Shown here: one piece after another, positions 1 to 64,000 of the stretch
Layout: every line of letters begins with the position of its first letter
Numbering within the stretch: position 1 is the stretch's first letter
Assembly (NCBI RefSeq): GCF_002884445.1
Contig: NZ_KZ614144.1
Coordinates: forward strand, 1,158,202-1,222,201
Direction: 5' to 3'
DNA from: Paenibacillus castaneae
GTDB lineage: Bacteria > Bacillota > Bacilli > Paenibacillales > Paenibacillaceae
DNA length: 64,000 bases
Notes under the pieces: generated by a model
Seen by the model: the letters and a program-made list of their open reading frames with translations, nothing else
What the model was told of the DNA's origin: nothing
Database searches by the model: none
Position numbers and translations under genes: made by a program

Positions 1-2
1 AA

Positions 3-1193
3 TGGAAGCTCACCTTATTCGATGCAGCAGCGCCTTTGTCCGTAAATGACGAGCGCAATTCATTCATTTTGGAGAAGATGGATTACTTAGAACAGGCAGG
101 AATATATCGCGGCTATGCCTTCTATGAAGGCGCTGTGCAGTTGATGCAAGGGCAAGCGGTACAGGGCTATTTGATTAGACAAAGCAGTGATGTCGTATCG
201 CTGTATGCAGGAGGCCAATATGCTGGAACTGTAACGCCTGGCGGAGGCAGCGCCTATCTTCCATACTCCCATGCTCTTCAAGACGGAAGGCTGTTTGCCA
301 GAGTAGAAACGTGGGGCCATTCCAACTTTGATGACGCAAGGCTGCCGGGGCTTCGTCTCCATTCCATGAAAGGGATGAAAGACGTGTCGGCGATAACAGA
401 AATTCGCAATCTGAGCAGCAACTGGAGCGTATATCGCGCATCGGACCGGGTGTTGCGAACGGAGCTTATTGAATCAACCGATTACACGATGTGGCCGCTC
501 GTTAACTTCGGAGGTTGGCTGTCTCCGGATCATCCGGCTTTCGAATATTACCGGAATACATTTAAGGCATCCGAGGACGCCAGCTCGTGGACGCTGCATT
601 TCAAAGGTTTACAATCACTTGCCCGTTTGTTTGTAGGAGGTCGAGAATTGGGTTCTATTCATCCATTTGATCCTTATTTCGATATTTCGGAGCATGTTGT
701 GGCTGGAGAAACCGTTGAGCTTGCGGTATACGTTGAGCGTGTGCTTGGTTTGCCATCCGGACAGGTCTATTTGTATGAAGGCCATAAGGCTTCTGAATGG
801 GCAGTGAGAGCAGCGGAGGAATCAGAGCTGTTTGAGCATGCAGAGAGAGAGCGAATAAACGGAGCGCCAACAGAATTGCCTATCACGCTTGAACCGGGTG
901 AGACTGCATGGCTGTATGCTTCGACCGTTAATTCGAAAGCGGCAGCAGGCTGGAGGGCAAAGGCAGCAGGCACCGGCCTTAAGCTGACCGTATTCCTGGA
1001 GGGGCGAATCGTTGGCCGAATTTGGCTGCCGAGTGATACGGGCAGACCTGTGTTGACGGGTGGCAGCCCGGATTCCTTCTATCTACCGGGAGCTTGGTAT
1101 GAAGAGGGAAAGGGAAGCTTGGCGATTATGCTTGAGGCGGTAGACCTGGAGAAGCAAGGACGATTGGAATCTATTCAATTCATATCCGTCTAG
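3..1193 (+). CDS. 3' part of a GH35-type beta-galactosidase-like glycosidase (5' end outside window)
   Basis: The frame is open to the left edge with no stop, so the gene starts outside the window; the TTG at 36 is not a convincing start. What is visible is a beta-rich region of about 395 residues. The last 70 residues resemble the galactose-binding-like jelly roll that closes GH35 beta-galactosidases (GRIWLPSDTG, then FYLPGAWYEEGKG and a short beta tail). The GH35 catalytic barrel would lie upstream and cannot be checked. It ends 24 bases before an importer permease, so it probably belongs to the same transcription unit and trims galactosidic linkages from the imported glycan. Another beta-sandwich-ended glycosidase family is possible. 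Confidence 0.5.
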   Translation, partial: WKLTLFDAAAPLSVNDERNSFILEKMDYLEQAGIYRGYAFYEGAVQLMQGQAVQGYLIRQSSDVVSLYAGGQYAGTVTPGGGSAYLPYSHALQDGRLFARVETWGHSNFDDARLPGLRLHSMKGMKDVSAITEIRNLSSNWSVYRASDRVLRTELIESTDYTMWPLVNFGGWLSPDHPAFEYYRNTFKASEDASSWTLHFKGLQSLARLFVGGRELGSIHPFDPYFDISEHVVAGETVELAVYVERVLGLPSGQVYLYEGHKASEWAVRAAEESELFEHAERERINGAPTELPITLEPGETAWLYASTVNSKAAAGWRAKAAGTGLKLTVFLEGRIVGRIWLPSDTGRPVLTGGSPDSFYLPGAWYEEGKGSLAIMLEAVDLEKQGRLESIQFISV

Positions 1194-1217
1194 TGAACAA
1201 TTCGAGGGGGAAATAGA

Positions 1218-2186
1218 ATGGAAACAGCCATTGCCGAAAGGGAGCCGGAAAGGAAGCTTCAGCGCATGAGCGGCGGCAAGCTCAAACGATTTTGGAATAA
1301 CAAAACATTGCTGCTCATGTGCTTGCCGGCCATCGCGTTCTTTATCGTCTTTGCTTATCTGCCGATGCCCGGACTGTATTTAGCATTCATTAACTACAAT
1401 TACTCCGACGGCATTTTCAAAAGCCCGTTTGTCGCATTCGATAATTTTCGTTTTCTTGTCATTAACGGTGACTTGTGGCGGCTCTCCTTCAATACAGTTG
1501 CCTATAATCTGGTATTCATCGTTCTTGGAAATGTGCTGCAAATATTTGTAGCCATCCTTTTAAATGAGATTCGCCGCAAATGGTTCAAAAAAATAACGCA
1601 AACCTTAATGTTCCTGCCCCATTTCATATCAGCTGTGCTTATCGGTCTGATCGCGTATAACATATTGAGCTATGATTACGGAATATTGAACAGCGTTCTG
1701 CAATCGTTTGGCATGCAGCCTGTCAAGACGTACTCTGATCCGACAATATGGCCGTTTATCATTGTGCTGACCTATCTTTGGCAGTCAACCGGCTACGGGT
1801 CGATCATTTATTTTGCAGCCATCATGGGACTTGATAATGAAATTATCGAAGCATCAGAAATTGACGGCGCGAATGCTTTTCAACGCATTATGTATATCGT
1901 GCTTCCTTGGCTGAAGCCAACCTTCATCATCCTCATGTTGTTCTCGCTCGGAGGCATTCTCAAAGGAAACTTTGGTTTGTTCTTCAACCTTGTAGGCGCA
2001 AACAATGTAGCTTTGTATCCAACGACTGATATTATTGAAACGTATGTGTTCCGTGCTCTTATGACGAATTTTAATTTCTCGATTGGCAGCGCGGTGAGCC
2101 TCTATCAATCCGTATTTGGTTTTATAGTCGTCTTGACTGCAAACTGGCTTGTGAGAAAGGCGTCGCCCGAAAACTCGTTATTTTAG
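1218..2186 (+). CDS. Carbohydrate ABC transporter permease, LplB/YteP-like
   Basis: A 322-residue inner-membrane subunit of a CUT1-type sugar importer with six predicted hydrophobic segments and an N-terminal cytoplasmic tail of about 30 residues. The EAA loop that contacts the ATPase is visible as EASEIDGANAFQRIMYIVLP. The start ATG follows an AGGGGGAAAT ribosome site. It is the first of three transport genes (permease, permease, lipoprotein), the order often seen for LplABC-like systems in Paenibacillus. No ATPase gene is linked, so a shared MsmX-type ATPase encoded elsewhere is likely. Substrate cannot be read from sequence; the neighbours point to a galactose-containing oligosaccharide. 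Confidence 0.9.
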   Translation: METAIAEREPERKLQRMSGGKLKRFWNNKTLLLMCLPAIAFFIVFAYLPMPGLYLAFINYNYSDGIFKSPFVAFDNFRFLVINGDLWRLSFNTVAYNLVFIVLGNVLQIFVAILLNEIRRKWFKKITQTLMFLPHFISAVLIGLIAYNILSYDYGILNSVLQSFGMQPVKTYSDPTIWPFIIVLTYLWQSTGYGSIIYFAAIMGLDNEIIEASEIDGANAFQRIMYIVLPWLKPTFIILMLFSLGGILKGNFGLFFNLVGANNVALYPTTDIIETYVFRALMTNFNFSIGSAVSLYQSVFGFIVVLTANWLVRKASPENSLF

Positions 2187-2198
2187 GAGGTGTCGAAT

Positions 2199-3110
2199 AT
2201 GGAAAATAGGGAAGAATCACGAAGCATCCGTACGGATATTAGCGGGATTATCGTTAAGTTTTTCGGATATGTGTTCATTTCGTTTTTTGCGCTATGCTGT
2301 CTGCTGCCTTTCTTGCTCGTGCTCGGCACTTCGTTTACGGCGGAGGGGACGATTAAGAAATATGGCTTCAATCTGTGGCCGCGTGACTTTAGCACCTTTG
2401 CGTACAAAATCGTTTTTGAGAACCCTGATCTTATTATCGGCTCCTACCTTGTGACTATGGCGATCACCGTTTTGGGGACAGCATTAGGCCTCTTTCTCGT
2501 TGCAATGACCGGGTACGCGCTGCAGCGTCCAGACTTCGGATACCGGAACGGCATTTCATTTTTTATTTATTTCACAACGCTGTTTTCCGGGGGACTTGTT
2601 CCTTTCTACCTGCTGATGACCCAGTACTTGACGCTCAAGGACAATTATTTGGCCGTTCTGCTGCCAGGGCTGCTGAGCCCGTTTCTCATTATTATGATGA
2701 AAAGCTTCGTACGCTCCATCCCGCATGCGATTACCGAATCTGCCAAAATCGATGGAGCAGGCGACTTTACTATTTTTCTAAGGCTGATTCTCCCCATGAC
2801 GACACCGGCTCTAGCAACAATAGGTTTGTTTATCGCTCTAGGCTACTGGAATGAATGGTATAACTCCATGCTCTTCCTCTCGGCGGATATGAAGTATCGT
2901 CCTCTTCAACTGTTCTTGTATAACGTGGTGACGAGCGCCGACTTTATTCGTAACTCGTCAGCGGCATCCAATGTGCCGCTTCGCGATATGCCGCTAGAAT
3001 CTATGAAGATGGCTACCGCAGTGGTCGCTACCGGACCTGTCATTTTGTTCTACCCATTTGTACAAAAGTATTTCATAAAGGGAATTACAGTTGGTGCTGT
3101 AAAAGGTTGA
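2199..3110 (+). CDS. Carbohydrate ABC transporter permease, LplC/YtcP-like
   Basis: Second permease of the importer, about 303 residues, with six hydrophobic segments and the EAA loop ESAKIDGAGDFTIFLRLILP. I choose ATG 2199 because AGGAGGT at 2185-2191 sits eight bases upstream; the GTG at 2190 lies inside that ribosome site. It follows the first permease by only 12 bases and precedes the lipoprotein subunit, so the three genes form one transporter. The C-terminal FIKGITVGAVKG is typical of this family. Substrate is not determined by the sequence. Confidence 0.9.
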   Translation: MENREESRSIRTDISGIIVKFFGYVFISFFALCCLLPFLLVLGTSFTAEGTIKKYGFNLWPRDFSTFAYKIVFENPDLIIGSYLVTMAITVLGTALGLFLVAMTGYALQRPDFGYRNGISFFIYFTTLFSGGLVPFYLLMTQYLTLKDNYLAVLLPGLLSPFLIIMMKSFVRSIPHAITESAKIDGAGDFTIFLRLILPMTTPALATIGLFIALGYWNEWYNSMLFLSADMKYRPLQLFLYNVVTSADFIRNSSAASNVPLRDMPLESMKMATAVVATGPVILFYPFVQKYFIKGITVGAVKG

Positions 3111-3185
3111 TGTGCCGCGGGCTCTAACGGGCCACTTCACATAACGGGCGCTGCCCGATTTATGAAAACAAAGGGGAGAATTGCG

Positions 3186-4742
3186 ATGTTGAGTGTCAAG
3201 AAGGTTTCCGCTTTGCTAATCGCCATCATGATGATCATTAGTCTTGCAGCTTGTTCAGGCAGTAATAGTAAGAAAACAACGAATGGCAGCAAGGGAGCAG
3301 ATACATCCAAGTTCGTCAAAATCAGTTATGTGGTGCTTGGCGACAAGCCCAAGAACGGACAGTTCGAGAAGGTTCTAGCTGAGGTTAACAAAAAAATGAA
3401 AGAAAAAATTAATGCAGAGCTCGAGTGGAAGTGGGTCGAGTGGGCAGATTGGCAGACCAAATACAATCTGCTGCTGGCGTCTGGTGAAGCGATCGATCTG
3501 ATTACGATCGGTACCGATTGGCTCGATACATGGGGCAACGCACAGCGCGGCGCCTTTATGAAGCTGGATGATTTACTGCCGGAATATGCGCCGCAAACGT
3601 GGAACTCCATTCCGAAAGAGGATTGGGCGGAAAGCAAATATAATGGCAAAATCGTACTCATTCCTGAGAATGATTATACACAATGGGTAAACCACGGCTT
3701 CTTCTACCGCGGAGACTGGGCGAAGGAAGCGGGCATTACCGACCCCATCAAGGATTGGGAAGGCATTGGCAAATATCTTCAGTTTATAAAGGATAACAAG
3801 GAAGGCGTAATTCCTTGGGATGCCGTTGCATCAACAAGCATATGGGGAGGTTTTGCACAGTCCTATACAGATGAGCTAGAGCTGCCGATCTCAACAGGAT
3901 ATTTACCGGTATTTACGACGAAATCCTTCGAAGAGAAATATACGGTAGTGAGCCCGGTATTTGAGGATACCTTCTTGGATTTCGCTACGATGATGAAGAG
4001 TTGGGCAGATAAAGGGTACTGGCGCGAGGATGTGCTGAACAATAAAAATGATAATCGCTCTGCTTTGCGTGCTGGATTGTCGGGACTTGATCAGCATCAT
4101 ACGCAAACCTTCGGCGGCTTGCGTGTGACCATGGACAAGGACCAGCCGGGCTCTGAGCTGCAAATGTTTCCTTTCGGACGTACTAGAGGCAATAATTTAA
4201 CCGTGCTTTCGATTACACATGGCGGTACATCCGTCGGTGCGCATAGTAAAAACCCAGAGCGCGCTCTAATGGCTTATGATTTAATCCGTAACGATAAGGA
4301 AATTTATCAACTGATCAATTATGGCATTGAAGGGGTTCAGTATGAAGTGAAAGACGGCAAGCGTATGCAGCCAGCCGGCTATGACGAAACGAAGGATTCA
4401 TTCTATGCTGACTTCTGGGGCGGCCGCGTCGATAAATTTGAAATCCCGAGTGTAACCACATGGGATAAACTAGAAGAAACACTGTATGCAGAATATGACA
4501 AAATCAAGAAGCCTTATCCATATGGCCAATTCGTGTTCGACAAAACGCCGGTTGAGGCTGAGCTTACCGCGATTACGCAGGTAACGGGCGAGATGGGGCC
4601 TGCGATTACGTATGGGAAAGCAGGAGAACCCGCGCAAGCCGTCGAGAAATTCCGCAGCAAGCTGAAGACAGCTGGCTACGACAAGGTGCTTGCCGAGCTG
4701 CAGAAACAAATGGATGCTTATAAGAAACTGATCGAAGGATAA
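3186..4742 (+). CDS. Extracellular solute-binding lipoprotein, LplA-like
   Basis: A 518-residue sugar-binding lipoprotein that captures ligand outside the membrane and delivers it to the two upstream permeases. The signal peptide ends in a lipobox (ISLAAC), followed by a Ser/Asn/Lys-rich linker. Length above 500 residues is typical of LplA-like family 1 binding proteins rather than the roughly 420-residue maltose type. ATG 3186 is preferred over ATG 3162 because AAGGGGAG at 3171-3178 precedes it and the signal peptide then starts normally. It is followed by a strong terminator, which ends the transport operon. Confidence 0.9.
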   Translation: MLSVKKVSALLIAIMMIISLAACSGSNSKKTTNGSKGADTSKFVKISYVVLGDKPKNGQFEKVLAEVNKKMKEKINAELEWKWVEWADWQTKYNLLLASGEAIDLITIGTDWLDTWGNAQRGAFMKLDDLLPEYAPQTWNSIPKEDWAESKYNGKIVLIPENDYTQWVNHGFFYRGDWAKEAGITDPIKDWEGIGKYLQFIKDNKEGVIPWDAVASTSIWGGFAQSYTDELELPISTGYLPVFTTKSFEEKYTVVSPVFEDTFLDFATMMKSWADKGYWREDVLNNKNDNRSALRAGLSGLDQHHTQTFGGLRVTMDKDQPGSELQMFPFGRTRGNNLTVLSITHGGTSVGAHSKNPERALMAYDLIRNDKEIYQLINYGIEGVQYEVKDGKRMQPAGYDETKDSFYADFWGGRVDKFEIPSVTTWDKLEETLYAEYDKIKKPYPYGQFVFDKTPVEAELTAITQVTGEMGPAITYGKAGEPAQAVEKFRSKLKTAGYDKVLAELQKQMDAYKKLIEG

Positions 4743-4755
4743 GAATAGAGCCATA

Positions 4756-4811
4756 AAGCGCAAGGGGAGTCTTCATGCACGAAAGTGCAGAACTTCTCTT
4801 GCGCTTTTTTT
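4756..4811 (+). terminator. Rho-independent terminator after the LplBCA-like operon
   Basis: The arms AGCGCAAG and CTTGCGCT flank a long imperfect stem-loop that is followed by a run of seven T. It lies 15 bases after the solute-binding protein stop. Confidence 0.85.
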
Positions 4812-4932
4812 AATTGTACCGTGATAATGATTTAACTTATGTTTTGTGCACCATAGGGCTGCCCAATATGCATGGGTTGCTAGTGCAGAAGGAGGCGGGA
4901 TTAGCGGGAGCTTTTGCAGTTAGCAAGCTGCT

Positions 4933-5790
4933 CTATTCGCTCTTCCTATAGTGAGCAGGAGTTATGCCAGTGAGCTTCTTGAACATGCGGTGGAAATGGG
5001 GTAGGCTTTCGAAGCCGCAGCGCTCTGCAATATCTGAAATATTGACATCTGTCTCCATAAGCAGCTCCTTCGCATGAATGATTCGTTTCGTCGTGACGTA
5101 CTCGGTTACGTTCAGGCCGGTCAGCTTTTTGAATACACGGGAGAAATGGGCAGGTGTTACGGAAGCCAGCTTAGCAAGATGGGATAAGCCTAGCGGGCTG
5201 TCCGGGTGCTCATCGATATACGTTAAAATTGTCGTCATCCATCCCGGATGCGAGTTTGAGGTCGTTTGATCCGCTTCAGCGCTGTTTAGAATACGGCCTA
5301 GAAGCAGCAAAATTTGCTGCATATGCAGCAGCACCGCTTGTCGATACCCCTGCTGTTTCTCCGCTTCTTCCGTGTGAATATTCTCAATCAAGCTTATCAT
5401 CTGTTGCTTTTCTTGTGTCGTTATCGCGAGCTTGTACGCTTTGCGCCGCTTGGCTTGCTCAAAGCAGCGCAAATAAGAGAATGAATCGCCTAGCGGCTGG
5501 CTATGTACGAATGATGCATTGAAGAACAAGGCAGTTGATGTCTTCGGATTGTCAGGATCGGGAAAGGAGCGGTGAATCGTATTGCCGGGTATCATGAATA
5601 TATCACCTGGGCCTGCATCATAGATCGTTTGATCGATAAAAAAAGTGCCTCTGCCGCTATAAATATATACGAGCTCATACCAATCGTGAAAATGATCAGG
5701 CAGCTCATTCTGAGCGCTCTTCGTATCCTTATAGACCATTTCGAACGGAAAAGCAGTCACGGCATCAAACTTTTTGCGATAGGGATACAT
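4933..5790 (-). CDS. AraC-family transcriptional regulator (cupin plus double HTH)
   Basis: A regulator of about 285 residues. An N-terminal cupin-like sensor (residues about 15-140, with YSGRGTFFIDQ and DIFMIPGN) is followed by two helix-turn-helix motifs in the last 100 residues (LSHLAKLASVTPAHFSRVFK and the C-terminal FESLPHFHRMFKKLTGITP). I choose the ATG at 5790 because GAGGTG lies seven bases upstream; the longer form from 5805 lacks a ribosome site. It is transcribed divergently from the L-galactose operon, whose promoter has a good -10 but a poor -35, as expected for an activated promoter. It probably responds to L-galactose or a derivative and may also control the importer. Confidence 0.9.
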   Translation of the reverse strand: MYPYRKKFDAVTAFPFEMVYKDTKSAQNELPDHFHDWYELVYIYSGRGTFFIDQTIYDAGPGDIFMIPGNTIHRSFPDPDNPKTSTALFFNASFVHSQPLGDSFSYLRCFEQAKRRKAYKLAITTQEKQQMISLIENIHTEEAEKQQGYRQAVLLHMQQILLLLGRILNSAEADQTTSNSHPGWMTTILTYIDEHPDSPLGLSHLAKLASVTPAHFSRVFKKLTGLNVTEYVTTKRIIHAKELLMETDVNISDIAERCGFESLPHFHRMFKKLTGITPAHYRKSE

Positions 5791-5872
5791 ATACAAACAC
5801 CTCATTGGCAGCTATAGTCAGCCTCATTGTAGCAAATATCAAAAAAGAGTACAAATAAGCAATAATAGAGCA

Positions 5873-5901
5873 TTTAATACATCGATATTGTTATCTATAA
5901 T
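5873..5901 (+). promoter_or_regulatory. Probable activator-dependent promoter of the L-galactose operon
   Basis: A perfect TATAAT lies at 5896-5901. The -35 position 17 bases upstream reads TTTAAT, a weak match. The divergent AraC-type gene starts about 80 bases away. The start site is inferred, not shown. Confidence 0.5.
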
Positions 5902-5938
5902 GAGAGTATAAACATTAAGCTAGAAAAGAGGCGACAAG

Positions 5939-6769
5939 GTGAGAATTGATGCGCATCAGCATTACTGGAGTATTGAGCGAGGAGATTACGGCTGGATTAC
6001 ACCGGAAATTCCGGTTCTTTACCGTGATTTTTTGCCTGAGGATATGGAGCCTCATTTCATCAACCATCAATTAGACGGCACGATTGTCGTGCAGGCGGCG
6101 GCAACGCTGGCAGAAACTGATTATTTGCTCGAACTCAGCGAAACAACGGATAGCATTATCGGTGTCGTGGCTTGGCTTGATCTTGCTGATCCTCATTACC
6201 GCAGCCATTATGAGAAATTCGCAAGCCATCCGAAGTTTGTCGGCTTTCGTGTCATGATCCAAGAGATGTCGGATGCGAATGCGGTGCTTGAGCCTCATTT
6301 CGTGGAAGCGCTCACTTTTTTTGCCGAGCAGGATGTTCCGGTGGATCTGCTTGTCGTGTCTCATCAGCTCGAGCCAGTCGTCTTGCTGCTTGAGAAAGTG
6401 CCGGGCCTGCGCGCTGTCATTGATCATATTGCGAAGCCGCGCATTCGGGAAGGCGTAGTTGAGCCATGGCAAAGCCAGATGCAGCAAATTGCTTCGCATC
6501 CTAATATATTTTGCAAGCTGTCGGGCATGGTGACGGAGGCCGATCATAACAATTGGAAGCCGTCCGATTTCTCAGCGTATATATCGGGGGTGCTGGAATG
6601 GTTCGGACCGCAAAGAGTGATGTTCGGTAGCGACTGGCCAGTTTGCCTGCTTGCAGCGACCTACAATGAAGTAATTGAAATATTGCAGGAGGCTATTCCG
6701 GCCTCGTGGAGTGAAGCTGAACGGGAGAGGCTGTTCGGACTAAATGCGAAGGAGTTTTATAAATTATGA
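5939..6769 (+). CDS. L-galactono-lactonase-like amidohydrolase (COG3618, fuconolactonase family)
   Basis: A 276-residue metal-dependent TIM-barrel hydrolase. The family marks are the N-terminal DAHQHYW (HxH metal ligands), DHIAKP near residue 162 and FGSDWPV near residue 230, which holds the last metal-binding Asp. COG3618 enzymes open sugar lactones such as L-fucono-, L-rhamnono- and L-galactono-lactone. Genes for tagaturonate and altronate steps follow directly, so L-galactonolactone is the best-fitting substrate here. The start is GTG, with GAGGCGAC just upstream. It ends in an ATGA overlap with the next gene, which argues for translational coupling. Confidence 0.85.
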   Translation: MRIDAHQHYWSIERGDYGWITPEIPVLYRDFLPEDMEPHFINHQLDGTIVVQAAATLAETDYLLELSETTDSIIGVVAWLDLADPHYRSHYEKFASHPKFVGFRVMIQEMSDANAVLEPHFVEALTFFAEQDVPVDLLVVSHQLEPVVLLLEKVPGLRAVIDHIAKPRIREGVVEPWQSQMQQIASHPNIFCKLSGMVTEADHNNWKPSDFSAYISGVLEWFGPQRVMFGSDWPVCLLAATYNEVIEILQEAIPASWSEAERERLFGLNAKEFYKL

Positions 6770-8262
6770 CTATTTTAAATCGCGATCATCTGAATGAGCA
6801 GCAGCGCTCCAGTATGGAGCAAGCCGTGAGTGCGCCGATTACTGTACTGCAAATTGGCGAGGGCAACTTCCTTAGGGGTTTCTTTGATTGGATGATTCAT
6901 GAATGCCGCAAATTGGGCTTATATAAAGGAAGCATTGCCGTCAATCAGCCGAGACCAGGCGGCAAACCGAAGATCGATGCGTTGGCCGAGCAAGACGGAC
7001 TATTTACGCTTGTCATTCGCGGCTTGGAGAATGGCAAGAGCGTTCAGCGGAAAGAGGTTATTTCGGTATTCGGCAGCGTATTTGACCCTTATTCCAATTG
7101 GGATGCCTATCTTGCCCAGGCTGAGAATCCAGATTTGCAGCTAGTCGTATCCAACACGACGGAAGCAGGGCTTGTCTATCGGCCGGAGGCGCTGGTGGAC
7201 GGGCAGCCGATTCAGTCATTCCCCGGCAAGCTCGCGCAGCTGCTGTATCGTCGTTTTACGTTCTTTGATCGCGACCCGCAGCGCGGCTTAGTTTGTTTGC
7301 CTTGTGAGCTGCTGGAGCGCAATGGTGATGAGCTTCGCAACTGCATCCTGCGCTATAGCGACGATTGGGGCTATCCTGAAGCATTTAAGCAGTGGATAAG
7401 GGAGCATAATCGGTTTTTGAACTCACTTGTGGATCGGATCGTAACGGGCTATCCGGACGAAGTGCAGGCTGAGGCATGGTTTAGCGAATGGGGTTACTCC
7501 GATCCGATGTTAAGCACGGCTGAGCCCTATCATCTATGGGCAATTGAAGGGGAGCCAGAGCTAGAGAAGCTGCTGCCGCTGCGCCAAGCGGGACTTAATG
7601 TTCACTGGGTAAGCGATTTGCGTCCTTTCCAACTTAGAAAGGTGCGTATTTTGAATGGTGCCCATACCCTAATGACGCCGCTTGGTCTTCTGCACGGGAT
7701 GGAGCAGGTTCGGGAAACGATGGAGCATCCGGCATTTGGGCCGCTTGTTCGCGGGACGGTAGAAACGGAAATTATTCCATCGCTTGCCATTGCCCAGGAT
7801 GAGCTGGAGGCTTATGCCGCCGATGTGTATGAGCGCTTTCTTAATCCATTCATTCGCCACCGGCTTGCGGATATTGCGATGAATAGCTTGAGCAAATTTA
7901 AAGTGCGGCTGCTTCCTTCCCTGCTCCATTATGCAGGTGAGGACATAGCTGTCCCGAGCGGATTAGCGCAGGGCTTTGCCGGCTTGCTGCGGTATTACAA
8001 GGTCAAGGCGACGGATGCAGGCTTCGAGGGCACGACGCTGGACGGCAAAGCTTATATCGTTCGCGATGATGCGGGATTGCTGGAGCTGATAGAAGCTGTA
8101 TGGACAGAGGCAAGCGAAGAGAAATGGACACTTCCGCAAACGGTCGAAAGACTGCTTAGCTTAGAGAGCGTATGGGGACGGGATCTGGCGGCGGAATGGC
8201 CAAAGCTCACAAAGGTACTGAGCGAGAATATTGCGGAAATGGAGCGGGAAGCCAATGAATAG
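6766..8262 (+). CDS. uxaB: Tagaturonate reductase (altronate oxidoreductase)
   Basis: A 498-residue NADH-dependent dehydrogenase of the mannitol dehydrogenase/UxaB family. It reduces D-tagaturonate to D-altronate. The N-terminal Rossmann region has QIGEGNFLRGFFDWM and the catalytic helix region has RKVRILNGAHT, with the family lysine and the NGxH motif. Length matches UxaB. In classic galacturonate breakdown, tagaturonate comes from the isomerase UxaC. No uxaC is present here; instead a zinc dehydrogenase that can make tagaturonate from L-galactonate lies at the end of the operon. The gene overlaps the lactonase by four bases and the dehydratase by eight. Confidence 0.93.
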   Translation: MTILNRDHLNEQQRSSMEQAVSAPITVLQIGEGNFLRGFFDWMIHECRKLGLYKGSIAVNQPRPGGKPKIDALAEQDGLFTLVIRGLENGKSVQRKEVISVFGSVFDPYSNWDAYLAQAENPDLQLVVSNTTEAGLVYRPEALVDGQPIQSFPGKLAQLLYRRFTFFDRDPQRGLVCLPCELLERNGDELRNCILRYSDDWGYPEAFKQWIREHNRFLNSLVDRIVTGYPDEVQAEAWFSEWGYSDPMLSTAEPYHLWAIEGEPELEKLLPLRQAGLNVHWVSDLRPFQLRKVRILNGAHTLMTPLGLLHGMEQVRETMEHPAFGPLVRGTVETEIIPSLAIAQDELEAYAADVYERFLNPFIRHRLADIAMNSLSKFKVRLLPSLLHYAGEDIAVPSGLAQGFAGLLRYYKVKATDAGFEGTTLDGKAYIVRDDAGLLELIEAVWTEASEEKWTLPQTVERLLSLESVWGRDLAAEWPKLTKVLSENIAEMEREANE

Positions 8263-9787
8263 CTGGGTTCGATTACATGAGGATGATCACGTCATCATTG
8301 CGCTGCAGCCTTTCGCCAAAGGAGATAAGCTGCTGCTGCAAGGTACAGGCCACGAGGCTGGCTTGAATGCGGAGGGTGTCTATTCACTGGAGCTGCTGGA
8401 TGATGTACCGAAGGGCCATAAGATACTGACGCATGCCGTTCGTGAGGGCGAGCATGTGATGAAGTTTGGCTACTCGATTGGCGTGGCGAAAGAGGATTTG
8501 AAGCCGGGCACATGGGTGCATACGCATAATATGGGCACGGGCCTCAAGGGTTTCCTTGAATATGCCTATGAGCCGTCAGCAGTTGAGCCAGCTGAAGAAG
8601 TATCGTCTGCTGCGGAGCGCATGTTCCAAGGCTATATTCGGGACAATGGCGAGGTAGGCATACGCAATGAAATATGGATTATTAATACGGTTGGCTGCAT
8701 TAACAAAACTTGCGAGATCGTAGCTAGAAAAGCATATGCGAGGTATGAGGGGCGAGTGGATGGCGTTTATCATTTCGCACATCCCTTCGGCTGCTCACAG
8801 CTTGGTGATGATCTCGTCCATACCCAGAAGCTGCTTGCCTCGCTCGTGAATCATCCGAATGCAGCAGGCGTGCTTGTTATCGGTCTAGGCTGTGAGAATA
8901 ACCAAATCGACGCTTTCAAACGGGCGATTGGCGAGCACAGCCCAGAGCGAGTCAAGTTTCTGAAATCACAGGAGGCAGAGGATGAAATTGAGGAAGCGCT
9001 GGAGCTTGTAGATGAGCTTGTCCAATACGCAGAGCGATTCAAGCGTCAGCCAGTACCGGTATCCAAGCTGAAGCTTGGACTGAAATGCGGCGGCTCGGAT
9101 GGTTTATCCGGCATCACAGCGAATCCGCTTGTAGGCGCAGTCTCCGACCGTCTAATTGAAGCAGGCGGGACGGCAATACTGACTGAGGTACCGGAAATGT
9201 TCGGTGCTGAGACTATACTGATGAATCGTGCGGCAAATGAACAAGTATTCGGGAAAATTGTTCATTTGATCAATGATTTCAAACAATATTTCATTAAGCA
9301 TGATCAAGAAATTTACGAGAACCCATCGCCGGGCAATAAGGCAGGCGGCATTAGTACACTGGAAGAGAAATCACTTGGCTGCACTCAGAAAGGCGGCCAT
9401 GCTATTGTGCAGGATGTCGTACCCTATGGTGAGCGCATTACGAGCAGAGGGCTAAATTTGCTTGAAGCGCCGGGCAATGACCTCGTTTCTGTAACGGCAT
9501 TGTCAGCAGGCGGTGCCCATATTGTACTGTTTACGACTGGAAGAGGCACGCCGTTTGGCGGCCCTGTGCCGACGGTCAAAATTGCGACCAACAGCGAGCT
9601 GGCTGGCCGCAAGAAGAACTGGATCGATTTTAATGCGGGGCAGCTGCTGGAAGGCAAAAGCATGGATACATTGACGGATGAACTGTGGGAACAGCTCATC
9701 AGCCTTGCTTCAGGCGAGCTGCAAACGAATAATGAGCGGAATGGCTTTAAGGAAATTGCTATTTTTAAAGACGGCGTTATTTTATAG
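8255..9787 (+). CDS. uxaA: Altronate dehydratase
   Basis: A 510-residue enzyme that dehydrates D-altronate to 2-keto-3-deoxy-D-gluconate. The first 95 residues form the SAF-type domain (DHVIIALQPFAKGD, ending near THNMGTGL). The larger C-terminal domain carries GLKCGGSDGLSGITANPLVG and the conserved LTEVPEMFGAE. Both domains are in one chain, as in the full-length family. ATG 8255 is preferred because GGAGCGGGAA precedes it and the protein then begins directly with the SAF domain. The 2-keto-3-deoxygluconate kinase and aldolase needed next are not in this window. Confidence 0.93.
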   Translation: MNSWVRLHEDDHVIIALQPFAKGDKLLLQGTGHEAGLNAEGVYSLELLDDVPKGHKILTHAVREGEHVMKFGYSIGVAKEDLKPGTWVHTHNMGTGLKGFLEYAYEPSAVEPAEEVSSAAERMFQGYIRDNGEVGIRNEIWIINTVGCINKTCEIVARKAYARYEGRVDGVYHFAHPFGCSQLGDDLVHTQKLLASLVNHPNAAGVLVIGLGCENNQIDAFKRAIGEHSPERVKFLKSQEAEDEIEEALELVDELVQYAERFKRQPVPVSKLKLGLKCGGSDGLSGITANPLVGAVSDRLIEAGGTAILTEVPEMFGAETILMNRAANEQVFGKIVHLINDFKQYFIKHDQEIYENPSPGNKAGGISTLEEKSLGCTQKGGHAIVQDVVPYGERITSRGLNLLEAPGNDLVSVTALSAGGAHIVLFTTGRGTPFGGPVPTVKIATNSELAGRKKNWIDFNAGQLLEGKSMDTLTDELWEQLISLASGELQTNNERNGFKEIAIFKDGVIL

Positions 9788-9858
9788 AAGCAGTTGAAGG
9801 CGGCAGCTCGTTTCCGACAATGGCTTGTACACAAGCGAAAAGGGTAGGGTGAGATGGA

Positions 9859-10803
9859 ATGAAATACCGCAAGCTTGGAAAAACCGGATTGGATGTGTCC
9901 GTGCTCAGCTTTGGCGCATCATCGCTGGGATCGGTCTTCAGAGAGACCGATGATGCGGAAAGTGTGCACACCGTTCATACAGCGGTCGATTTAGGCATTA
10001 ATTTAATTGATGTCTCACCTTATTACGGCTTAACGAAGGCAGAGACAGTGCTGGGCAAAGCGATTGCCGAGCTTCCACGCGATCGCTTCCTATTAAGTAC
10101 GAAGGCTGGCCGCTATGGAGCGGAGCAATTCGATTTCTCCGAGCAGCGCATAATTAGCAGCGTGGATGAAAGCTTGAAGCGTCTGAAAACGGACTATATT
10201 GATATTTTATTTTTGCATGATATTGAGTTTGCACCATTTGCTGAGGTTGCAGAAGGAGCCTTCTTGGCGCTGGATAAGCTGAAGCAGCAGGGGAAAATCA
10301 GGTTTTCCGGCGTTTCGGGACTTCCTCTGGCAGTATTTGAACAGTCGCTCGCCCATAAAGAGCTGGATGCGGTGCTCTCTTATTGCCACTACTCGCTAAA
10401 TGATTCGTCCTTGCTTGGAACCGTTCCGCTTATAGAGGAGAAGGGAGTTGGGCTCGTGAATGCTTCGCCGCTGTCAATGGGATTGCTTAGTACACGACCA
10501 GCGGCCGATTGGCATCCCGCTAGTGCGGAAATTCGTGAGGTTTGCAAGCAGGCAGCCGACTACTGCGCAGCTCAAGGAGCAGATATTACAAAGCTGGCAG
10601 TACAATATTCAACCGCGAATGAACGGATTCCAACTACACTTGTCAGCACCGCTAACCCGGTCAATATTCGTAAGAATATTGAGTGGACCGATGAGGCGCT
10701 TGATCAAGAGCTGCTAAATGAGGTGCTGGCTATACTGGAGCCCATTCATAATAAAAGCTGGAAAAGCGGAAGACCAGAATATAATGCAGACATTATCTTA
10801 TAA
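9859..10803 (+). CDS. Aldo/keto reductase, probable L-galactose dehydrogenase
   Basis: A 314-residue NAD(P)-dependent (alpha/beta)8 enzyme. Expected catalytic residues are visible: Asp and Tyr in NLIDVSPYYG, Lys in LSTKAGRY and His in LFLHDIEF. The sequence type matches aldose 1-dehydrogenases, which oxidise a sugar at C1 to a lactone. With a COG3618 lactonase and an L-galactonate-type dehydrogenase in the same operon, L-galactose to L-galactonolactone is the likely reaction; L-fucose as alternative substrate is possible since it has the same configuration. A 71-base gap with its own AGGGTGAG ribosome site separates it from uxaA. Confidence 0.8.
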   Translation: MKYRKLGKTGLDVSVLSFGASSLGSVFRETDDAESVHTVHTAVDLGINLIDVSPYYGLTKAETVLGKAIAELPRDRFLLSTKAGRYGAEQFDFSEQRIISSVDESLKRLKTDYIDILFLHDIEFAPFAEVAEGAFLALDKLKQQGKIRFSGVSGLPLAVFEQSLAHKELDAVLSYCHYSLNDSSLLGTVPLIEEKGVGLVNASPLSMGLLSTRPAADWHPASAEIREVCKQAADYCAAQGADITKLAVQYSTANERIPTTLVSTANPVNIRKNIEWTDEALDQELLNEVLAILEPIHNKSWKSGRPEYNADIIL

Positions 10804-10820
10804 AGGAGGTGCTACGCAAG

Positions 10821-11834
10821 GTGAAAGCGATTGTATGTGAACAAGTGGATCAGTTGATGTATGTCGAACAGGAGGAGCCGGCTTTGCAGCCTGAGACAGC
10901 GGTTGTCCGTATTCACAGAATTGGTATTTGCGGTACTGATATGCATGCGTTCAAAGGAAACCAGCCCTTCTTCTCCTATCCGCGAGTGCTGGGCCATGAG
11001 CTTGCAGGTATCGTAGAGCAGGCGGATGATCCGAGTGGAAGCGTCAAGATCGGTGATCAGGTGAGCATTATTCCTTATATGCACTGCGGCGTATGTATTG
11101 CTTGCCGTAATGGCAAAACCAATTGCTGCACCGATATGCGGGTGCTCGGCGTCCATATTGACGGCGGCATGCGGGAGAAGCTTGTCGTTCCGGTATCGCA
11201 TTTGCTTGTAACGAATGGATTGACGCTTGACCAAGCGGCGGTGCTGGAACCGCTGAGCATCGGCGCGCATGCGGTTCGCCGCGCTGAGCTTCGGGCAGGA
11301 GAAACCGTGCTCGTCATTGGTTCTGGGCCGATCGGGCTGGGCGTTATGGCCTTTGCGAAGCATTGCGGAGCACGTGTTATTGCTATGGACATTCAAGAGG
11401 AGCGATTGGCATTTTGCCGTCAGTGGGCGAAGGTAGATGAGACCGTGAATGCGCTGCAAGGCGCTAAGGAGCGTCTTGCAGCATTGACGAATAACGAATT
11501 TCCGACCGTTGTCGTCGATGCCACAGGAAGTGCGAGATCCATGACCGATGCATTCGGTTTGGTAGCGCATGGAGGCAAGCTTGTCTATGTTGGTCTTGTC
11601 AAAGCGGATCTGACCTTTAATGATCCTGAGTTTCATAAGCGGGAATTGACGCTTATGGGCAGCCGCAATGCGACGATTGAGGATTTTGCTGCAGTGATGG
11701 CGGCGGTTAAGAGCGGCAGTGTGGAAGTGGACAGCTTCATTACGCACCGCGTGCCTTTCGCGGAAATGATCCATCATTTCGAGAGCTGGCTGAAGCCGGG
11801 ATCGAAGGTTATTAAAGCGATGGTAGAGTTGTAA
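10821..11834 (+). CDS. Zinc-dependent L-galactonate 5-dehydrogenase-like (LgoD/YjjN type)
   Basis: A medium-chain alcohol dehydrogenase of about 337 residues. Catalytic zinc ligands lie in GICGTDMHAF and GHE; the structural zinc site is CGVCIACRNGKTNCC; the NAD site is VIGSGPIGLGV with a following acidic MDIQEE that suggests NAD. The stretch RVLGVHIDGGM resembles the E. coli L-galactonate oxidoreductase LgoD, which makes D-tagaturonate, the substrate of the linked UxaB. GTG 10821 is chosen because the upstream AAGGAGG overlaps the earlier GTG at 10809. It is the last gene of the operon and is followed by a perfect terminator. Confidence 0.85.
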   Translation: MKAIVCEQVDQLMYVEQEEPALQPETAVVRIHRIGICGTDMHAFKGNQPFFSYPRVLGHELAGIVEQADDPSGSVKIGDQVSIIPYMHCGVCIACRNGKTNCCTDMRVLGVHIDGGMREKLVVPVSHLLVTNGLTLDQAAVLEPLSIGAHAVRRAELRAGETVLVIGSGPIGLGVMAFAKHCGARVIAMDIQEERLAFCRQWAKVDETVNALQGAKERLAALTNNEFPTVVVDATGSARSMTDAFGLVAHGGKLVYVGLVKADLTFNDPEFHKRELTLMGSRNATIEDFAAVMAAVKSGSVEVDSFITHRVPFAEMIHHFESWLKPGSKVIKAMVEL

Positions 11835-11856
11835 ACGGGGACGATTTCAATAGAAG

Positions 11857-11894
11857 TCCGGTTCAGGTCGCGAGACCGTAACCGGGCTTTTTTG
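11857..11894 (+). terminator. Rho-independent terminator of the L-galactose operon
   Basis: CCGGTT and GGTC pair with GACC and AACCGG around a GCGA loop, followed by GCTTTTTT. It lies 23 bases after the last stop. Confidence 0.93.
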
Positions 11895-12024
11895 TGTTTG
11901 AATATAAAATACAAAAAAAGTATTTTTAATATCAAATATGAATTGATAATCATAGTTAAAAAGGATTATATTTAACTCACTCCACTAACAATTAATGATA
12001 AACCGAATGAGAGAGGATATGAGC

Positions 12025-13275
12025 ATGAGTCTGATCAAAGATTATTTGCTGCAGCTATCATTAATTGCGATCCCATTATTTATATATCAGGTGTTTTTTG
12101 CTGAGCGTCTTCTTCAGAAACGATACGCTGATTTCATGTTGTCCTTGCTGTGGGGAGTATCTGTATTTCTCTGCATGTCTATGCCTGTTAGATTCGGTGA
12201 CGGCAGCCATTTGGATATCCGAATCATCCCATTGCTGCTGGGTACATTATACAGCGGCTATAGAATGGGTTTATTTCTCACGGTGTTAATTATAGTCTAT
12301 CGTTTCAGCATCGGCTTCGATCTCGGGTTTTACAATACACTATTTTCATTGGCTTGCTGCGTTCCTCTGTTCTTATATATTTCGAAATCGTTCACGAAAC
12401 AAAAGCCTGAGAACAGAATTAAAATAACGGTTTTCCTGTCTGTGTATTATACGCTTGTCGGAATTACTTCATTTTATCTTCTTGGGGGCATTACTTCTAA
12501 AACCCTTTCTCTCTATATTATACATTTCTCTTTTGTAGTCGGACTTACGTGGCTGTTCGCTGCTTTAAACGAAAAATTAACGGAAGTGCATCAATTGCGC
12601 ACTGATTTCCAAAATTCGGAGAGACTGCGTGTGATTGGTGATTTAACAGGAGTATTTGCGCATGAGATCAGGAACCCATTGCAGGTGACAAGAGGCTTCC
12701 TTCAACTGCTTGCTGCAAACGCTTTTTCCGATAAAAGGGATCAATATGTCCAAATTTCGATTGAGGAATTGGATCGGGCCAATGGCATTATTAATGATTT
12801 CTTATCCTTCGGAAAGCCAAGCGAAAATATCGATGAACGAGTAAATGTCGGAAATGAAATGAGAAGGGTCGTTAATCTTCTTCAAGTATATGCTTCTTCT
12901 TGTGATGTTTTAATCGAATTAACCATTAGTGATGTTTGTTTCATTCAATCCAATCCCCAAAAATTAAATCAGGTACTCATCAATATTGTGAAAAATGCGA
13001 TAGAATCGATGCCGAATGGCGGTACGGTCGAAGTTAGCTGTACGCCTGATTCGACTAAATATATAGAGATCGTAGTGAAAGACTACGGAATAGGCATGAC
13101 GAAGGAACAACTGAATGGTCTAGGCTCGCCTTACTATTCTTTAAAAGAGAGTGGGACAGGCCTTGGCATGATGGTTAGCTACCAAATCATTCGATCCATG
13201 CAGGGGAAAATAAAGGTGACTAGCATAAAAAATGAAGGAACTATATTTTCAATACAAATTCCGAGAATAAGCTAG
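12025..13275 (+). CDS. Membrane sensor histidine kinase, KinB-like, without adjacent response regulator
   Basis: A protein of about 416 residues. The first 190 residues hold five to six hydrophobic segments with almost no extracellular domain, like the 5TM-LYT type sensors. The kinase core follows: H-box FAHEIRNPLQVTRGF (His about residue 213), N-box NQVLINIVKNAIESMPNGG, G1 DYGIGM and G2 GTGLGMM. No response regulator gene is adjacent. Such orphan kinases in Bacillales often feed the sporulation phosphorelay (KinB), but this target is inferred. ATG 12025 is preferred because GAGAGG lies eight bases upstream. The stop codon lies inside a 14-bp inverted repeat. Confidence 0.85.
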   Translation: MSLIKDYLLQLSLIAIPLFIYQVFFAERLLQKRYADFMLSLLWGVSVFLCMSMPVRFGDGSHLDIRIIPLLLGTLYSGYRMGLFLTVLIIVYRFSIGFDLGFYNTLFSLACCVPLFLYISKSFTKQKPENRIKITVFLSVYYTLVGITSFYLLGGITSKTLSLYIIHFSFVVGLTWLFAALNEKLTEVHQLRTDFQNSERLRVIGDLTGVFAHEIRNPLQVTRGFLQLLAANAFSDKRDQYVQISIEELDRANGIINDFLSFGKPSENIDERVNVGNEMRRVVNLLQVYASSCDVLIELTISDVCFIQSNPQKLNQVLINIVKNAIESMPNGGTVEVSCTPDSTKYIEIVVKDYGIGMTKEQLNGLGSPYYSLKESGTGLGMMVSYQIIRSMQGKIKVTSIKNEGTIFSIQIPRIS

Positions 13276-13307
13276 GTGGATAGGCAACTTCATCTAGCTT
13301 ATTCTCG
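13262..13307. repeat. Perfect 14-bp inverted repeat spanning the kinase stop codon
   Basis: CGAGAATAAGCTAG at 13262-13275 is exactly complementary to 13294-13307, with an 18-base loop. No T-run follows, only TTCACTTTCTCG. It could be a weak terminator or an mRNA-stabilising hairpin at the gene end. Confidence 0.8.
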
Positions 13308-13410
13308 TTCACTTTCTCGTCACATCTATTAGACGTATAGAAAAATCCATCCCGTAAATAGAAAAGTCCATTCCGATCATTTTTATTTAGTGTAACATAA
13401 TAAATGTTGC

Positions 13411-13425
13411 TGATAATGGTTATCA
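13411..13425. promoter_or_regulatory. Fur box 1 upstream of yclN
   Basis: TGATAATGGTTATCA is a 7-1-7 inverted repeat with one mismatch to the Bacillus Fur consensus TGATAATnATTATCA. It lies about 108 bases before the yclN start. Confidence 0.85.
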
Positions 13426-13470
13426 ATCGCAAGCGAATAACCATGAACAGCGTATTTTTTTAACTATTAT

Positions 13471-13485
13471 TGAGAATGATTATCT
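13471..13485. promoter_or_regulatory. Fur box 2 upstream of yclN
   Basis: TGAGAATGATTATCT matches the 7-1-7 Fur consensus with two differences. It lies 34 bases before the yclN start and 60 bases after box 1. Confidence 0.75.
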
Positions 13486-13518
13486 CTGATAATATTTATG
13501 ACGATTCGAGGAATTAGG

Positions 13519-14472
13519 ATGAAGCTATGGTATCTCTTGGTTGTGCTTATTGTACTATCTATTACCTCCCTATTTATCGGAGTAAAGGACATATCGCCGC
13601 TTGACCTGTTTAGTCTGACCGAAGCGCAGCAGCAGGTGCTTATGATTAGCCGTTTTCCGAGGCTGATCAGCATTATTTTGGCAGGCTTCGGCATGAGTAT
13701 AACAGGGCTCATTATGCAGCAGCTCAGCCGCAACAAGTTCGTATCGCCTACGACTGGCGGAACGGATGACTCAGCTAGACTCGGCATACTTGTCGCTTTA
13801 ATGGTATTCCCATCTGCAAGCACGATTGAGAAGATGCTGCTCGCTTTCGCTTTTGCGCTAGCTGGCACATTCCTATTTATGAAGATCCTTGATCGAATCA
13901 AGTTCAAGGACACGATTTTTATTCCGCTAGTAGGGCTGATGTTTGGTAATGTAATCAGCTCTGTAACTACCTTTTTTGCTTATAAGAATGATCTCATTCA
14001 GAATATCTCTTCTTGGCTGCAGGGCAGCTTCTCGCTCGTCATGAGCGGTCGTTATGAGCTTCTTTATGTCAGCATACCGCTTCTCGTCCTTGCGTACCTT
14101 TATGCGAATAAATTTACGATTGCTGGGCTAGGTCAAGAATTTTCTGCGAATTTAGGAATGAATCATAAGCTTGTCGTAAATATTGGCCTTGTTATCGTTG
14201 CGCTCGTATCTGTTGTTGTTATTTTGACCGTAGGAACGCTGCCTTTCCTCGGCCTTATTATTCCGAATATAGTGACGCTTTATATGGGCGATAATTTGAA
14301 GAAAAACTTAGCCCATACGGCAGTGGTTGGAGCGATATTCGTGCTGGTGTGCGATATTATCGGCCGTCTCATTATATTCCCATATGAAATACCGATCGGT
14401 CTTACAATCGGTGTCATTGGCAGTGTTATTTTTCTTTACTTGTTGATGAGGAGAAAGGCTTATGAAGGTTAA
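13519..14472 (+). CDS. yclN: Siderophore ABC importer permease, YclN-like
   Basis: A FecCD-family permease of about 317 residues with eight or more hydrophobic segments; the family marks GLIMQQLSRNKFVSPTTGG and FLGLIIPNIV are present. It forms the membrane channel for ferri-siderophore import with the next gene product. ATG 13519 has GAGGA six bases upstream, whereas ATG 13498 sits just behind the Fur box and has no ribosome site. Four genes (permease, permease, ATPase, binding protein) match Bacillus YclNOPQ, which takes up petrobactin and related catecholates; the true ligand here is unknown. Two Fur boxes indicate induction under iron limitation. Confidence 0.9.
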   Translation: MKLWYLLVVLIVLSITSLFIGVKDISPLDLFSLTEAQQQVLMISRFPRLISIILAGFGMSITGLIMQQLSRNKFVSPTTGGTDDSARLGILVALMVFPSASTIEKMLLAFAFALAGTFLFMKILDRIKFKDTIFIPLVGLMFGNVISSVTTFFAYKNDLIQNISSWLQGSFSLVMSGRYELLYVSIPLLVLAYLYANKFTIAGLGQEFSANLGMNHKLVVNIGLVIVALVSVVVILTVGTLPFLGLIIPNIVTLYMGDNLKKNLAHTAVVGAIFVLVCDIIGRLIIFPYEIPIGLTIGVIGSVIFLYLLMRRKAYEG

Positions 14473-15403
14473 ACTGAGTTTTCTTGCGCTGCTGGCCGTC
14501 GCACTGATCGTACTGTTTCTGTTCATCCATCTCGGGCCTAACTGGGACTATGCGCTGCCAAGAAGATTGAAGAAGGTGCTGGCGATCGCCATTACCGGAG
14601 GCGCAATAGCGTACGCTACGCTGATCTTTCAAACCATCACGAACAATCGGATTTTGACCCCAAGCGTTATCGGGCTTGATTCGTTGTATATGCTCATTCA
14701 GACATTTGTTATTTACGTTTTCGGCTCTATGAGTCTGCCGAGCACAAATAAACAGTTGAACTTTTTTATTACCGTTGGCCTGATGATTGCATTCGTCGGG
14801 GTACTGTATAAGCTGCTGTTCAAAAGGGAAGGCAGAAATTTATATTTCCTGCTGTTGATTGGACTCGTGCTTGGAACGCTGTTCGGAAGCATGTCTACAT
14901 TCATGCAGGTTTTAATAGACCCGAATGAGTTTCTTATCGTACAGGGAAGAATGTTCGCCAGCTTCAATAATGTCAACACGGACTTGCTGGTTATCTCCAT
15001 TATTATCATCGCGCTGGTAGCTGCTTATAGCACGAGATTAGGCAAATATTTGGATGTAATGTCGCTCGGCAAGGAGCATGCGGTCAATCTGGGCATTCCT
15101 TACGATTACATAGTCAAAAGAATGCTGGTGATCGTCGCGATCCTAATCGCTGTATCGACCGCATTAGTAGGGCCAATTACGTTCCTCGGACTGCTCGTCG
15201 TGAATGTTGCTTATCAATTCATGCGCACCTATCGCCATAGCATCCTTATTCCGGGAGCCATATTGATCAGTATTATTGCTTTAGTCGGCGGTCAGCTGAT
15301 CGTAGAGCGGGTATTCGCATTCGAGACAACGGTAAGCGTCATTATTAACTTCATCGGCGGAGCGTACTTCTTATATTTGCTGCTAAGGGAGAAGAAAGCA
15401 TGA
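14462..15403 (+). CDS. yclO: Siderophore ABC importer permease, YclO-like
   Basis: A second FecCD-type permease, 313 residues. It has the conserved QTITNNRILTPSVIGLDSLY near residue 60 and LVGPITFLGLLVVNVA near residue 240, the region that contacts the ATPase. It overlaps the first permease by 11 bases and the ATPase gene by four, so the three are translationally coupled. Heterodimeric permeases of this sort are the rule in the YclNO/FatDC group. Confidence 0.9.
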   Translation: MKVKLSFLALLAVALIVLFLFIHLGPNWDYALPRRLKKVLAIAITGGAIAYATLIFQTITNNRILTPSVIGLDSLYMLIQTFVIYVFGSMSLPSTNKQLNFFITVGLMIAFVGVLYKLLFKREGRNLYFLLLIGLVLGTLFGSMSTFMQVLIDPNEFLIVQGRMFASFNNVNTDLLVISIIIIALVAAYSTRLGKYLDVMSLGKEHAVNLGIPYDYIVKRMLVIVAILIAVSTALVGPITFLGLLVVNVAYQFMRTYRHSILIPGAILISIIALVGGQLIVERVFAFETTVSVIINFIGGAYFLYLLLREKKA

Positions 15404-16158
15404 TAGAGGTCAGAAATGTATCCAAAGCATACGGAGGCAAGCCTGTTATTGAAGAGGTATCCGTTGGAATCAAGAAAGGCAAGATCACCTCGTTTATCGG
15501 TCCTAACGGTGCGGGCAAGAGCACGCTCCTGTCGATGATTAGCCGATTGTTGACGAAGGATAGCGGTCAGGTGCTCATAGAAGGCAAAGAATTGAGTGAT
15601 TGGAAGAGCAAGGATCTTGCCAAAAAGATTTCTATTCTAAAACAGTCGAATCATATTAATCTTCGCTTAACGGTTAGAGAGCTTGTAAGCTTCGGTCGAT
15701 TCCCCTACTCACAAGGGAAGCTGACGAAGGAAGATTGGGAGCAGGTTGATGAAGCGATCGCTTATATGGATCTGGTAGATCTGCAGGGCAAGTATCTCGA
15801 TGAGCTGAGCGGAGGCCAGAACCAGCGTGCTTTCATCGCAATGGTTATCGCTCAGAATACGGAATATATTTTGCTCGATGAGCCGCTTAATAATCTCGAT
15901 ATGAAGCACTCCGTTCAAATTATGAAGGTGCTGCGCAGGCTAGTCGAAGAGCTGGGCAAGACGGTCATACTAGTTATTCACGATATTAATTTTGCTTCTT
16001 GTTACTCCGATTATATCGTGGCGCTGAAGAATGGAAAAATCGTCAAGGAAGGCTCTACGGAGACGATTATAGACAGCGCCATTCTTAAGGAAATATACGA
16101 TATGGACATTCCAATTGAAATCATTAACGGAAACCGTATCGGTATCTATTTCTCTTAA
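15400..16158 (+). CDS. yclP: Siderophore ABC importer ATPase, YclP-like
   Basis: A 252-residue ATPase with Walker A GPNGAGKST, signature LSGGQNQRA, Walker B YILLDEPLNNLD and the H-loop histidine in LVIHDINFA. It energises the two permeases encoded just upstream, with which it overlaps by an ATGA. Length and motif set match FepC/YclP-type importers. Confidence 0.92.
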   Translation: MIEVRNVSKAYGGKPVIEEVSVGIKKGKITSFIGPNGAGKSTLLSMISRLLTKDSGQVLIEGKELSDWKSKDLAKKISILKQSNHINLRLTVRELVSFGRFPYSQGKLTKEDWEQVDEAIAYMDLVDLQGKYLDELSGGQNQRAFIAMVIAQNTEYILLDEPLNNLDMKHSVQIMKVLRRLVEELGKTVILVIHDINFASCYSDYIVALKNGKIVKEGSTETIIDSAILKEIYDMDIPIEIINGNRIGIYFS

Positions 16159-16227
16159 TCAAGCAAGTCTACCTATAGTTGTTCAAACCTTTGAATTTAC
16201 AAAAAAAATGATCTAGGGGTGATTGGA

Positions 16228-17217
16228 ATGAAGAAGTCTTTACCTGTTGTAGCCATTCTAGTAATATTCGCTATGGTGATCGCAGCATGCGGCGCCAATA
16301 ACGGCGGGAATAAACCAGCAAGCGGCGCGACAAATGCGCCACAAACAGAAGCGCCTGCAGGATCAGAAACTCCGGCGCTGACTGAGGTAACTGTTAAGCA
16401 TCAGCTAGGTGAAACGGTTGTACCTGTTAATCCAAGCAAAGTTGTCGTATTCGACTATGGCGTATTGGACACACTTGATAAACTAGGTGTCGAAGTAGCT
16501 GCTGTATCACAAGCGAGCCTTCCAACATATCTTGAGAAATATAAAGATGCTAAATATGTAAATGCAGGAGCTCTAAAAGAGCCGGATTTCGAGAAAATTA
16601 ATGATATTGCACCAGACTTGATCATCATCTCTGGCCGCCAAGCAGATTCATACGATGAGCTTAGCAAAATTGCACCAACCATTCATATGGGCGTGGATAC
16701 GAAAAACTACATGGAGTCATTCACGAACAACGTGAAAACGCTTGGTCAAATTTTTGGCAAGGAAGCTGAAGTAGAAACAGAGCTTGCTTCAATCAATGAT
16801 TCCATCAAAACCTTGAATGATAAAGCAACGGCAAGCGGCAAAAACGGCCTTATTATTTTGGCTAACGAAGGCGCGATCAGTGCATATGGTGAAGCATCAC
16901 GCTTCGGCATCATTCATGACGTGTTTGGCGTACAGGCAGTAGATAAGGGCATTGAAGTATCGACGCACGGCCAACCGGTAACCTATGAATACGTTGCGGA
17001 GAAAGATGCGGATTATTTGTTCGTCGTTGATCGCAATGCAGTAGTAGCAGGCGAAGGGGATGCACATTCTTCTGTTGAGAATGCTCTCGTGAAGAATACA
17101 AAAGCATTCAAAGAAGGCAATATCGTTTATCTTGAGCCTGAATATTGGTACCTTTCCGGCGGCGGTCTTATGTCCGTTGCGGCTATGGTTAAAGAAATTG
17201 ACGCAGCTATAAAGTAA
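16228..17217 (+). CDS. yclQ: Siderophore-binding lipoprotein, YclQ-like
   Basis: A class III periplasmic-binding-protein-type lipoprotein of about 329 residues. The lipobox is VIAAC. A low-complexity Ala/Thr/Pro linker runs to about residue 50, then the fold with VVVFDYGVLDTLDKLG and the long connecting helix. ATG 16228 is seven bases behind AGGGGTG; the GTG at 16219 lies in that ribosome site. It is the last gene of the unit, separated by 70 bases from the ATPase and followed by a terminator. Confidence 0.92.
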   Translation: MKKSLPVVAILVIFAMVIAACGANNGGNKPASGATNAPQTEAPAGSETPALTEVTVKHQLGETVVPVNPSKVVVFDYGVLDTLDKLGVEVAAVSQASLPTYLEKYKDAKYVNAGALKEPDFEKINDIAPDLIIISGRQADSYDELSKIAPTIHMGVDTKNYMESFTNNVKTLGQIFGKEAEVETELASINDSIKTLNDKATASGKNGLIILANEGAISAYGEASRFGIIHDVFGVQAVDKGIEVSTHGQPVTYEYVAEKDADYLFVVDRNAVVAGEGDAHSSVENALVKNTKAFKEGNIVYLEPEYWYLSGGGLMSVAAMVKEIDAAIK

Positions 17218-17241
17218 TAGCTTAAGGCATATCAAGATTTG

Positions 17242-17296
17242 AAAAGGCTGACGGTTTGCTTCCGTATATTTTGCGGAGGCGGGCAGTCAGCCTTTT
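17242..17296 (+). terminator. Rho-independent terminator of the yclNOPQ operon
   Basis: AAAAGGCTGAC pairs with GTCAGCCTTTT around a GC-rich inner hairpin. It occupies the start of the frame that would otherwise extend the next gene upstream. Confidence 0.8.
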
Positions 17297-17379
17297 GCTT
17301 CGAATTTCGGCTGTATTTCAGAAGGAATAGCTCAATAATGCTATGCTATAATGTTAAAAAAGCGGAATGGAGGGAATCC

Positions 17380-18138
17380 GTGAAACCAGTGTTCCATATG
17401 CAGCAGCTTAGAAAGAAACATGAAGGAAAAGAGAATCAAGCCTTATTCGCTAATGTAACGGCTGAAATTGCGGATCCGACTGTAATTGCCCTGCTGGGTG
17501 TTTCTGGTCAAGGGAAGAGCACGCTGCTTCGTATTCTAGCCTCTCTGGAGCATGCGGATGAAGGAGATATTGGTTTACATAATATATCACAACGCGAAAT
17601 GGATCCAAGATTATGGAGAATGAAGGTGTGCTATGTAGCACAGCAGTCTGTTATGCTGACGGGAAGCATTGAGCACAATTTAAAGACAGTCAGCTTGCTT
17701 CACCGCATACCGTATGAGGACAAGCTTGTTAACCATTTACTGCCGCGGCTGGGACTCGATCATTTGGACTTAAGCAAAAGCGCTTTGGAATTATCCGGTG
17801 GAGAGAAGCAGCGCATATCCCTGCTCCGAGCTTTGCTTCTGCATCCCGAAGTGCTTCTTCTTGATGAAATTACGGCGTCACTCGATCGGAGCAGCAAACA
17901 AATGGTCGAGCAGGTGCTGCAGGAATGGCATCAACAAGAAGGAACGACGATGATTTGGGTTACACATGATATCGAACAAGCGAAGCAAATAAGCCAGACG
18001 GTATGGTTCATGGGTGAGGGGACATTGCTGGAAAATTGCTCGACCGAAGCATTTTTTGAACAGCCGGCTACGGAGCTAGCACGAAATTACGTTCAAGCAC
18101 CGTCTGTGTCATATAAGGAGGACCCATGTCCATTCTAG
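17380..18138 (+). CDS. ABC transporter ATPase, FetA/YbbL-like (iron export)
   Basis: An ATPase of about 252 residues with Walker A GVSGQGKST, signature LSGGEKQRISLLRA, Walker B LLLDEITASLD and an H-loop histidine in IWVTHDIEQ. Pairing with a UPF0014 permease identifies the FetAB/YbbLM type, shown in E. coli to help remove iron and protect from oxidative stress. GTG 17380 is the chosen start: GGAGGG lies five bases upstream and the longer frame begins inside the previous terminator. It overlaps the permease gene by 13 bases. Confidence 0.85.
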   Translation: MKPVFHMQQLRKKHEGKENQALFANVTAEIADPTVIALLGVSGQGKSTLLRILASLEHADEGDIGLHNISQREMDPRLWRMKVCYVAQQSVMLTGSIEHNLKTVSLLHRIPYEDKLVNHLLPRLGLDHLDLSKSALELSGGEKQRISLLRALLLHPEVLLLDEITASLDRSSKQMVEQVLQEWHQQEGTTMIWVTHDIEQAKQISQTVWFMGEGTLLENCSTEAFFEQPATELARNYVQAPSVSYKEDPCPF

Positions 18139-18887
18139 CGCTTAGCTTTACTTTGTTGTTTGTGATGATCACGATGCTTGTCTCTGTATGGCAGAAGCTC
18201 GGGCTTGAGCGGGATATTGCCGTAGGCACGGTCCGTTCTGCCGTTCAGCTTCTGCTAGTCGGCTATGTGCTGCAATTCATATTTAATACAAGCAATCCGA
18301 TTTTAATTGCACTTATACTAGTTCTGATGATTACGATCGCTTCTTTTAATGCAGGGAAAAGAGGAGCCGGGCTCAAAGGGATCGTATGGAAGATCGCAAT
18401 CGCAATTACGTCAACGGAGCTTATGATGATGGGGCTATTGCTTGGCTTTCGGATTATTGAAGCAACGCCGCAGTATATTATCCCTATTAGCGGAATGACG
18501 ATTGGCAATGCGATGGTAGTGTCAGGCTTGTTCTTGAACCAGATGCGAAGAGAAGTTAGCGCATCCAGGGGGGAAATCGAGACGCTGCTGTCACTAGGTG
18601 CAACAGCTAGACAAGCCATTCAGGAGGTTATGAAGAGGTCAGTCAAATCAAGCATGATTCCAACGATTGACGGCATGAAGACGGTTGGTCTCGTTCAGCT
18701 GCCAGGTATGATGACGGGGATGATTGTGGCAGGGGCCAATCCCATCGAGGCCGTTCGTTACCAAATTTTAATTGTGTTTGCTTTCACAAGCTCCGCAGCG
18801 ATTACTAGCATTATTCTAAGTCTTATCAGCTATCGACTTTGGTTTACGAAGGATTTGCGTATTCGACTCATAGAAGAGAAGGGATGA
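18126..18887 (+). CDS. ABC transporter permease, FetB/YbbM-like (UPF0014)
   Basis: A 253-residue membrane protein with seven hydrophobic segments. Family marks include TVRSAVQLLLVGYVL near residue 40 and the cytoplasmic ATRQAI...MKTVGLVQLPGMMTGM region near residues 165-200. It is the membrane partner of the overlapping ATPase. The pair follows directly after an iron importer, so uptake and efflux of iron are neighbours, but I see no Fur box before this pair. Confidence 0.88.
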   Translation: MSILALSFTLLFVMITMLVSVWQKLGLERDIAVGTVRSAVQLLLVGYVLQFIFNTSNPILIALILVLMITIASFNAGKRGAGLKGIVWKIAIAITSTELMMMGLLLGFRIIEATPQYIIPISGMTIGNAMVVSGLFLNQMRREVSASRGEIETLLSLGATARQAIQEVMKRSVKSSMIPTIDGMKTVGLVQLPGMMTGMIVAGANPIEAVRYQILIVFAFTSSAAITSIILSLISYRLWFTKDLRIRLIEEKG

Positions 18888-18893
18888 GGGAAC

Positions 18894-19736
18894 TTGAAGG
18901 TGTACAAAAGCGGTGATGCCTTAAAGAAGCAGGTGGAGGAAACCTTGCTGCCGGAGCAAGCCTTGGCACTATGGGCTTTGGGACAGGAGGGCTTTCTTGT
19001 CAAATGGAAGAGCATGACGATTCTATTCGATCCATATTTGACGAACTGGGTGTATGAGAAGGCTGGGGCGCCTTGGATGCGGGCGTTCGAATCTCCGCTT
19101 CAGCCATCACAATGTGAAGATGTGGATTATGTTATATGCTCGCATCACCATGATGATCATATGGATAAGATGACCTTGCAGACGATTGGACAATCATCCA
19201 AAACACGCTTTATCGTCCCCAGAGCTCATTTGTCTCTCATGAAAGAGTGGGGTTTCTGCGATGAGCAGCTTATTGGCATTTCTCATGGGGAAACGCTGGA
19301 GCTAAGCGGCGGCATTAAGCTTGAAGCTTACGCAGCCAAGCACGAACAATTCGAGCAGGATACAGCGGGCGAGCATAAGTTTCTTGGCTACACAGTATCC
19401 TTCGGAGAGATACAGCTCTATCATGCAGGAGATACGGTTGGATTTCCGGAGCTGGTGACATGGCTGCAAAGCAAAGAAATTGATATAGCGATGCTGCCTA
19501 TTAACGGACGGGATTATGTTCGAAGCGGGCAGGGAATCGTCGGCAACTGCAATTATCGCGAGGCGGTAGAAATAGCGGTGCAAATTAATGCTGACCTGCT
19601 TATTCCGATGCACTATGGCTTATTTCCGCATAATGATGAGAATCCGTCCTATTTCGTCGACTATATATACCGCCATTATCCAGCGAAGAAGTTTCATATG
19701 TTCGCACCTGGCGAGCGATTTATATATATGAAATAA
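18894..19736 (+). CDS. UlaG-like metallo-beta-lactamase-fold hydrolase
   Basis: A 280-residue protein. The metal-binding motif SHHHDDHMDK lies near residue 84; further ligands are likely in YHAGDTVGF and MHYGLFPH. This matches the UlaG (L-ascorbate-6-phosphate lactonase) branch of the MBL superfamily. No ascorbate PTS or other ula genes are near, so the substrate is unknown. The start is TTG 18894 or GTG 18900; GAGGG upstream fits the second better. It follows the FetB gene by six bases and may be cotranscribed. Confidence 0.75.
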   Translation: MKVYKSGDALKKQVEETLLPEQALALWALGQEGFLVKWKSMTILFDPYLTNWVYEKAGAPWMRAFESPLQPSQCEDVDYVICSHHHDDHMDKMTLQTIGQSSKTRFIVPRAHLSLMKEWGFCDEQLIGISHGETLELSGGIKLEAYAAKHEQFEQDTAGEHKFLGYTVSFGEIQLYHAGDTVGFPELVTWLQSKEIDIAMLPINGRDYVRSGQGIVGNCNYREAVEIAVQINADLLIPMHYGLFPHNDENPSYFVDYIYRHYPAKKFHMFAPGERFIYMK

Positions 19737-19738
19737 TC

Positions 19739-19792
19739 GAATCCGCTGTTTGCAGCTGCTGCCGAAGCCGCTTGCAAGCAGCGGATTTTTGG
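19739..19792 (+). terminator. Terminator after the UlaG-like gene
   Basis: AATCCGCTG pairs with CAGCGGATT, with inner pairing around GCAGC, followed by TTTTTGG. Confidence 0.75.
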
Positions 19793-19865
19793 TCGGATCT
19801 GCTACATGATTTGAATGGCAACAGGGCAAACTGAGGGGAGATTAATAACGGGAGGTTGCGCTGCT

Positions 19866-20327
19866 GTGCCAAATAGAGGACTAGGAACGGCATTATTAGC
19901 TGTAGGAGCTGCTCAACTGCTGAAGCTGCCTATGCACTATGCAAAAACTGGCGAGTGGGACTGCCGGAAAATGATAGGCTCCGGCGGCATGCCCAGCTCA
20001 CATGCTAGCGGAGTAACAGCGCTTTCTGTATATACGGCTAAGAAATACGGCTTACGCACACCAGAGTTTGCCATATCGGCTATGCTGGGTATTATCGTTA
20101 TGTATGATGCAATGAACATACGCAGGCATGCAGGAGAAATTGCAATGCAGGTTAATGATTTAGATGAGGATGTGGAGAAGCTGTCAGGTGAGCATCCGGG
20201 CTTCTATCATAAACGACGGCGCAGTAAGCTGAAGGAAAGCTTAGGCCATCAGCCTCGTGAGGTTGCAGCAGGCTCTTTGCTCGGAGCAATTGTTGGTTTT
20301 CTTGGTGCGCTTTCCCCATCGAAATAA
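19866..20327 (+). CDS. YuiD-like divergent PAP2-family membrane protein
   Basis: About 153 residues. Family marks: LLKLPMHYAKTGEWDC, then GGMPSSHAS, and YDAMNIRRHAGEIA. These are the phosphatase-like signatures of the divergent PAP2 (YuiD) group; substrate and role are not established. I prefer GTG 19866, which is preceded by GGGAGG, over ATG 19815; the shorter form also aligns with the normal family N-terminus. Hydrophobic segments flank the SSH motif and lie at the C-terminus. Confidence 0.8.
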   Translation: MPNRGLGTALLAVGAAQLLKLPMHYAKTGEWDCRKMIGSGGMPSSHASGVTALSVYTAKKYGLRTPEFAISAMLGIIVMYDAMNIRRHAGEIAMQVNDLDEDVEKLSGEHPGFYHKRRRSKLKESLGHQPREVAAGSLLGAIVGFLGALSPSK

Positions 20328-20328
20328 A

Positions 20329-20372
20329 TACAAAATCCCACTGGCGCCTTGCTAAGTGGGATTTTGTATATT
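20329..20372. terminator. Terminator after the YuiD-like gene
   Basis: TACAAAATCCCACT pairs perfectly with AGTGGGATTTTGTA across a 12-base loop. T- and A-rich arms make it usable from either strand. Confidence 0.85.
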
Positions 20373-20422
20373 ATGTTGAAAGCTAGCATCTTTTTGTTAA
20401 TTAATAGAGGAGGAACATAGGG

Positions 20423-21229
20423 ATGAAGAGCGAACGGAATGAGCTTTTACTATGGGAGAATGGTGCTCCTTATGCGGCTGGGGACTCGGCGGAGGATCAG
20501 CCCGCGATAACACCCTATTTAGTGGAAGGCAATAACCGCCCGGCGATGATCATTTGCCCCGGTGGCGGTTATGGGGGAAGAGCTTATCATGAAGGAGAAC
20601 CAATCGCGCAGTGGCTGAACAGTATCGGCATTTCTGCCTTTGTTTTGCGGTATCGTGTAGCTCCCTATTCTTATCCATGCGCACTTCTTGATGTGCAGAG
20701 AGCGATACGAACGGTGAGGCAAGAAGCCATGCGCTTCCGTATTAATCCTGATCAAGTAGGCGTACTCGGTTTTTCAGCGGGGGGTCATTTGACGGCGAAT
20801 GCAGGAACAAGCTATGACCTTGGTGATGCGTTAGCAGAAGAAGCAGTAGAAACACAATCCTGCAGGCCGGATTTGCTTGTTCTATGCTATCCCGTTATTA
20901 CAATGACCGAGCCCTACACTCATATTGGCTCTAGGGATAACTTGCTGGGCCAAGACTTGGAGCTTCAAACGATAGAGCAGCATAGCAATGAACGTAATGT
21001 AACGGCTGACACACCGCCAGCATTCATCTGGCATACATCGGACGATTCAGCTGTTCCTGTCGAGAACAGCTTCCTATTCGCAGCTGCGCTTAGCAAGCAT
21101 CATGTGCCATTCGATCTTCATGTCTATACAAAGGGCAGACATGGCTTAGGATTGGCAGAGGAAGAAGAGCATACGAAGGGCTGGACGGACGTATGCGCAT
21201 CATGGCTGGCTTATAACGGCTTCAAATAA
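20423..21229 (+). CDS. Alpha/beta-hydrolase, probable carbohydrate or acyl esterase
   Basis: A 268-residue cytoplasmic hydrolase. The oxyanion-hole region is CPGGGYGGRAYHEG; the nucleophile serine is in GFSAGGH near residue 119; the acidic residue is probably in DDSAVPVENS and the histidine in GRHGLGL. The type is common beside xylan and pectin genes, and acetyl-xylan-esterase-like activity is plausible. It stands alone between two terminators, with AGGAGGAAC before the start. No signal peptide is visible, so imported acetylated oligosaccharides would be the substrate if that guess is right. Confidence 0.8.
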   Translation: MKSERNELLLWENGAPYAAGDSAEDQPAITPYLVEGNNRPAMIICPGGGYGGRAYHEGEPIAQWLNSIGISAFVLRYRVAPYSYPCALLDVQRAIRTVRQEAMRFRINPDQVGVLGFSAGGHLTANAGTSYDLGDALAEEAVETQSCRPDLLVLCYPVITMTEPYTHIGSRDNLLGQDLELQTIEQHSNERNVTADTPPAFIWHTSDDSAVPVENSFLFAAALSKHHVPFDLHVYTKGRHGLGLAEEEEHTKGWTDVCASWLAYNGFK

Positions 21230-21231
21230 GC

Positions 21232-22185
21232 TTAAGAGCACAAGATGATATGCCGAATGAAGCTGCCCTTTCGAGTTGTACAGCGATCTGTTATAGTGAA
21301 GCCGACGTTTGCCAGCATATCATCTACAGGATCTACTGAAATAATAACCGCAATTTTTGCGATGCGGCGAGTATGCTGAATTAAGGAAAGCTGTTCCTCA
21401 GGCGTCGTTCTCGAGAAGTGATTATAGGGCAAATCGAGAACGGCAGCATCATATTGATCGTTAATATCAGCGATATCCCCGCATATGATCTCGCCCTGCA
21501 GCTCGAAATGCTTCAAGTTCTCTCTGGCACCTCGGACGATGAAATGATTAATATCCCTCCCGTCAATGTCGATGCCCATGGAGAGAGCCTCAACGAGTAC
21601 GGTTCCGATTCCGCAGCACGGATCGATGGCTTTTATTCCGTTTGGAATCGGAACAGCAATATTCGCTGCTGCGCGCGCTACGCGTGTGCTGAGTGCGATG
21701 GAATAGCTCCGCGGCTTCTGCATATGTCCCAGCCATATCGCTTTGCTTTTGACATAATTGCCGAAGTACCAGCGCCCTCCCAAAGTGATAATGCCATAAA
21801 CGAAATCGGGATGGCGAACATCGGCTTCCGCATCGATATATTCCCCAATATCCCGTTCAATGCTTCGCGCATCTTCGAAATCAATTTTATGCTCAGGAGC
21901 CAGGTCATTCATTTTGACGAAAATGACCTTGAAGGTCGCCTCGTGCAGCTGAATCTCCTTAACCTGCTCCCATATATCGCTTAAGCTGTCACCCTGATAC
22001 ATGACTTCAAGCCGCTCCTTCATAAACGGACTGCGGTCTGGATCGACAGCTTGATCGCTCATAAGGATGCCTGAAGCTGCATCTTTCCCAAAAAATGCAC
22101 GCATTTCTAAAAGGCATAAGGCGGTTTCTTCTTCCCGATAGCCATAGGTATAAATAAATAACGGTGATTGCTTCGTATGTTTCAG
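21232..22185 (-). CDS. TRM11-family SAM-dependent (RNA) methyltransferase, probable CTG start
   Basis: The methyltransferase domain has motif I DPCCGIGTVLVEA and motif IV DLPYNHF, as in TRM11/TrmG10-type nucleic-acid methyltransferases. From the first ATG (22104) the protein has 290 residues but lacks its normal N-terminus. The same frame stays open upstream and reads QSPLFIYTYGYREEETA directly into MRAFFG, which looks like genuine family sequence. No ATG, GTG or TTG occurs there; the only candidate is CTG at 22185-22183, six bases after GGATGAG. An in-frame stop lies at 22191. I therefore extend the gene to 22185 (317 residues). A sequencing indel near 22190 is the alternative. Confidence 0.75.
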   Translation of the reverse strand: MKHTKQSPLFIYTYGYREEETALCLLEMRAFFGKDAASGILMSDQAVDPDRSPFMKERLEVMYQGDSLSDIWEQVKEIQLHEATFKVIFVKMNDLAPEHKIDFEDARSIERDIGEYIDAEADVRHPDFVYGIITLGGRWYFGNYVKSKAIWLGHMQKPRSYSIALSTRVARAAANIAVPIPNGIKAIDPCCGIGTVLVEALSMGIDIDGRDINHFIVRGARENLKHFELQGEIICGDIADINDQYDAAVLDLPYNHFSRTTPEEQLSLIQHTRRIAKIAVIISVDPVDDMLANVGFTITDRCTTRKGSFIRHIILCS

Positions 22186-22260
22186 AGTTTACTCATCCTT
22201 CAACTTATATATTAGAAGCCTCCATTATACCTTAAACGGCTGAAGTAAGTATGTCAGATA

Positions 22261-22539
22261 CTAAGGCCCAAAAAATAGGGTGCCAAAAAACATCCACATA
22301 AAGAAAAGCAGCAGCGCGAAAACATTAAGCAGAATAAGGACCATGTCTCGCATGGAGCCTGTTTTATTGACTGCTAGTATAGCAAATACAATGCCTATTG
22401 GAGGCAGGATGAAGCTGGACAGAAGTCCTAGTCCGTCAAAGAGCTCACCGGTATGAATCCAAAATCCATCAATTGCAAACAAAATAAGAGCTGCCATGGA
22501 GGTTGCTATTGCGATAAAGCGCATCTTTTTTACTTGCAA
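22261..22539 (-). CDS. Small membrane protein of unknown function (92 residues)
   Basis: Three hydrophobic segments (about residues 7-24, 38-58 and 68-90), few charges, ending in FFGTLFFGP. The start is TTG, supported by AAGGGGAG nine bases upstream. I do not recognise the family. It stands alone between the methyltransferase and folD genes, all on the same strand. Confidence 0.6.
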   Translation of the reverse strand: MQVKKMRFIAIATSMAALILFAIDGFWIHTGELFDGLGLLSSFILPPIGIVFAILAVNKTGSMRDMVLILLNVFALLLFFMWMFFGTLFFGP

Positions 22540-22657
22540 TGTTAGAGTCTCCCCTTATCGTGTTAAGTCATTTCTATTTCTGACGGTTAGACTGTTTTTA
22601 ATGTTGCTGGCTAGCGGTGCTGCGATGGATGAACGTACAGGGGCAGCTTTAAACGAA

Positions 22658-22712
22658 AAAAAAAAGGCGATTTATGTTCAGTATATGAACTTAAATCGCC
22701 TTTTTTAAGAGG
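22658..22712 (-). terminator. Terminator downstream of folD
   Basis: Read on the minus strand, AAAAAAGGCGATTTAAGTTCAT pairs with a complementary arm ending in a run of ten T. It lies a few bases after the folD stop. Confidence 0.88.
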
Positions 22713-22716
22713 TTGC

Positions 22717-23565
22717 TTATCGCGCTATCGATTTCTCTGCTGCATCGACCGTATGTTTCAGCAGCATGGCAATCGTTACGGGGCCAACACCTGCTGGCAC
22801 CGGAGTAATTGCGCTAGCTTTGGCTAGACATGATTCGTAATCGACATCTCCGACGTTTCCGGCATTGTAGCCGGCATCCAGCACGACAGCCCCTTCGCGA
22901 ATCCAATCTCCTTGAATAAGCTTTGGCTTGCCGACCGCCGCCACAACAATATCTGCGAGCTGTAACAATTTAGGAAGCTTCTTCGTCTTAGAATGACATG
23001 TAGTGACGGTTGCATCTCGGTTCAAAAGCATTAAGGATACAGGTTTTCCAAGAATCGGGCTGCGTCCTACGACGACTGCATGCTTACCCTCGATCGGAAT
23101 TTCATAGTAATCGAGAATGGCCATAATAGCAGCAGGCGTACAAGATGGAAAGGAGGCATAGTCGAAAGCATTCTGTGCAAAGCCGAGCGCGGTAACTCCA
23201 TCCACATCCTTGTGAATGCTTATTGCCTCGAAAGCAGCCCGCTCATCGATTCCATGAGGAACAGGATGCTGCAGCAGGATACCATGAACAAGCGGGTCCT
23301 CATTGAGCTTCTGAATAACGTCGATCAAGCCTTCGGTCGAAATGCTGCTATCCAGATGGATGCGCCTCGATTCAATGCCAAGCTTTCGGCATGCGTTGCC
23401 TTTCATTTTAACATAGGTCTCAGAGGCGGGATCGTCACCGACTAAGATGGTGGCAAGGCAAGGAATTACCCCTTTTTGGGAGAGTGCATCTACTCTCCCT
23501 TGCAGTTGTTCTTTAATATCATTCGCAACACGATTACCGTCCAAAATCAATTTTTCCGTCATCAT
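22717..23565 (-). CDS. folD: Methylenetetrahydrofolate dehydrogenase / cyclohydrolase
   Basis: A bifunctional cytosolic enzyme of about 282 residues in one-carbon metabolism. It interconverts 5,10-methylene-, methenyl- and 10-formyl-tetrahydrofolate. Visible motifs: YVKMKGNACRKLG with the catalytic lysine, QHPVPHG, GRSPILGKP and the C-terminal PVPAGVGPVTIAMLL, slightly different from the usual PGGVGPMT. I choose the ATG at 23565 because AAGGAG lies nine bases upstream. A ZTP riboswitch and terminator precede it, tying expression to folate or purine stress. Confidence 0.95.
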   Translation of the reverse strand: MMTEKLILDGNRVANDIKEQLQGRVDALSQKGVIPCLATILVGDDPASETYVKMKGNACRKLGIESRRIHLDSSISTEGLIDVIQKLNEDPLVHGILLQHPVPHGIDERAAFEAISIHKDVDGVTALGFAQNAFDYASFPSCTPAAIMAILDYYEIPIEGKHAVVVGRSPILGKPVSLMLLNRDATVTTCHSKTKKLPKLLQLADIVVAAVGKPKLIQGDWIREGAVVLDAGYNAGNVGDVDYESCLAKASAITPVPAGVGPVTIAMLLKHTVDAAEKSIAR

Positions 23566-23601
23566 ATAACCCAGCTCCTTCGAATGGTTATCGAAAAACA
23601 T

Positions 23602-23635
23602 AAAAAGGCAAGGGGGAATGTCCCCCTTACCTTTG
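23602..23635 (-). terminator. Riboswitch-controlled terminator upstream of folD
   Basis: On the minus strand AAGGTAAGGGGGA and TCCCCCTTGCCTT form a stem around CAT and are followed by TTTTATG. It directly abuts the conserved GCCTGGGCAAA end of the ZTP aptamer, so ligand binding can compete with hairpin formation. Confidence 0.88.
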
Positions 23636-23706
23636 CCCAGGCGTACGGCTGATCATCTGCGCGCTTCCTCATGGTTACCCATGCTCCGCCAGTCACGCAC
23701 AGCAGT
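23630..23706 (-). promoter_or_regulatory. ZTP (pfl motif) riboswitch
   Basis: On the minus strand the RNA carries the two conserved halves of the pfl motif: GTGACTGGCGGAGCATGGG with its small hairpin, then the linker and GCCGTACGCCTGGGCAAA. The distance to folD (aptamer, terminator, ribosome site) fits the known transcription-attenuation arrangement. The riboswitch binds ZTP/ZMP, which build up when 10-formyl-tetrahydrofolate is short, and folD is one of its classic targets. Confidence 0.92.
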
Positions 23707-23768
23707 TAAATGTTAGTCTTATAGTAACAGGCAGCTCGCAAAAAAACAATAACAAAGGAGAGTGCAGT

Positions 23769-24887
23769 ATGAAACGGTTTTCGCTTATTTTCATTTGTTT
23801 TCTGCTTCTTGGAGCGCTTGTTCCATTCACAGCTGCAGCTGCGGCAAAGTCGAATATTAAGGTTAATCTGGGTGGATCAATTATTCCGTTCGAGGTATCC
23901 CCCCAATTGGAAAATGGACGCGTGCTTGTCCCTGTACGATTCGTATCCGATGCGCTATACCAGAAAACAGAATGGAATAATCAAACAAAGGTCGTGAAAA
24001 TTAGCGGCCCAAAAAATAAAATCGAACTAACGGTAGGAAGCAAAACAGCTTATTTGAATGGTGTGAAGCATACACTAGACGTACCAGCCAAAATGATAAA
24101 TGGCAGAGTATTCGTTCCGCTCCGTTTTGTATCCCAAATAGCTGAAGGAGATGTAAGCTGGGATGAGAAAACGCAGACCGTATACATTGACAGTCTTTAT
24201 CAGAATGTGAAGCTATCCAGCGGTGAGCTGATTTCATTGCAATGGCAAACCGGCGATTTGTATTATGCGGACAGCAGCAAAAGCTATCGTAAACTAACCA
24301 ATTTGGAGCTTAAGAGGCCTGGAGGCGGCAATCTGTCAGCAGACCTTACCCCGGAAGGAAATATCCTTGTATCGGTCAGCAACGATTATGGGGAACCAAT
24401 GGTTAATAGGACAGAATACAGCCTTTATTTATATAACAAACAAATTAAGAAGCAGACTACTGCTCATTATTATTACCGCACTCAAAATAATGTTCGTATG
24501 TATAAAAATAATGTTGTAATGACAGATGGCCAAAAGGCCTATGTGATAGATGATAAAACGGGAGAAATCGCTAATGCTTATGATTTAGAGGGGCTGGGAG
24601 GCGCAAAAGGAGATTACTTTGTTGAAGGTATTGGAGACCATTATTTGCTGATTCGTCCAGCGAATCCATTAGCCTTGTTGACCCTCATCTATACAGCTAC
24701 TAACGAGAAGATATTACTGTACAAGGAGCTGCTTAACGCCGCCGAACAAGATTATGCGGAGCGGGACGATATACAAAGGGGCGATCAGCTCGAATTTATA
24801 AAAGAGGATAAAAATATACTTTACTTTAGAAATAACTCAATGCATGGAAAAGACGATAAAATATACGAGTATGCCTTATCGAAATGA
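23769..24887 (+). CDS. Exported copper-amine-oxidase-N-domain protein
   Basis: A 372-residue secreted protein. It has a signal peptide (first 26 residues, ending AAAAA) and two tandem copper-amine-oxidase-N-like units at residues 30-140, each with the GRVLVPVRFVSD / GRVFVPLRFVSQ pattern and a following WDE-type turn. The remaining 230 residues look like part of a beta propeller (repeated YxYxYxYN and DDKTGEI-type turns). Despite the domain name these proteins are not oxidases; the domain is a common wall or surface module in Paenibacillus. No lipobox or anchor is seen. Function unknown. Confidence 0.8.
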   Translation: MKRFSLIFICFLLLGALVPFTAAAAAKSNIKVNLGGSIIPFEVSPQLENGRVLVPVRFVSDALYQKTEWNNQTKVVKISGPKNKIELTVGSKTAYLNGVKHTLDVPAKMINGRVFVPLRFVSQIAEGDVSWDEKTQTVYIDSLYQNVKLSSGELISLQWQTGDLYYADSSKSYRKLTNLELKRPGGGNLSADLTPEGNILVSVSNDYGEPMVNRTEYSLYLYNKQIKKQTTAHYYYRTQNNVRMYKNNVVMTDGQKAYVIDDKTGEIANAYDLEGLGGAKGDYFVEGIGDHYLLIRPANPLALLTLIYTATNEKILLYKELLNAAEQDYAERDDIQRGDQLEFIKEDKNILYFRNNSMHGKDDKIYEYALSK

Positions 24888-24915
24888 AGCCGCAGCATAG
24901 CGATAAAGGTTGAAG

Positions 24916-24958
24916 AAACGAGCTGTTCAGGACCATTTTCTGAATAGCTCGTTTTTGT
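24916..24958 (+). terminator. Terminator after the copper-amine-oxidase-N protein gene
   Basis: AAACGAGCTGTTCAG pairs with CTGAATAGCTCGTTT with one mismatch and is followed by TTTGTTT. Confidence 0.85.
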
Positions 24959-25028
24959 TTGCGTTTATTTTGATAGAGTTGAAATGGTATAATTGTACTA
25001 CTATCATTTCCGATACTGAGGTGCTGAC

Positions 25029-26753
25029 TTGTTAAAGCTTACTAGATTTGTGAAGAAGTATTGGCTGACGGCTGTGCTGGCTCCGTTATTTATGCTGCTT
25101 GAGGTATGCATGGACCTGCTTCAGCCGAGATTTATGGCAAGCATAGTGAATGAAGGAATTATGAAAGGAAATTTAGGCCATATCGCAAGCACGTCACCAA
25201 AAATGCTGCTTGCTGCTATTATCGGCTTGATCTGCGGTGTTGGGTGTACCGTATTTTCTACGATTACTTCGCAGAGCTTTGGCGCAGACCTGAGGCAGGA
25301 GCTGTTTCAAAAAATTCAATCCCTGTCGCTGCGCTCGCTTGACCGATTCGGGTCCGGTTCGATTGTGACGCGGCTTACGGGAGATATTACGCAAATTCAA
25401 AACCTTGTGTTATCGATGCTGCGCATGTTTGCCCGCGATTCATTCATTATTATCGGATGCTTGATTATGGCTTTCACCATTAGCCCGCGATTATCTGTTA
25501 TTTTGCTGGCTATGATTCCTTTGCTTATTGCCTTCCTTGTCCTTACGACTAGAATTACAATTCCCCTCTTCTCCAGGATGCAGCAAAGACTTGATGGAGT
25601 GAATACCGTGATGCAAGAGAATTTATCCGGCATTCGCGTTGTTAAAGCGTTCGTACGCTCAGATTACGAGGAGGCGCGCTTTAATGAAACAAACTCAAGC
25701 CTGCTGCATGCGAGTTTGAAAGCGGCAAAAATTGTAGCGCTTAATACTCCGCTAATGTCTATCATCTTGAATTTCAGTATTGTAGCCGCCCTCTGGTATG
25801 GAGGATTGCTCTCCGAGGAAGGGTCGCTTAGCGTTGGCAGTCTAGCGGCATTTCTAACTTACATAACGCAGCTTCTATTCTCTACATTAGGGCTCGGCAA
25901 CAAGCTGATGGAGATATCTCGTGCGAAGGCATCTGCTGACCGTATTAATGAAGTGTTGGATTTGCCGGCGGATAAGCTTGCAGCCAAGCTAGTGCCGACA
26001 AGCAATGCGATGATTGGAGCGGGCCGTCTTTCCTTCGAGCATGTCAGCTTTAGCTATGAAGGAGATTTGGCAAATGCCGTTCTGCGCGATATTCATTTCA
26101 CAGCCCAGCCGGGTGAGACGATTGGAATCGTGGGGGTGAACGGTGCAGGCAAATCGACACTGGTCAGCATGATACCGCGATTCTATGAAGCTACTGCAGG
26201 AAGGATATGCATTGACTCGATTCCTATTAGTGAAATCGATCCTAGGGAGCTTCATCGCGAGGTTGGAATGGTGCTTCAGCAGGCGCTGCTGTTCAGCGGT
26301 ACGATCCGCGACAATATTTGCTATGGCAAGCCCGAAGCAGGGCAGGAGGAGATTGAGGCGGCAGCCAAAGCGGCGCAGGCGCATGAGTTTATTATGAAGC
26401 TGGATAAAGGCTATGATACCGTTCTTGGACAGCGGGGCGTCAATTTGTCTGGCGGACAGAAGCAGCGCTTATCAATTGCTCGCACCCTGCTGCTTAAACC
26501 GAAGATCGTCATTCTCGACGATTGTACGAGCGCAGTTGATTTGAACACTGATATGCTCATTCGTCAATCCTTGCAAACCTTGATGAAGAGCAGTACCTGC
26601 CTTATTATCGGGCAGAGGATAGCTTCCGTCGAGCAAGCAGATCGAATCATTGTGCTTGAGGACGGTCGAATAACAGCGATTGGCACGCATCGGGAGCTGC
26701 TTGAACAAAGCAAGCTCTACCAGCAAATTGCCTTATCTCAGCAAGGAGCTTAG
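25029..26753 (+). CDS. ABC exporter half, degenerate-site subunit (YfiB/BmrC-like)
   Basis: A 574-residue half-transporter: six membrane helices (residues about 15-310) then an ATPase domain. Walker A GVNGAGKST and signature LSGGQKQRLS are intact. Walker B ends LDDCTSAVD, with Asp in place of the catalytic Glu, and the H-loop reads IIGQRIAS, with Gln in place of His. This is the pattern of the inactive-site subunit of heterodimeric multidrug exporters such as BmrCD. The start is TTG behind GAGGTG. Three bases separate it from its partner gene. Confidence 0.9.
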   Translation: MLKLTRFVKKYWLTAVLAPLFMLLEVCMDLLQPRFMASIVNEGIMKGNLGHIASTSPKMLLAAIIGLICGVGCTVFSTITSQSFGADLRQELFQKIQSLSLRSLDRFGSGSIVTRLTGDITQIQNLVLSMLRMFARDSFIIIGCLIMAFTISPRLSVILLAMIPLLIAFLVLTTRITIPLFSRMQQRLDGVNTVMQENLSGIRVVKAFVRSDYEEARFNETNSSLLHASLKAAKIVALNTPLMSIILNFSIVAALWYGGLLSEEGSLSVGSLAAFLTYITQLLFSTLGLGNKLMEISRAKASADRINEVLDLPADKLAAKLVPTSNAMIGAGRLSFEHVSFSYEGDLANAVLRDIHFTAQPGETIGIVGVNGAGKSTLVSMIPRFYEATAGRICIDSIPISEIDPRELHREVGMVLQQALLFSGTIRDNICYGKPEAGQEEIEAAAKAAQAHEFIMKLDKGYDTVLGQRGVNLSGGQKQRLSIARTLLLKPKIVILDDCTSAVDLNTDMLIRQSLQTLMKSSTCLIIGQRIASVEQADRIIVLEDGRITAIGTHRELLEQSKLYQQIALSQQGA

Positions 26754-26756
26754 CGA

Positions 26757-28496
26757 ATGAATCATACCTTATCAACATTAAAGAAGCTTAGCACTTACCT
26801 GTTTCAACAGCGTGCCAAGCTCGTCAGTGTGATTATGCTGACCATTGCAGCCGCTGGCCTTACGCTTGCAGGGCCTTATTTACTCGGCAAAGCATTAGAT
26901 GATTATATAATTGCGCAAAATTATGATGGTTTATTTTCTTTATGCCTGCTCATGCTGGGCGTATACGCAGCGAGCAGCCTAGTTGGCTGGCTGCAAGCTG
27001 TTTTTCTCGCAGAAGTGTCGCAGAGAACGGTCTGGAGCTTGCGAAAGGATTTGTTTGTCCATTTTCAGAAGCTGCCTATTCCGTACTTCTCCAGTAAAAA
27101 TCACGGCGAGCTCATGAGCCGTACGACGAATGACATCGATAACGTGACCAACTCTCTTAATCAGAGCTTAATCCAGATTATTTCAAGCATTATTATGCTA
27201 GTCGGCTCCTTTACAATGATGCTGCTTCTGAATGGCTGGCTCACGCTTGTTGCGCTTGTGGTTATTCCGGTTATTGTATTCGTATCGAAGCGGATTGCGA
27301 GAATGACACAGCGCCAGTTCAAGGGTCAGCAGCAGGAGCTTGGCGGCTTGAACAGCTTTATTGAGGAGACGGTGACCGGCCAGAAGGTCGTAGCTTTATT
27401 CCATCAAGAGGAGCGGATGGCCAAGCGGTTCAGCGATGCCAATCTGAAATTGAAGAAGGTCGGCATTAAAGCGCAAATATATTCAGGCACGATGGGTCCG
27501 TTTATGAATATGTTCCGCCATATCAGCTATTTGATCATTGCTGGCGTCGGGGGATGGCTGGCTGTGCATGATTTGGCTACTGTTGGTGTAATAATCAGCT
27601 TCCTCGGCTATTCCCAGCAGTTCAGCGGTCCATTAAATGAAGTAGCGAATCAATATAATATGATTCAATCGGGCGTTGCAGGAGCAGAGCGGGTATTCGA
27701 GATAATGGATATTCCTTCGGAGTATGAGGAAGCGAAAAGACTGAAGCCAATAGAAGCGGTTGTTGGTAAAGTGGAATTTCGAAATGTAATGTTTTCTTAC
27801 AACGAAGGTACAGCCGCTCTAAGAGACATCAGCTTTACGGCTAAGCCAGGGGAAACGATCGCATTAGTAGGACCAACAGGCGCAGGCAAGACAACGATTA
27901 TTAACTTGATCGGACGTTTCTTTGAAATCAATGCGGGGCACATATTTATCGATGATGAGGATATTCGTTATCTCGATAAAAACAGCCTTCGCAGCCAGCT
28001 TGGCATCGTACTGCAGGATGCTCACTTGTTCTCAGGCTCGATAATGGACAATATTCGATATGGCAAGCTGGATGCTGCCGATGCCGAGGTGAAGGCAGCA
28101 GCGGTTCAAGCGAATGCGCACAGCTTCATAATGAAGCTGCCTCAAGGCTATGAGACGGAGCTATCGGCTGAAGGGAGCAATATTAGTCATGGACAGCGGC
28201 AGCTGATTACGATCGCACGCGCGATATTGTCTGACCCCGCATTGCTTATTTTGGATGAGGCAACGAGCAGTGTTGATACGCTGGCAGAACTGCAAATACA
28301 AGAGGCGATGAAGCATTTACTGCAAGGAAGAACAAGCTTCGTTATCGCCCACCGCCTGAGCACTATACGGAATGCGGATACGATTCTATTCATCAAAGAT
28401 GGTGAAATTGCGGAAAGAGGCAGTCATGAGGAGCTGCTTGCGCAAAGAGGACTATATTATGAGCTGCACGGCAATCAATTTCTTCAAAAAGCATAA
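26757..28496 (+). CDS. ABC exporter half, catalytic subunit (YfiC/BmrD-like)
   Basis: A 579-residue half-transporter with six membrane helices and an ATPase domain. Walker A is GPTGAGKTT, Walker B LLILDEATSSVD with the catalytic Glu, and the H-loop is IAHRLST. Its signature is ISHGQRQLI instead of LSGGQ. Paired with the upstream subunit this makes one active ATP site (its Walker motifs plus the partner LSGGQ) and one fully degenerate site. Substrate unknown; drug or lipid export is typical for the group. Confidence 0.92.
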   Translation: MNHTLSTLKKLSTYLFQQRAKLVSVIMLTIAAAGLTLAGPYLLGKALDDYIIAQNYDGLFSLCLLMLGVYAASSLVGWLQAVFLAEVSQRTVWSLRKDLFVHFQKLPIPYFSSKNHGELMSRTTNDIDNVTNSLNQSLIQIISSIIMLVGSFTMMLLLNGWLTLVALVVIPVIVFVSKRIARMTQRQFKGQQQELGGLNSFIEETVTGQKVVALFHQEERMAKRFSDANLKLKKVGIKAQIYSGTMGPFMNMFRHISYLIIAGVGGWLAVHDLATVGVIISFLGYSQQFSGPLNEVANQYNMIQSGVAGAERVFEIMDIPSEYEEAKRLKPIEAVVGKVEFRNVMFSYNEGTAALRDISFTAKPGETIALVGPTGAGKTTIINLIGRFFEINAGHIFIDDEDIRYLDKNSLRSQLGIVLQDAHLFSGSIMDNIRYGKLDAADAEVKAAAVQANAHSFIMKLPQGYETELSAEGSNISHGQRQLITIARAILSDPALLILDEATSSVDTLAELQIQEAMKHLLQGRTSFVIAHRLSTIRNADTILFIKDGEIAERGSHEELLAQRGLYYELHGNQFLQKA

Positions 28497-28570
28497 ATAG
28501 TCGTTTTTCATAAACAATAAATGATTGTGGTACAATGGAATTAACAAACAAATAGGAGATGACATGAACA

Positions 28571-28849
28571 ATGAGTGAACAAATTAACGAGCAAGAGCTA
28601 ATCAACTACATAGCGAAAGAAACAGACGCGGATGAGAAGCTGATTAAGCTAGTATTAAAGCATGAGCATGCTTTCATTAACAACGCAAAGGAAGATAAGA
28701 ACGGCGAAGTCGAAATTGATGGCGATGAGCTGGTGGATTATGTGCTAAGCCGCCCAGATGTGAAGTCAAACGAGCTCGTCGTAGAATCGATCTTGGATGC
28801 AGAGATGGATTATTTAATGGATAAAGGCGTTGCAGGCTACGTAGACTAA
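28571..28849 (+). CDS. Small acidic protein of unknown function (92 residues)
   Basis: A soluble, strongly acidic protein of Asp/Glu/Lys-rich helices with no Cys or Trp. A GGAGATGAC site precedes ATG 28571. I do not recognise a family. The pattern of alternating short helices (ELINYIAKETDADEKLIKLV, then DELVDYVLSRPD) suggests a small helical bundle. It stands alone with its own promoter-like region after the ABC exporter pair. Confidence 0.7.
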   Translation: MSEQINEQELINYIAKETDADEKLIKLVLKHEHAFINNAKEDKNGEVEIDGDELVDYVLSRPDVKSNELVVESILDAEMDYLMDKGVAGYVD

Positions 28850-29018
28850 AGTCATTCTTCTTTCAAAGCGATTGAATTCGAATAAAATGATACATTTATG
28901 GAATATGTATGTTAAAGGTATGGGATATAGTTTAACACTCCGTATCAAAAATTTTGAAAAATGGCCGTTTTTGTGCTAAAGTCAAAAGATAGAAACAGAT
29001 AAAACGGAGGTTAAAGTT

Positions 29019-29885
29019 TTGGCAAAGGCGCATAAAGGTTTATCCAAAACGGAGCTTTTTAAAAGATTTATCTTCATTACTATCGGCTCCATATTGATGG
29101 GTGTAGCATTGGAACTATTTCTTGTCCCTAACAGTGTGATTGATGGCGGCATCGCTGGCATTTCCATTATGTTGGCTTATCTAACACCACTGCCGCTCGG
29201 CGTTTATTTATTTCTCGTGAACGTCCCATTTCTAATTCTGGGCTATAAGCAAATAGGGAAAACCTTTGCCATATCAACGCTCTACGGCATTATAGTCATG
29301 TCGATAACTACTCAAATGCTGCATCATGTTGAAGCATTTACCGAAGAGAAGCTGCTGGCTGTGCTGTTCGGAGGACTTATTCTAGGTGCAGGTGTTGGTC
29401 TTACCATTCGCTTTGGCGGCTCGCTCGACGGTGTGGAAATTGTTTCTATTCTAATTTCGAAGAAGCTGCGCATGCCTGTCGGACAAATTATTATGATATT
29501 CAACGTTGTCATTTTTATTTTTGCTGGTTTTGTTTATGGATGGGATTCTGCAATGTACTCCATGTTTACGTATTACATAGCCATTAAATTGATAGACATT
29601 GTAGTCGAGGGTCTTGATGAATCGAAATCGGTAACCATTATTTCGAGTGAGTATGAAGAGATTTCACAGGCGATTATCGATCGCTTGGGCCGCACAACAA
29701 CCTTCATTAAAGCGCGAGGCGGTTATTCGAAGGAAGATACGCAAATGATCTATTGTGTTGTATCCCGGCTTGAAGTAGCCAAGCTAAAGTCCATTGTGCA
29801 ATCTGTTGATGGAAGTGCATTTATTGCGATCGAGCACGTGTCCGATGTTATGGGCGGCGGGTTCAGCAAAGGCAGCATCCATTAA
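29019..29885 (+). CDS. YitT-family membrane protein (DUF161 plus DUF2179)
   Basis: A 288-residue protein with five to six hydrophobic segments (residues about 15-185). A cytoplasmic C-terminal domain of the DUF2179 type (VTIISSEYEEISQAIIDRLG through DVMGGGF) resembles nucleotide- or ligand-binding PII-like folds. The start is TTG, seven bases after GGAGGT. The family is widespread in Bacillales and without a proven function. It is monocistronic. Confidence 0.85.
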   Translation: MAKAHKGLSKTELFKRFIFITIGSILMGVALELFLVPNSVIDGGIAGISIMLAYLTPLPLGVYLFLVNVPFLILGYKQIGKTFAISTLYGIIVMSITTQMLHHVEAFTEEKLLAVLFGGLILGAGVGLTIRFGGSLDGVEIVSILISKKLRMPVGQIIMIFNVVIFIFAGFVYGWDSAMYSMFTYYIAIKLIDIVVEGLDESKSVTIISSEYEEISQAIIDRLGRTTTFIKARGGYSKEDTQMIYCVVSRLEVAKLKSIVQSVDGSAFIAIEHVSDVMGGGFSKGSIH

Positions 29886-29899
29886 TGATAGTTATAAAA

Positions 29900-29943
29900 G
29901 AATCCGGACCGTTGTCTAACCGACGCGGACCGGATTTTTTGGT
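29900..29943. terminator. Bidirectional terminator between yitT-like and MFS genes
   Basis: AATCCGG pairs with CCGGATT, with weaker inner pairing, and TTTTTTGG follows. The A-rich left arm would serve the convergent MFS gene. Confidence 0.75.
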
Positions 29944-29950
29944 TCTGCAG

Positions 29951-31162
29951 CTATGCTAGGGTGGATGTATCAGCAGCGGTAGACGGAGGCGTTCTTGACA
30001 AGCCTTTGTCCTGCACGCCGAGCAAGAATAGAAAGGCAATTACCATGCTGCCGGATGCGACGTAGAACAGCACAGAGTAACCCATAAGGTCGATTAATCC
30101 GCCCATTAACGGCGGTGAAGCGATAGCAGCAAGAGATGAAATTAAGTAGTAAATGCCGGTTCGTGTCCCTATGCTCTGCTCCTTGCCGAGCGCAACAATG
30201 AAGGGATAAGAATTAATATTAATCATAGCCCAGAATATGCCCCCTGCAACAAGCAGCAGTCGAAGCGACATTAGTGTATCGACAAACGTTATAGCTCCAT
30301 AAATGATGATCAGCCCGATGATGCCAATGGCGATAATGAGCTTTTTACCAAAACGCTTTCCTAATAATCCGCTAGGGATAGCAGCGAGCACGAATGCCAG
30401 AGAGAAGTAAGCAAGCGAGAAGGAGGCTTGGCCTTCCGTTAGATGCAGCTGATTTTTTCCGTATAGCGTGAAGAGCGCCTCCACGCCTTGATAGGCCAGA
30501 AACCAAAAGAAGATCGCACCTAGCAGAAAGATTGTTGGCCGATTCCACTCCCCTTTGAACGAAATAGGCTCCTTTTTCACGAGTGGAACTGGTGTTAAGG
30601 TGGTATTACGCTTTTCATTTATGATGAAATAAAGAATAGCTAAACAAATAAGCGTTATGATAGATGCGGACAGAAACGGCAGCGAATGATGCTTCTCATA
30701 AAGCACTGCACCCCCTGCAAAGGCGATGATAGAGCCTACACCACCCATAAAATTAATAATTCCGTTAGCTTGAGTTCGTTTATTGTCCGGCGTAATATCC
30801 GGCATAAGCGCTACAGTCGGCGACCGATATAAGCTCATGGATAGATTCATCAGCACCATGAATAGAATGAGTGTCAACAAACCGGTATGCCAAGGTATCA
30901 ATGCGCCGAATACAGCGGCAAGCGGCATTCCTATAAGCAAATACGGCATTCTTTTGCCAAAACGGCTGTTCGTGCGATCACTTCGGCTGCCGATCCATGG
31001 CTGCAAAAACAGGGCAAAGTAATTATCAATCGTCATCATAAAGCCGATTAGCGCTGTGCTTGTAAAAAACTTTTCAAGGAAAAAAGGAACAAATGCGTTG
31101 TACAGCGCCCAAGTAATGCTAATGCTAAAAAAACCAAACCCAAGCAGCCATGTTTTTTTCAA
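29951..31162 (-). CDS. Major facilitator transporter, sugar (SLC45/GPH-like) type
   Basis: A 403-residue membrane protein with twelve predicted helices. The loop GSRSDRTNSRFGKRMPYLLIG after helix 2 and its weaker copy GLLGKRFGKK mark the MFS; the RFGKRMPY form is typical of glycoside/pentoside/sucrose carriers. It probably imports or exports a small polar compound by cation or proton coupling. It follows the phosphodiesterase gene by three bases (TTG start), so glycerol-containing or phosphate-ester-derived compounds are a reasonable guess. Confidence 0.8.
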   Translation of the reverse strand: MKKTWLLGFGFFSISITWALYNAFVPFFLEKFFTSTALIGFMMTIDNYFALFLQPWIGSRSDRTNSRFGKRMPYLLIGMPLAAVFGALIPWHTGLLTLILFMVLMNLSMSLYRSPTVALMPDITPDNKRTQANGIINFMGGVGSIIAFAGGAVLYEKHHSLPFLSASIITLICLAILYFIINEKRNTTLTPVPLVKKEPISFKGEWNRPTIFLLGAIFFWFLAYQGVEALFTLYGKNQLHLTEGQASFSLAYFSLAFVLAAIPSGLLGKRFGKKLIIAIGIIGLIIIYGAITFVDTLMSLRLLLVAGGIFWAMININSYPFIVALGKEQSIGTRTGIYYLISSLAAIASPPLMGGLIDLMGYSVLFYVASGSMVIAFLFLLGVQDKGLSRTPPSTAADTSTLA

Positions 31163-31165
31163 CGC

Positions 31166-31903
31166 TTAAGCTCCTCTCCTTGTCAGAATATGTGCTAAGC
31201 GATCAGGATAGTCTGTAATAATTCCAGCTACGCCTGCATCAATGAGGCGTTCCATTTCCGCAGTCTCGTTAACGGTAAAGGGATGATAGGCAATGCCATG
31301 AGCAGCAGCTTCTGCAGTCCATTCAGCTGTTACGGCATATTTAAAGGCGTGGAGCGCATCTGCTTCAAGCGTTGCTGCATAATCCCAGGGACGGTAAATA
31401 CCTTCCATATAGAGGATGCCTGTACGGATTTCAGGGGCCAGTTGCTTGCAAAGCTTGAGTGAATAATGATTGAAGCTGGAGATGATAACGCGCTCCGTCA
31501 TTTGATAAGCACGTACCAGATCAATTGTTTTTTGTTCGATGTCAGGATACTGGATGACACCATTTTTGAGTTCAATATTAAGGATGACATCGGTAGGCTT
31601 AATTAGCTCCAGCAGCTGTTCCAGTGTTGGAATACGCTCGTTCAGAAATTCAGGACCAAACCAGCTGCCTGCATCAAGCTTCTGAAGCTGAGCATAGTCG
31701 GTGTCTTTGACGAGCTGGTCTAATCCTGCGGTACGTACTAATGATTCATCGTGGATAATGATGATCTGACCATCCTTCGTTAATTGAATGTCCGTTTCGA
31801 TGCCTGTTGCGCCAAGCTGGAGCGCTTTCGAGAAGGCAGCCATCGTATTCTCGGGACAGTAGGCGCTTGCGCCGCGATGGGCGAAATTGATAAGTGCTTT
31901 CAT
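31166..31903 (-). CDS. Glycerophosphodiester phosphodiesterase (UgpQ-like)
   Basis: A 245-residue cytoplasmic GDPD enzyme that splits glycerophosphodiesters to glycerol 3-phosphate and an alcohol. Key residues are in the N-terminal NFAHRGASAYCPENT (first catalytic His and Arg, then Glu) and ETDIQLTKDGQIIIIHDE (metal-binding Glu/Asp and second catalytic His). The end VNETAEMERLIDAGVAGIITDYPD is typical. No signal peptide, so imported substrates are cleaved inside. It leads a two-gene operon with the MFS gene; GAAAGGATG precedes the start. Confidence 0.92.
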   Translation of the reverse strand: MKALINFAHRGASAYCPENTMAAFSKALQLGATGIETDIQLTKDGQIIIIHDESLVRTAGLDQLVKDTDYAQLQKLDAGSWFGPEFLNERIPTLEQLLELIKPTDVILNIELKNGVIQYPDIEQKTIDLVRAYQMTERVIISSFNHYSLKLCKQLAPEIRTGILYMEGIYRPWDYAATLEADALHAFKYAVTAEWTAEAAAHGIAYHPFTVNETAEMERLIDAGVAGIITDYPDRLAHILTRRGA

Positions 31904-32041
31904 GTTGATTCATCCTTTCGGTTTTTTCATTTTTTTAATTGATCAGAATTAGAAGAAGTATAGTTAACTAAGAGGATCGTAGCATAAAGTATTCCATGTG
32001 AATAGCGTTTCTGTGGATTCACAAAAAGAATAAAATGATTC

Positions 32042-32070
32042 TTGCATACCTGGTGGGGGTATGCTATTCT
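32042..32070 (+). promoter_or_regulatory. csoR promoter with CsoR operator 1 in the spacer
   Basis: TTGCAT and TATTCT are separated by 17 bases. The spacer and its borders hold ATACCTGGTGGGGGTAT (32046-32062), a pseudo-palindrome of the CsoR type (ATACC...GGTAT), so copper-free CsoR would block RNA polymerase. Confidence 0.8.
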
Positions 32071-32084
32071 GGTATTAGAAATAT

Positions 32085-32101
32085 ATACCCCATGGAGGTA
32101 T
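32085..32101 (+). promoter_or_regulatory. CsoR operator 2, just before the csoR start
   Basis: ATACCCCATGGAGGTAT has the same 17-bp symmetry as operator 1 and lies 39 bases downstream of it, overlapping the csoR ribosome site. Confidence 0.75.
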
Positions 32102-32106
32102 GCTGG

Positions 32107-32460
32107 ATGGATGATAATACAATAAAAGATGGGAATCATACACATACGCATCCTTCTGCTGACTGCTGTGATGCCAATGCACCGCGCAAGAGCCATCATT
32201 CACAGGAAATAAAGGATAACTTGACGAAGCGGCTCAATCGGATAGAAGGGCAAATCCGTGGCGTGAAAGCAATGATTGAGAAGGATACCTATTGCGATGA
32301 GGTGCTTAATCAAATTGCTGCAGTTCAATCCGCTCTCAACGGCGTCGGCAAGCTGCTCCTTGAGGGCCATATGAAGAGCTGTATCGTCGAACGAATTCAA
32401 GCAGGTGAAACGGAAGTTATCGATGAGCTTCTTACAACTGTCAAAAAATTAATGAAATAA
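32107..32460 (+). CDS. csoR: Copper-sensing repressor CsoR
   Basis: A helical DNA-binding repressor of about 117 residues that releases its operators when it binds Cu(I). The copper ligands Cys, His and Cys are visible in DTYCDEVL, LLEGHMKSC. The conserved LNRIEGQIRGVKAMIE helix is present. A His- and Cys-rich N-terminal tail (HTHTHPSADCCD) precedes the fold and may bind extra metal. ATG 32107 is chosen since GGAGGT lies seven bases upstream. It heads csoR-copZ, with copA behind. Confidence 0.93.
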   Translation: MDDNTIKDGNHTHTHPSADCCDANAPRKSHHSQEIKDNLTKRLNRIEGQIRGVKAMIEKDTYCDEVLNQIAAVQSALNGVGKLLLEGHMKSCIVERIQAGETEVIDELLTTVKKLMK

Positions 32461-32478
32461 TTAGAGGAGGTTTTGATT

Positions 32479-32679
32479 ATGGCAAATGCAGTGTTGAAGG
32501 TAGAAGGAATGACGTGCGGACATTGTGTAAGCGCGGTGGAGAAAGCAGTTGGCAATGCTGGCGCGAGCGGCAAGGTTGATTTGGCAAACAAGAAGGTATC
32601 GGTTGAATATGATGAGAAAAAGGTGACGATTGATGCCGTTAAAGCGGCAATTGAGGATCAAGGCTATGATGTAGTTTAA
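32479..32679 (+). CDS. copZ: Copper chaperone CopZ
   Basis: A 66-residue HMA-domain protein with the Cu(I)-binding motif GMTCGHC near residue 12. It hands copper to the CopA pump. ATG 32479 is eight bases after GAGGAGG. It follows csoR by 18 bases and is closed by a small hairpin terminator before copA. Confidence 0.95.
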   Translation: MANAVLKVEGMTCGHCVSAVEKAVGNAGASGKVDLANKKVSVEYDEKKVTIDAVKAAIEDQGYDVV

Positions 32680-32690
32680 AATAATGATTG

Positions 32691-32722
32691 AAGAAGAGGC
32701 TAATTGAAGCCTCTCTTTTTTA
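32691..32722 (+). terminator. Small terminator between copZ and copA
   Basis: AGAGGCT and AGCCTCT pair across AATTGA, followed by CTTTTTTT. Confidence 0.75.
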
Positions 32723-32731
32723 CAGAAATAT

Positions 32732-32748
32732 ATACCCCCTACGGGTAT
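32732..32748 (+). promoter_or_regulatory. CsoR operator 3, upstream of copA
   Basis: ATACCCCCTACGGGTAT is the best of the three CsoR-type sites and lies 21 bases before the copA start, after the copZ terminator. copA therefore probably has its own copper-controlled promoter. Confidence 0.82.
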
Positions 32749-32769
32749 GCGGGAGAAAGGTGAGCAAGA

Positions 32770-34986
32770 ATGGCGAAATCGCAGACGACAATTGGAATAA
32801 CGGGCATGACATGCGCGGCCTGTGCAAATCGAATTGAGAAAGGGCTCAATCGGATGGATGGCGTGGAGGCTAATGTCAATTTGGCGCTTGAACGCGCATC
32901 CGTCAGTTATGATTCGAATGTAATAAACGCTGAGAAGCTGGAGCAAAAAATTATAGATCTGGGTTACGGCATTATTAATAACAAAGGCGACGAAGGTATT
33001 AGTCAAAGTGAATACAAGCGGATGGAGATTAAGAAACAACAGCTGCGTCTTACCGCTGCTATCGTGCTCTCTTTGCCTTTGCTTTGGGCGATGGCAGGAC
33101 ACTTCTCTTTTACAAGCTTCATTCCTGTACCCGCTTTGTTTATGAATGCCTGGTTCCAACTAGTGCTTGCGGCTCCGGTTCAATTCATCATCGGATGGCC
33201 GTTCTATGTTGGCGCTTATAAGGCACTTCGAAGCGGCAGTGCGAATATGGACGTGCTGGTAGCGCTTGGAACGTCTGCCGCCTTCTTCTACAGCCTATAT
33301 GTCACTCTTGCTTCATTAGGCGCATCTGGACATGGGGCGAACGAGGTGGAGCTTTATTATGAGACGAGTGCGGTCTTGATTACACTGATCGTATTAGGCA
33401 AGCTGCTCGAAGCTTTAGCGAAAGGCAGGTCATCGGAAGCCATTAAGACATTAATGGGGCTGCGTGCGCAAACGGCTGTTGTTGTTCGGAACGGAGAGGA
33501 GCAGCGTGTCGCGATAGATGATGTTCTAGTAGGCGATAAGGTTCTGGTTAAGCCAGGTGAGAAAATTCCAGTTGATGGTATCGTATTGGATGGCGCATCA
33601 ACGGTTGATGAATCTATGCTCACAGGTGAGAGTATGCCGGTAGACAAACGCAAGGGAGATACGCTGATTGGAGCTACAATAAATAAGAATGGCGTTCTTC
33701 GCATGCAAGCAGACCGAATAGGAAGGGAAACAACGCTTGCTCAAATTATTAAGGTTGTGGAGGAAGCGCAAGGCTCGAAAGCACCGATCCAACGGATAGC
33801 GGATCGCATCTCCGGTATATTTGTGCCGATTGTAACGGCTATTGCTGCAATTACGTTTATCATCTGGTATCTGTTCATTGAGTCTAGCAATCTGGGCCAT
33901 GCTTTGGAGAAGGCAATTGCAGTGCTTGTCATTGCCTGTCCTTGTGCGCTTGGCCTTGCCACTCCAACCTCGATTATGGCCGGCTCAGGCCGTGCCGCTG
34001 AGCTTGGCGTACTATTCAAGGGCGGGGAACATTTGGAGAGTGCTCACCAGGTCGATACAGTTGTACTGGATAAAACAGGAACGGTAACGAAAGGAAAGCC
34101 TGAACTGACCAATGTCATTGTTGCCGAGGGGTACAAGGAGAAAGAACTGTTAAGCTGGGTGGGCGCTGCTGAACGCAATTCAGAGCATCCCGTTGCGGAT
34201 GCGCTCGTTACCGGCATTATGGCAAGGTCAATCGACCTGCCTGCGGCGCAGCAGTTTGAAGCTATACCGGGATATGGGATTGAAGCGACAATTGAGGGGC
34301 GGCAATTGCTCATTGGAACACGCAAGCTGATGGAAAAGCATGGCGTGAGCATTGAATCTGCCAGGAGCAAGCAGCAGGAGCTGGAATCGGAAGGGAAAAC
34401 GGTTATGCTTATAGCTGTTAATAGACAATATGGTGGAATGGTTGCTGTAGCGGATACAGTGAAAGAATCGTCTGCCGCTGCTGTTGCCAAGCTGAAGGAA
34501 ATGGGTCTGGACGTGATCATGCTGACGGGCGACAATGAACGGACTGCGATGGCGATTGCAAGGCAGGTGGGCATTGAACGCGTACTGGCGGAGGTTCTTC
34601 CAGAGCAGAAAGCGAAAGCTATTCAGGAGCTCCAAGCGGCAGGGCGGAAGGTAGCCATGGTTGGCGATGGCATGAATGATGCGCCGGCACTCGCAGCGGC
34701 TAATATTGGAATGGCTATCGGCGGAGGCACCGACGTTGCGATGGAAGCAGCGGATATTACGTTAATGCGCGGAGATTTGAACAGTATCTCCTTTGCGATT
34801 TCGATGAGCCGAGTAACTATGGCGAACATTAAACAAAACCTATTCTGGGCGCTTGCATATAATGTAATCGGAATTCCTATCGCAGCTGCAGGATTCCTTG
34901 CACCGTGGCTTGCAGGTGCGGCAATGGCTTTCAGCTCCGTCTCAGTTGTGCTGAATGCGCTTAGGCTCCAAAGAATGAAGGCGTAA
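32770..34986 (+). CDS. copA: Copper-exporting P1B-type ATPase CopA
   Basis: A 738-residue membrane pump that exports Cu(I) using ATP. It has one N-terminal HMA domain ([15 protein letters not shown]), where Bacillus CopA usually has two. Eight membrane helices follow, with the transport motif [10 protein letters not shown] near residue 390. The phosphorylation site DKTGTVTKG has Asp near 434. [10 protein letters not shown] is the nucleotide-binding motif and [12 protein letters not shown] the hinge. AAAGGTGAGC precedes the ATG. Confidence 0.96.
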
Positions 34987-35005
34987 AACTAATTTATAAA
35001 AATGC

Positions 35006-35038
35006 TAATCACTCTGTATACAGGGTGATTTTTTTTGT
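35006..35038 (+). terminator. Terminator after copA
   Basis: AATCACTCTGTA pairs with TACAGGGTGATT with one G-T pair, followed by TTTTTTTG. Confidence 0.85.
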
Positions 35039-35039
35039 A

Positions 35040-35578
35040 GTTGTGAGGAACGGAATGAAGAAAATAACTTTGTTACAGGAATCAATAGATAGATCGTGCC
35101 GAAGTTCAGAAAATAGCTATTCAGAAAAAATGCGAAGAAATGAATATTGGGACTTGAAAACGTAAAATTTCGTGTTACACTAATCATGTAATAAAGTTGT
35201 TAATCAATTAATATAATGGTTACTTCCCGAGGAGGTGCAAGATTAGTCTAGTAATGGCGCGGGCATTATCCGGTAACAATTTATTTTTGAATTTACGATT
35301 AACACTTTCATTAAAATATAAGCATACATAGCTATTAGACAAATATGCTGCTTATAAGTCTAGTGAAACGTGTCGGTTCCTAGTATAAAGGAGCGTTGTT
35401 AGTCGGAAATGCTGATTTGATTTATGGATCAAAGGGAGTCATTACAACACGCGCTACAAAAAAGAAAAAATTGCTGCACGAATAAAATTTGGCTAGCAAT
35501 TAACAAATGTATTAAACGTATGTAGAAGCAGCCTTGCTCGTTATAGATACCTTTGACTATATCGTTTAAGACAACAAA
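35040..35578. other. Gene-free stretch of about 540 bases (probable long leader)
   Basis: AT-rich, no open frame longer than about 32 codons on either strand. It holds GAGGAGGTGC at 35230 and AAAGGAGCG near 35389 without convincing genes behind them, and TATAAT near 35213. The last 40 bases look like the promoter region of the next gene. I see no known RNA motif. Confidence 0.5.
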
Positions 35579-35592
35579 TGTAAACGCTTTAT
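35579..35592 (+). promoter_or_regulatory. cre-like catabolite repression site
   Basis: TGTAAACGCTTTAT matches 12 of 14 positions of the CcpA consensus TGWAANCGNTNWCA. It lies 26 bases before the solute-binding protein gene, where bound CcpA would block transcription. Confidence 0.55.
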
Positions 35593-35617
35593 CCAAAATT
35601 CAAGGGAGGAACTTTTA

Positions 35618-37024
35618 ATGAAAAAGCTTGCAAGCACTTTCATTTTCATGTTGGCTTTAATTATGCTTGTTTCTGCATGCTCAAGCGGAGGCGGAACAAA
35701 CAAAGGAGCGACTAACGCACCTGCCAATACAGACGGAAACAAGGCTACAACTGAACCTGTAGCTGAAGCCACAGAACCAGCCGATGAAACAGCGAAATCA
35801 ACGATCGATCCATCTATTTCCGGCGAGGTAACGTTCTGGACATTCCTTGATAACAAGGAGAAGGATGCTGCTCTTCAAAAAGCTTTTAATGAAGTGTATC
35901 CCAACATTAAGCTGAAAACGATCTTCGTGCCATTCGGCGATTTGCACGATAAGCTGCAAACAACGCTTGCTGCCGGTAAAGGCGCACCGGACGTAGCCCT
36001 TGTTGAGCAAGGCCAATTCCCTCGCTACAGCACAGGCAATGTGCTAGAGGATTTGCTTCAGCCGCAGTATGACGCTGGCAAATACCAAAGCCTAGTATCT
36101 GAGTATAACTGGAACCGTTGGTCTTCCATTGACGGCACTAAATTGCTCGGTATGCCTTGGGATGTTACACCAGCTGTAACTTACTATCGCGCAGATATTT
36201 TTGAAGAGCTTGGTTTGCCTTCCGATCCCGCTGAGCTAGGCGAATACATTCAAGAGCCAGAAAACTTCTTCACGCTAGCACAAACGTTGAAAGCAAACGG
36301 CAAGTATTCGATGGAATGGCGTGATTCACCCGTTCACTGGCTTGGCGATTCGTATGGTTACTATGACAGCGAAATGAATTGGGTTCGCAACACAGATGAG
36401 TTCGTGAAGTTTTTGGATATTTCGAAACAAGTCAATCAGTTGAAGATTGCTCCGCATGACAGCATCTACAGCGATAAAGGCAAGCAGCGCGTGAAAAAAG
36501 GCGAGTCTCCAATGTATGTAGCAGGAACTTACGGCGCACGTGATCTGGAAGCAAACTTCCCGGATCAAAAAGGTAAATGGAGAGCAACAACTATGCCATT
36601 TGGTCTTAACGTCGGCATGGGTGGATCAACATTCGTTATACCAGCACAAAGCAGCAACAAAGATGCAGCTTGGGCATTCGTTGAATTCATTACGACGACC
36701 GAAGCGGCTTGGAAGCTTTGGATTGAACAATCCGTACAACCGGATTACAAAAACATAACTAGCCAAGGCTGGTATCTTGCTCATACCAATCCATACCTCG
36801 GCGATCAAGAGGATTACAAGTTCTACGATGAGCTTGCAGGCTTGCTTCCAGTTAGACGCTACACTCGTCTTGACGGCATGGCTTGGCCGCTATGGGTTGA
36901 AGGCGTGCTCGCGGCGCTCGATAAAAACATCGATTCGAAAACAGCTATTCAACAAACGCAAGAAAATATTGAGAACAAGCTGAAGGCTGAAAAGGATAAA
37001 TTGATTAAAGAGCTTCAGCAATAG
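35618..37024 (+). CDS. Sugar ABC transporter solute-binding lipoprotein (family 1)
   Basis: A 468-residue lipoprotein with lipobox LVSAC, a Gly/Thr/Ala-rich linker to about residue 70, and a family 1 fold starting at GEVTFWTFLDNKEKDAALQK. It should capture an oligosaccharide for one of the two permease pairs of this locus. A strong terminator separates it from the following genes, so it may be expressed at a higher level than the rest. The C-terminal TRLDGMAWPLWVEGV region is of the ligand-binding type. Confidence 0.9.
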   Translation: MKKLASTFIFMLALIMLVSACSSGGGTNKGATNAPANTDGNKATTEPVAEATEPADETAKSTIDPSISGEVTFWTFLDNKEKDAALQKAFNEVYPNIKLKTIFVPFGDLHDKLQTTLAAGKGAPDVALVEQGQFPRYSTGNVLEDLLQPQYDAGKYQSLVSEYNWNRWSSIDGTKLLGMPWDVTPAVTYYRADIFEELGLPSDPAELGEYIQEPENFFTLAQTLKANGKYSMEWRDSPVHWLGDSYGYYDSEMNWVRNTDEFVKFLDISKQVNQLKIAPHDSIYSDKGKQRVKKGESPMYVAGTYGARDLEANFPDQKGKWRATTMPFGLNVGMGGSTFVIPAQSSNKDAAWAFVEFITTTEAAWKLWIEQSVQPDYKNITSQGWYLAHTNPYLGDQEDYKFYDELAGLLPVRRYTRLDGMAWPLWVEGVLAALDKNIDSKTAIQQTQENIENKLKAEKDKLIKELQQ

Positions 37025-37054
37025 CTCTGTCGGTGAACTATTGTCTTTGTTGTC

Positions 37055-37095
37055 CGAATCATCCTTCCCTGGAAGGATGATTCGGTTCTTTTAAA
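37055..37095 (+). terminator. Terminator between lipoprotein SBP and the giant SBP gene
   Basis: CCGAATCATCCTT pairs with AAGGATGATTCGG across CCCTGG, followed by TTCTTTT. Read-through or an internal promoter must serve the next genes. Confidence 0.82.
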
Positions 37096-37163
37096 TCATA
37101 ATGCCTTTATTTCAATGCGAAACGTATGCCGTTTACGCTAGTATGGCAAGGGGGTGCTCCTTG

Positions 37164-40163
37164 GTGATCCGTTGGTTAAGCAAGTATAAGGTAACATTGG
37201 TTGTCATTGCCGCGTTGGTTTGTTTCTTATTGTGGTGGAACAATTCAAGGGGCTACAACGATGATGCAATGGCTGGAATTGTGCTGGATACGGGAATTGA
37301 TGAAACGTCTATTTTGGAAGGTGAAGACGCCGGCAATAAGCTCGAGCCGTCTTTTAATAAATATGTGAACAGCTGGAATGAGCAGGGTGCAGCTGATTCA
37401 GCAGGCTTTAACATTACGATTGCTTCAAATGACTACACTGCAATAAGTGCAGCGGGTACTCGCATTGAATCAGGGCTCGGTGATCAACCGGGTAAAGCTT
37501 TGGCTCTTATTGATGAGGACAGCTGGGCTGATTATACCTTTGAAGTGCCGCAGGACGGCTACTATCAAATAGGAATGAGCTACTTTGCAATGGAGGGCAA
37601 GCGCTCGTCCATCGTTCGCGGCGTTCAAATTGACGGGGCATATCCTTTCTTTCAGGCGAAGAAGCTGGAATTTCAGCGGATGTGGAAGGAAGCTGGAGAG
37701 CCTTGGTTTGATAATCAAGGAAATGAATTTAATCCGCGCAGGGAAGAGACAACAGGTTGGCAATATCGTGAATTCCGTGATTCCGAAGGCAAGGTATATG
37801 AGCCTTTCCGTTTTTATTTAACGAAGGGCAAGCATACGCTGCGCCTTCAAGCCGTACGTGAGCCTGCTGCAGTTGGCGAGATTCATATTTATTCCCCAGT
37901 TCATGTGCCTACATATTCAGAAGTGCTCAGCACGTATGAGCAGCAGGGCTATAAGAAAGTGGAAAATCAGCTCATTAAGGTGCAAGCCGAGCTGTCGACC
38001 TTGAAGTCCGATCCAACACTTAAGCGTATCGAGGACAGGGAGCCGTTAACGGAACCTTTCAAGAAGGATTCGATCGTGCTTAATACGTTTGGCGGGGCAA
38101 GCTGGCGTACAGGCGGGCAGTGGGCGGAGTGGGAAGCGGATGTGCCGGAGAGCGGCTTATACGAAATCGGAGCCCGTTATGGGCAATGGTTTCTGAACGG
38201 GATTCCGGTACAGCGTACCGTTACGATTGACGGGAAGCTTCCTTTCAAAGAAATGAACGAAATTTCTTTCCCGTACAAGGCTGAATTCCAAATTTCCAAA
38301 TTTGGTCAAGACAGCGAGAACAAAGAGCCGTTTCTCTACTATTTAGAGAAGGGCAAGCATACGATTCGCATGGAGGTACAGGTTGGCGCGCTTGGGGGAA
38401 TGCTCGAGACGGTAACCGATACAGTTCGCAAAATGTCCTATTTAGGCCGCGAGGTCATTCAGGTAACGGGAACGAATCCCGATCCGAACGGCGACTGGCG
38501 ATTAGAGCAAAATATCGCGAATCTCGTGCCGCGCCTTCAATTGATGGCGAAAAGCTTGGATGAAACGATTAAAGGGCTGTATGCGCTTGGCGTTGAGAAA
38601 GGCAGCTCAGAGGTAAGCACGCTGTTCGAAGCGCGTGACGTGCTTCTAAGCATGTCCAATGACACCATGACCATACCAGGCCGGATGATGCAGTTTACCG
38701 ATTTGCAGGCTTCGCTTGGCACATGGGTAAGCAGCCTTAGCAAGCAGAGCCTTCTGCTCGATTATTTGATTATCAAATCACCGGACACAGCTTGGCCCAA
38801 ACCGGCTGCTGGCTGGCTGGCAAGAACAGGTACGATGATTTACGACTTTGGGAGCTCCTTCACCAAAAATTACGGCGGAATCGGCAACGTCTATGAAGAC
38901 GAGCAGGTACTGGACGTATGGGTGGCAAGAGGCCGCGATTGGGTCGATATTATTAAACAAATGATCGACGAGGATTTCACGACGGAAACGGGCATTAAAG
39001 TGAATGTGAACGTGATCCCGGCTCAGCAGATGCAGGTGCTGCTGCTTGCAAGCACAGCGGGACTCGCGCCGGACGTGGCGCTTGGCGTCGAGGGCGAGAT
39101 TCCGATTGATTACGCGGTGCGTAACGGGCTAGTCAATTTGGAGGAGTACGATGATTACGAAGAGGTAGCAGCTCGTTTCAGACCGGGGGCGCTTATCCCT
39201 TACAAGTATAACGGCGGCAGCTACGCGATACCGGAAAATCAAAAATTTAATATGCTCTTCTACCGGAAAGATATTATGCAGCAATTAGGGATTACCGAGG
39301 ATCAAATACCAGATACGTGGCAGGAAGTGATGGACTTAATTCCAATCCTGCAGCAGAACGGCATGGACTTCTTCTATCCGCATGCTCCGAATAATCCGGG
39401 GGTAGCCATTAATGAATTTGCTCCGTTCCTGTTTCAACAGAACAGCGAGTTTTACCGTGAAAACGGGAAATTCTCAAATTTGGATTCACCAGAGGCGATG
39501 AAGGCGTTCAAGCTGTGGACGGGTTTATTTACAAATTTCAAGATTTCAAAGCAGGCTGATTTCTATAACCGTTTCCGTTCGGGCGAAATGCCGATCGGCG
39601 TCGCGGATTACTCCACGTACGTACTTCTCTCTACGGCAGCCCCGGAGCTAACGGGCTGGTGGGGAATGAAGCCAATGCCGGGCATTAAGCAGGAGGATGG
39701 CCGAATTAATCGCTCGACGGGCGGATTGGCACAGACGGGCATGATATTCAAGGATACCGACATGAAGCAACAATCATGGGAATTTTTGAAATGGTGGACT
39801 AGTGCCGATACGCAGGAAAGATTCGGTTCTGAGCTGGAAGCATTGCTCGGTGTAGAGGCGCGCTGGAATACGGCGAATATTGAAGCATTGAAGCGTATGC
39901 CGTGGCAAACCGCGGATATCAATGCCATCCTGGAGCAATGGGAATGGTTCAAAGAGCGCGAGGTCGTCATCGGAGGTTACTACACGACAAGGCATATCGC
40001 GAATATTTGGAACGAAATCGTCTTGAACGGTAAAATACCGCGCGAAGCGGTGGAGCAGGGCGTTAAGGAAATCGATAAGGAATTGCGCAAAAAACGCGAG
40101 GAATTTGGTCTTAATGAAGTAGCAGCTAAGAAAGAAGCGTCAAAAGGAGGCGATAGTCCGTGA
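37164..40163 (+). CDS. Membrane-anchored fusion: two carbohydrate-binding-like modules plus solute-binding domain
   Basis: About 999 residues. The N-terminus has a single hydrophobic helix (VTLVVIAALVCFLLWW) without lipobox, so it is probably membrane-anchored. Two similar beta-sandwich modules follow (about residues 60-260 and 290-440). Both show the CBM35-like pattern: a DGYYQIGMSY / SGLYEIGARY strand, a VQIDGAYPF / VTIDGKLPF strand and a YLTKGKHTLRLQ / YLEKGKHTIRME strand. After a helical region, a complete family 1 solute-binding domain occupies residues about 595-985 (VLDVWVARGRDWVDIIK onward). The start is GTG 37164 or TTG 37161; AAGGGGG precedes both. It overlaps the next permease gene by four bases. 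Fusion of glycan-binding modules to a transporter receptor is unusual. Confidence 0.82.
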   Translation: MIRWLSKYKVTLVVIAALVCFLLWWNNSRGYNDDAMAGIVLDTGIDETSILEGEDAGNKLEPSFNKYVNSWNEQGAADSAGFNITIASNDYTAISAAGTRIESGLGDQPGKALALIDEDSWADYTFEVPQDGYYQIGMSYFAMEGKRSSIVRGVQIDGAYPFFQAKKLEFQRMWKEAGEPWFDNQGNEFNPRREETTGWQYREFRDSEGKVYEPFRFYLTKGKHTLRLQAVREPAAVGEIHIYSPVHVPTYSEVLSTYEQQGYKKVENQLIKVQAELSTLKSDPTLKRIEDREPLTEPFKKDSIVLNTFGGASWRTGGQWAEWEADVPESGLYEIGARYGQWFLNGIPVQRTVTIDGKLPFKEMNEISFPYKAEFQISKFGQDSENKEPFLYYLEKGKHTIRMEVQVGALGGMLETVTDTVRKMSYLGREVIQVTGTNPDPNGDWRLEQNIANLVPRLQLMAKSLDETIKGLYALGVEKGSSEVSTLFEARDVLLSMSNDTMTIPGRMMQFTDLQASLGTWVSSLSKQSLLLDYLIIKSPDTAWPKPAAGWLARTGTMIYDFGSSFTKNYGGIGNVYEDEQVLDVWVARGRDWVDIIKQMIDEDFTTETGIKVNVNVIPAQQMQVLLLASTAGLAPDVALGVEGEIPIDYAVRNGLVNLEEYDDYEEVAARFRPGALIPYKYNGGSYAIPENQKFNMLFYRKDIMQQLGITEDQIPDTWQEVMDLIPILQQNGMDFFYPHAPNNPGVAINEFAPFLFQQNSEFYRENGKFSNLDSPEAMKAFKLWTGLFTNFKISKQADFYNRFRSGEMPIGVADYSTYVLLSTAAPELTGWWGMKPMPGIKQEDGRINRSTGGLAQTGMIFKDTDMKQQSWEFLKWWTSADTQERFGSELEALLGVEARWNTANIEALKRMPWQTADINAILEQWEWFKEREVVIGGYYTTRHIANIWNEIVLNGKIPREAVEQGVKEIDKELRKKREEFGLNEVAAKKEASKGGDSP

Positions 40164-41122
40164 TAACCAAAACTGATCCGGCGGCAGCAACGGCTATTCC
40201 AGCGGAGCGCCTCCGCAACCCAAGCAAGCTATCGCTGTTATGGCAGGAAGTGAAGAGACACAAGGTATCCTACCTGTTTCTCGCCCCATTCCTCATTCTG
40301 TTCACGCTGTTTACGATCGTACCGGTCGTTACTTCGGTTGTGCTGAGCTTCACCTATTACAATATTTTAGAAGCGCCGAAATTTATTGGGCTATCCAATT
40401 ACAGGCTCTTGTTCGTCGATGACGATATCTTTCTGAAAGCAATCGGCATCACGCTAAAATTCGCTTTCATAACAGGCCCGGTCGGCTATGCTATGGCTTT
40501 TATCTTAGCATGGCTGATCAGCCAAATTCCGCAGAAATACCGTTTTTTCTATACGCTTTGTTATTACACGCCTTCGATTACGAGCGCAACAGCTATGTCG
40601 GTTGTGTGGCTTTATCTGTTCGCGGGTGATCGGAAGGGCTTGCTGAACTATTTCGCAGCAAAGCTGGGCATCATCGATGAGCCCTATTTATTTCTGCAAA
40701 ATATTAATTCCATTGTTCCGGTTATCATTATCGTATCGCTTTGGATGTCTATGGGCGTGGGCTTTCTTGCCTTTCTTGCCGGATTGCAGAACGTTCCTAA
40801 GGATCTCTATGAAGCGGGAGAAATTGACGGTATTAAATATAGATGGCAGCAGCTTATTTATATTACAGTACCTTCAGTTAAGCCGCAGCTGTTGTTTGGC
40901 GCCGTCCTGCAGGTTGTCTCCTCGCTTACGGTATTCGATGTCAGCGTGCAGCTTGTTGGCTTGCCGAGTCCGCTCTATGCGGGCCATACGATTCTGACAC
41001 ATTTATTTGATTATGCGTTTATTAAATTCGAGATGGGTTATGCCGCGGCAATCGCCGTTGTTCTGTTCGTCATGATGATCGGACTCAATCGTCTCATATT
41101 CAAATGGTTAGGAAAGGACTGA
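40160..41122 (+). CDS. Carbohydrate ABC transporter permease (first pair, UgpA/MalF-like)
   Basis: A 320-residue permease with six hydrophobic segments and the EAA loop EAGEIDGIKYRWQQLIYITV. It starts at GTG inside the stop of the fused binding protein, with AGGAGGCG upstream, so the two are translationally coupled. It forms a channel with the next gene product. No ATPase gene is linked. Confidence 0.9.
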   Translation: MITKTDPAAATAIPAERLRNPSKLSLLWQEVKRHKVSYLFLAPFLILFTLFTIVPVVTSVVLSFTYYNILEAPKFIGLSNYRLLFVDDDIFLKAIGITLKFAFITGPVGYAMAFILAWLISQIPQKYRFFYTLCYYTPSITSATAMSVVWLYLFAGDRKGLLNYFAAKLGIIDEPYLFLQNINSIVPVIIIVSLWMSMGVGFLAFLAGLQNVPKDLYEAGEIDGIKYRWQQLIYITVPSVKPQLLFGAVLQVVSSLTVFDVSVQLVGLPSPLYAGHTILTHLFDYAFIKFEMGYAAAIAVVLFVMMIGLNRLIFKWLGKD

Positions 41123-41128
41123 ACCGAT

Positions 41129-41992
41129 ATGACTGGCTTAGTGAAAGGCAAGAAAGTAGATTGGGGCGGTTTTTTCCTTTATCTATTTCTGACGCTGTTC
41201 GGTCTTCTGATGCTGGCTCCGCTCGTTTACATGGTGTCAACTGCTTTTAAACCGATAAGCGAACTGTTCCTATTTCCGCCGCGCTTTTTTGTGATGAATC
41301 CGACTTTTCTTAATTTTCGCGATTTGCTGCTGATAACAGGAACGACTAGCGTTCCGTTCTCCAGGTTTATATTCAACAGCCTGCTGATCAGCTCCTGTAT
41401 TGTCGGCTTTGGCATTATCGTATCCGCAATGGCAGCTTATCCGCTGGCGAAGCATAATATGCCATTTCGTAGTGCGATTTTCAACATGGTCGTACTCGCA
41501 ATTATGTTCTCGCCGCTCGTTGTACAAATTCCGCAATATTTGCTCATTAGCAAAATCGGGCTTATTAACACGTATTGGGCTATGATCTTGCCTTATTTGG
41601 CAGCTCCCGTCGGCATGTTTCTCATGACGCAGTTTTTGCGCCAAATTCCAGATGCGCTGCTGGAAGCAGCGCGGATAGACGGCGCTTCCGAATGGAAGGT
41701 GTTCTGGGTCGTTGTCATACCGATGCTGAAGCCGGCTATTGCTACATTTGCATTATTCAGCTTTATATCTGCCTGGAATGATCCATACCCAGCGATGGTA
41801 TATACGACCGATCAAGATATGAAATCATTGCCGCTCGCCATACAAACGTTAAGCGGCGGTTATGGCGTTGTTGCGCGTGTCGGCACCTTGGCCGCAGCCA
41901 GCTTATTGATGATTGTGCCGACGATAATCGTCTTTATCGTAACGCAGCGCTTGGTGCTGCAAACAATGGCGCATTCAGGTCTGAAAGAGTAG
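41129..41992 (+). CDS. Carbohydrate ABC transporter permease (first pair, MalG-like)
   Basis: A 287-residue permease with six hydrophobic segments and the EAA loop EAARIDGASEWKVFWVVVIP. It lies six bases after its partner and 13 bases before the NHL-propeller gene, inside one polycistronic run. Confidence 0.9.
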   Translation: MTGLVKGKKVDWGGFFLYLFLTLFGLLMLAPLVYMVSTAFKPISELFLFPPRFFVMNPTFLNFRDLLLITGTTSVPFSRFIFNSLLISSCIVGFGIIVSAMAAYPLAKHNMPFRSAIFNMVVLAIMFSPLVVQIPQYLLISKIGLINTYWAMILPYLAAPVGMFLMTQFLRQIPDALLEAARIDGASEWKVFWVVVIPMLKPAIATFALFSFISAWNDPYPAMVYTTDQDMKSLPLAIQTLSGGYGVVARVGTLAAASLLMIVPTIIVFIVTQRLVLQTMAHSGLKE

Positions 41993-42005
41993 GAGGACAA
42001 CCGGG

Positions 42006-43505
42006 ATGAAGCAGGTTTCGAAATTCCGATTCGTTGTCAGTACAGCAATTGCTTTACTGATGTTAGTTACAGCTCTACCGGTACAAACGTACGCAGCTTC
42101 TCCTTATGAAGGGTACACGCGGAACAAGCTGGGTGATGATGTTCATTCGATTAACGGCTACATATATGAGAGTTCTATTGACGGTTATGACTTATCATCG
42201 GGCCCCTTCAGTGCGCCAGAGGATGTCTTTCTCGCTGATGACGGTACGATTTATATCGTTGATACGGGTAACAGCCGAATCGTGCATTTAAATAAGAAGC
42301 ATGAGCTGCTGGGCATTATCGGTGATGAGGAAGGCGACGGCAAGCTTTACGAGCCTAAGGGCGTATTCGTAAAGCAGGATGGGACCATCTATGTTGCCGA
42401 CACGAAAAATCAGCGAATTGCTATTTTTGATCAAAAGGGCAAATTTCAGAATCAGTTCGGCAAGCCCGAGAATCCGCTTCTCGGAGCAACCTTCTCCTAT
42501 TCTCCGTCGAAGCTGCTTGTCGACAAGCGCAACTATATGTTCGTCGTGAGCGACGGCAATACGCAAGGGCTTATTCAAATTGATCCGAACGGTCAGTTTA
42601 AAGGCTTCTATGGTGCGAACCATGTCGGCTTCAGCTGGAGCAGATTGATTAATAAGCTGGTAGCAACCGATGAACAGAAGGCGAAGCTTAGCGTTGTAAA
42701 GCCGCTTGAATTTTCGAATGCAGTACAGGATGAAGAGGGCTTTATCTATACTTCGACGCTTGGAACGGAGATGAACCAATTGAAGCGGCTCTCGCCAGTT
42801 GGCGTGGATACGCTTAATATTGTTCCGCGCAGGTATGGCGGCCGATTCGATAACGGGCCCTTCTCAGTCCCTTCATTTCTTGACCTTGCCGTAGATAAAG
42901 ACGGCGTGATTACAGCGCTTGATCTGCAGTCCAGCAAAGTGTACCAGTACGATAAGCTCGGTAATTTCTTGTTCGTATTCGGCGGCCTTGGCGACCAGAA
43001 TGGATTATTTATAACCCCTTCAAGCCTTGCGCAGTCACCTGACGGCACTGTGTTTGTAGTGGATAAAGGGCGCAATCGCGTTGATTTATTCCGTACGACT
43101 CCTTTTGCTGAATTGGTGCATGATGCATCAAGACTATTCGTAGACGGCCGCTACAAAGAGGCTGAGGGATTGTGGAATGAAGTGCTGCATTTGAATGGGA
43201 ACTTTGATCTGGCTTACCTCGCAATTGGGAAATCGCTGTTCAAGGCTGAGAATTATAAGGATGCGATGACCTATTTCGAGCTGGCAAGATCACGCTATGA
43301 TTATTCCATTGCTTTCAAAGAGTATCGCAAGGAATACATCAGAGAGAACTTTGCTTGGATATGCCTTATTATTGTTGTCATTATTATCGCTCTTCGCTAT
43401 ATCCTTCCTTTCTTATGGAGAAGAGTGCGGATCATGCTGTCAGCTCGCAGATTGGCTGGAGCGGCTCATATAAAGGGAGGGGTGCCCCATGATCGCAACC
43501 TTTAG
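42006..43505 (+). CDS. Exported NHL-propeller/TPR protein with C-terminal membrane anchor
   Basis: A 499-residue protein. A signal peptide (ends TYAAS near residue 32) is followed by NHL-type propeller repeats (residues about 55-370) such as EDVFLADDGTIYIVDTGNSR and KGVFVKQDGTIYVADTKNQR. Two TPR-like helix pairs follow (375-440), then one membrane helix (about 452-472) and a short basic cytoplasmic tail. So the propeller and TPR face outward, tethered to the membrane. NHL propellers often bind proteins or glycans, so this may be a docking platform. It overlaps the YIP1 gene by 17 bases, hinting at a stoichiometric complex. Confidence 0.85.
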   Translation: MKQVSKFRFVVSTAIALLMLVTALPVQTYAASPYEGYTRNKLGDDVHSINGYIYESSIDGYDLSSGPFSAPEDVFLADDGTIYIVDTGNSRIVHLNKKHELLGIIGDEEGDGKLYEPKGVFVKQDGTIYVADTKNQRIAIFDQKGKFQNQFGKPENPLLGATFSYSPSKLLVDKRNYMFVVSDGNTQGLIQIDPNGQFKGFYGANHVGFSWSRLINKLVATDEQKAKLSVVKPLEFSNAVQDEEGFIYTSTLGTEMNQLKRLSPVGVDTLNIVPRRYGGRFDNGPFSVPSFLDLAVDKDGVITALDLQSSKVYQYDKLGNFLFVFGGLGDQNGLFITPSSLAQSPDGTVFVVDKGRNRVDLFRTTPFAELVHDASRLFVDGRYKEAEGLWNEVLHLNGNFDLAYLAIGKSLFKAENYKDAMTYFELARSRYDYSIAFKEYRKEYIRENFAWICLIIVVIIIALRYILPFLWRRVRIMLSARRLAGAAHIKGGVPHDRNL

Positions 43506-44106
43506 ATTGATGCGACAGGTAATTGTTCACCCGATAGATTTCTTCCATGACATCCAAGAGCCAGGACGCGTTAAATGGCTGCAGGCGCTGTTCATTGTCG
43601 GATTAGCCTACATCGCGAAGATGGTTGCGATCTTAATAACAGGCTATGCTTTTCAAACGAGAGAACCATATGAAATTTCGTTTCTGAATGAGTTTATATG
43701 GATCGTGGTACCGTTATTCACTTGGACGGTATCTAACTGGGCGGTTAGCGCGATTCTTGATGGCGAAGGGAAATTCAAGGAAGTATTCGTCGGAAGTGCA
43801 TTTGCACTTGTGCCTTATGCGATATTCATTGTACCTATTACGCTATTAACGAATATTTTGGCGCTGGATGAAAGCTCCATGTACACCTTTCTTATTCATT
43901 TCACCCTCTTCTGGGTAGGCTGGCTCCTGCTGCTGAAAGTAAGAATTGTACATGACTTTGAGCTTGTGAAGATGGTGTGGATTACCTTGCTCAGCATCGT
44001 AGGCATATTGATCATTTGGTTTGTGGGCATATTGCTGTTCGGATTGATCAATCAGCTCATTAATTTTGTAGTCGACATGTTCAAAGAAGTAAACTTCCGA
44101 AGGTAG
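43489..44106 (+). CDS. YIP1-family integral membrane protein
   Basis: A 205-residue protein with five predicted membrane helices; the N-terminal VIVHPIDFFHDIQEPGRVKW is typical for bacterial YIP1-domain proteins. Bacterial function is unknown. AAAGGGAGGGG precedes the ATG. Its start lies within the NHL/TPR gene and its stop is nine bases before the DUF5696 gene start, so all three are likely made together. Confidence 0.82.
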   Translation: MIATFRLMRQVIVHPIDFFHDIQEPGRVKWLQALFIVGLAYIAKMVAILITGYAFQTREPYEISFLNEFIWIVVPLFTWTVSNWAVSAILDGEGKFKEVFVGSAFALVPYAIFIVPITLLTNILALDESSMYTFLIHFTLFWVGWLLLLKVRIVHDFELVKMVWITLLSIVGILIIWFVGILLFGLINQLINFVVDMFKEVNFRR

Positions 44107-44115
44107 GTGGACGAG

Positions 44116-46467
44116 ATGAGGAAACAACGGAAATGGCTTATTATCGCGGCATTGCTGCTCGTTGTCAGCATATTCCCTCACTTCGGGACCGCGGAAGGCA
44201 GCATCCAGGTGCAGGCAGTGGAGGATACGAGTGTCAGCTCGCCAGAAAGCAGTGATGATTCAGCTGTAGAAGCGGTTGCAGATGCTGTGGAAGCGGAGCC
44301 GGTAGAAGAGTCAGCTGCGACAGATACGGAGGAACCCGCGGCCGAAGAAGAAGTGAAGCTATACGATGTATCTGCGGTTAAGGAAATTGCCGCTAATGAT
44401 AGCTACATTATGTATATCGATGAGAAAACAGGAAACATTCGTCTAGTAGATAAGAAGACGAAGAAAGAATGGCTCGGTACGCCGCAGCTGCCGCGTACGA
44501 CGATGCCTAACAACAAGAAATATATGGACGCTGCCGTTCATGTGAAGTATACCGAGGGCTCGGATACCGTTCAGACTTATTTGACGAAGGAAAAAGAAAA
44601 TAAGCTGAAAATCGAGAAAATTGAGAATGGCGCAAAAGTCATTTTCCAATTCATCAAAGAGCAGCTGGAATTTGCCATTGAGTACCGCTTGCTTGCGGAT
44701 GGCTTCGAATTAACGATTCCAGAAAGCTCCATAAAGGAAACCGGTAAAGCGAAATTTATTAGCATTGAACCGCTTCCTTTCTGGAACGCAGCTGCGGATA
44801 CAGACGATGGGGCGATCTTCCTGCCGGACGGCTCGGGAGCGCTCATGAAGTATAAAGCGACTCATCCGCAATACTTCGCAGGTTATTCCGAAATGATTTA
44901 TGGCTCGGATCCTGCGTATGTTACGCAGTCCAATATCATTCTCGATGAGAAGTGGAGACAGCGTCTTGCTCCGAAGGAGAAGATTGCGCTTCCGGTATTC
45001 GGAAATTATCGCAACGGAATAGGATCGCTGGGTATCGTTACCAAAGGCCAATATGATGCGAAAATAAACGGAACCCCATCAGGCATTCGCGCTATTTCTT
45101 ATTATCGAACATCAACTGAATTCGTTTACCGTTGGAATGATGTTATTTTTATCGGCACATCCGGTGAAATTCCATTCTTCCAGGGAGATTGGATCAAGGG
45201 AGATCGTCAGTCGCGCTATATGCTGCTTCAGGAGGATCAAGCTGATTATGTAGGAATGGCGAAGGCATATGGGAAATACCTTCAAACCGTGGAAGGCATT
45301 AAGCCGGTTGAACAGTCCGGCGTTCCAGTTAAAGTAAAGCTTCTTGGCGGTATTCTGCGTGACGAGGTGCTTGGACAAACGTTTATCTCGATGACTACAT
45401 TTAAGCAGGCACAAGAAATCATCGATGCTTTCCAGAATAAAGGAATCAAGAATCTGGAGCTTACGTTCTCTGGATGGTCAGAGGGCGGCTTGTACGGGGA
45501 TCAGCCTGACCATTTCCCAGTGGAGAAGAAGCTTGGCGGTCAAAAGGCGCTGAAGGAGCTTGCTGCCTATGCGTCCAATAAAGGTGTATCGCTTTATTTG
45601 GAAGCCAATTATGCACGAGCATTCTCCAAAAGCGACGGCATGAAAAAAAGCAAAGACGCTATTCGCGGCATGGACCATGAAGTCGCTGTAAGCAATGAAT
45701 ATTACATCGGAAGCAGATGGAATGATGACAGCCGTATATTTTACTGGATGAAACCGGAGCGTGTTATTAACAAGCATTTGAATAAAGAATTGAAGGACTA
45801 CGCGAAGCTCGGTATTTCAGGTGTTCATCTCGCGTACTGGGGCGATACGCTTTACTCTGACATCGATAAGAAATCGATAACTTCTCGCGGTGAAACGGCT
45901 AATGCGTGGGTGAAGGCTGCCGACGCGGTACGCGAGGCTGTCGGCGGTGCATCCATCGATTATGGATTTGGCTATATGTTAGGCCATATAGATGGAATAA
46001 GCCAAGCGCCAATGGATTCCAGCCATTTCATCTACAATGATGAGACGGTTCCATTCTATCAAATTGCGCTTCACGGCCTGCTGCCTTATACAGCCGCTTC
46101 TATTAATCTTCGGGATGACGCTCGGAACGAGCTGCTGCGTATGGTTGAGTACGGCGCGCTGCCAAGTCTTGAACTGACCTATGAGCCAACCTCGAAGCTT
46201 CAGAGAACAATGGAAGACCGCTTGTGGAGCTCGCAATATACGACATGGATTGATGAAGCTGTTCAGCAATACGGGGAGCTTGAACCTATTTATACGGCCA
46301 TTTCGAATCAAGCCATTACGGATCATGAAGCGCTCGGCGATAAGCTATTCCGCACGACCTATGCGAATGGAACAAAAGTTATTGTCAATTACGGCGCAGC
46401 AGCAGCGACTGTTGACGGCATATCTGTACCGGCAGCTGGTTTCGCCATGCAGAACGGAGGGAAATGA
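44116..46467 (+). CDS. Exported DUF5696-type protein, possible glycoside hydrolase
   Basis: About 783 residues. The signal peptide (first 27 residues) lacks an obvious lipobox. A very acidic Glu/Ala/Ser linker runs to about residue 85, then a large domain I assign to DUF5696 from memory of the family. Its first half is beta-rich (residues 90-350); the second half (about 375-720) alternates strands and helices like a TIM barrel, with NLELTFSGWSEGG, VSLYLEANYARAF and ISGVHLAYWGDTL at strand ends where glycosidases keep catalytic acids. The last 40 residues form short beta strands. ATG 44116 is chosen over GTG 44107 because GGTAGGTGG then serves as ribosome site. Catalysis is inferred. Confidence 0.75.
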   Translation: MRKQRKWLIIAALLLVVSIFPHFGTAEGSIQVQAVEDTSVSSPESSDDSAVEAVADAVEAEPVEESAATDTEEPAAEEEVKLYDVSAVKEIAANDSYIMYIDEKTGNIRLVDKKTKKEWLGTPQLPRTTMPNNKKYMDAAVHVKYTEGSDTVQTYLTKEKENKLKIEKIENGAKVIFQFIKEQLEFAIEYRLLADGFELTIPESSIKETGKAKFISIEPLPFWNAAADTDDGAIFLPDGSGALMKYKATHPQYFAGYSEMIYGSDPAYVTQSNIILDEKWRQRLAPKEKIALPVFGNYRNGIGSLGIVTKGQYDAKINGTPSGIRAISYYRTSTEFVYRWNDVIFIGTSGEIPFFQGDWIKGDRQSRYMLLQEDQADYVGMAKAYGKYLQTVEGIKPVEQSGVPVKVKLLGGILRDEVLGQTFISMTTFKQAQEIIDAFQNKGIKNLELTFSGWSEGGLYGDQPDHFPVEKKLGGQKALKELAAYASNKGVSLYLEANYARAFSKSDGMKKSKDAIRGMDHEVAVSNEYYIGSRWNDDSRIFYWMKPERVINKHLNKELKDYAKLGISGVHLAYWGDTLYSDIDKKSITSRGETANAWVKAADAVREAVGGASIDYGFGYMLGHIDGISQAPMDSSHFIYNDETVPFYQIALHGLLPYTAASINLRDDARNELLRMVEYGALPSLELTYEPTSKLQRTMEDRLWSSQYTTWIDEAVQQYGELEPIYTAISNQAITDHEALGDKLFRTTYANGTKVIVNYGAAAATVDGISVPAAGFAMQNGGK

Positions 46468-46469
46468 AC

Positions 46470-47348
46470 ATGGGCAAAAAATTTAGGCTGTCGATGAGAA
46501 GCCGCCACATCCTTGAAGGCTATTCGTTCATTTCCATATGGATCGCGGGCTTCTTGATGTTCATGCTCGTTCCGCTCAGTATGTCGCTCTACTATTCGCT
46601 GAATAATCTAGAAGTTTCAAAGGATGGACTGAAGGCCGTGTATACGGGGTTGACGCATTATAGAGCCGCTTTCACAACGGATATCGATTTTGTCCCTCGT
46701 TTGCAAAGCACTTTAACGACGATGCTGACCCAAGTACCGCTAATCCTTATTTTTGCAATGCTGAGTGCATTGCTGCTAAATCGTAATTTTCGAGGACGTA
46801 TTTTGTTCAGGGGCATATTCTTTCTGCCCGTTATTATCGCATCCGGTGCGATTCTGCGTGAATTGCTGGAGCAAGGCGCGACGAAGCTGCCGATTTTTGC
46901 TCAATATGATTTATTTGAGAAGCTGAATGGCCTCATTCCAGGCGATTTCCTTGAGAATCTTCTTATTTACGCAGATTCCTTAACATTGGTTATGTGGGAC
47001 TCAGGAGTACAAATTCTAATTTTTATTGCAGGCTTGCAGACGATCTCACCCGCGCTTTATGAAGCGGCAAGATGTGATGGAGCGACGAAATGGGAAAGCT
47101 TCTGGAAAATTACGTTTCCGATGATTATGCCGATGGTTTTCGTGAATACGCTCTTTAGTATCGTTAATTCCTTCACGAAGACGGATAACAAAATTATGGA
47201 TTACATTAATAACACGGCATTTAGGGCAAATGATTATGCTTATGGTTCTGCATTAGGCTGGATCTATTTTATCGTCATATCGATTGTGCTTGCGATAGTC
47301 TTCTTCATCTTCCGCAGAAGCTTATCAGCGACCGAAGGAAGGGGGTAG
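46470..47348 (+). CDS. Carbohydrate ABC transporter permease (second pair, first subunit)
   Basis: A permease of about 292 residues with six hydrophobic segments and the EAA loop EAARCDGATKWESFWKITFP. ATG 46470 has CGGAGGGA seven bases upstream; ATG 46464 would overlap the previous stop with too little spacing. It lies directly behind the DUF5696 gene and pairs with the next gene. Confidence 0.88.
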   Translation: MGKKFRLSMRSRHILEGYSFISIWIAGFLMFMLVPLSMSLYYSLNNLEVSKDGLKAVYTGLTHYRAAFTTDIDFVPRLQSTLTTMLTQVPLILIFAMLSALLLNRNFRGRILFRGIFFLPVIIASGAILRELLEQGATKLPIFAQYDLFEKLNGLIPGDFLENLLIYADSLTLVMWDSGVQILIFIAGLQTISPALYEAARCDGATKWESFWKITFPMIMPMVFVNTLFSIVNSFTKTDNKIMDYINNTAFRANDYAYGSALGWIYFIVISIVLAIVFFIFRRSLSATEGRG

Positions 47349-47353
47349 AGGCT

Positions 47354-48337
47354 ATGAATTCAACAAGTGGGGTGCAGCAAAAATATAGCGAGCTGCAAGG
47401 TAAAGCGGAAGCGGTCTGGAAAGTGACGTGGATTAAGCGCGGACGGGGCATCGTTGGGACCCTATTCTTTTATTTGGTCATATTGAGCTTGGCATTTGTA
47501 TTTGTTTACCCGCTGCTATACATGGTATCCAAATCGCTGATGCGGCCCGAAGATGTAGCGGATGCGACGATTCAGTGGATTCCGAAGCAGTTCAGCTTAC
47601 GAAATTATGCGATTGCGATGGATGAAATCAAATTTTGGCCGGGGCTGCTGAACAGTATCATTATTTCATTCGGCAGCGCCATACTTCAGGTCGTGAGCTG
47701 CTCTATAGTCGGATACGGCTTCGCGCGCTTTCGTTTCCCGGGGCAAGCCTTTTTTCTAGCCTTGGTTGTATTTACATTTCTAGTTCCGCCACAAACCTTT
47801 GTCGTGCCATTATTCAAGTTTTTCCTTGATATGGGCTGGGTAAATACACATCTGCCCTTTATCGTTCCGGCTTTACTCGGCCATGGCCTGAAAGGCTCTT
47901 TGTTCGTTCTAATCTTTATCCAGTTCTACCGTACGCTTCCAAACGTGTTGGAGGAAGCAGCAAGAATTGACGGCGCGGGCGCTTTCCGCACGTACTGGAT
48001 GATCATGTTTCCGCTCGCTAAGCCTGCGATGCTGGTCGTCTTCTTGTTTTCGGTCGTCTGGCATTGGAATGATTTGTTTGAGCCGAATTTATACTTGCTC
48101 GTTCCGGAATATTTCAATCTTGCTCAAAATATGGCGTTCTTCAATGGGAATGCAAATTTGGATATTCAGCAAGCCGCCAGTTCGGTATCAACAGGCACGC
48201 TTGGGATGGCTCCGACGCTCCAAAACCAGGTTATGGCAGGCGTTATGCTTACGATCTTGCCAATTTTAATTCTCTATATGTTCACGCAGCGTTACTTCGT
48301 AGAGAGTGTAGAGCGCTCGGGTATTGCGGGTGAGTAG
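47354..48337 (+). CDS. Carbohydrate ABC transporter permease (second pair, second subunit)
   Basis: A 327-residue permease with six hydrophobic segments, a 35-residue cytoplasmic N-terminal extension and the EAA loop EAARIDGAGAFRTYWMIMFP. A second permease pair in one operon implies two importers or a larger mixed complex; only two binding-protein domains are present in the locus, one per pair. Confidence 0.9.
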   Translation: MNSTSGVQQKYSELQGKAEAVWKVTWIKRGRGIVGTLFFYLVILSLAFVFVYPLLYMVSKSLMRPEDVADATIQWIPKQFSLRNYAIAMDEIKFWPGLLNSIIISFGSAILQVVSCSIVGYGFARFRFPGQAFFLALVVFTFLVPPQTFVVPLFKFFLDMGWVNTHLPFIVPALLGHGLKGSLFVLIFIQFYRTLPNVLEEAARIDGAGAFRTYWMIMFPLAKPAMLVVFLFSVVWHWNDLFEPNLYLLVPEYFNLAQNMAFFNGNANLDIQQAASSVSTGTLGMAPTLQNQVMAGVMLTILPILILYMFTQRYFVESVERSGIAGE

Positions 48338-48375
48338 AAGAAGCTGGAGCTGTTCTTCTAAGAAAGCGGTGCAGA

Positions 48376-51348
48376 ATGAAAAATAAACAGCGATGGATGA
48401 TATGCTCCATACTGCTGCTTGGTGCGGTTGCGGCAGCTATTTGGCTGCTGCTTCCCTTAGCATCGGAGCGGCAAAAGGAACAAAAAGCAGAAACCGTTCC
48501 AGCCTTTAACGATTTCTTGGTACTGCGCTATACCTTCGACATGGATGCTGCAGAAGGTGCGGCTGTCAGTGAAGCGGAAGATCAATCGGGTCATGATAAT
48601 GGGGCGTTATTGAAAGGCGGAAAGCTTGTTCCCGAGGGACGTTTCGGCGGCGGATTCGAGCTGGATGGCATAAACGCATATGCTGAATTGCCGACAGCGG
48701 TGTTGAACGGGTTGGAAGAGCTGACGTTATCCGCATGGGTGAATGTGAATGAACTTCGTACATGGCAGCGTATATTTGATTTCGGCAATGGAACAGATCG
48801 GTATTTATTTCTAACCCCAATGTCGGAAACCGGCAAAGTAAAAATAGCAATCAAAAACGGGGGCGGCGAGCAAATCATTGATGCTGCCACCGAATTGCCT
48901 GTAGACAGCTGGACACATATTGCTTTCACATGGACGGGATCTTCAGGCGTTCTATACTTGAACGGCCGCGAGGCTGCTCGAAATGACGAGTTGTCTATTA
49001 AACCAAGCGATATGGCAGGCACGACTAGTAATTTCATTGGGAAATCACAGTTCGACGTTGATCCTTATCTGTCTGGACAAGTGGATGAGGTGCGGCTTTA
49101 TGGCAAAGCTTTGGCAGCAAATGAGGTTGCTGATGTGCTGACTGATGGGATGAATGACGAGGAAATCGTCGCTTTCACGTCAGAATGGCTGGAGCTAGGG
49201 GGCAGCGAGCGTGTTGTCTCAGCGCTGACATTGCCGAGCACAGGTCCGGGAGGTTCTTCTGTCGCTTGGTCATCGGATAACGCTGGTACGGTTGATGACA
49301 AGGGTACTGTTACGAGACCGGCAAGCGGTGCAGGTGACCAAGAGGTCATATTAACGGCCAAGATAAGCAAAGGAAAAGCATTTGACGAGAAAAAAATTCC
49401 GCTGCGGGTGTGGGAAGAAGGCGCTGCTGATTATGCTATTTCGATTGGAGCAGATCAGCTTGGTGCACCTGTAAGCCATACATTATTCGGCATTTTCTTC
49501 GAGGACATCAATTTTGCAGGTGATGGCGGAGTGTACGCCGAGCTGGTCGAGAACCGTTCCTTCGAATTCTCGCAATCACTCTGGAACTGGGCGAGGCAAT
49601 CTGCCGGCGATGGTGACGGGACGATTGAGGTTCGTAATGAAAGGCCGCTTAATGCTAATAATCCGCATTATTTAACGATGCAGGTGAACGCGCCGGGAGC
49701 AGACGATGCGTTCGCTGTAGCGAATAGCGGTTTTGGTGGAATGGCGCTGAAGCAAGGCGAAAGCTATGATTTCTCTCTTTATGCCAGAAGCGGCAGTGCG
49801 GTAGTTCCTAAGCTGCATATGTATTTGGAGGATGATGGCGGCCATCGTATTGGTGAAGCTGAGATAGCCGGTATTGGAGCGGAATTTAGCAAGCATTCTA
49901 TGACGATAACGCCATCAGCAGATGCGTTGAACGGGCGGCTTGTATTAAGCGCATCAGGAGTAGGTGAGCTTGATGTCGATATGATTTCGTTGTTCCCGCA
50001 CAAAACCTGGATGAACAGACCAGGCGGCTTGCGCGCCGATCTGGTTCAGATGCTCGCAGATTTGAATCCCGCTTTCATAAGGTTTCCCGGCGGAAGTATT
50101 GTCGGAGGAGACGGAATCGACAACCGCTATAACTGGAAGGATTCCATTGGAGATGCTGCACAGAGGAAGACAAATGAGAATTTATGGGGCGGCGGCGCTC
50201 TAACGACGCCTTATTATCAAAGTTACGGACTTGGCTTTCATGAATATTTTCAGTTAAGCGAAGACTTGGGGGCGGAACCGCTGCCTGTTGTGAACGCTGG
50301 AATGGGCGATCAATTCCGCCACTCTGATACTGCGCCTATAGATGAGCTAGCCAGCTATATTCAGGATGCGCTTGATTTGATTGAGTATGCGAACGGCTCT
50401 ATCGATAGCGAATGGGGAGCGAAGCGGGCGAAGAATGGACATCTTGCGCCGTTTGGTCTACATTACCTGGCGATTGGCAATGAGCATTGGGGAGCTGATT
50501 ACTTCATCAGATTCCAACAGTTTCAGGAGGCTATTAAGAAACAGTATCCCGATATTGAGCTTATTGCCTCAGCAGGTCCATCTCCAGCGGGTCCGATCTT
50601 CGAGGAAGCGTGGCGCTGGCAGCAGTCGCAGCCAACCGATATTGTAGATGAGCATTATTATATGAATCCGGATTGGTTTCTGTCTAATTCGAATCGCTAT
50701 GATTCCTATGACCGCAGCGGTCCTAAAGTATTTGTCGGCGAATATGCGGCGCATAATGGAAGCCGGTCGAATAATTTCGGTTCAGCACTAGCTGAAGCGG
50801 CATTTATGATTGGGCTAGAGCGTAATTCCGATGTTGTGGCGATGGCTTCTTATGCTCCGCTATTCGGCAAGGAAGGATATTCGCAATGGGCGCCGGATTT
50901 GATTTGGTTCAATAATTCGCAAGTATTTGGCACTCCGAATTATGCTGTGCAGCAGATGTTCGGGAACCATGTTGCAACGAGCGTTTTGCCAGCAACCGTC
51001 GTTTTGCGTAATGGTCAGTCCTACGAGGCAGGGCGCGGCGGCATACAGGCTGAGGAGCCGTTCTATTTCATTGCGGGCAAGGATGAGCAGAGCGGTGATT
51101 GGATTCTGAAAGCAGTCAATGCCGCCGGGTACGATGTGCATGTGGATGTTCAACTGGCGGGGGTGAAGGCAGCTCTGCAAGGAACAAAGCTATCGCTTTA
51201 TTCCGATGATTTGAATGCAGAAAATTCATTTGCAGAGCCTTTGGCTGTGAAGCCAGTGGAGCAAGCGGTAGATGGGCTGACTAATGAATTCAAGCTTGAG
51301 CTGCCAAAGAAATCGATTACGATACTAAGGCTGAAAGCCAAGCCATAA
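48376..51348 (+). CDS. LamG-GH51 alpha-L-arabinofuranosidase, membrane-anchored or secreted
   Basis: A 990-residue exoenzyme. Order: signal or anchor helix (residues 6-24), LamG/concanavalin-like domain (about 45-250, with LTLSAWVNVNE and GQVDEVRLYGKAL), an atypical Ig-like domain (about 260-345, with VAWSSDNAG), then a GH51 module from about 350. In the GH51 part, SHTLFGIFFEDINFAGDGG opens the domain, the acid/base Glu is in IGNEHW (residue about 703) and the nucleophile Glu in VGEYAAH (about 789). GH51 enzymes remove alpha-L-arabinofuranosyl branches. It closes the ten-gene locus and gives the best clue to its substrate: arabinan, arabinogalactan or arabinoxylan. Confidence 0.92.
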   Translation: MKNKQRWMICSILLLGAVAAAIWLLLPLASERQKEQKAETVPAFNDFLVLRYTFDMDAAEGAAVSEAEDQSGHDNGALLKGGKLVPEGRFGGGFELDGINAYAELPTAVLNGLEELTLSAWVNVNELRTWQRIFDFGNGTDRYLFLTPMSETGKVKIAIKNGGGEQIIDAATELPVDSWTHIAFTWTGSSGVLYLNGREAARNDELSIKPSDMAGTTSNFIGKSQFDVDPYLSGQVDEVRLYGKALAANEVADVLTDGMNDEEIVAFTSEWLELGGSERVVSALTLPSTGPGGSSVAWSSDNAGTVDDKGTVTRPASGAGDQEVILTAKISKGKAFDEKKIPLRVWEEGAADYAISIGADQLGAPVSHTLFGIFFEDINFAGDGGVYAELVENRSFEFSQSLWNWARQSAGDGDGTIEVRNERPLNANNPHYLTMQVNAPGADDAFAVANSGFGGMALKQGESYDFSLYARSGSAVVPKLHMYLEDDGGHRIGEAEIAGIGAEFSKHSMTITPSADALNGRLVLSASGVGELDVDMISLFPHKTWMNRPGGLRADLVQMLADLNPAFIRFPGGSIVGGDGIDNRYNWKDSIGDAAQRKTNENLWGGGALTTPYYQSYGLGFHEYFQLSEDLGAEPLPVVNAGMGDQFRHSDTAPIDELASYIQDALDLIEYANGSIDSEWGAKRAKNGHLAPFGLHYLAIGNEHWGADYFIRFQQFQEAIKKQYPDIELIASAGPSPAGPIFEEAWRWQQSQPTDIVDEHYYMNPDWFLSNSNRYDSYDRSGPKVFVGEYAAHNGSRSNNFGSALAEAAFMIGLERNSDVVAMASYAPLFGKEGYSQWAPDLIWFNNSQVFGTPNYAVQQMFGNHVATSVLPATVVLRNGQSYEAGRGGIQAEEPFYFIAGKDEQSGDWILKAVNAAGYDVHVDVQLAGVKAALQGTKLSLYSDDLNAENSFAEPLAVKPVEQAVDGLTNEFKLELPKKSITILRLKAKP

Positions 51349-51353
51349 AGGGG

Positions 51354-51384
51354 AAGAGTCATACGGCTTATCCGTAAGACTCTA
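51354..51384. terminator. Hairpin between convergent GH51 and ArsR-type genes
   Basis: AGAGTCATACGG pairs with CCGTAAGACTCT with one mismatch. No T-run follows, so termination strength is uncertain. Confidence 0.55.
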
Positions 51385-52296
51385 CTCGTTCCTTTCATAA
51401 TACAGTCTGAAAATAATGTCTTGATTGTAATTCCCGAAGCCTGTGCCAAAAAGAGTGACTCCGCCGACATTCTCAGCGTCTTCCTCTACGGCTATACGGA
51501 ATTTCCACTGCTTGTTTAATATGCTAACCTGATCGAGGTTTACGTCAGAAATTTTCTGGCCATCGATGTACGTTCCGTTCGGCGTGATCTTCAATACTTT
51601 TAGCAATCCATATTGATTAATTCCGTCCCACCACCAGTCAGGTGTAAATTTGCCGCGCTTGCCTCCGAAATCACCAGGACTTGTCCAAATGCCTACTTTG
51701 GTATCGTTCAAATAGAACGAAATATCGGACGGCCAGTTTTCGTTGGCAGATGGGGCTTCTGATGAAATTTCAAAAGAAATTTCGAGCTCAGTTGGCTTCT
51801 CGCTCTTCAGCAAAAAATTAGCAGCCTTATATTCGATGAAGCCGCTTCCGAACCAGAGAATCTTGGCATTGATGCGATCCGCATCAAGGAAAAAACGCGG
51901 TTCGTCGAACATACCTATGACCTTTGCTGTTGTGGCGAGGCCACAGGTAGGTTCAATCTCGAAGTCGGTATAATGGCCAACGGAAATGATGGATTCGTGA
52001 TAGGTTCGAAGCGCTGGACGATTCTTGGAAGGGAAATCGATTACGATTGAGTCGGTTATAAGCTTGCACATTTTTTTCGTTCCGCCGCTGCTGGAAACCA
52101 TCTCAGAGCTGATTAATCCGGCTTTCTCCAGCTTTTTGACATGCATGGTCATAATGGGACTGCTTAATTCAAGCGCCTGCGCTAGATCCTTAATATTCAT
52201 TTCCTGCTGGGCGAGCAGCTGAATGATTTTTAATCTAACATCACTGGCAAGTGCTTCATAAATAGGCAAATGGGTATTTGATATATCAATTTTCAT
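51382..52296 (-). CDS. ArsR-type regulator with beta-rich C-terminal domain
   Basis: A 304-residue protein. The first 80 residues form an ArsR winged helix (YEALASDVRLKIIQLLAQQE, NIKDLAQALELSSPIMTMHV). Plain ArsR repressors have about 100 residues. Here 200 further residues look like beta sandwich: EISFEISSEAPS, DISFYLNDTKVGIW, RIAVEEDAENVGG, FGNYNQDIIFRLYYE. No metal-binding CVC motif is seen. It lies between a GH51 and a GH43 gene and is divergent from the latter, so it probably senses arabinose or arabino-oligosaccharide with the C-terminal part and controls both sides. The ligand is inferred. Confidence 0.8.
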   Translation of the reverse strand: MKIDISNTHLPIYEALASDVRLKIIQLLAQQEMNIKDLAQALELSSPIMTMHVKKLEKAGLISSEMVSSSGGTKKMCKLITDSIVIDFPSKNRPALRTYHESIISVGHYTDFEIEPTCGLATTAKVIGMFDEPRFFLDADRINAKILWFGSGFIEYKAANFLLKSEKPTELEISFEISSEAPSANENWPSDISFYLNDTKVGIWTSPGDFGGKRGKFTPDWWWDGINQYGLLKVLKITPNGTYIDGQKISDVNLDQVSILNKQWKFRIAVEEDAENVGGVTLFGTGFGNYNQDIIFRLYYERNE

Positions 52297-52377
52297 GCAT
52301 TCACTCCGCTCGAATAGGATAATGTAAATTTTGCAGCTGATTTATATCTAGTTGTGAGAATAGAGGCCGAGAATCAA

Positions 52378-52391
52378 ATAAAGCGCTATCA
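52378..52391 (+). promoter_or_regulatory. cre-like site upstream of the GH43 gene
   Basis: ATAAAGCGCTATCA matches 12 of 14 positions of the CcpA consensus, with an intact AAGCGCT core, in the divergent intergenic region. Confidence 0.5.
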
Positions 52392-52401
52392 AACCCAAAG
52401 T

Positions 52402-52432
52402 AACTATTCATTTATTCTATATGTAAATAGTT
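52402..52432. promoter_or_regulatory. Inverted repeat, possible operator for the ArsR-type regulator
   Basis: AACTATT at 52402-52408 mirrors AATAGTT at 52426-52432 with a 17-base AT-rich centre. It lies between the two divergent genes. Assignment to the regulator is by position only. Confidence 0.4.
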
Positions 52433-52536
52433 TAATTGCCAAATGAAATTAATAAGGTCTGCCGTTTGGAAATAGATGATCGGAATGAATAGGAAAACGA
52501 TAAATATACAATTTTATTGGAGGAATGAGAGAGTAC

Positions 52537-53505
52537 ATGAATACACAAGCATCCAAGCAATCGCAGACACAGCTGCGCAACCCGTTAATTGAACAGCGGG
52601 CCGATCCTTGGGTTATCAAGCATACGGATGGCTATTATTATTTTACGGGATCTGTACCCCAGTACGATCGCATTGAATTAAGAAGGTCGAGAACGATTGA
52701 GGGTCTTACAGATGCAGATAAGGTTGTTATATGGAATCAGCATGAGAGCGGTCCGATGAGTAAAAACATTTGGGCGCCTGAGCTTCATTTTATCGCAGGC
52801 AAATGGTATGTGTATTTCGCTGCGGCACGCAGTGATTCGCCTTTTAAGCACCGAATGTATGTCATTGAGAATGAGTCGGCCAATCCGCTTGAAGGCGAGT
52901 GGAAGGAAAAAGGACAAATCATTACAGACTGGGATTCCTTCTCTCTTGACGCTACAAGCTTTGAACATAATGGAGAGCAGTTTTTAGTATGGGCTCAGCA
53001 GGACCCTGCTATCCAAGGAAACACGAACTTGTATATTGCAACGATGAGCAATCCATGGACGTTGAAGAGCAAGCAGGTGCTCATTTCGAAGCCGGAATTT
53101 GATTGGGAAGTCATTGGCTTCATGGTTAATGAAGGTGCGGCGGTGCTGAAGCGAAACGGGAAGATCTATATGACCTTTTCGGGCAGTGCGACTAACCATA
53201 ATTATGCAATGGGGCTGTTAACAGCTTCAGACTCCGATGATTTGCTTGACCCGGCATCTTGGGTGAAATCACAGTCGCCGGTTTTCATGAGCAATCCTGC
53301 AACAAGCCAATATGGACCAGGGCATAACAGCTTCACCGTATCTGAGGATGGAGAGCAGGATATATTGGTGTATCACGCTCGCAGCTATAAGGAAATTGAA
53401 GGTGATCCGTTATTTGATCCCAATCGTCATGCACGCGCTAAAGTTTTCACATGGAACGATGATGGTACGCCGAATTTCGGAACGCCGCCCGCTGACAAAG
53501 AGTAA
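52537..53505 (+). CDS. GH43 glycosidase (arabinofuranosidase/xylosidase type), intracellular
   Basis: About 322 residues, a five-bladed propeller. The catalytic triad is visible: base Asp in RADPWVIK (residue about 23), pKa-setting Asp in SLDATSF (about 138) and acid Glu in VNEGAAV (about 199). No signal peptide, so it acts on imported oligosaccharides. The start is ATG 52525 or 52537; GGAGGAATG is too close to the first, so I prefer the second. It is divergent from the ArsR-type regulator and ends at a strong terminator. Confidence 0.9.
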   Translation: MNTQASKQSQTQLRNPLIEQRADPWVIKHTDGYYYFTGSVPQYDRIELRRSRTIEGLTDADKVVIWNQHESGPMSKNIWAPELHFIAGKWYVYFAAARSDSPFKHRMYVIENESANPLEGEWKEKGQIITDWDSFSLDATSFEHNGEQFLVWAQQDPAIQGNTNLYIATMSNPWTLKSKQVLISKPEFDWEVIGFMVNEGAAVLKRNGKIYMTFSGSATNHNYAMGLLTASDSDDLLDPASWVKSQSPVFMSNPATSQYGPGHNSFTVSEDGEQDILVYHARSYKEIEGDPLFDPNRHARAKVFTWNDDGTPNFGTPPADKE

Positions 53506-53531
53506 ATAGCAATGGTAGAAGGCTAGAAAAA

Positions 53532-53572
53532 CGGAAGAAGCTGCTTCCTCTCAGGAAGCAGCTTCTTCTTTG
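53532..53572. terminator. Bidirectional terminator between GH43 and NADH oxidase genes
   Basis: A perfect 16-bp stem (GAAGAAGCTGCTTCCT and its complement) with a CTC loop at 53534-53568. It is followed by TTTGC on the plus side; the minus side has GTTTTTC. Confidence 0.85.
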
Positions 53573-53585
53573 CTGATTTTATCAT

Positions 53586-54920
53586 TTAGATGGCCTGCAG
53601 ACCGGCTTGATTCAAGAGGTTCCACGGTTTATTGTAATGAGGCTGAAAGAAGAAATCAACATAGCTTAGTTCATCCATTGTCATGCCGTTCTGAATGCAG
53701 ACCGACAGTGTATTAATCGATTGTGTAAGATCGACCTTCGAGAGGACTTGGGCGCCAACAATTCTTCGGCTATCGCTCTCATACACGACCTTCAACGTAA
53801 CTTTCTCGAATGTAGGCATAAATTCGGGACGATAATTGTCTATGATTGTGACATTTTTCACATTCATACCGGCAGCGATTGCACCCGTTTCGGTTAAACC
53901 GGTCGAAGCGATATTATAATCATAAATTTTGATACCCGAAGTGCCTTGAGTACCTAAATACTTAACAGTTGGCGAGATGAGGTTTTTGGCTACGAGCGTT
54001 CCCATCCTAACTGCGTTAGTTGCGAGCGGGATATATGCATGCTGACCAGTTGGATTATAATGAACCGCACAGCTGTCGCCAGCGGCGAATATATCCTCTT
54101 TGCTTGTTCTCATATATTCATCCACAATAATTGCTCCGTTTGGAAGCATATCGACCTGTCCTTTTAGAAGCTCTGTATTCGGGCGGAAGCCGATGCATAG
54201 CACGACGAGATCCGCTTCATATTCGCCTGCGTTCGTTACGACTGTTGCAACGCGGCCTTCTTTTCCCGTAAACGAAGTAACGGTTTGTCCGGTTGCGATT
54301 GTGATTCCTTTGTCGATCAAAGCTTGTTGAGCCAAATCCGTAAATTGTTCGTCTAAATATTTATATAAAATACGTTCCATATTATCGATTAATGTAACCT
54401 GCTTGCCAAGCTGCTCGAAGGCCTCTACGAGTTCAATTCCGATATAGCCTGCGCCAATGACGGCGATGCGATTCGCATTTTTGGCTTTTTCAATAATGGT
54501 TTGCGAATGTTCATAGTTTTTGCAGAGCACGATATTCTCAAGCTCGATACCTTCCATCTGCGGTATGATCGGCCACGAGCCTGTCGTTAGAACAAGCTTA
54601 TCGAACGAATCGGTAAATTGTTCACCTGTTGCGAGGCTGCGCACCAAGAGCATTTTTGCATCGGTATCCACGGCCAGCACGTCATGACGCATTTTAGTCG
54701 TAACACCAAGCTCAGCCAACTGCTCAGGAGTAGCGTAAAATAGTTTTTCTGCATCCTTCACAACGCCGCCCACATGCAGGGCAATACCGCACGACAGAAA
54801 CGAGATATTGTCATTCCGTTCATAAACGGTAATTTGAGCTTCCGGATACAGCTTAGCCATTTCTTTAATTGCAGCAGTTCCAGCATGAGTACAACCAATA
54901 ACAGCGATTTTCATAGTCAT
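53586..54920 (-). CDS. nox: NADH oxidase, water-forming type (FAD/NAD disulfide-reductase family)
   Basis: A 444-residue flavoprotein that reoxidises NADH with oxygen. Marks: FAD site at the N-terminus VIGCTHAGTAA (the His near residue 11 is typical of Nox), redox Cys in ISFLSCGIAL near residue 44, NAD site IAVIGAGYIGIEL, and the second FAD motif DIFAAGDSC. CoA-disulfide reductase is a relative with a similar single Cys. The start ATG follows AGGAGG by eight bases. Three Rex-type sites upstream suggest induction when NADH is high. Confidence 0.88.
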   Translation of the reverse strand: MTMKIAVIGCTHAGTAAIKEMAKLYPEAQITVYERNDNISFLSCGIALHVGGVVKDAEKLFYATPEQLAELGVTTKMRHDVLAVDTDAKMLLVRSLATGEQFTDSFDKLVLTTGSWPIIPQMEGIELENIVLCKNYEHSQTIIEKAKNANRIAVIGAGYIGIELVEAFEQLGKQVTLIDNMERILYKYLDEQFTDLAQQALIDKGITIATGQTVTSFTGKEGRVATVVTNAGEYEADLVVLCIGFRPNTELLKGQVDMLPNGAIIVDEYMRTSKEDIFAAGDSCAVHYNPTGQHAYIPLATNAVRMGTLVAKNLISPTVKYLGTQGTSGIKIYDYNIASTGLTETGAIAAGMNVKNVTIIDNYRPEFMPTFEKVTLKVVYESDSRRIVGAQVLSKVDLTQSINTLSVCIQNGMTMDELSYVDFFFQPHYNKPWNLLNQAGLQAI

Positions 54921-54982
54921 CTTAATAGCCTCCTATTAGTTAAGTGAAGGGAATGTGCTGCGTTGACAGCTGCCTTCTTTAA

Positions 54983-54998
54983 TGTGAAATAATTCACA
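54983..54998. promoter_or_regulatory. Rex operator 1 (nox)
   Basis: TGTGAAATAATTCACA is a perfect inverted repeat matching the Rex consensus TTGTGAAnnnnTTCACAA except for the outermost bases. It lies 63 bases before the nox start. Confidence 0.85.
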
Positions 54999-55115
54999 TA
55001 CTTTCCGATGAGTAACGACTACAATTAATAAAAGACGAATGAGATGCGTGTTGACAAGATTGACGATTAATAGTGAGCCGGAGCAGGAATGATCCAACGT
55101 GTACCGACCAGACTA

Positions 55116-55131
55116 TGTGAAAACATTCACA
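55116..55131. promoter_or_regulatory. Rex operator 2
   Basis: TGTGAAAACATTCACA, followed by A, has both TGTGAA and TTCACA half-sites with a four-base centre. Confidence 0.8.
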
Positions 55132-55182
55132 ACGTCTTCCTATACCTATAATATGCTCTCTGATCTCATTAATCAATAATAA

Positions 55183-55198
55183 TGTGAAAAAAATCACA
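55183..55198. promoter_or_regulatory. Rex- or Fnr-like site 3
   Basis: TGTGAAAAAAATCACA, followed by A, has one perfect Rex half-site and one Fnr/Crp-like half-site (ATCACA). It is 67 bases from site 2. Confidence 0.6.
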
Positions 55199-55199
55199 A

Positions 55200-55470
55200 C
55201 CACTTACGGAAATTCAAACGAAGATGACACAAGTTAGTCACAGATCACATATGTAGGGCCGGATTTGAGTATAGGGAGGGAACTAAATATTGCGATGCTG
55301 CAACTGCTGCGGAAGTGTAGCTTAGTGTGCTATGCAGGAATGAATTTGTAACCGGAGCTGATGGGAAAGTGGAGATACAATGAATAGTCGGCAAACACAG
55401 CAAAGCTGTCATCATAAGTGGTATGGCATTTTTATGAGACAGCCATTGGTGTGTGTTTACCGAGGTAACA
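55200..55470. other. Intergenic stretch without recognised gene
   Basis: About 270 bases between the Rex-type sites and the methyltransferase stop. No frame with a plausible ribosome site and no hairpin terminator is evident. Confidence 0.5.
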
Positions 55471-57015
55471 CTAGCTTAAATGAGCAATTAGCTCTAAAGC
55501 TCCTTCATTCTTAGGCTCCATCATTATAATCTTGTTCGCATATTCCAAAGAAGCGGAATCATGACCAAGCTCGTAGCAGCAAATGGCCAAACTATATAAT
55601 AAGGCAACATCAGGCTCGCATTCACTGAGTGATCGTTCGAAAAAAACTAATGCATCCTCATACAACTCCATCTGATACAAGAGCATGCCGCAGTCTAAAG
55701 CTAAATCATGCTTCTCTCCCATCAGATAATAGCTTGTCCACATCGTTTGAATGCCTAGCTGGATATCCTCCATTTCTTCATCAGCGCTAGATGGGAGTAA
55801 AGCTGAAATCCGCTTTGCGCCTTGATGGAATAGTTGAGCGTCGAATCCGCTCATACGCCAAAAGGAAAGGATTTGTGATAGATTCATCTGATCCAAATGC
55901 TCATCGAACCATTCTTTTAAGCTGAAAAAGTCATCGGGACCAAAGTGATCTACAAATCTGCGATAGGCTAATCGTGTATGAGCATAGCTCATCGGGTCTA
56001 GAAGCATAAGAATACAGCCTACATTTAAGTTTCTGTAGTGATGGCCTGTGAAGAGGGCGAGAGCGCCTTTTTGCTCCAAAACCGATTGAATCGCATGGTA
56101 ATTAGCAGTTAAAGAGAAGCTGCCATGATGAATAAGCTGCGGCGGCTCAGCAAATTTCCAGTTTTCTATCCGATGATCACCCTTATCCCCTGTTAGGAGA
56201 AGAAAGCCTTCTTTGGATAGCTGACCAAGCCGCTCTAAGCAGGACAGGCCAATGGCCGGAAACAAAATGTGCGAATCCTCAAGCTCTTGTTGATAAAGCG
56301 CGATAACATCACGGTAAGGATATGAATTCTGCTCGTATTGGGTTGCTCTGCGGTAATGGTACTCGGGCTCCAGCTTCTTCAAAATCTCAGATGCGCTGAG
56401 ATTGGAGGCATCATCTGGAAGCGGCATGGAAACTCTGCACTCATAAATCTTGCCTTCATCCACATAAATAAGCTCTTGCGGGATACTGTCAAAAAAATAA
56501 TTAGCTATAATCAGAAGTGGCTGCTGCAAGTCTCCATACTGGATGCAATCGCCGGATTGTGTTAAGCGCAATTCCGTATCCTGTACAGCATCAAATACAG
56601 CGAAATCCAAAATGCCCTTCTGAACAAATGGGCGCAAGCTGCTGTGCTCCTGCCAATAGGCGATGTTTTTGGAAGCTAAATCACTCATAATATAGCGAAA
56701 AGGAGGGAGCTGCAAACCTGCGTAATCAATTAGTCCGCACAGCTCCTTCAAAATATGAAATGCGAGTCGGCCAGAGCCAGCTCCCAGCTCAACAATTGCA
56801 ACGGGCTCTGATGTAGATTCACTTCTTGCCCGATCTTGAAGAAATCCAAAAATAATTTCCGCATATGCGTTTGCGATTGTTGGATTGTTGGTAATGTACT
56901 GCGGAACAATTTCATTCTGCCATGCCTTTATTCCCTGCTCATCGAAATAAGCACGCTGCAGTTCCCATATTGGAGCCTCGCTGAAACGATAGAGGGGTTG
57001 CTCGTTTATTGTCAT
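55471..57015 (-). CDS. SAM-dependent methyltransferase, MidA/COG1565-like, with TPR-like tail
   Basis: A 514-residue cytoplasmic protein. The SAM-binding motif I is AIVELGAGSGRLAFHIL near residue 75, and ANYFFDSIPQELIYV near residue 175 matches the MidA/NDUFAF7 group, whose eukaryotic member methylates an arginine of complex I. The last 110 residues hold TPR-like helix pairs (DCGMLLYQMELYEDALVFFE and SLAICCYELGHDSASLEYAN). The methyl acceptor is unknown. It is monocistronic and has only a weak ribosome site. Confidence 0.75.
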   Translation of the reverse strand: MTINEQPLYRFSEAPIWELQRAYFDEQGIKAWQNEIVPQYITNNPTIANAYAEIIFGFLQDRARSESTSEPVAIVELGAGSGRLAFHILKELCGLIDYAGLQLPPFRYIMSDLASKNIAYWQEHSSLRPFVQKGILDFAVFDAVQDTELRLTQSGDCIQYGDLQQPLLIIANYFFDSIPQELIYVDEGKIYECRVSMPLPDDASNLSASEILKKLEPEYHYRRATQYEQNSYPYRDVIALYQQELEDSHILFPAIGLSCLERLGQLSKEGFLLLTGDKGDHRIENWKFAEPPQLIHHGSFSLTANYHAIQSVLEQKGALALFTGHHYRNLNVGCILMLLDPMSYAHTRLAYRRFVDHFGPDDFFSLKEWFDEHLDQMNLSQILSFWRMSGFDAQLFHQGAKRISALLPSSADEEMEDIQLGIQTMWTSYYLMGEKHDLALDCGMLLYQMELYEDALVFFERSLSECEPDVALLYSLAICCYELGHDSASLEYANKIIMMEPKNEGALELIAHLS

Positions 57016-57139
57016 CTATAAAGACCTACTTTGCTGAGATTATAAATATGAATACGGCTCTATTCAAGTTTAACCGTAATTTGAAGTGTCTATAGTATAA
57101 TGGTAACAAGTCTGGAATAAAAGAACGGAGGAATAAAAA

Positions 57140-57892
57140 GTGATTCCTACATTTGCTGAAAAAATAGTTCTCATAACGGGAGCAGGCGGCGGAATTGGAC
57201 GAGTAATCGCTGAAGCTTATGCCGAAGCAGGAGCATTGCCTGTCATTGTCGATAAGAATGAGGATGGGCTGGAGGAGACAGCGGAGCTATTGCAAGACAA
57301 AGGCTATGATTCTTTATCCTTTGTCACCGATATAAGCAAGCCGGAAGAAGTTGTCCAGCTTATGCGAGATGTTGAGACCATGCTCGGAGGTCTAGATATA
57401 GTCATTAATAATGCTGGCTTTGGCATCTGGAAGTCGCCGCTCGAGCTGACAATTGATGAATGGGACAGCGTGATCAACACGAATTTGAGAGGTACATTTC
57501 TATGCTCGCGTGAAGCTGTGAAATTGATGCGAATAAGTGGTGGTGGAGCGATAGTGAACATTTCGTCTACCAGGGCTATGATGTCGGAGCCCAATTCGGA
57601 AGCTTATGCCGCTTCTAAGGGAGGGATTCTTTCACTTACACATGCGCTGGCGGTATCACTAGGCGGAGAGCGAATTACGGTTAATGCGATCTGCCCTGGC
57701 TGGATCGAGAATGGCGATTACAGTAAGCTGCGTCCTGTAGATCATCATCAGCATCCATCGGGAAGGGTAGGCAAACCCGAAGATATCGCGCGGGCATGTC
57801 TCTATTTAACTGACCCCAGTAATGATTTTGTGACGGGTACGCATATTACGATTGACGGCGGCATGACACGAAAGATGATTTATGAGGAATAG
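57140..57892 (+). CDS. Short-chain dehydrogenase/reductase (SDR)
   Basis: A 250-residue NAD(P)-dependent oxidoreductase. Motifs: TGAGGGIG cofactor site, Asp-38 in VIVDKNE suggesting NAD preference, NNAG near residue 89, catalytic Ser in NISSTRAM and YAASK with the catalytic Tyr/Lys. The end TGTHITIDGGMTRKM is the normal SDR C-terminus. The GTG start follows CGGAGGA. Substrate cannot be read; it stands alone before a terminator. Confidence 0.9.
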   Translation: MIPTFAEKIVLITGAGGGIGRVIAEAYAEAGALPVIVDKNEDGLEETAELLQDKGYDSLSFVTDISKPEEVVQLMRDVETMLGGLDIVINNAGFGIWKSPLELTIDEWDSVINTNLRGTFLCSREAVKLMRISGGGAIVNISSTRAMMSEPNSEAYAASKGGILSLTHALAVSLGGERITVNAICPGWIENGDYSKLRPVDHHQHPSGRVGKPEDIARACLYLTDPSNDFVTGTHITIDGGMTRKMIYEE

Positions 57893-57910
57893 TCGAACCT
57901 ATTAAGCCAA

Positions 57911-57952
57911 AAGCAGCAGGCCATTTTAATTATAAAAGGCCTGCTGCTCTTA
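57911..57952 (+). terminator. Terminator after the SDR gene
   Basis: AGCAGCAGGCC pairs perfectly with GGCCTGCTGCT across an AT-rich loop, followed by CTTATG, a weak T-run. Confidence 0.7.
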
Positions 57953-57965
57953 TGAATGAATTAAC

Positions 57966-58133
57966 TTACACGATCTGTACATTTGAATGATTCGCAGTTC
58001 CCCAACCATCAACCTCGAGTGCTTTTTCCGCTGTTAGTATACACGAGTCATACATACCGCCTGAAACGACTCCGTTAGTAGCATCATTTCGAATAAACTC
58101 AACCCGGTCAATATTGCCCCATTGGCGTAGCAT
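57966..58133 (-). pseudogene. Short ORF or gene remnant (55 residues)
   Basis: On the minus strand an ATG at 58133 opens a 55-residue frame ending at the TAA at 57968-57966. The frame is open further upstream for 14 codons to a stop near 58175. The middle reads GMYDSCILTAEKALEVDGWG, which has protein-like composition, but I recognise no family and see no clear ribosome site. It may be the 3' remnant of a larger gene. Confidence 0.35.
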
Positions 58134-58339
58134 GTCTATAAGCGCTTCGAAAAAGAGTGTAAAATATATTATTATTTAAATATATATTAAAGTTAGTATA
58201 TATGGTTGCTGGATTATGGGGAATCGATGCGAATCGAAGCAGAAAATAGCTGAATCTTGTGATAACAGACAAAAAAGTATATGAATGCAGTCAATTTAGA
58301 AGGGTTCAACATAAGAAACTGCTTTTTTATACTAAATAG
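58134..58339. other. AT-rich intergenic region upstream of the arabinan-type locus
   Basis: No gene. It includes AAATATATATTAAAGTTAGTATATATGG near 58178, rich in the same TATA-type half-sites that recur before the regulator gene and before the second repeat copy. Confidence 0.4.
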
Positions 58340-58396
58340 AGTATTTAAAAGTATAACAATATAAATTAGAATGAGTTCATTGAGGAAGCGCTTGCA
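58340..58396 (+). repeat. Promoter-region repeat, copy A, with cre-like site
   Basis: The stretch containing GTATAACAATATAA and GTTCATTGAGGAAGCGCTT recurs with few changes at 61159-61216. The AGGAAGCGCTTGCA at 58383-58396 keeps the palindromic AAGCGCTT core of CcpA sites. Confidence 0.75.
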
Positions 58397-58516
58397 AAGA
58401 GGAGTTGTGCAAACAGCCTTGTTATAGTATCTGGCTTAATGACCTTCGCTTTTCAAGATTCTTGCTTAAAGGAAAAGTAGTTTACGCACTAACACAAAAG
58501 GGAGGCGTCAAACGTA

Positions 58517-59896
58517 ATGAAAAAAGGGTTATCAGTAAAGCTTGGACTTGTACTTCTATTATGCTTCGGAATGCTGCTATCGGCATGTTCATCGACTAAA
58601 GATGGCAATGGTTCTGCCACAAAAGGTAATGTGGGGAATAAAGAGGATGCGGGTGCAACCACCACCCCGCAAGAGCAAGTGAAAATTTCGTTTATGGGTC
58701 ATGGCAGTCCGCAGGAGAAAGACATATTCACGAAGCTGATTAAATCTTACGAAACGAAATATCCGAACGTAAAGGTCGAATACACGAGCGTGCCGCCAGC
58801 AGAGTATAACCAGAAGCTGTCTACGCTAATCGCATCAGGCAAAACGCCGGACGTATTCTACGTATCGGGACCCCAGTTTTACAAATATGCAGAAGCAGGC
58901 ACGATTCAAAACCTGCAGCCGTTTCTAGAAACAACAGAGCTGTTCCAAGAGGGCAATGTATGGAAACAAGCGCTGGATCGTTACCGTTATGACGGCAAGC
59001 AGCTGGGCCAAGGCGATCTGTATGGATTACCGAAGGATGTAGGCCCGTGGGCAATGGCCTACAACAAAACAATGTTTGAGGAAGCCGGCGTAGAATTGCC
59101 GCCAGCAGAGGTTGGCAAATGGACGTGGGATAACTGGCTTGATGCAGCGAAGAAGCTGACGAAGGATGAGAATGGCGATGGAAAGATCGACATTTACGGC
59201 GGAGCGAACTTTAATCTTGATGGAGCGGTATGGGCAAGCGGCGGAGACTTCATCGACTACAGCACAGGTACGATTACAATCGATACGCCTGAATTTACAA
59301 ATGCGATGCAATGGGTAGCAGACCTGCGCCTGAAGCACAAAGTATCGCCATCGCCTGAGGACGAGAAAGCAATGAATTCTTATTCGCGATTTGTAGCGGG
59401 CAAAGTAGGCATGTTCCCGATGGGACCTTGGGATCAACCTGCTTTCTGGGATCTGCCGTTTGAATGGGATATCGCAGCATGGCCGGTGAATCCTGCGACA
59501 GGCAAAGCAGGAACGTGGGTTGGATCGATGGGATATTCCGTGTCCAGCAAATCCAAGCATGCACAGGAAGCGTTTAACTTAGCTGCATTCCTTGCACTTG
59601 ATGTAGAAGGACAGAAGCAAAACTATGAGCTGGGCCAAGCAGTGCCTAACTTGATTGATATGGCGAAGGGCGAGTTTGTGTCTTATGACAAAGCGCCTGC
59701 TAATCGTCAAGTGTTTCTAGATATTATTGAGGATTATGGACATCCGACAGTGGACTTCGGTTCGAAGGATACGAAATGGCTTGATACGTTCCGGCAAGAG
59801 GCCGGCCAAGTATGGGATGGCAAGATGACTGCAGCGGAATGGGCAAAAGAATTACAGCCGAAGCTGCAAGAATTATATGACAAGGGCAATAAATAA
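58517..59896 (+). CDS. Sugar ABC transporter solute-binding lipoprotein, AraN-like
   Basis: A 459-residue family 1 binding lipoprotein with lipobox LLSAC, a Thr/Gly/Lys linker to about residue 50, then VKISFMGHGSPQEKDIFTKL. GGGAGGCGTC precedes ATG 58517. With the AraR-like regulator, the two permeases and GH43 lipoprotein downstream, it resembles the arabino-oligosaccharide importer AraNPQ. It is separated from its permeases by the regulator gene and by the relic of a second copy of itself. Confidence 0.88.
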   Translation: MKKGLSVKLGLVLLLCFGMLLSACSSTKDGNGSATKGNVGNKEDAGATTTPQEQVKISFMGHGSPQEKDIFTKLIKSYETKYPNVKVEYTSVPPAEYNQKLSTLIASGKTPDVFYVSGPQFYKYAEAGTIQNLQPFLETTELFQEGNVWKQALDRYRYDGKQLGQGDLYGLPKDVGPWAMAYNKTMFEEAGVELPPAEVGKWTWDNWLDAAKKLTKDENGDGKIDIYGGANFNLDGAVWASGGDFIDYSTGTITIDTPEFTNAMQWVADLRLKHKVSPSPEDEKAMNSYSRFVAGKVGMFPMGPWDQPAFWDLPFEWDIAAWPVNPATGKAGTWVGSMGYSVSSKSKHAQEAFNLAAFLALDVEGQKQNYELGQAVPNLIDMAKGEFVSYDKAPANRQVFLDIIEDYGHPTVDFGSKDTKWLDTFRQEAGQVWDGKMTAAEWAKELQPKLQELYDKGNK

Positions 59897-59915
59897 ACCG
59901 AATAGAAAAAAGACA

Positions 59916-59957
59916 AAACGATGTTTTAAGGTTATTACCTTAAGACATCGTTTTTTA
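59916..59957 (+). terminator. Terminator after the AraN-like gene
   Basis: AAAACGATGTTTTAAGGT pairs with ACCTTAAGACATCGTTTT across TATT, with one mismatch, and a T-run follows. Confidence 0.88.
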
Positions 59958-60039
59958 AGTGTATAGGATTAAATTAATAAAGACAGATATAATTTTATTT
60001 AGTATACTTAATATATTAATATATGGAGAGGGAGCTGGC

Positions 60040-61098
60040 ATGAAAAATTTTCCTTTATATAAACAAATCCAAATTGATATTTTAGGGCAGATTAAAACTG
60101 GAAAATTACGTCCCGGTGATCGTGTTCCTTCCGAGAAAGAGCTTGCGGATCAATACAGAGTCAGCCAAATCACAAGCAAGAATGCACTGATTGGCTTAGC
60201 GGATGAAGGGGTGCTCGTCCGAGTGCAAGGTAAAGGCACGTTTGTAAAGCAGGAAGGCGAATCGGCTGGGGAATTTGATAATCGAAGCAACGCAAGAGAT
60301 GTTATTGGTCTCATTTTGCCTTGTATGAAAACGAAGGTTGATCAGAAAATTCTTGATTCTATTGAAAAGTACGTAACTGCGAGCGGTTACAGTCTGCAGG
60401 TTCGAGTTACGAGAGAGTCGCAAATAGAAGAGAGTGCAGCCATAGAATCCATGGTCGCATCCAATGTGCGCGGATTAATTGTGTTTCCAACGGAGGAGGA
60501 ACGCTATAACGATAGTATTTTGCGACTGTCGCTCGATAGGTTTCCGCATGTGCTCATTGATCGTTTTTTGAAGGAAATCCGCACGTATAGTGTTAGCTCA
60601 GATAATGTGAACGGTACTGAAGAGGCGATTACTCATCTTCTCGACAACGGCCATGAGCATATTGCGCTTATTACTCCCGAAATTACGAATACGGCAACAG
60701 AGGAAAGACTAATCGGATTTGAGAAAGCCTATTTAACGAAGAAGCTTCCGATTGATAAGGATTTGTGGTGCATACTGAAAATTGAGGATATATCTAGTGG
60801 CAACGCTCAGCATATTATTGAATCCTTTATGAGTGAGCGTCCAGCGATTTCAGCTGCATTCGTAGTCAATGTGGAATTGACCAACTATACGTATTACGCA
60901 GCTAAACGATTGAAGAAATCAGTTCCTGATGATATTAAGCTCGTTTGCTTTGACCGGCCTGATTTCCAGGATGTATCCTATTTGCAGCAAAATGAAGATG
61001 AAATTTGCAGACTTACGGTTGAATTGCTTCATGCACAATTACAAGGCGAGTACGAACCGCAGCGTATCGTTGTTCCAGTGAAATTTTGTGAAATGTAA
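60040..61098 (+). CDS. AraR-like regulator (GntR DNA-binding, LacI-type sensor)
   Basis: A regulator of about 352 residues. An N-terminal GntR winged helix (residues 4-70: LYKQIQIDILGQIKTGKLRP, SEKELADQYRVSQITSKNA) is joined to a periplasmic-binding-protein-type sensor (about 85-350, with IGLILPCMK and AITHLLDNGHEHIALI). This domain pair is that of the arabinose repressor AraR. ATG 60040 has GAGAGGGAGC upstream; the longer frame starts in the previous terminator. It probably represses the flanking transport and GH43 genes and itself, using the TATA-type repeats before each unit. Confidence 0.85.
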   Translation: MKNFPLYKQIQIDILGQIKTGKLRPGDRVPSEKELADQYRVSQITSKNALIGLADEGVLVRVQGKGTFVKQEGESAGEFDNRSNARDVIGLILPCMKTKVDQKILDSIEKYVTASGYSLQVRVTRESQIEESAAIESMVASNVRGLIVFPTEEERYNDSILRLSLDRFPHVLIDRFLKEIRTYSVSSDNVNGTEEAITHLLDNGHEHIALITPEITNTATEERLIGFEKAYLTKKLPIDKDLWCILKIEDISSGNAQHIIESFMSERPAISAAFVVNVELTNYTYYAAKRLKKSVPDDIKLVCFDRPDFQDVSYLQQNEDEICRLTVELLHAQLQGEYEPQRIVVPVKFCEM

Positions 61099-61106
61099 AC
61101 TATACG

Positions 61107-61150
61107 ACAATACCTTTGTGCCGTTCTAAGGCACAAAGGTATTTTTTATA
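61107..61150 (+). terminator. Terminator after the AraR-like gene
   Basis: AATACCTTTGTGCC pairs with GGCACAAAGGTATT across GTTCTAA, followed by TTTTATA. Confidence 0.9.
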
Positions 61151-61158
61151 TTATATTC

Positions 61159-61216
61159 AGTATATAAACATATAACAATATAATTTATAATAAGTTCATT
61201 GAGTGAAGCGCTTACA
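61159..61216 (+). repeat. Promoter-region repeat, copy B, with cre-like site
   Basis: Contains ATATAACAATATAAT and GTTCATTGAGTGAAGCGCTT, aligned with copy A at 58340-58396. GTGAAGCGCTTACA at 61203-61216 is the corresponding cre-like site. Confidence 0.75.
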
Positions 61217-61239
61217 GTTTATACGTAATAAATAGAAAA

Positions 61240-61330
61240 AGGGAGGGCGTCAAACGTAATAAAAAGAGGGTTATTATTGAGGATTATGGACACCCGCCAG
61301 TGAAGTACGGCTCGAAGGATACGAAATGGA
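61240..61330 (+). pseudogene. Relic of a second solute-binding protein gene, internally deleted
   Basis: GGGAGGGCGTCAAACGTAAT at 61241 copies the ribosome site and start of the AraN-like gene, but the ATG has become ATA. After AAAAAGAGGGTTAT the sequence jumps to ATTGAGGATTATGGACACCC and on to CTCGAAGGATACGAAATGG, which matches the 3' part of the AraN-like gene at about 59730-59790 with about seven differences in 57 bases. Roughly 1.2 kb between is missing. The joint lies at a shared TTAT. Confidence 0.85.
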
Positions 61331-61388
61331 TTAAATTCAATATTATCTATTAAATGAACACGAATAGTTAGTGCGAGGATGTGTATGC

Positions 61389-62282
61389 ATGAAAAAAAGA
61401 AAACCTAGTTATATCCGCAAAGAATATGCATGGGCCTATCTGTTTGTGGCTGCGCCTGTGCTTGGCTTTCTTATTTTTGGAGTGGCACCGCTTATTTACT
61501 CGGTTTGGTTAAGCTTCACGTCATGGGACTTGGTTACGCCGCCCAAATATATTGGTTTAGAGAACTATGTTGAAGTATTCCATGATGAGAAGTTTTATAA
61601 ATCTTTGTATAACACCGTTTTTATGATGCTTGGCATCCCGATTGGAATGATTGTTGCGCTATTGCTTGCTATTATGATGAATCGCCCGATCAAAGGGATC
61701 TCATTTCTTAGGACGATTTATTACTTGCCAGTCATTTCACCGATCATCGCAGTATCATTGCTATGGCAATGGATTCTGAATCAAGATTACGGTCTACTTA
61801 ATCAAACGATGTGGAGTTGGTTTGGCATTCAAGGGCCTAACTGGCTCGGAAACGCGAGTTGGATTAAACCTTCCATGATTTTGATAGGAGTATGGGGAGG
61901 CGTTGGCGGTACAATGGTGCTTTACTTAGCCGGACTTCAATCTATTTCTACCACGTATTACGAAGCGGCAGAAGTGGATGGCGCGAGTGCGTTCCAAAAA
62001 CTGAGGCTAATTACGATTCCGCTACTGACGAATATTCATTTCTTCGTCATTGTTATGGGCGTTATCGGAGCATTCCAGTCCTTTAGCCAGATTTATGTGC
62101 TAGCAGGCGATGGTGGTCCCCAGTACAGCGCAGCAACAGTTGTATTTTATATTTTCGAGAATGCATTCAAGTACTTTAATATGGGCTATGCCAGTGCGAT
62201 TGCTTGGGTTCTTGGCCTTATTATTTTCATTGTTACACTCCTTCAGTTCCGCTTGTCAAAAAAATGGGTTTATAACGATTAG
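61389..62282 (+). CDS. Arabinose-type sugar ABC transporter permease, AraP-like
   Basis: A permease of about 297 residues with six hydrophobic segments and the EAA loop EAAEVDGASAFQKLRLITIP. ATG 61389 is preferred over GTG 61371 because CGAGGATG then serves as ribosome site. It is the first gene of the distal unit, driven by repeat copy B and read through the SBP relic. Confidence 0.88.
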   Translation: MKKRKPSYIRKEYAWAYLFVAAPVLGFLIFGVAPLIYSVWLSFTSWDLVTPPKYIGLENYVEVFHDEKFYKSLYNTVFMMLGIPIGMIVALLLAIMMNRPIKGISFLRTIYYLPVISPIIAVSLLWQWILNQDYGLLNQTMWSWFGIQGPNWLGNASWIKPSMILIGVWGGVGGTMVLYLAGLQSISTTYYEAAEVDGASAFQKLRLITIPLLTNIHFFVIVMGVIGAFQSFSQIYVLAGDGGPQYSAATVVFYIFENAFKYFNMGYASAIAWVLGLIIFIVTLLQFRLSKKWVYND

Positions 62283-62322
62283 TACTTTACCGTTACAGTT
62301 TGTGAGGGGAGTTTGAATCAAC

Positions 62323-63159
62323 ATGCAACAGAAACGACTAACAAACCTTTGGGTGGCATTAATCCTTTGTGTCGGCTCCATTCTTATGCTGGCGCCGTTT
62401 GTCTGGACGATATCCACTTCATTAAAAGATCAACGCAACGTTTTCGAAATTCCGCCTAAGTGGATTCCAGACCCTGCAACTTTCAAGAACTATATTACAG
62501 CTTGGAATGATTCGCCTTTGCTTAGCGGATTTATGAACAGTATGATTATCGTCGTATTCGTTCTCGTCATTGGGTTGTTCGTATCAACCATGGCAGCATA
62601 TGCTTTTGCAAAAATTGAATTCCCGTTTAAAGATGCTATTTTTCTATCCTTGCTTGGAACAATGATGATTCCTTTTTCGGTAGTAATGATACCCCAGTTC
62701 ATTGGCTTCTCGCATATTAATTGGACAGATACGCTTCTGCCGCTCATTGTGCCGGGTTTGTTCGGAAATATCGTCGTTATTTTCTTCCTGCGCCAATACT
62801 TGGCGGGCGGTCTCCCGAATGAGTTAGTGGAAGCAGCCAAGCTGGACGGAAGCAGTTTCTTCCGAACTTTCTGGACCATTGCTTTGCCGGTTGCAAAGCC
62901 TGCGGTTGCAGCTCAAGCAGCGCTAACCTTCATGCATATTTGGAATGACTTTATGGGGCCGCTTATTTATTTAAGCTCGCCTCAGAAGCAAACGATTCAA
63001 GTACTCATTGCTTCTATGCAATCGCAGTACATGGGCTCCTCTAACTATCCGGTCATTTTGGCAGCATCCATCATTTCTATGATTCCGGTTATTCTCGTAT
63101 TCTTTTTCTGCCAACGCTATTTTATTGAATCAATGGCTATTAGTGGTTTAAAGGGTTAA
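62323..63159 (+). CDS. Arabinose-type sugar ABC transporter permease, AraQ-like
   Basis: A 278-residue permease with six hydrophobic segments and the EAA loop EAAKLDGSSFFRTFWTIALP; it ends ESMAISGLKG as usual. GAGGGGAG precedes the ATG. It pairs with the preceding permease and is followed four bases later by the GH43 lipoprotein gene. Confidence 0.9.
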   Translation: MQQKRLTNLWVALILCVGSILMLAPFVWTISTSLKDQRNVFEIPPKWIPDPATFKNYITAWNDSPLLSGFMNSMIIVVFVLVIGLFVSTMAAYAFAKIEFPFKDAIFLSLLGTMMIPFSVVMIPQFIGFSHINWTDTLLPLIVPGLFGNIVVIFFLRQYLAGGLPNELVEAAKLDGSSFFRTFWTIALPVAKPAVAAQAALTFMHIWNDFMGPLIYLSSPQKQTIQVLIASMQSQYMGSSNYPVILAASIISMIPVILVFFFCQRYFIESMAISGLKG

Positions 63160-63163
63160 TGGG

Positions 63164-64000
63164 ATGAGAATATGTATATTGGGAAAATCGAGGCTGTCGA
63201 AGGCAGTCGTCTTCCTAGCCGTTTCGATTATGCTCATACTAAGCGGTTGTCAATCGATTCCAAAAGAGAAAGAAGTCATCCTGTTGGAGGAGGATTCTAA
63301 ATTGTATACGAACTCGTTTAAGCTCGATCAAGAGTGGGAGGATTATGGTATTGGAGATCCTTTCATCATGCGATACAACGGCAAGTTTTATTTATACTGC
63401 AGCACCAAAGATTGGAGACCAGGCATTAAAGCTTGGAGCTCCAAGAACTTAGTAGATTGGAGCTATGAAGGTCTGGTAACTGAAGATCCCATAACAACTG
63501 GAGCATATGCACCGGAAGTCGTTTACTGGAATGGCAGCTTCTATTTGTATACATCGCCTGCGGGCCAAGGCCATTATGTACTGCAAAGTGACAGTCCAAC
63601 CGGTCCGTTCGTTGTCAAAACAGACAATCTAGGAAATTCCATTGATGGTTCTGTTTTTATTGATGACAATGGCAAATGGTATTTCACGAATGCAGGAACG
63701 CAAGGCATTGTTGCTCATGAAATGCCTGATCCGTTTACGATTGATATTGGCATAACAACGAACGCATTTCTTGGACATTGGACAGAAGGGTCCATGATTT
63801 GGAAGCGAAATGGCTTGTACTATATGACTTATACGGGCAATCACGTTTTTAGCAACGGCTATCGTGTTAACTATGCGGTTTCAAAGAATAGCCCATTCGG
63901 TGATTACACAATCCCTTCAAACAATCCCATTATTATTAATGTGAAGGATGAATTTAAAGGACTTGGCCACAGTGCGACTGTGCTGGGCCCGGATATGGAC
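63164..64000 (+). CDS. GH43 lipoprotein, arabinanase/arabinofuranosidase type (3' end outside window)
   Basis: 279 residues are visible and the frame is open at the window end. A signal peptide with lipobox LILSGC places it on the cell surface. The GH43 triad is present: Asp in GIGDPFIM (residue about 65), Asp in SIDGSVF (about 161) and Glu in TEGSMIW (about 208). The order SBP, regulator, permeases, surface GH43 suggests it cuts arabinan-like chains into oligosaccharides that the adjacent importer takes up. The exact specificity cannot be told. Confidence 0.88.
   Translation, partial: MRICILGKSRLSKAVVFLAVSIMLILSGCQSIPKEKEVILLEEDSKLYTNSFKLDQEWEDYGIGDPFIMRYNGKFYLYCSTKDWRPGIKAWSSKNLVDWSYEGLVTEDPITTGAYAPEVVYWNGSFYLYTSPAGQGHYVLQSDSPTGPFVVKTDNLGNSIDGSVFIDDNGKWYFTNAGTQGIVAHEMPDPFTIDIGITTNAFLGHWTEGSMIWKRNGLYYMTYTGNHVFSNGYRVNYAVSKNSPFGDYTIPSNNPIIINVKDEFKGLGHSATVLGPDMD

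Follow-up and report, generated by a model that had tools for sequence, protein, structure and literature searches.

Eight genes of Paenibacillus castaneae form a fixed cassette that is present in ten copies in this genome, mostly beside differing polysaccharide-cutting enzymes. They encode a solute-binding protein fusion (SBP2), two permease pairs (A/B and C/D), an NHL/TPR membrane protein, a YIP1-domain protein, and a DUF5696 protein, and fall into two units defined by flips and losses, namely unit I (SBP2-A-B) and unit II (NHL/TPR-YIP1-DUF5696-C-D). We give a probability of roughly 55% to the reading that the cassette, through the full mechanism set out below, would act as a system for capturing glycans at the cell surface, in which one shared ATPase serves two CUT1 importers.

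Organization of the locus

Ten genes were confirmed at positions 35618-51348 of the window (the whole 64-kb stretch of DNA that was analysed), all on the + strand and with intergenic gaps, in gene order, of 76, -4, 6, 13, -17, 0, -4, 5, and 38 bases, so that after the first gene every gap except the last is below 20 bases. The first gene (35618..37024, +) encodes SBP1, a lipoprotein CUT1 solute-binding protein (PF01547, 8.4e-29; lipobox-like VSAC at residue 18) that belongs to the variable, cargo-linked part of the locus, and is followed by a terminator/attenuator-like hairpin (37054..37085, +) with a 14-bp stem, a T-rich tail, and a calculated energy of -22.2 kcal/mol. Unit I comprises SBP2 (37101..40163, +), in which an N-terminal transmembrane (TM) helix (residues 26-44), a CBM35/Golvesin_C-like part, and a helical stretch precede the C-terminal SBP domain, along with permease A (40160..41122, +; PF00528, 9.5e-13) and permease B (41129..41992, +; PF00528, 3.6e-18). 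Unit II begins with the NHL/TPR protein (42006..43505, +), which has a signal-like N-terminus, an NHL propeller (1.3e-15), weakly matched TPR, and one C-terminal TM segment (TMs at 4-22 and 452-470), followed by the small multi-TM YIP1-domain protein (43489..44106, +; PF04893, 1.4e-12), the DUF5696 protein with its predicted GH129-like fold (44107..46467, +; PF18952, 1.5e-185, 618.7 bits), permease C (46464..47348, +; PF00528, 6.8e-9), and permease D (47354..48337, +; PF00528, 6.1e-10). The BPD_transp_1 domain of Pfam is matched in all four permeases; an EAA-type motif was matched by pattern in B, C, and D, and EAGEIDG in A, which the pattern missed, was read by eye. The tenth gene (48376..51348, +) encodes a LamG-CBM-GH51 enzyme, a lineage-specific cargo protein (PF22848, 4e-60; PF06964; PF13385) with the Pfam domains ASD1_dom, Alpha-L-AF_C, Laminin_G_3, and a weak CBM_4_9; both this enzyme and the DUF5696 protein carry TM or signal segments at their N-termini.

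Immediately downstream lie an ArsR-type HTH gene with a long C-terminal part (51382..52296, -; PF01022, 3.1e-11), a possible regulator of the locus, and a cargo gene for a GH43 enzyme, probably an arabinofuranosidase (52525..53505, +; PF04616, 1.6e-78). The locus probably reaches as far as 53505 and takes in both genes, because among 13 window-type relatives the ArsR-type regulator adjoins the cassette in 6 and GH43 is kept in 5, the five closest orthologous cassettes being included in each count, while LamG-GH51 is intact in none of those five, where a single 132-aa remnant is left. LamG-GH51 is thereby ruled out as a core part.

Conservation of the cassette

In the genome that carries the window (6.3 Mb), ten DUF5696, ten Yip1, and ten NHL/TPR matches coincide in ten loci, and every Yip1 match of the genome (10/10) falls within them. 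The core order SBP2-A-B-NHL/TPR-YIP1-DUF5696-C-D recurs in all nine other loci, order being defined as core hits in sequence on one strand with intervening genes allowed, such as the additional SBP that sits between DUF5696 and permease C in locus L016. Longest-ORF gene calls err in GC-rich loci, and the core order was read from six-frame profile hits instead. Five of the ten copies encode NHL/TPR and YIP1 as one fused protein.

Linkage is nearly complete in related genomes as well. Across 60 genomes (this one and 59 relatives, with 152 DUF5696 hits in total and more than 150 NHL/TPR hits), NHL/TPR lies within 5 kb of 148 of 150 DUF5696 hits and DUF5696 within 5 kb of 148 of 150 NHL/TPR hits, among the matches listed, and three of the four exceptions come from one 630-contig draft. 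The complete core order is found in 69 of the 71 named loci with sufficient DNA (80 were named), a set picked by DUF5696 motifs and mostly from Paenibacillaceae, and hence non-independent, which spans Paenibacillus, Cohnella, Gorillibacterium, Gracilibacillus, Lederbergia, Halalkalibacter, Alkalicoccobacillus, Caldicoprobacter, Lachnospiraceae, Butyrivibrio, and others. In a sample of the phylum, DUF5696 occurs in 37 of 398 genomes and 20 of 267 genera; among the 17 of 20 loci from this sample with enough DNA, 12 have the core order, 3 have all parts with the units flipped, and 2 lack a full unit I. The 80 relatives kept from 369 in one contig scan all bear Bacillota names. Of 105 locus readings, 28 have NHL/TPR and YIP1 in a single protein; three of the readings are repeats, since L098, L102, and L105 are the same contigs as L081, L085, and L084.

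The proposal in the preliminary description that the extra proteins form a conserved system is thus well supported for gene content and inheritance. Its stated refuting outcome, a gene order not kept in related genomes, is clearly contradicted by these counts. What was described there as a ten-gene arabinose system is narrowed to an eight-gene core, SBP1 and LamG-GH51 being variable cargo, and a ten-gene arabinose-specific system is ruled out by the different cargo of other loci.

Unit II seems to be the minimal part of the cassette, because DUF5696 outnumbers SBP2 in five of eight clostridial genomes (matches of 11:6, 11:4, 21:9, 10:4, and 8:4, some clostridial counts being inflated by split genes in draft contigs); the remaining three have as many of one as of the other (3:3, 4:4, and 1:1). 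Some clostridial loci lack unit I or have it behind unit II, and the pairing of the two units is not always one to one. Genomes of 2.2-2.4 Mb carry eight to eleven matches, which suggests that the system may be central to the lifestyle of these organisms.

Cargo and candidate substrates

The copies within this genome differ in the enzymes beside them. The window copy has GH51 and GH43, and other copies have two GH26 with GH2 (mannan), GH30, GH10, and two GH43 (xylan), two GH76 with a GntR/LacI-type regulator (alpha-mannan), GH16 with GH2, two GH32 (fructan), and PF10091, which we take to be GH144-type, with a GH35/42 enzyme. No glycan is assignable to L016, whose cargo consists of further SBPs and its own ATPase, or to L017, which has an acyltransferase; L013:305-1717 and L016:4132-5604 matched no family by hmmscan, yet the search of the whole genome does match them to SBP_bac_1. 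Pectate lyase and GH28 are further cargo in clostridial copies.

Cargo labels, assigned by score cut-offs relative to the cargo enzymes of two loci of this genome, were placed on the DUF5696 tree. At the first thresholds, 19 xylan and 11 mannan loci from Paenibacillaceae and Bacillaceae require a single label change, compared with a shuffled mean of about 9 and no shuffle out of 500 as low; at looser thresholds (31 xylan and 12 mannan, with clostridial loci added) one change again suffices, and the result is the same at three thresholds, with 77 of 107 rows unlabelled at the first and 64 of 107 at the loosest, and with near-copies aiding the clustering of labels. Core and cargo evidently travel together, as far as the tree and these labels indicate.

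For the window copy, alpha-1,5-arabinan is the most likely glycan and our best guess from the enzyme families. Among the eight more distant window-type cassettes, six have GH43 or GH51 by Pfam, and the two scanned genes of one other are neither. One GH43 among the sister cassettes scores 744.5 bits against the NCBIfam AbnB model, narrowly missing the cut-off of 750, and one GH51 among them passes that of ArfA (821.5 vs 625). The nearest solved structures to the window GH43 include 3akf, which was deposited as a secreted alpha-L-arabinofuranosidase, and also entries named beta-xylosidase. The arabinose-containing glycan originally proposed therefore fits this copy, given its GH43/GH51 content and the AbnB-like and ArfA matches, and fails as a specificity of the whole system.

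The SBP2 fusion

SBP2 is 1020 aa long, with SBP_bac_1 at residues 616-906, and a pattern search found no lipobox in it, the TM helix standing at the N-terminus instead. Among the N-terminal parts of 21 homologues, CBM_35 was matched in 7 (best 2.2e-5) and Golvesin_C in 21 (best 5.1e-6), counted at E up to 0.1; the window protein itself matches Golvesin_C at 7.7e-4 and CBM_6 at 0.05, both under Pfam's cut-off. Compared with the PDB, a profile of the N-terminal part touches the cycloisomaltooligosaccharide glucanotransferase 5x7g (E 7.8e-4), and the helical stretch resembles designed coiled coils. In the whole genome, SBP_bac_1 within frames of more than 900 aa is confined to the ten SBP2 genes (10 of 108 matches). 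The fusion with an SBP named in the preliminary description is therefore real, and its CBM-like character is weak, the window copy staying under Pfam's cut-off.

DUF5696 and its predicted GH129-like fold

The DUF5696 protein, previously left as a part of unknown role, is predicted by model and profiles to have a GH129-like glycosidase fold, so that the blank no longer holds. The AlphaFold model of the window protein (pLDDT 84.5, pTM 0.88, 40 sequences) has its best Foldseek matches in DagB (5opq, E 5.1e-33) and NagBb, followed by GH101 and GH36. VIA-align places NagBb (5wzn) at Z 31.9 (rmsd 4.3, 566 residues aligned) and DagB at Z 31.3, a match of the predicted model over the whole length, with the next families at 21.1 (galactosaminidase), 20.0 (GH36), and 19.8 (barrel-only amylases). 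DagB is built of a beta-sandwich, a TIM barrel, and a C-terminal Ig-like domain, and its Asp486 (Asp435 of NagBb) is the one catalytic residue common to the two enzymes, according to the accessible text of its description (PMC5698469). Searches with the alignment profile of DUF5696 find these PDB chains again (E 5.5e-8, single stretches being weak for the DagB chains) and match an alignment of Paenibacillus GH129 sequences with 97.5% probability (E 8.7e-12, 444 columns). At 14-17% identity to NagBb and DagB, DUF5696 differs from GH129 in that the window protein leaves PF11308 unmatched up to E 1, the catalytic pair is not conserved, and the protein is membrane-linked and encoded in an importer operon. 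As a canonical GH129 enzyme it was rejected, since the fold matches and PF11308 and the catalytic pair do not.

In the Paenibacillus GH129 set, Asp385 and Glu429 (numbered as in L205) are invariant, and by our own assignment they would be the GH129 catalytic pair, the acid/base of NagBb presumably being a Glu. They map near residues 577 and 618 of the window DUF5696, in a register taken from a low-identity profile alignment. Across 121 DUF5696 sequences, 577 is Asp in 46% (weighted) and 618 is Asp or Glu in about 41%, and acids are present within two residues of both positions in 43 sequences (26% weighted). The window protein has Tyr577 and Asp618, as do 9 of 13 window-type relatives; all 11 mannan-type proteins have Asp577 with Ser, Ala, or Thr at 618, and all 19 xylan-type proteins have Asp577 with Glu (9), Asn (6), Asp (3), or Ser (1) at 618. 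Because a true catalytic pair should not drift within one cargo class, DUF5696 has probably lost the GH129 pair.

Alternatively, DUF5696 could be an active cell-surface glycosidase; it would then represent a new family of the GH129/GH101 group, remove side chains ahead of import, and have its catalytic residues placed otherwise than in GH129. The GH129-like fold speaks for this reading, as do the joint retention of D585, D645, E646, and E681 in 97 of the 121 sequences, the Asp577 kept throughout the xylan and mannan types, and the fact that DagB itself, in the same accessible text (PMC5698469), has only one catalytic residue in common with NagBb. The variation of the acid/base column within one cargo class and the loss of the nucleophile in the window type (Tyr577) argue against it, and we consider an active enzyme rather unlikely.

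Co-evolution of the parts and the NHL/TPR-YIP1 pair

The NHL propeller and TPR of the window protein probably lie outside the membrane, as judged from the signal-like N-terminus and the one TM segment near the C-terminus. A model of a fused NHL/TPR-YIP1 homologue (L112; pLDDT 80.5, pTM 0.68, 14 sequences) shows a propeller, helical repeats, a long helix at the expected TM, and then the YIP1 helices; in Foldseek it matches NHL propellers such as TRIM71, and propellers fill all 50 rows.

Distance matrices of nine parts correlate at 0.86-0.97 across 93 loci, in part through shared phylogeny, and at 0.66-0.88 among the ten paralogues of this genome alone, where species phylogeny is removed. These raw values fail to separate the core from a cargo SBP, because SBP1 correlates with the core equally well across 70 loci, from 0.84 (A) to 0.97 (D). 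Partial correlations are more selective, and in the following each value for 93 loci is given before that for the 70 loci with SBP1. The strongest are NHL-DUF5696 (0.58/0.55), permeases A-B (0.54/0.55) and C-D (0.49/0.47), SBP2-B (0.43/0.41), and the CBM part with DUF5696 (0.36/0.44), followed by YIP1-C (0.29/0.28) and YIP1-B (0.23 at 93 loci). SBP1 has permease D as its strongest partner (0.41; 0.31-0.48 in 70% subsamples), with -0.29 for A and 0.00 for C, and negative values are also found for A-DUF5696 (-0.26) and SBP2-YIP1 (-0.22) at 93 loci. The partial correlation of NHL with YIP1 is only 0.07 (0.18 at 70 loci) despite their frequent fusion; the method thus misses real contacts, and an absent partial signal means little. 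The pattern of partial correlations would fit the wiring that our model assumes, in which SBP2 serves A/B, SBP1 serves C/D, and DUF5696 pairs with both NHL and the CBM part.

The co-inheritance of the cassette marks a functional unit and not, by itself, a physical complex. The membrane-tethered complex put forward earlier is favoured in its tethering by co-occurrence, by the co-inheritance of the extra genes, and by NHL/TPR and YIP1 forming one polypeptide in the 28 fused readings, whereas the complex itself is a deduction from these patterns. The NHL/TPR-YIP1 pair might instead serve the permeases as an assembly factor, as a chaperone, or as a sensor coupled to transport, standing outside the working complex. 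Contacts between proteins are a common task of TPR and propeller domains, and in eukaryotes YIP1 proteins are tied to membrane trafficking; this background and the partial correlation of YIP1 with permeases C and B lend the idea some weight. However, the strongest partial partner of NHL is DUF5696 and no permease, and the eight core proteins of the window are without a kinase or other signalling domain by Pfam, which makes such a role improbable.

A simpler alternative, that two ordinary CUT1 importers for one glycan share an operon with accessory genes and form no joint machine, draws on the resemblance of both pairs to ordinary BPD_transp_1 permeases, the co-variation of each SBP with its own pair, and the absent or displaced unit I of some clostridial loci, but has a low probability given near-complete linkage across families, the fusion of NHL/TPR to YIP1, and the tenfold reuse of the whole cassette with different cargo.

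ATPase and regulation

No ATPase was found by Pfam among the ten window genes. The genome has 108 SBP_bac_1 matches vs two MalK-type ATPases, of which one adjoins the L016 cassette and the other lies at a separate chromosomal site, and ATPase sharing is therefore probably the rule in this organism. A cassette-specific ATPase was rejected, as among 109 mapped loci only L016 scores high (874 bits, the next best 108). The preliminary description had noted that CUT1 importers need an ATPase; the window copy has none, but with a probably shared ATPase this absence needs no special explanation.

Around the hairpin between SBP1 and SBP2, four terminator-like sites were found vs 2.0 expected, and by the same criterion a hairpin is present in 19 of 69 other loci, consistent with an excess of SBP1 in those copies. 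No cre-like operator was found upstream of SBP1; with up to one mismatch, three hits lie elsewhere in the window (4.0 expected). Promoter scans (3 vs 4.2 and 10 vs 8.4 expected) and terminator-like sites downstream (5 vs 5.5 expected) were uninformative.

A model of glycan capture and comparison with known systems

In the capture system that we favour, the CBM-like arm and DUF5696, its GH129 catalytic pair probably lost, would hold the polysaccharide or large fragments of it outside the membrane, and the NHL propeller/TPR, anchored via YIP1, would tie DUF5696 to the permeases. Secreted cargo enzymes would cut the chain, SBP2 would feed A/B and SBP1 C/D, one MsmX/MalK-type ATPase encoded elsewhere would drive both importers, and other cargo enzymes would complete the breakdown inside the cell.

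A Gram-positive polysaccharide utilization locus (gpPUL) has been defined as a cluster of a polysaccharide-degrading enzyme, a carbohydrate transporter, and a regulator, in the accessible text of Sheridan et al. 2016 (PMC5320581). The window holds GH51 and GH43, two SBPs with four BPD_transp_1 permeases, and the ArsR-type regulator (its control being putative), and the locus is thus a gpPUL by definition, with a new fixed core. It resembles the gpPULs of that text (PMC5320581) in its clustering of enzyme, transporter, and regulator, in the use of ABC importers, which are common there, and in substrate-specific copies; the definition, however, fixes only the transport system, whereas eight genes are constant here, including those for NHL/TPR, YIP1, a GH129-like protein, and two permease pairs. 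Xua of R. cellulolyticum, a selfish CUT1 importer, likewise has an SBP, two permeases, and an unlinked ATPase and imports large oligosaccharides, but comprises one SBP and one permease pair in the text available to us (PMC9675976), whereas the cassette has two permease pairs, three additional core proteins, and a CBM-like SBP fusion anchored by a TM segment. In concept the SusC/SusD loci are similar, with exchangeable enzymes around a constant core for capture and import; the importers here are ABC permeases, in contrast to the TonB-dependent transporter there, and no SusC/SusD match was found by Pfam among the ten window genes and the eight flanking genes scanned. The system may, by analogy, be functionally parallel to Bacteroidetes SusCD, as the preliminary description proposed.

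More generally, and more tentatively, with somewhat less than even odds, Bacillota may own a dedicated and reusable glycan-capture-and-import complex, a single-membrane counterpart of SusCD in which the pseudo-glycosidase DUF5696 and a CBM-bearing SBP arm would pass polysaccharide fragments on to twin ABC importers via an NHL-TPR-YIP1 scaffold, and which genomes would specialise by swapping cargo, in ten or more copies. As far as titles and the beginnings of abstracts in the open-access literature tell, no account of the eight-gene core was found. In the same open-access literature we found no mention of DUF5696 and nothing on YIP1 with polysaccharide utilization or on an NHL repeat with a Paenibacillus ABC transporter, and YIP1 family proteins appeared together with Paenibacillus in a bacteriocin context only.

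Implications

We know of no general model comparable to SusCD for how Gram-positive bacteria couple surface polysaccharide digestion to uptake. A fixed eight-gene core in Paenibacillus, Cohnella, several Bacillaceae, and clostridia offers a concrete object on which such a model could be tested, with cargo that hints at the glycan. DUF5696 gains a predicted fold, and bacterial Yip1 and NHL/TPR membrane proteins gain a setting. The substrates of many unannotated loci would become guessable from the clade of their cassette. If the pseudo-enzyme reading is true, DUF5696 would be a surface glycan-binding protein built from a glycosidase fold.

Variation among cassettes of the window's genome

Judged by SBP2, the closest relative of the window's cassette within its own genome lies at locus L017 (G000:C1:2288400-2308300), where the first gene downstream encodes an acyltransferase_3 protein (12742-13929 of that locus) in place of a glycoside hydrolase. 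Another of the ten cassettes, at L016 (G000:C1:4080600-4100500), possesses its own MalK-type ATPase gene immediately 5′ of SBP2 (18480-19655), an SBP gene between DUF5696 and permease C (7542-8882), and an additional SBP gene downstream (4132-5604), the product of which has a weak, NgcE-like NCBIfam match. This last protein and that encoded at 305-1717 of locus L013 were assigned no Pfam family by hmmscan at E 0.001, whereas the genome search placed SBP_bac_1 above its cut-off at both positions. A truncated GH129 (PF11308) fragment is also present in this genome (L197, G000:C1:5716624-5716914), and some congeners carry longer GH129 genes.

Start site and neighbors of the window's cassette

The annotated start of SBP2 (window 37101-37146) is situated 15 bases past the terminator-like hairpin and lacks a clear Shine-Dalgarno-like sequence; translation could possibly begin downstream, at the in-frame Met15. 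A 304-aa ArsR-type HTH protein is encoded on the minus strand at 51382-52296, and for its C-terminal 230 aa Pfam yielded nothing at E values up to 0.01. In 6 of the 13 relatives, the arabinan-type cassette has retained this gene as a neighbor. The window also contains a further SBP_bac_1 gene (58709-59596, plus strand), which falls outside the finding.

Cassettes in other genomes

A xylan-type cassette (L148) is found on a contig that bears the label Bacillus subtilis DE0224. In the tree, the DUF5696 of this cassette is sister to that of Lederbergia galactosidilytica; the label may be mistaken. In five clostridial genomes of 2.2-3.0 Mb (G099, G121, G141, G194, and G224), DUF5696 matches number 8 to 21 per genome and exceed SBP2 matches, a pattern that looks as if one unit I (SBP2 with permeases A and B) were common to several copies of unit II (NHL/TPR, YIP1, DUF5696, and permeases C and D).
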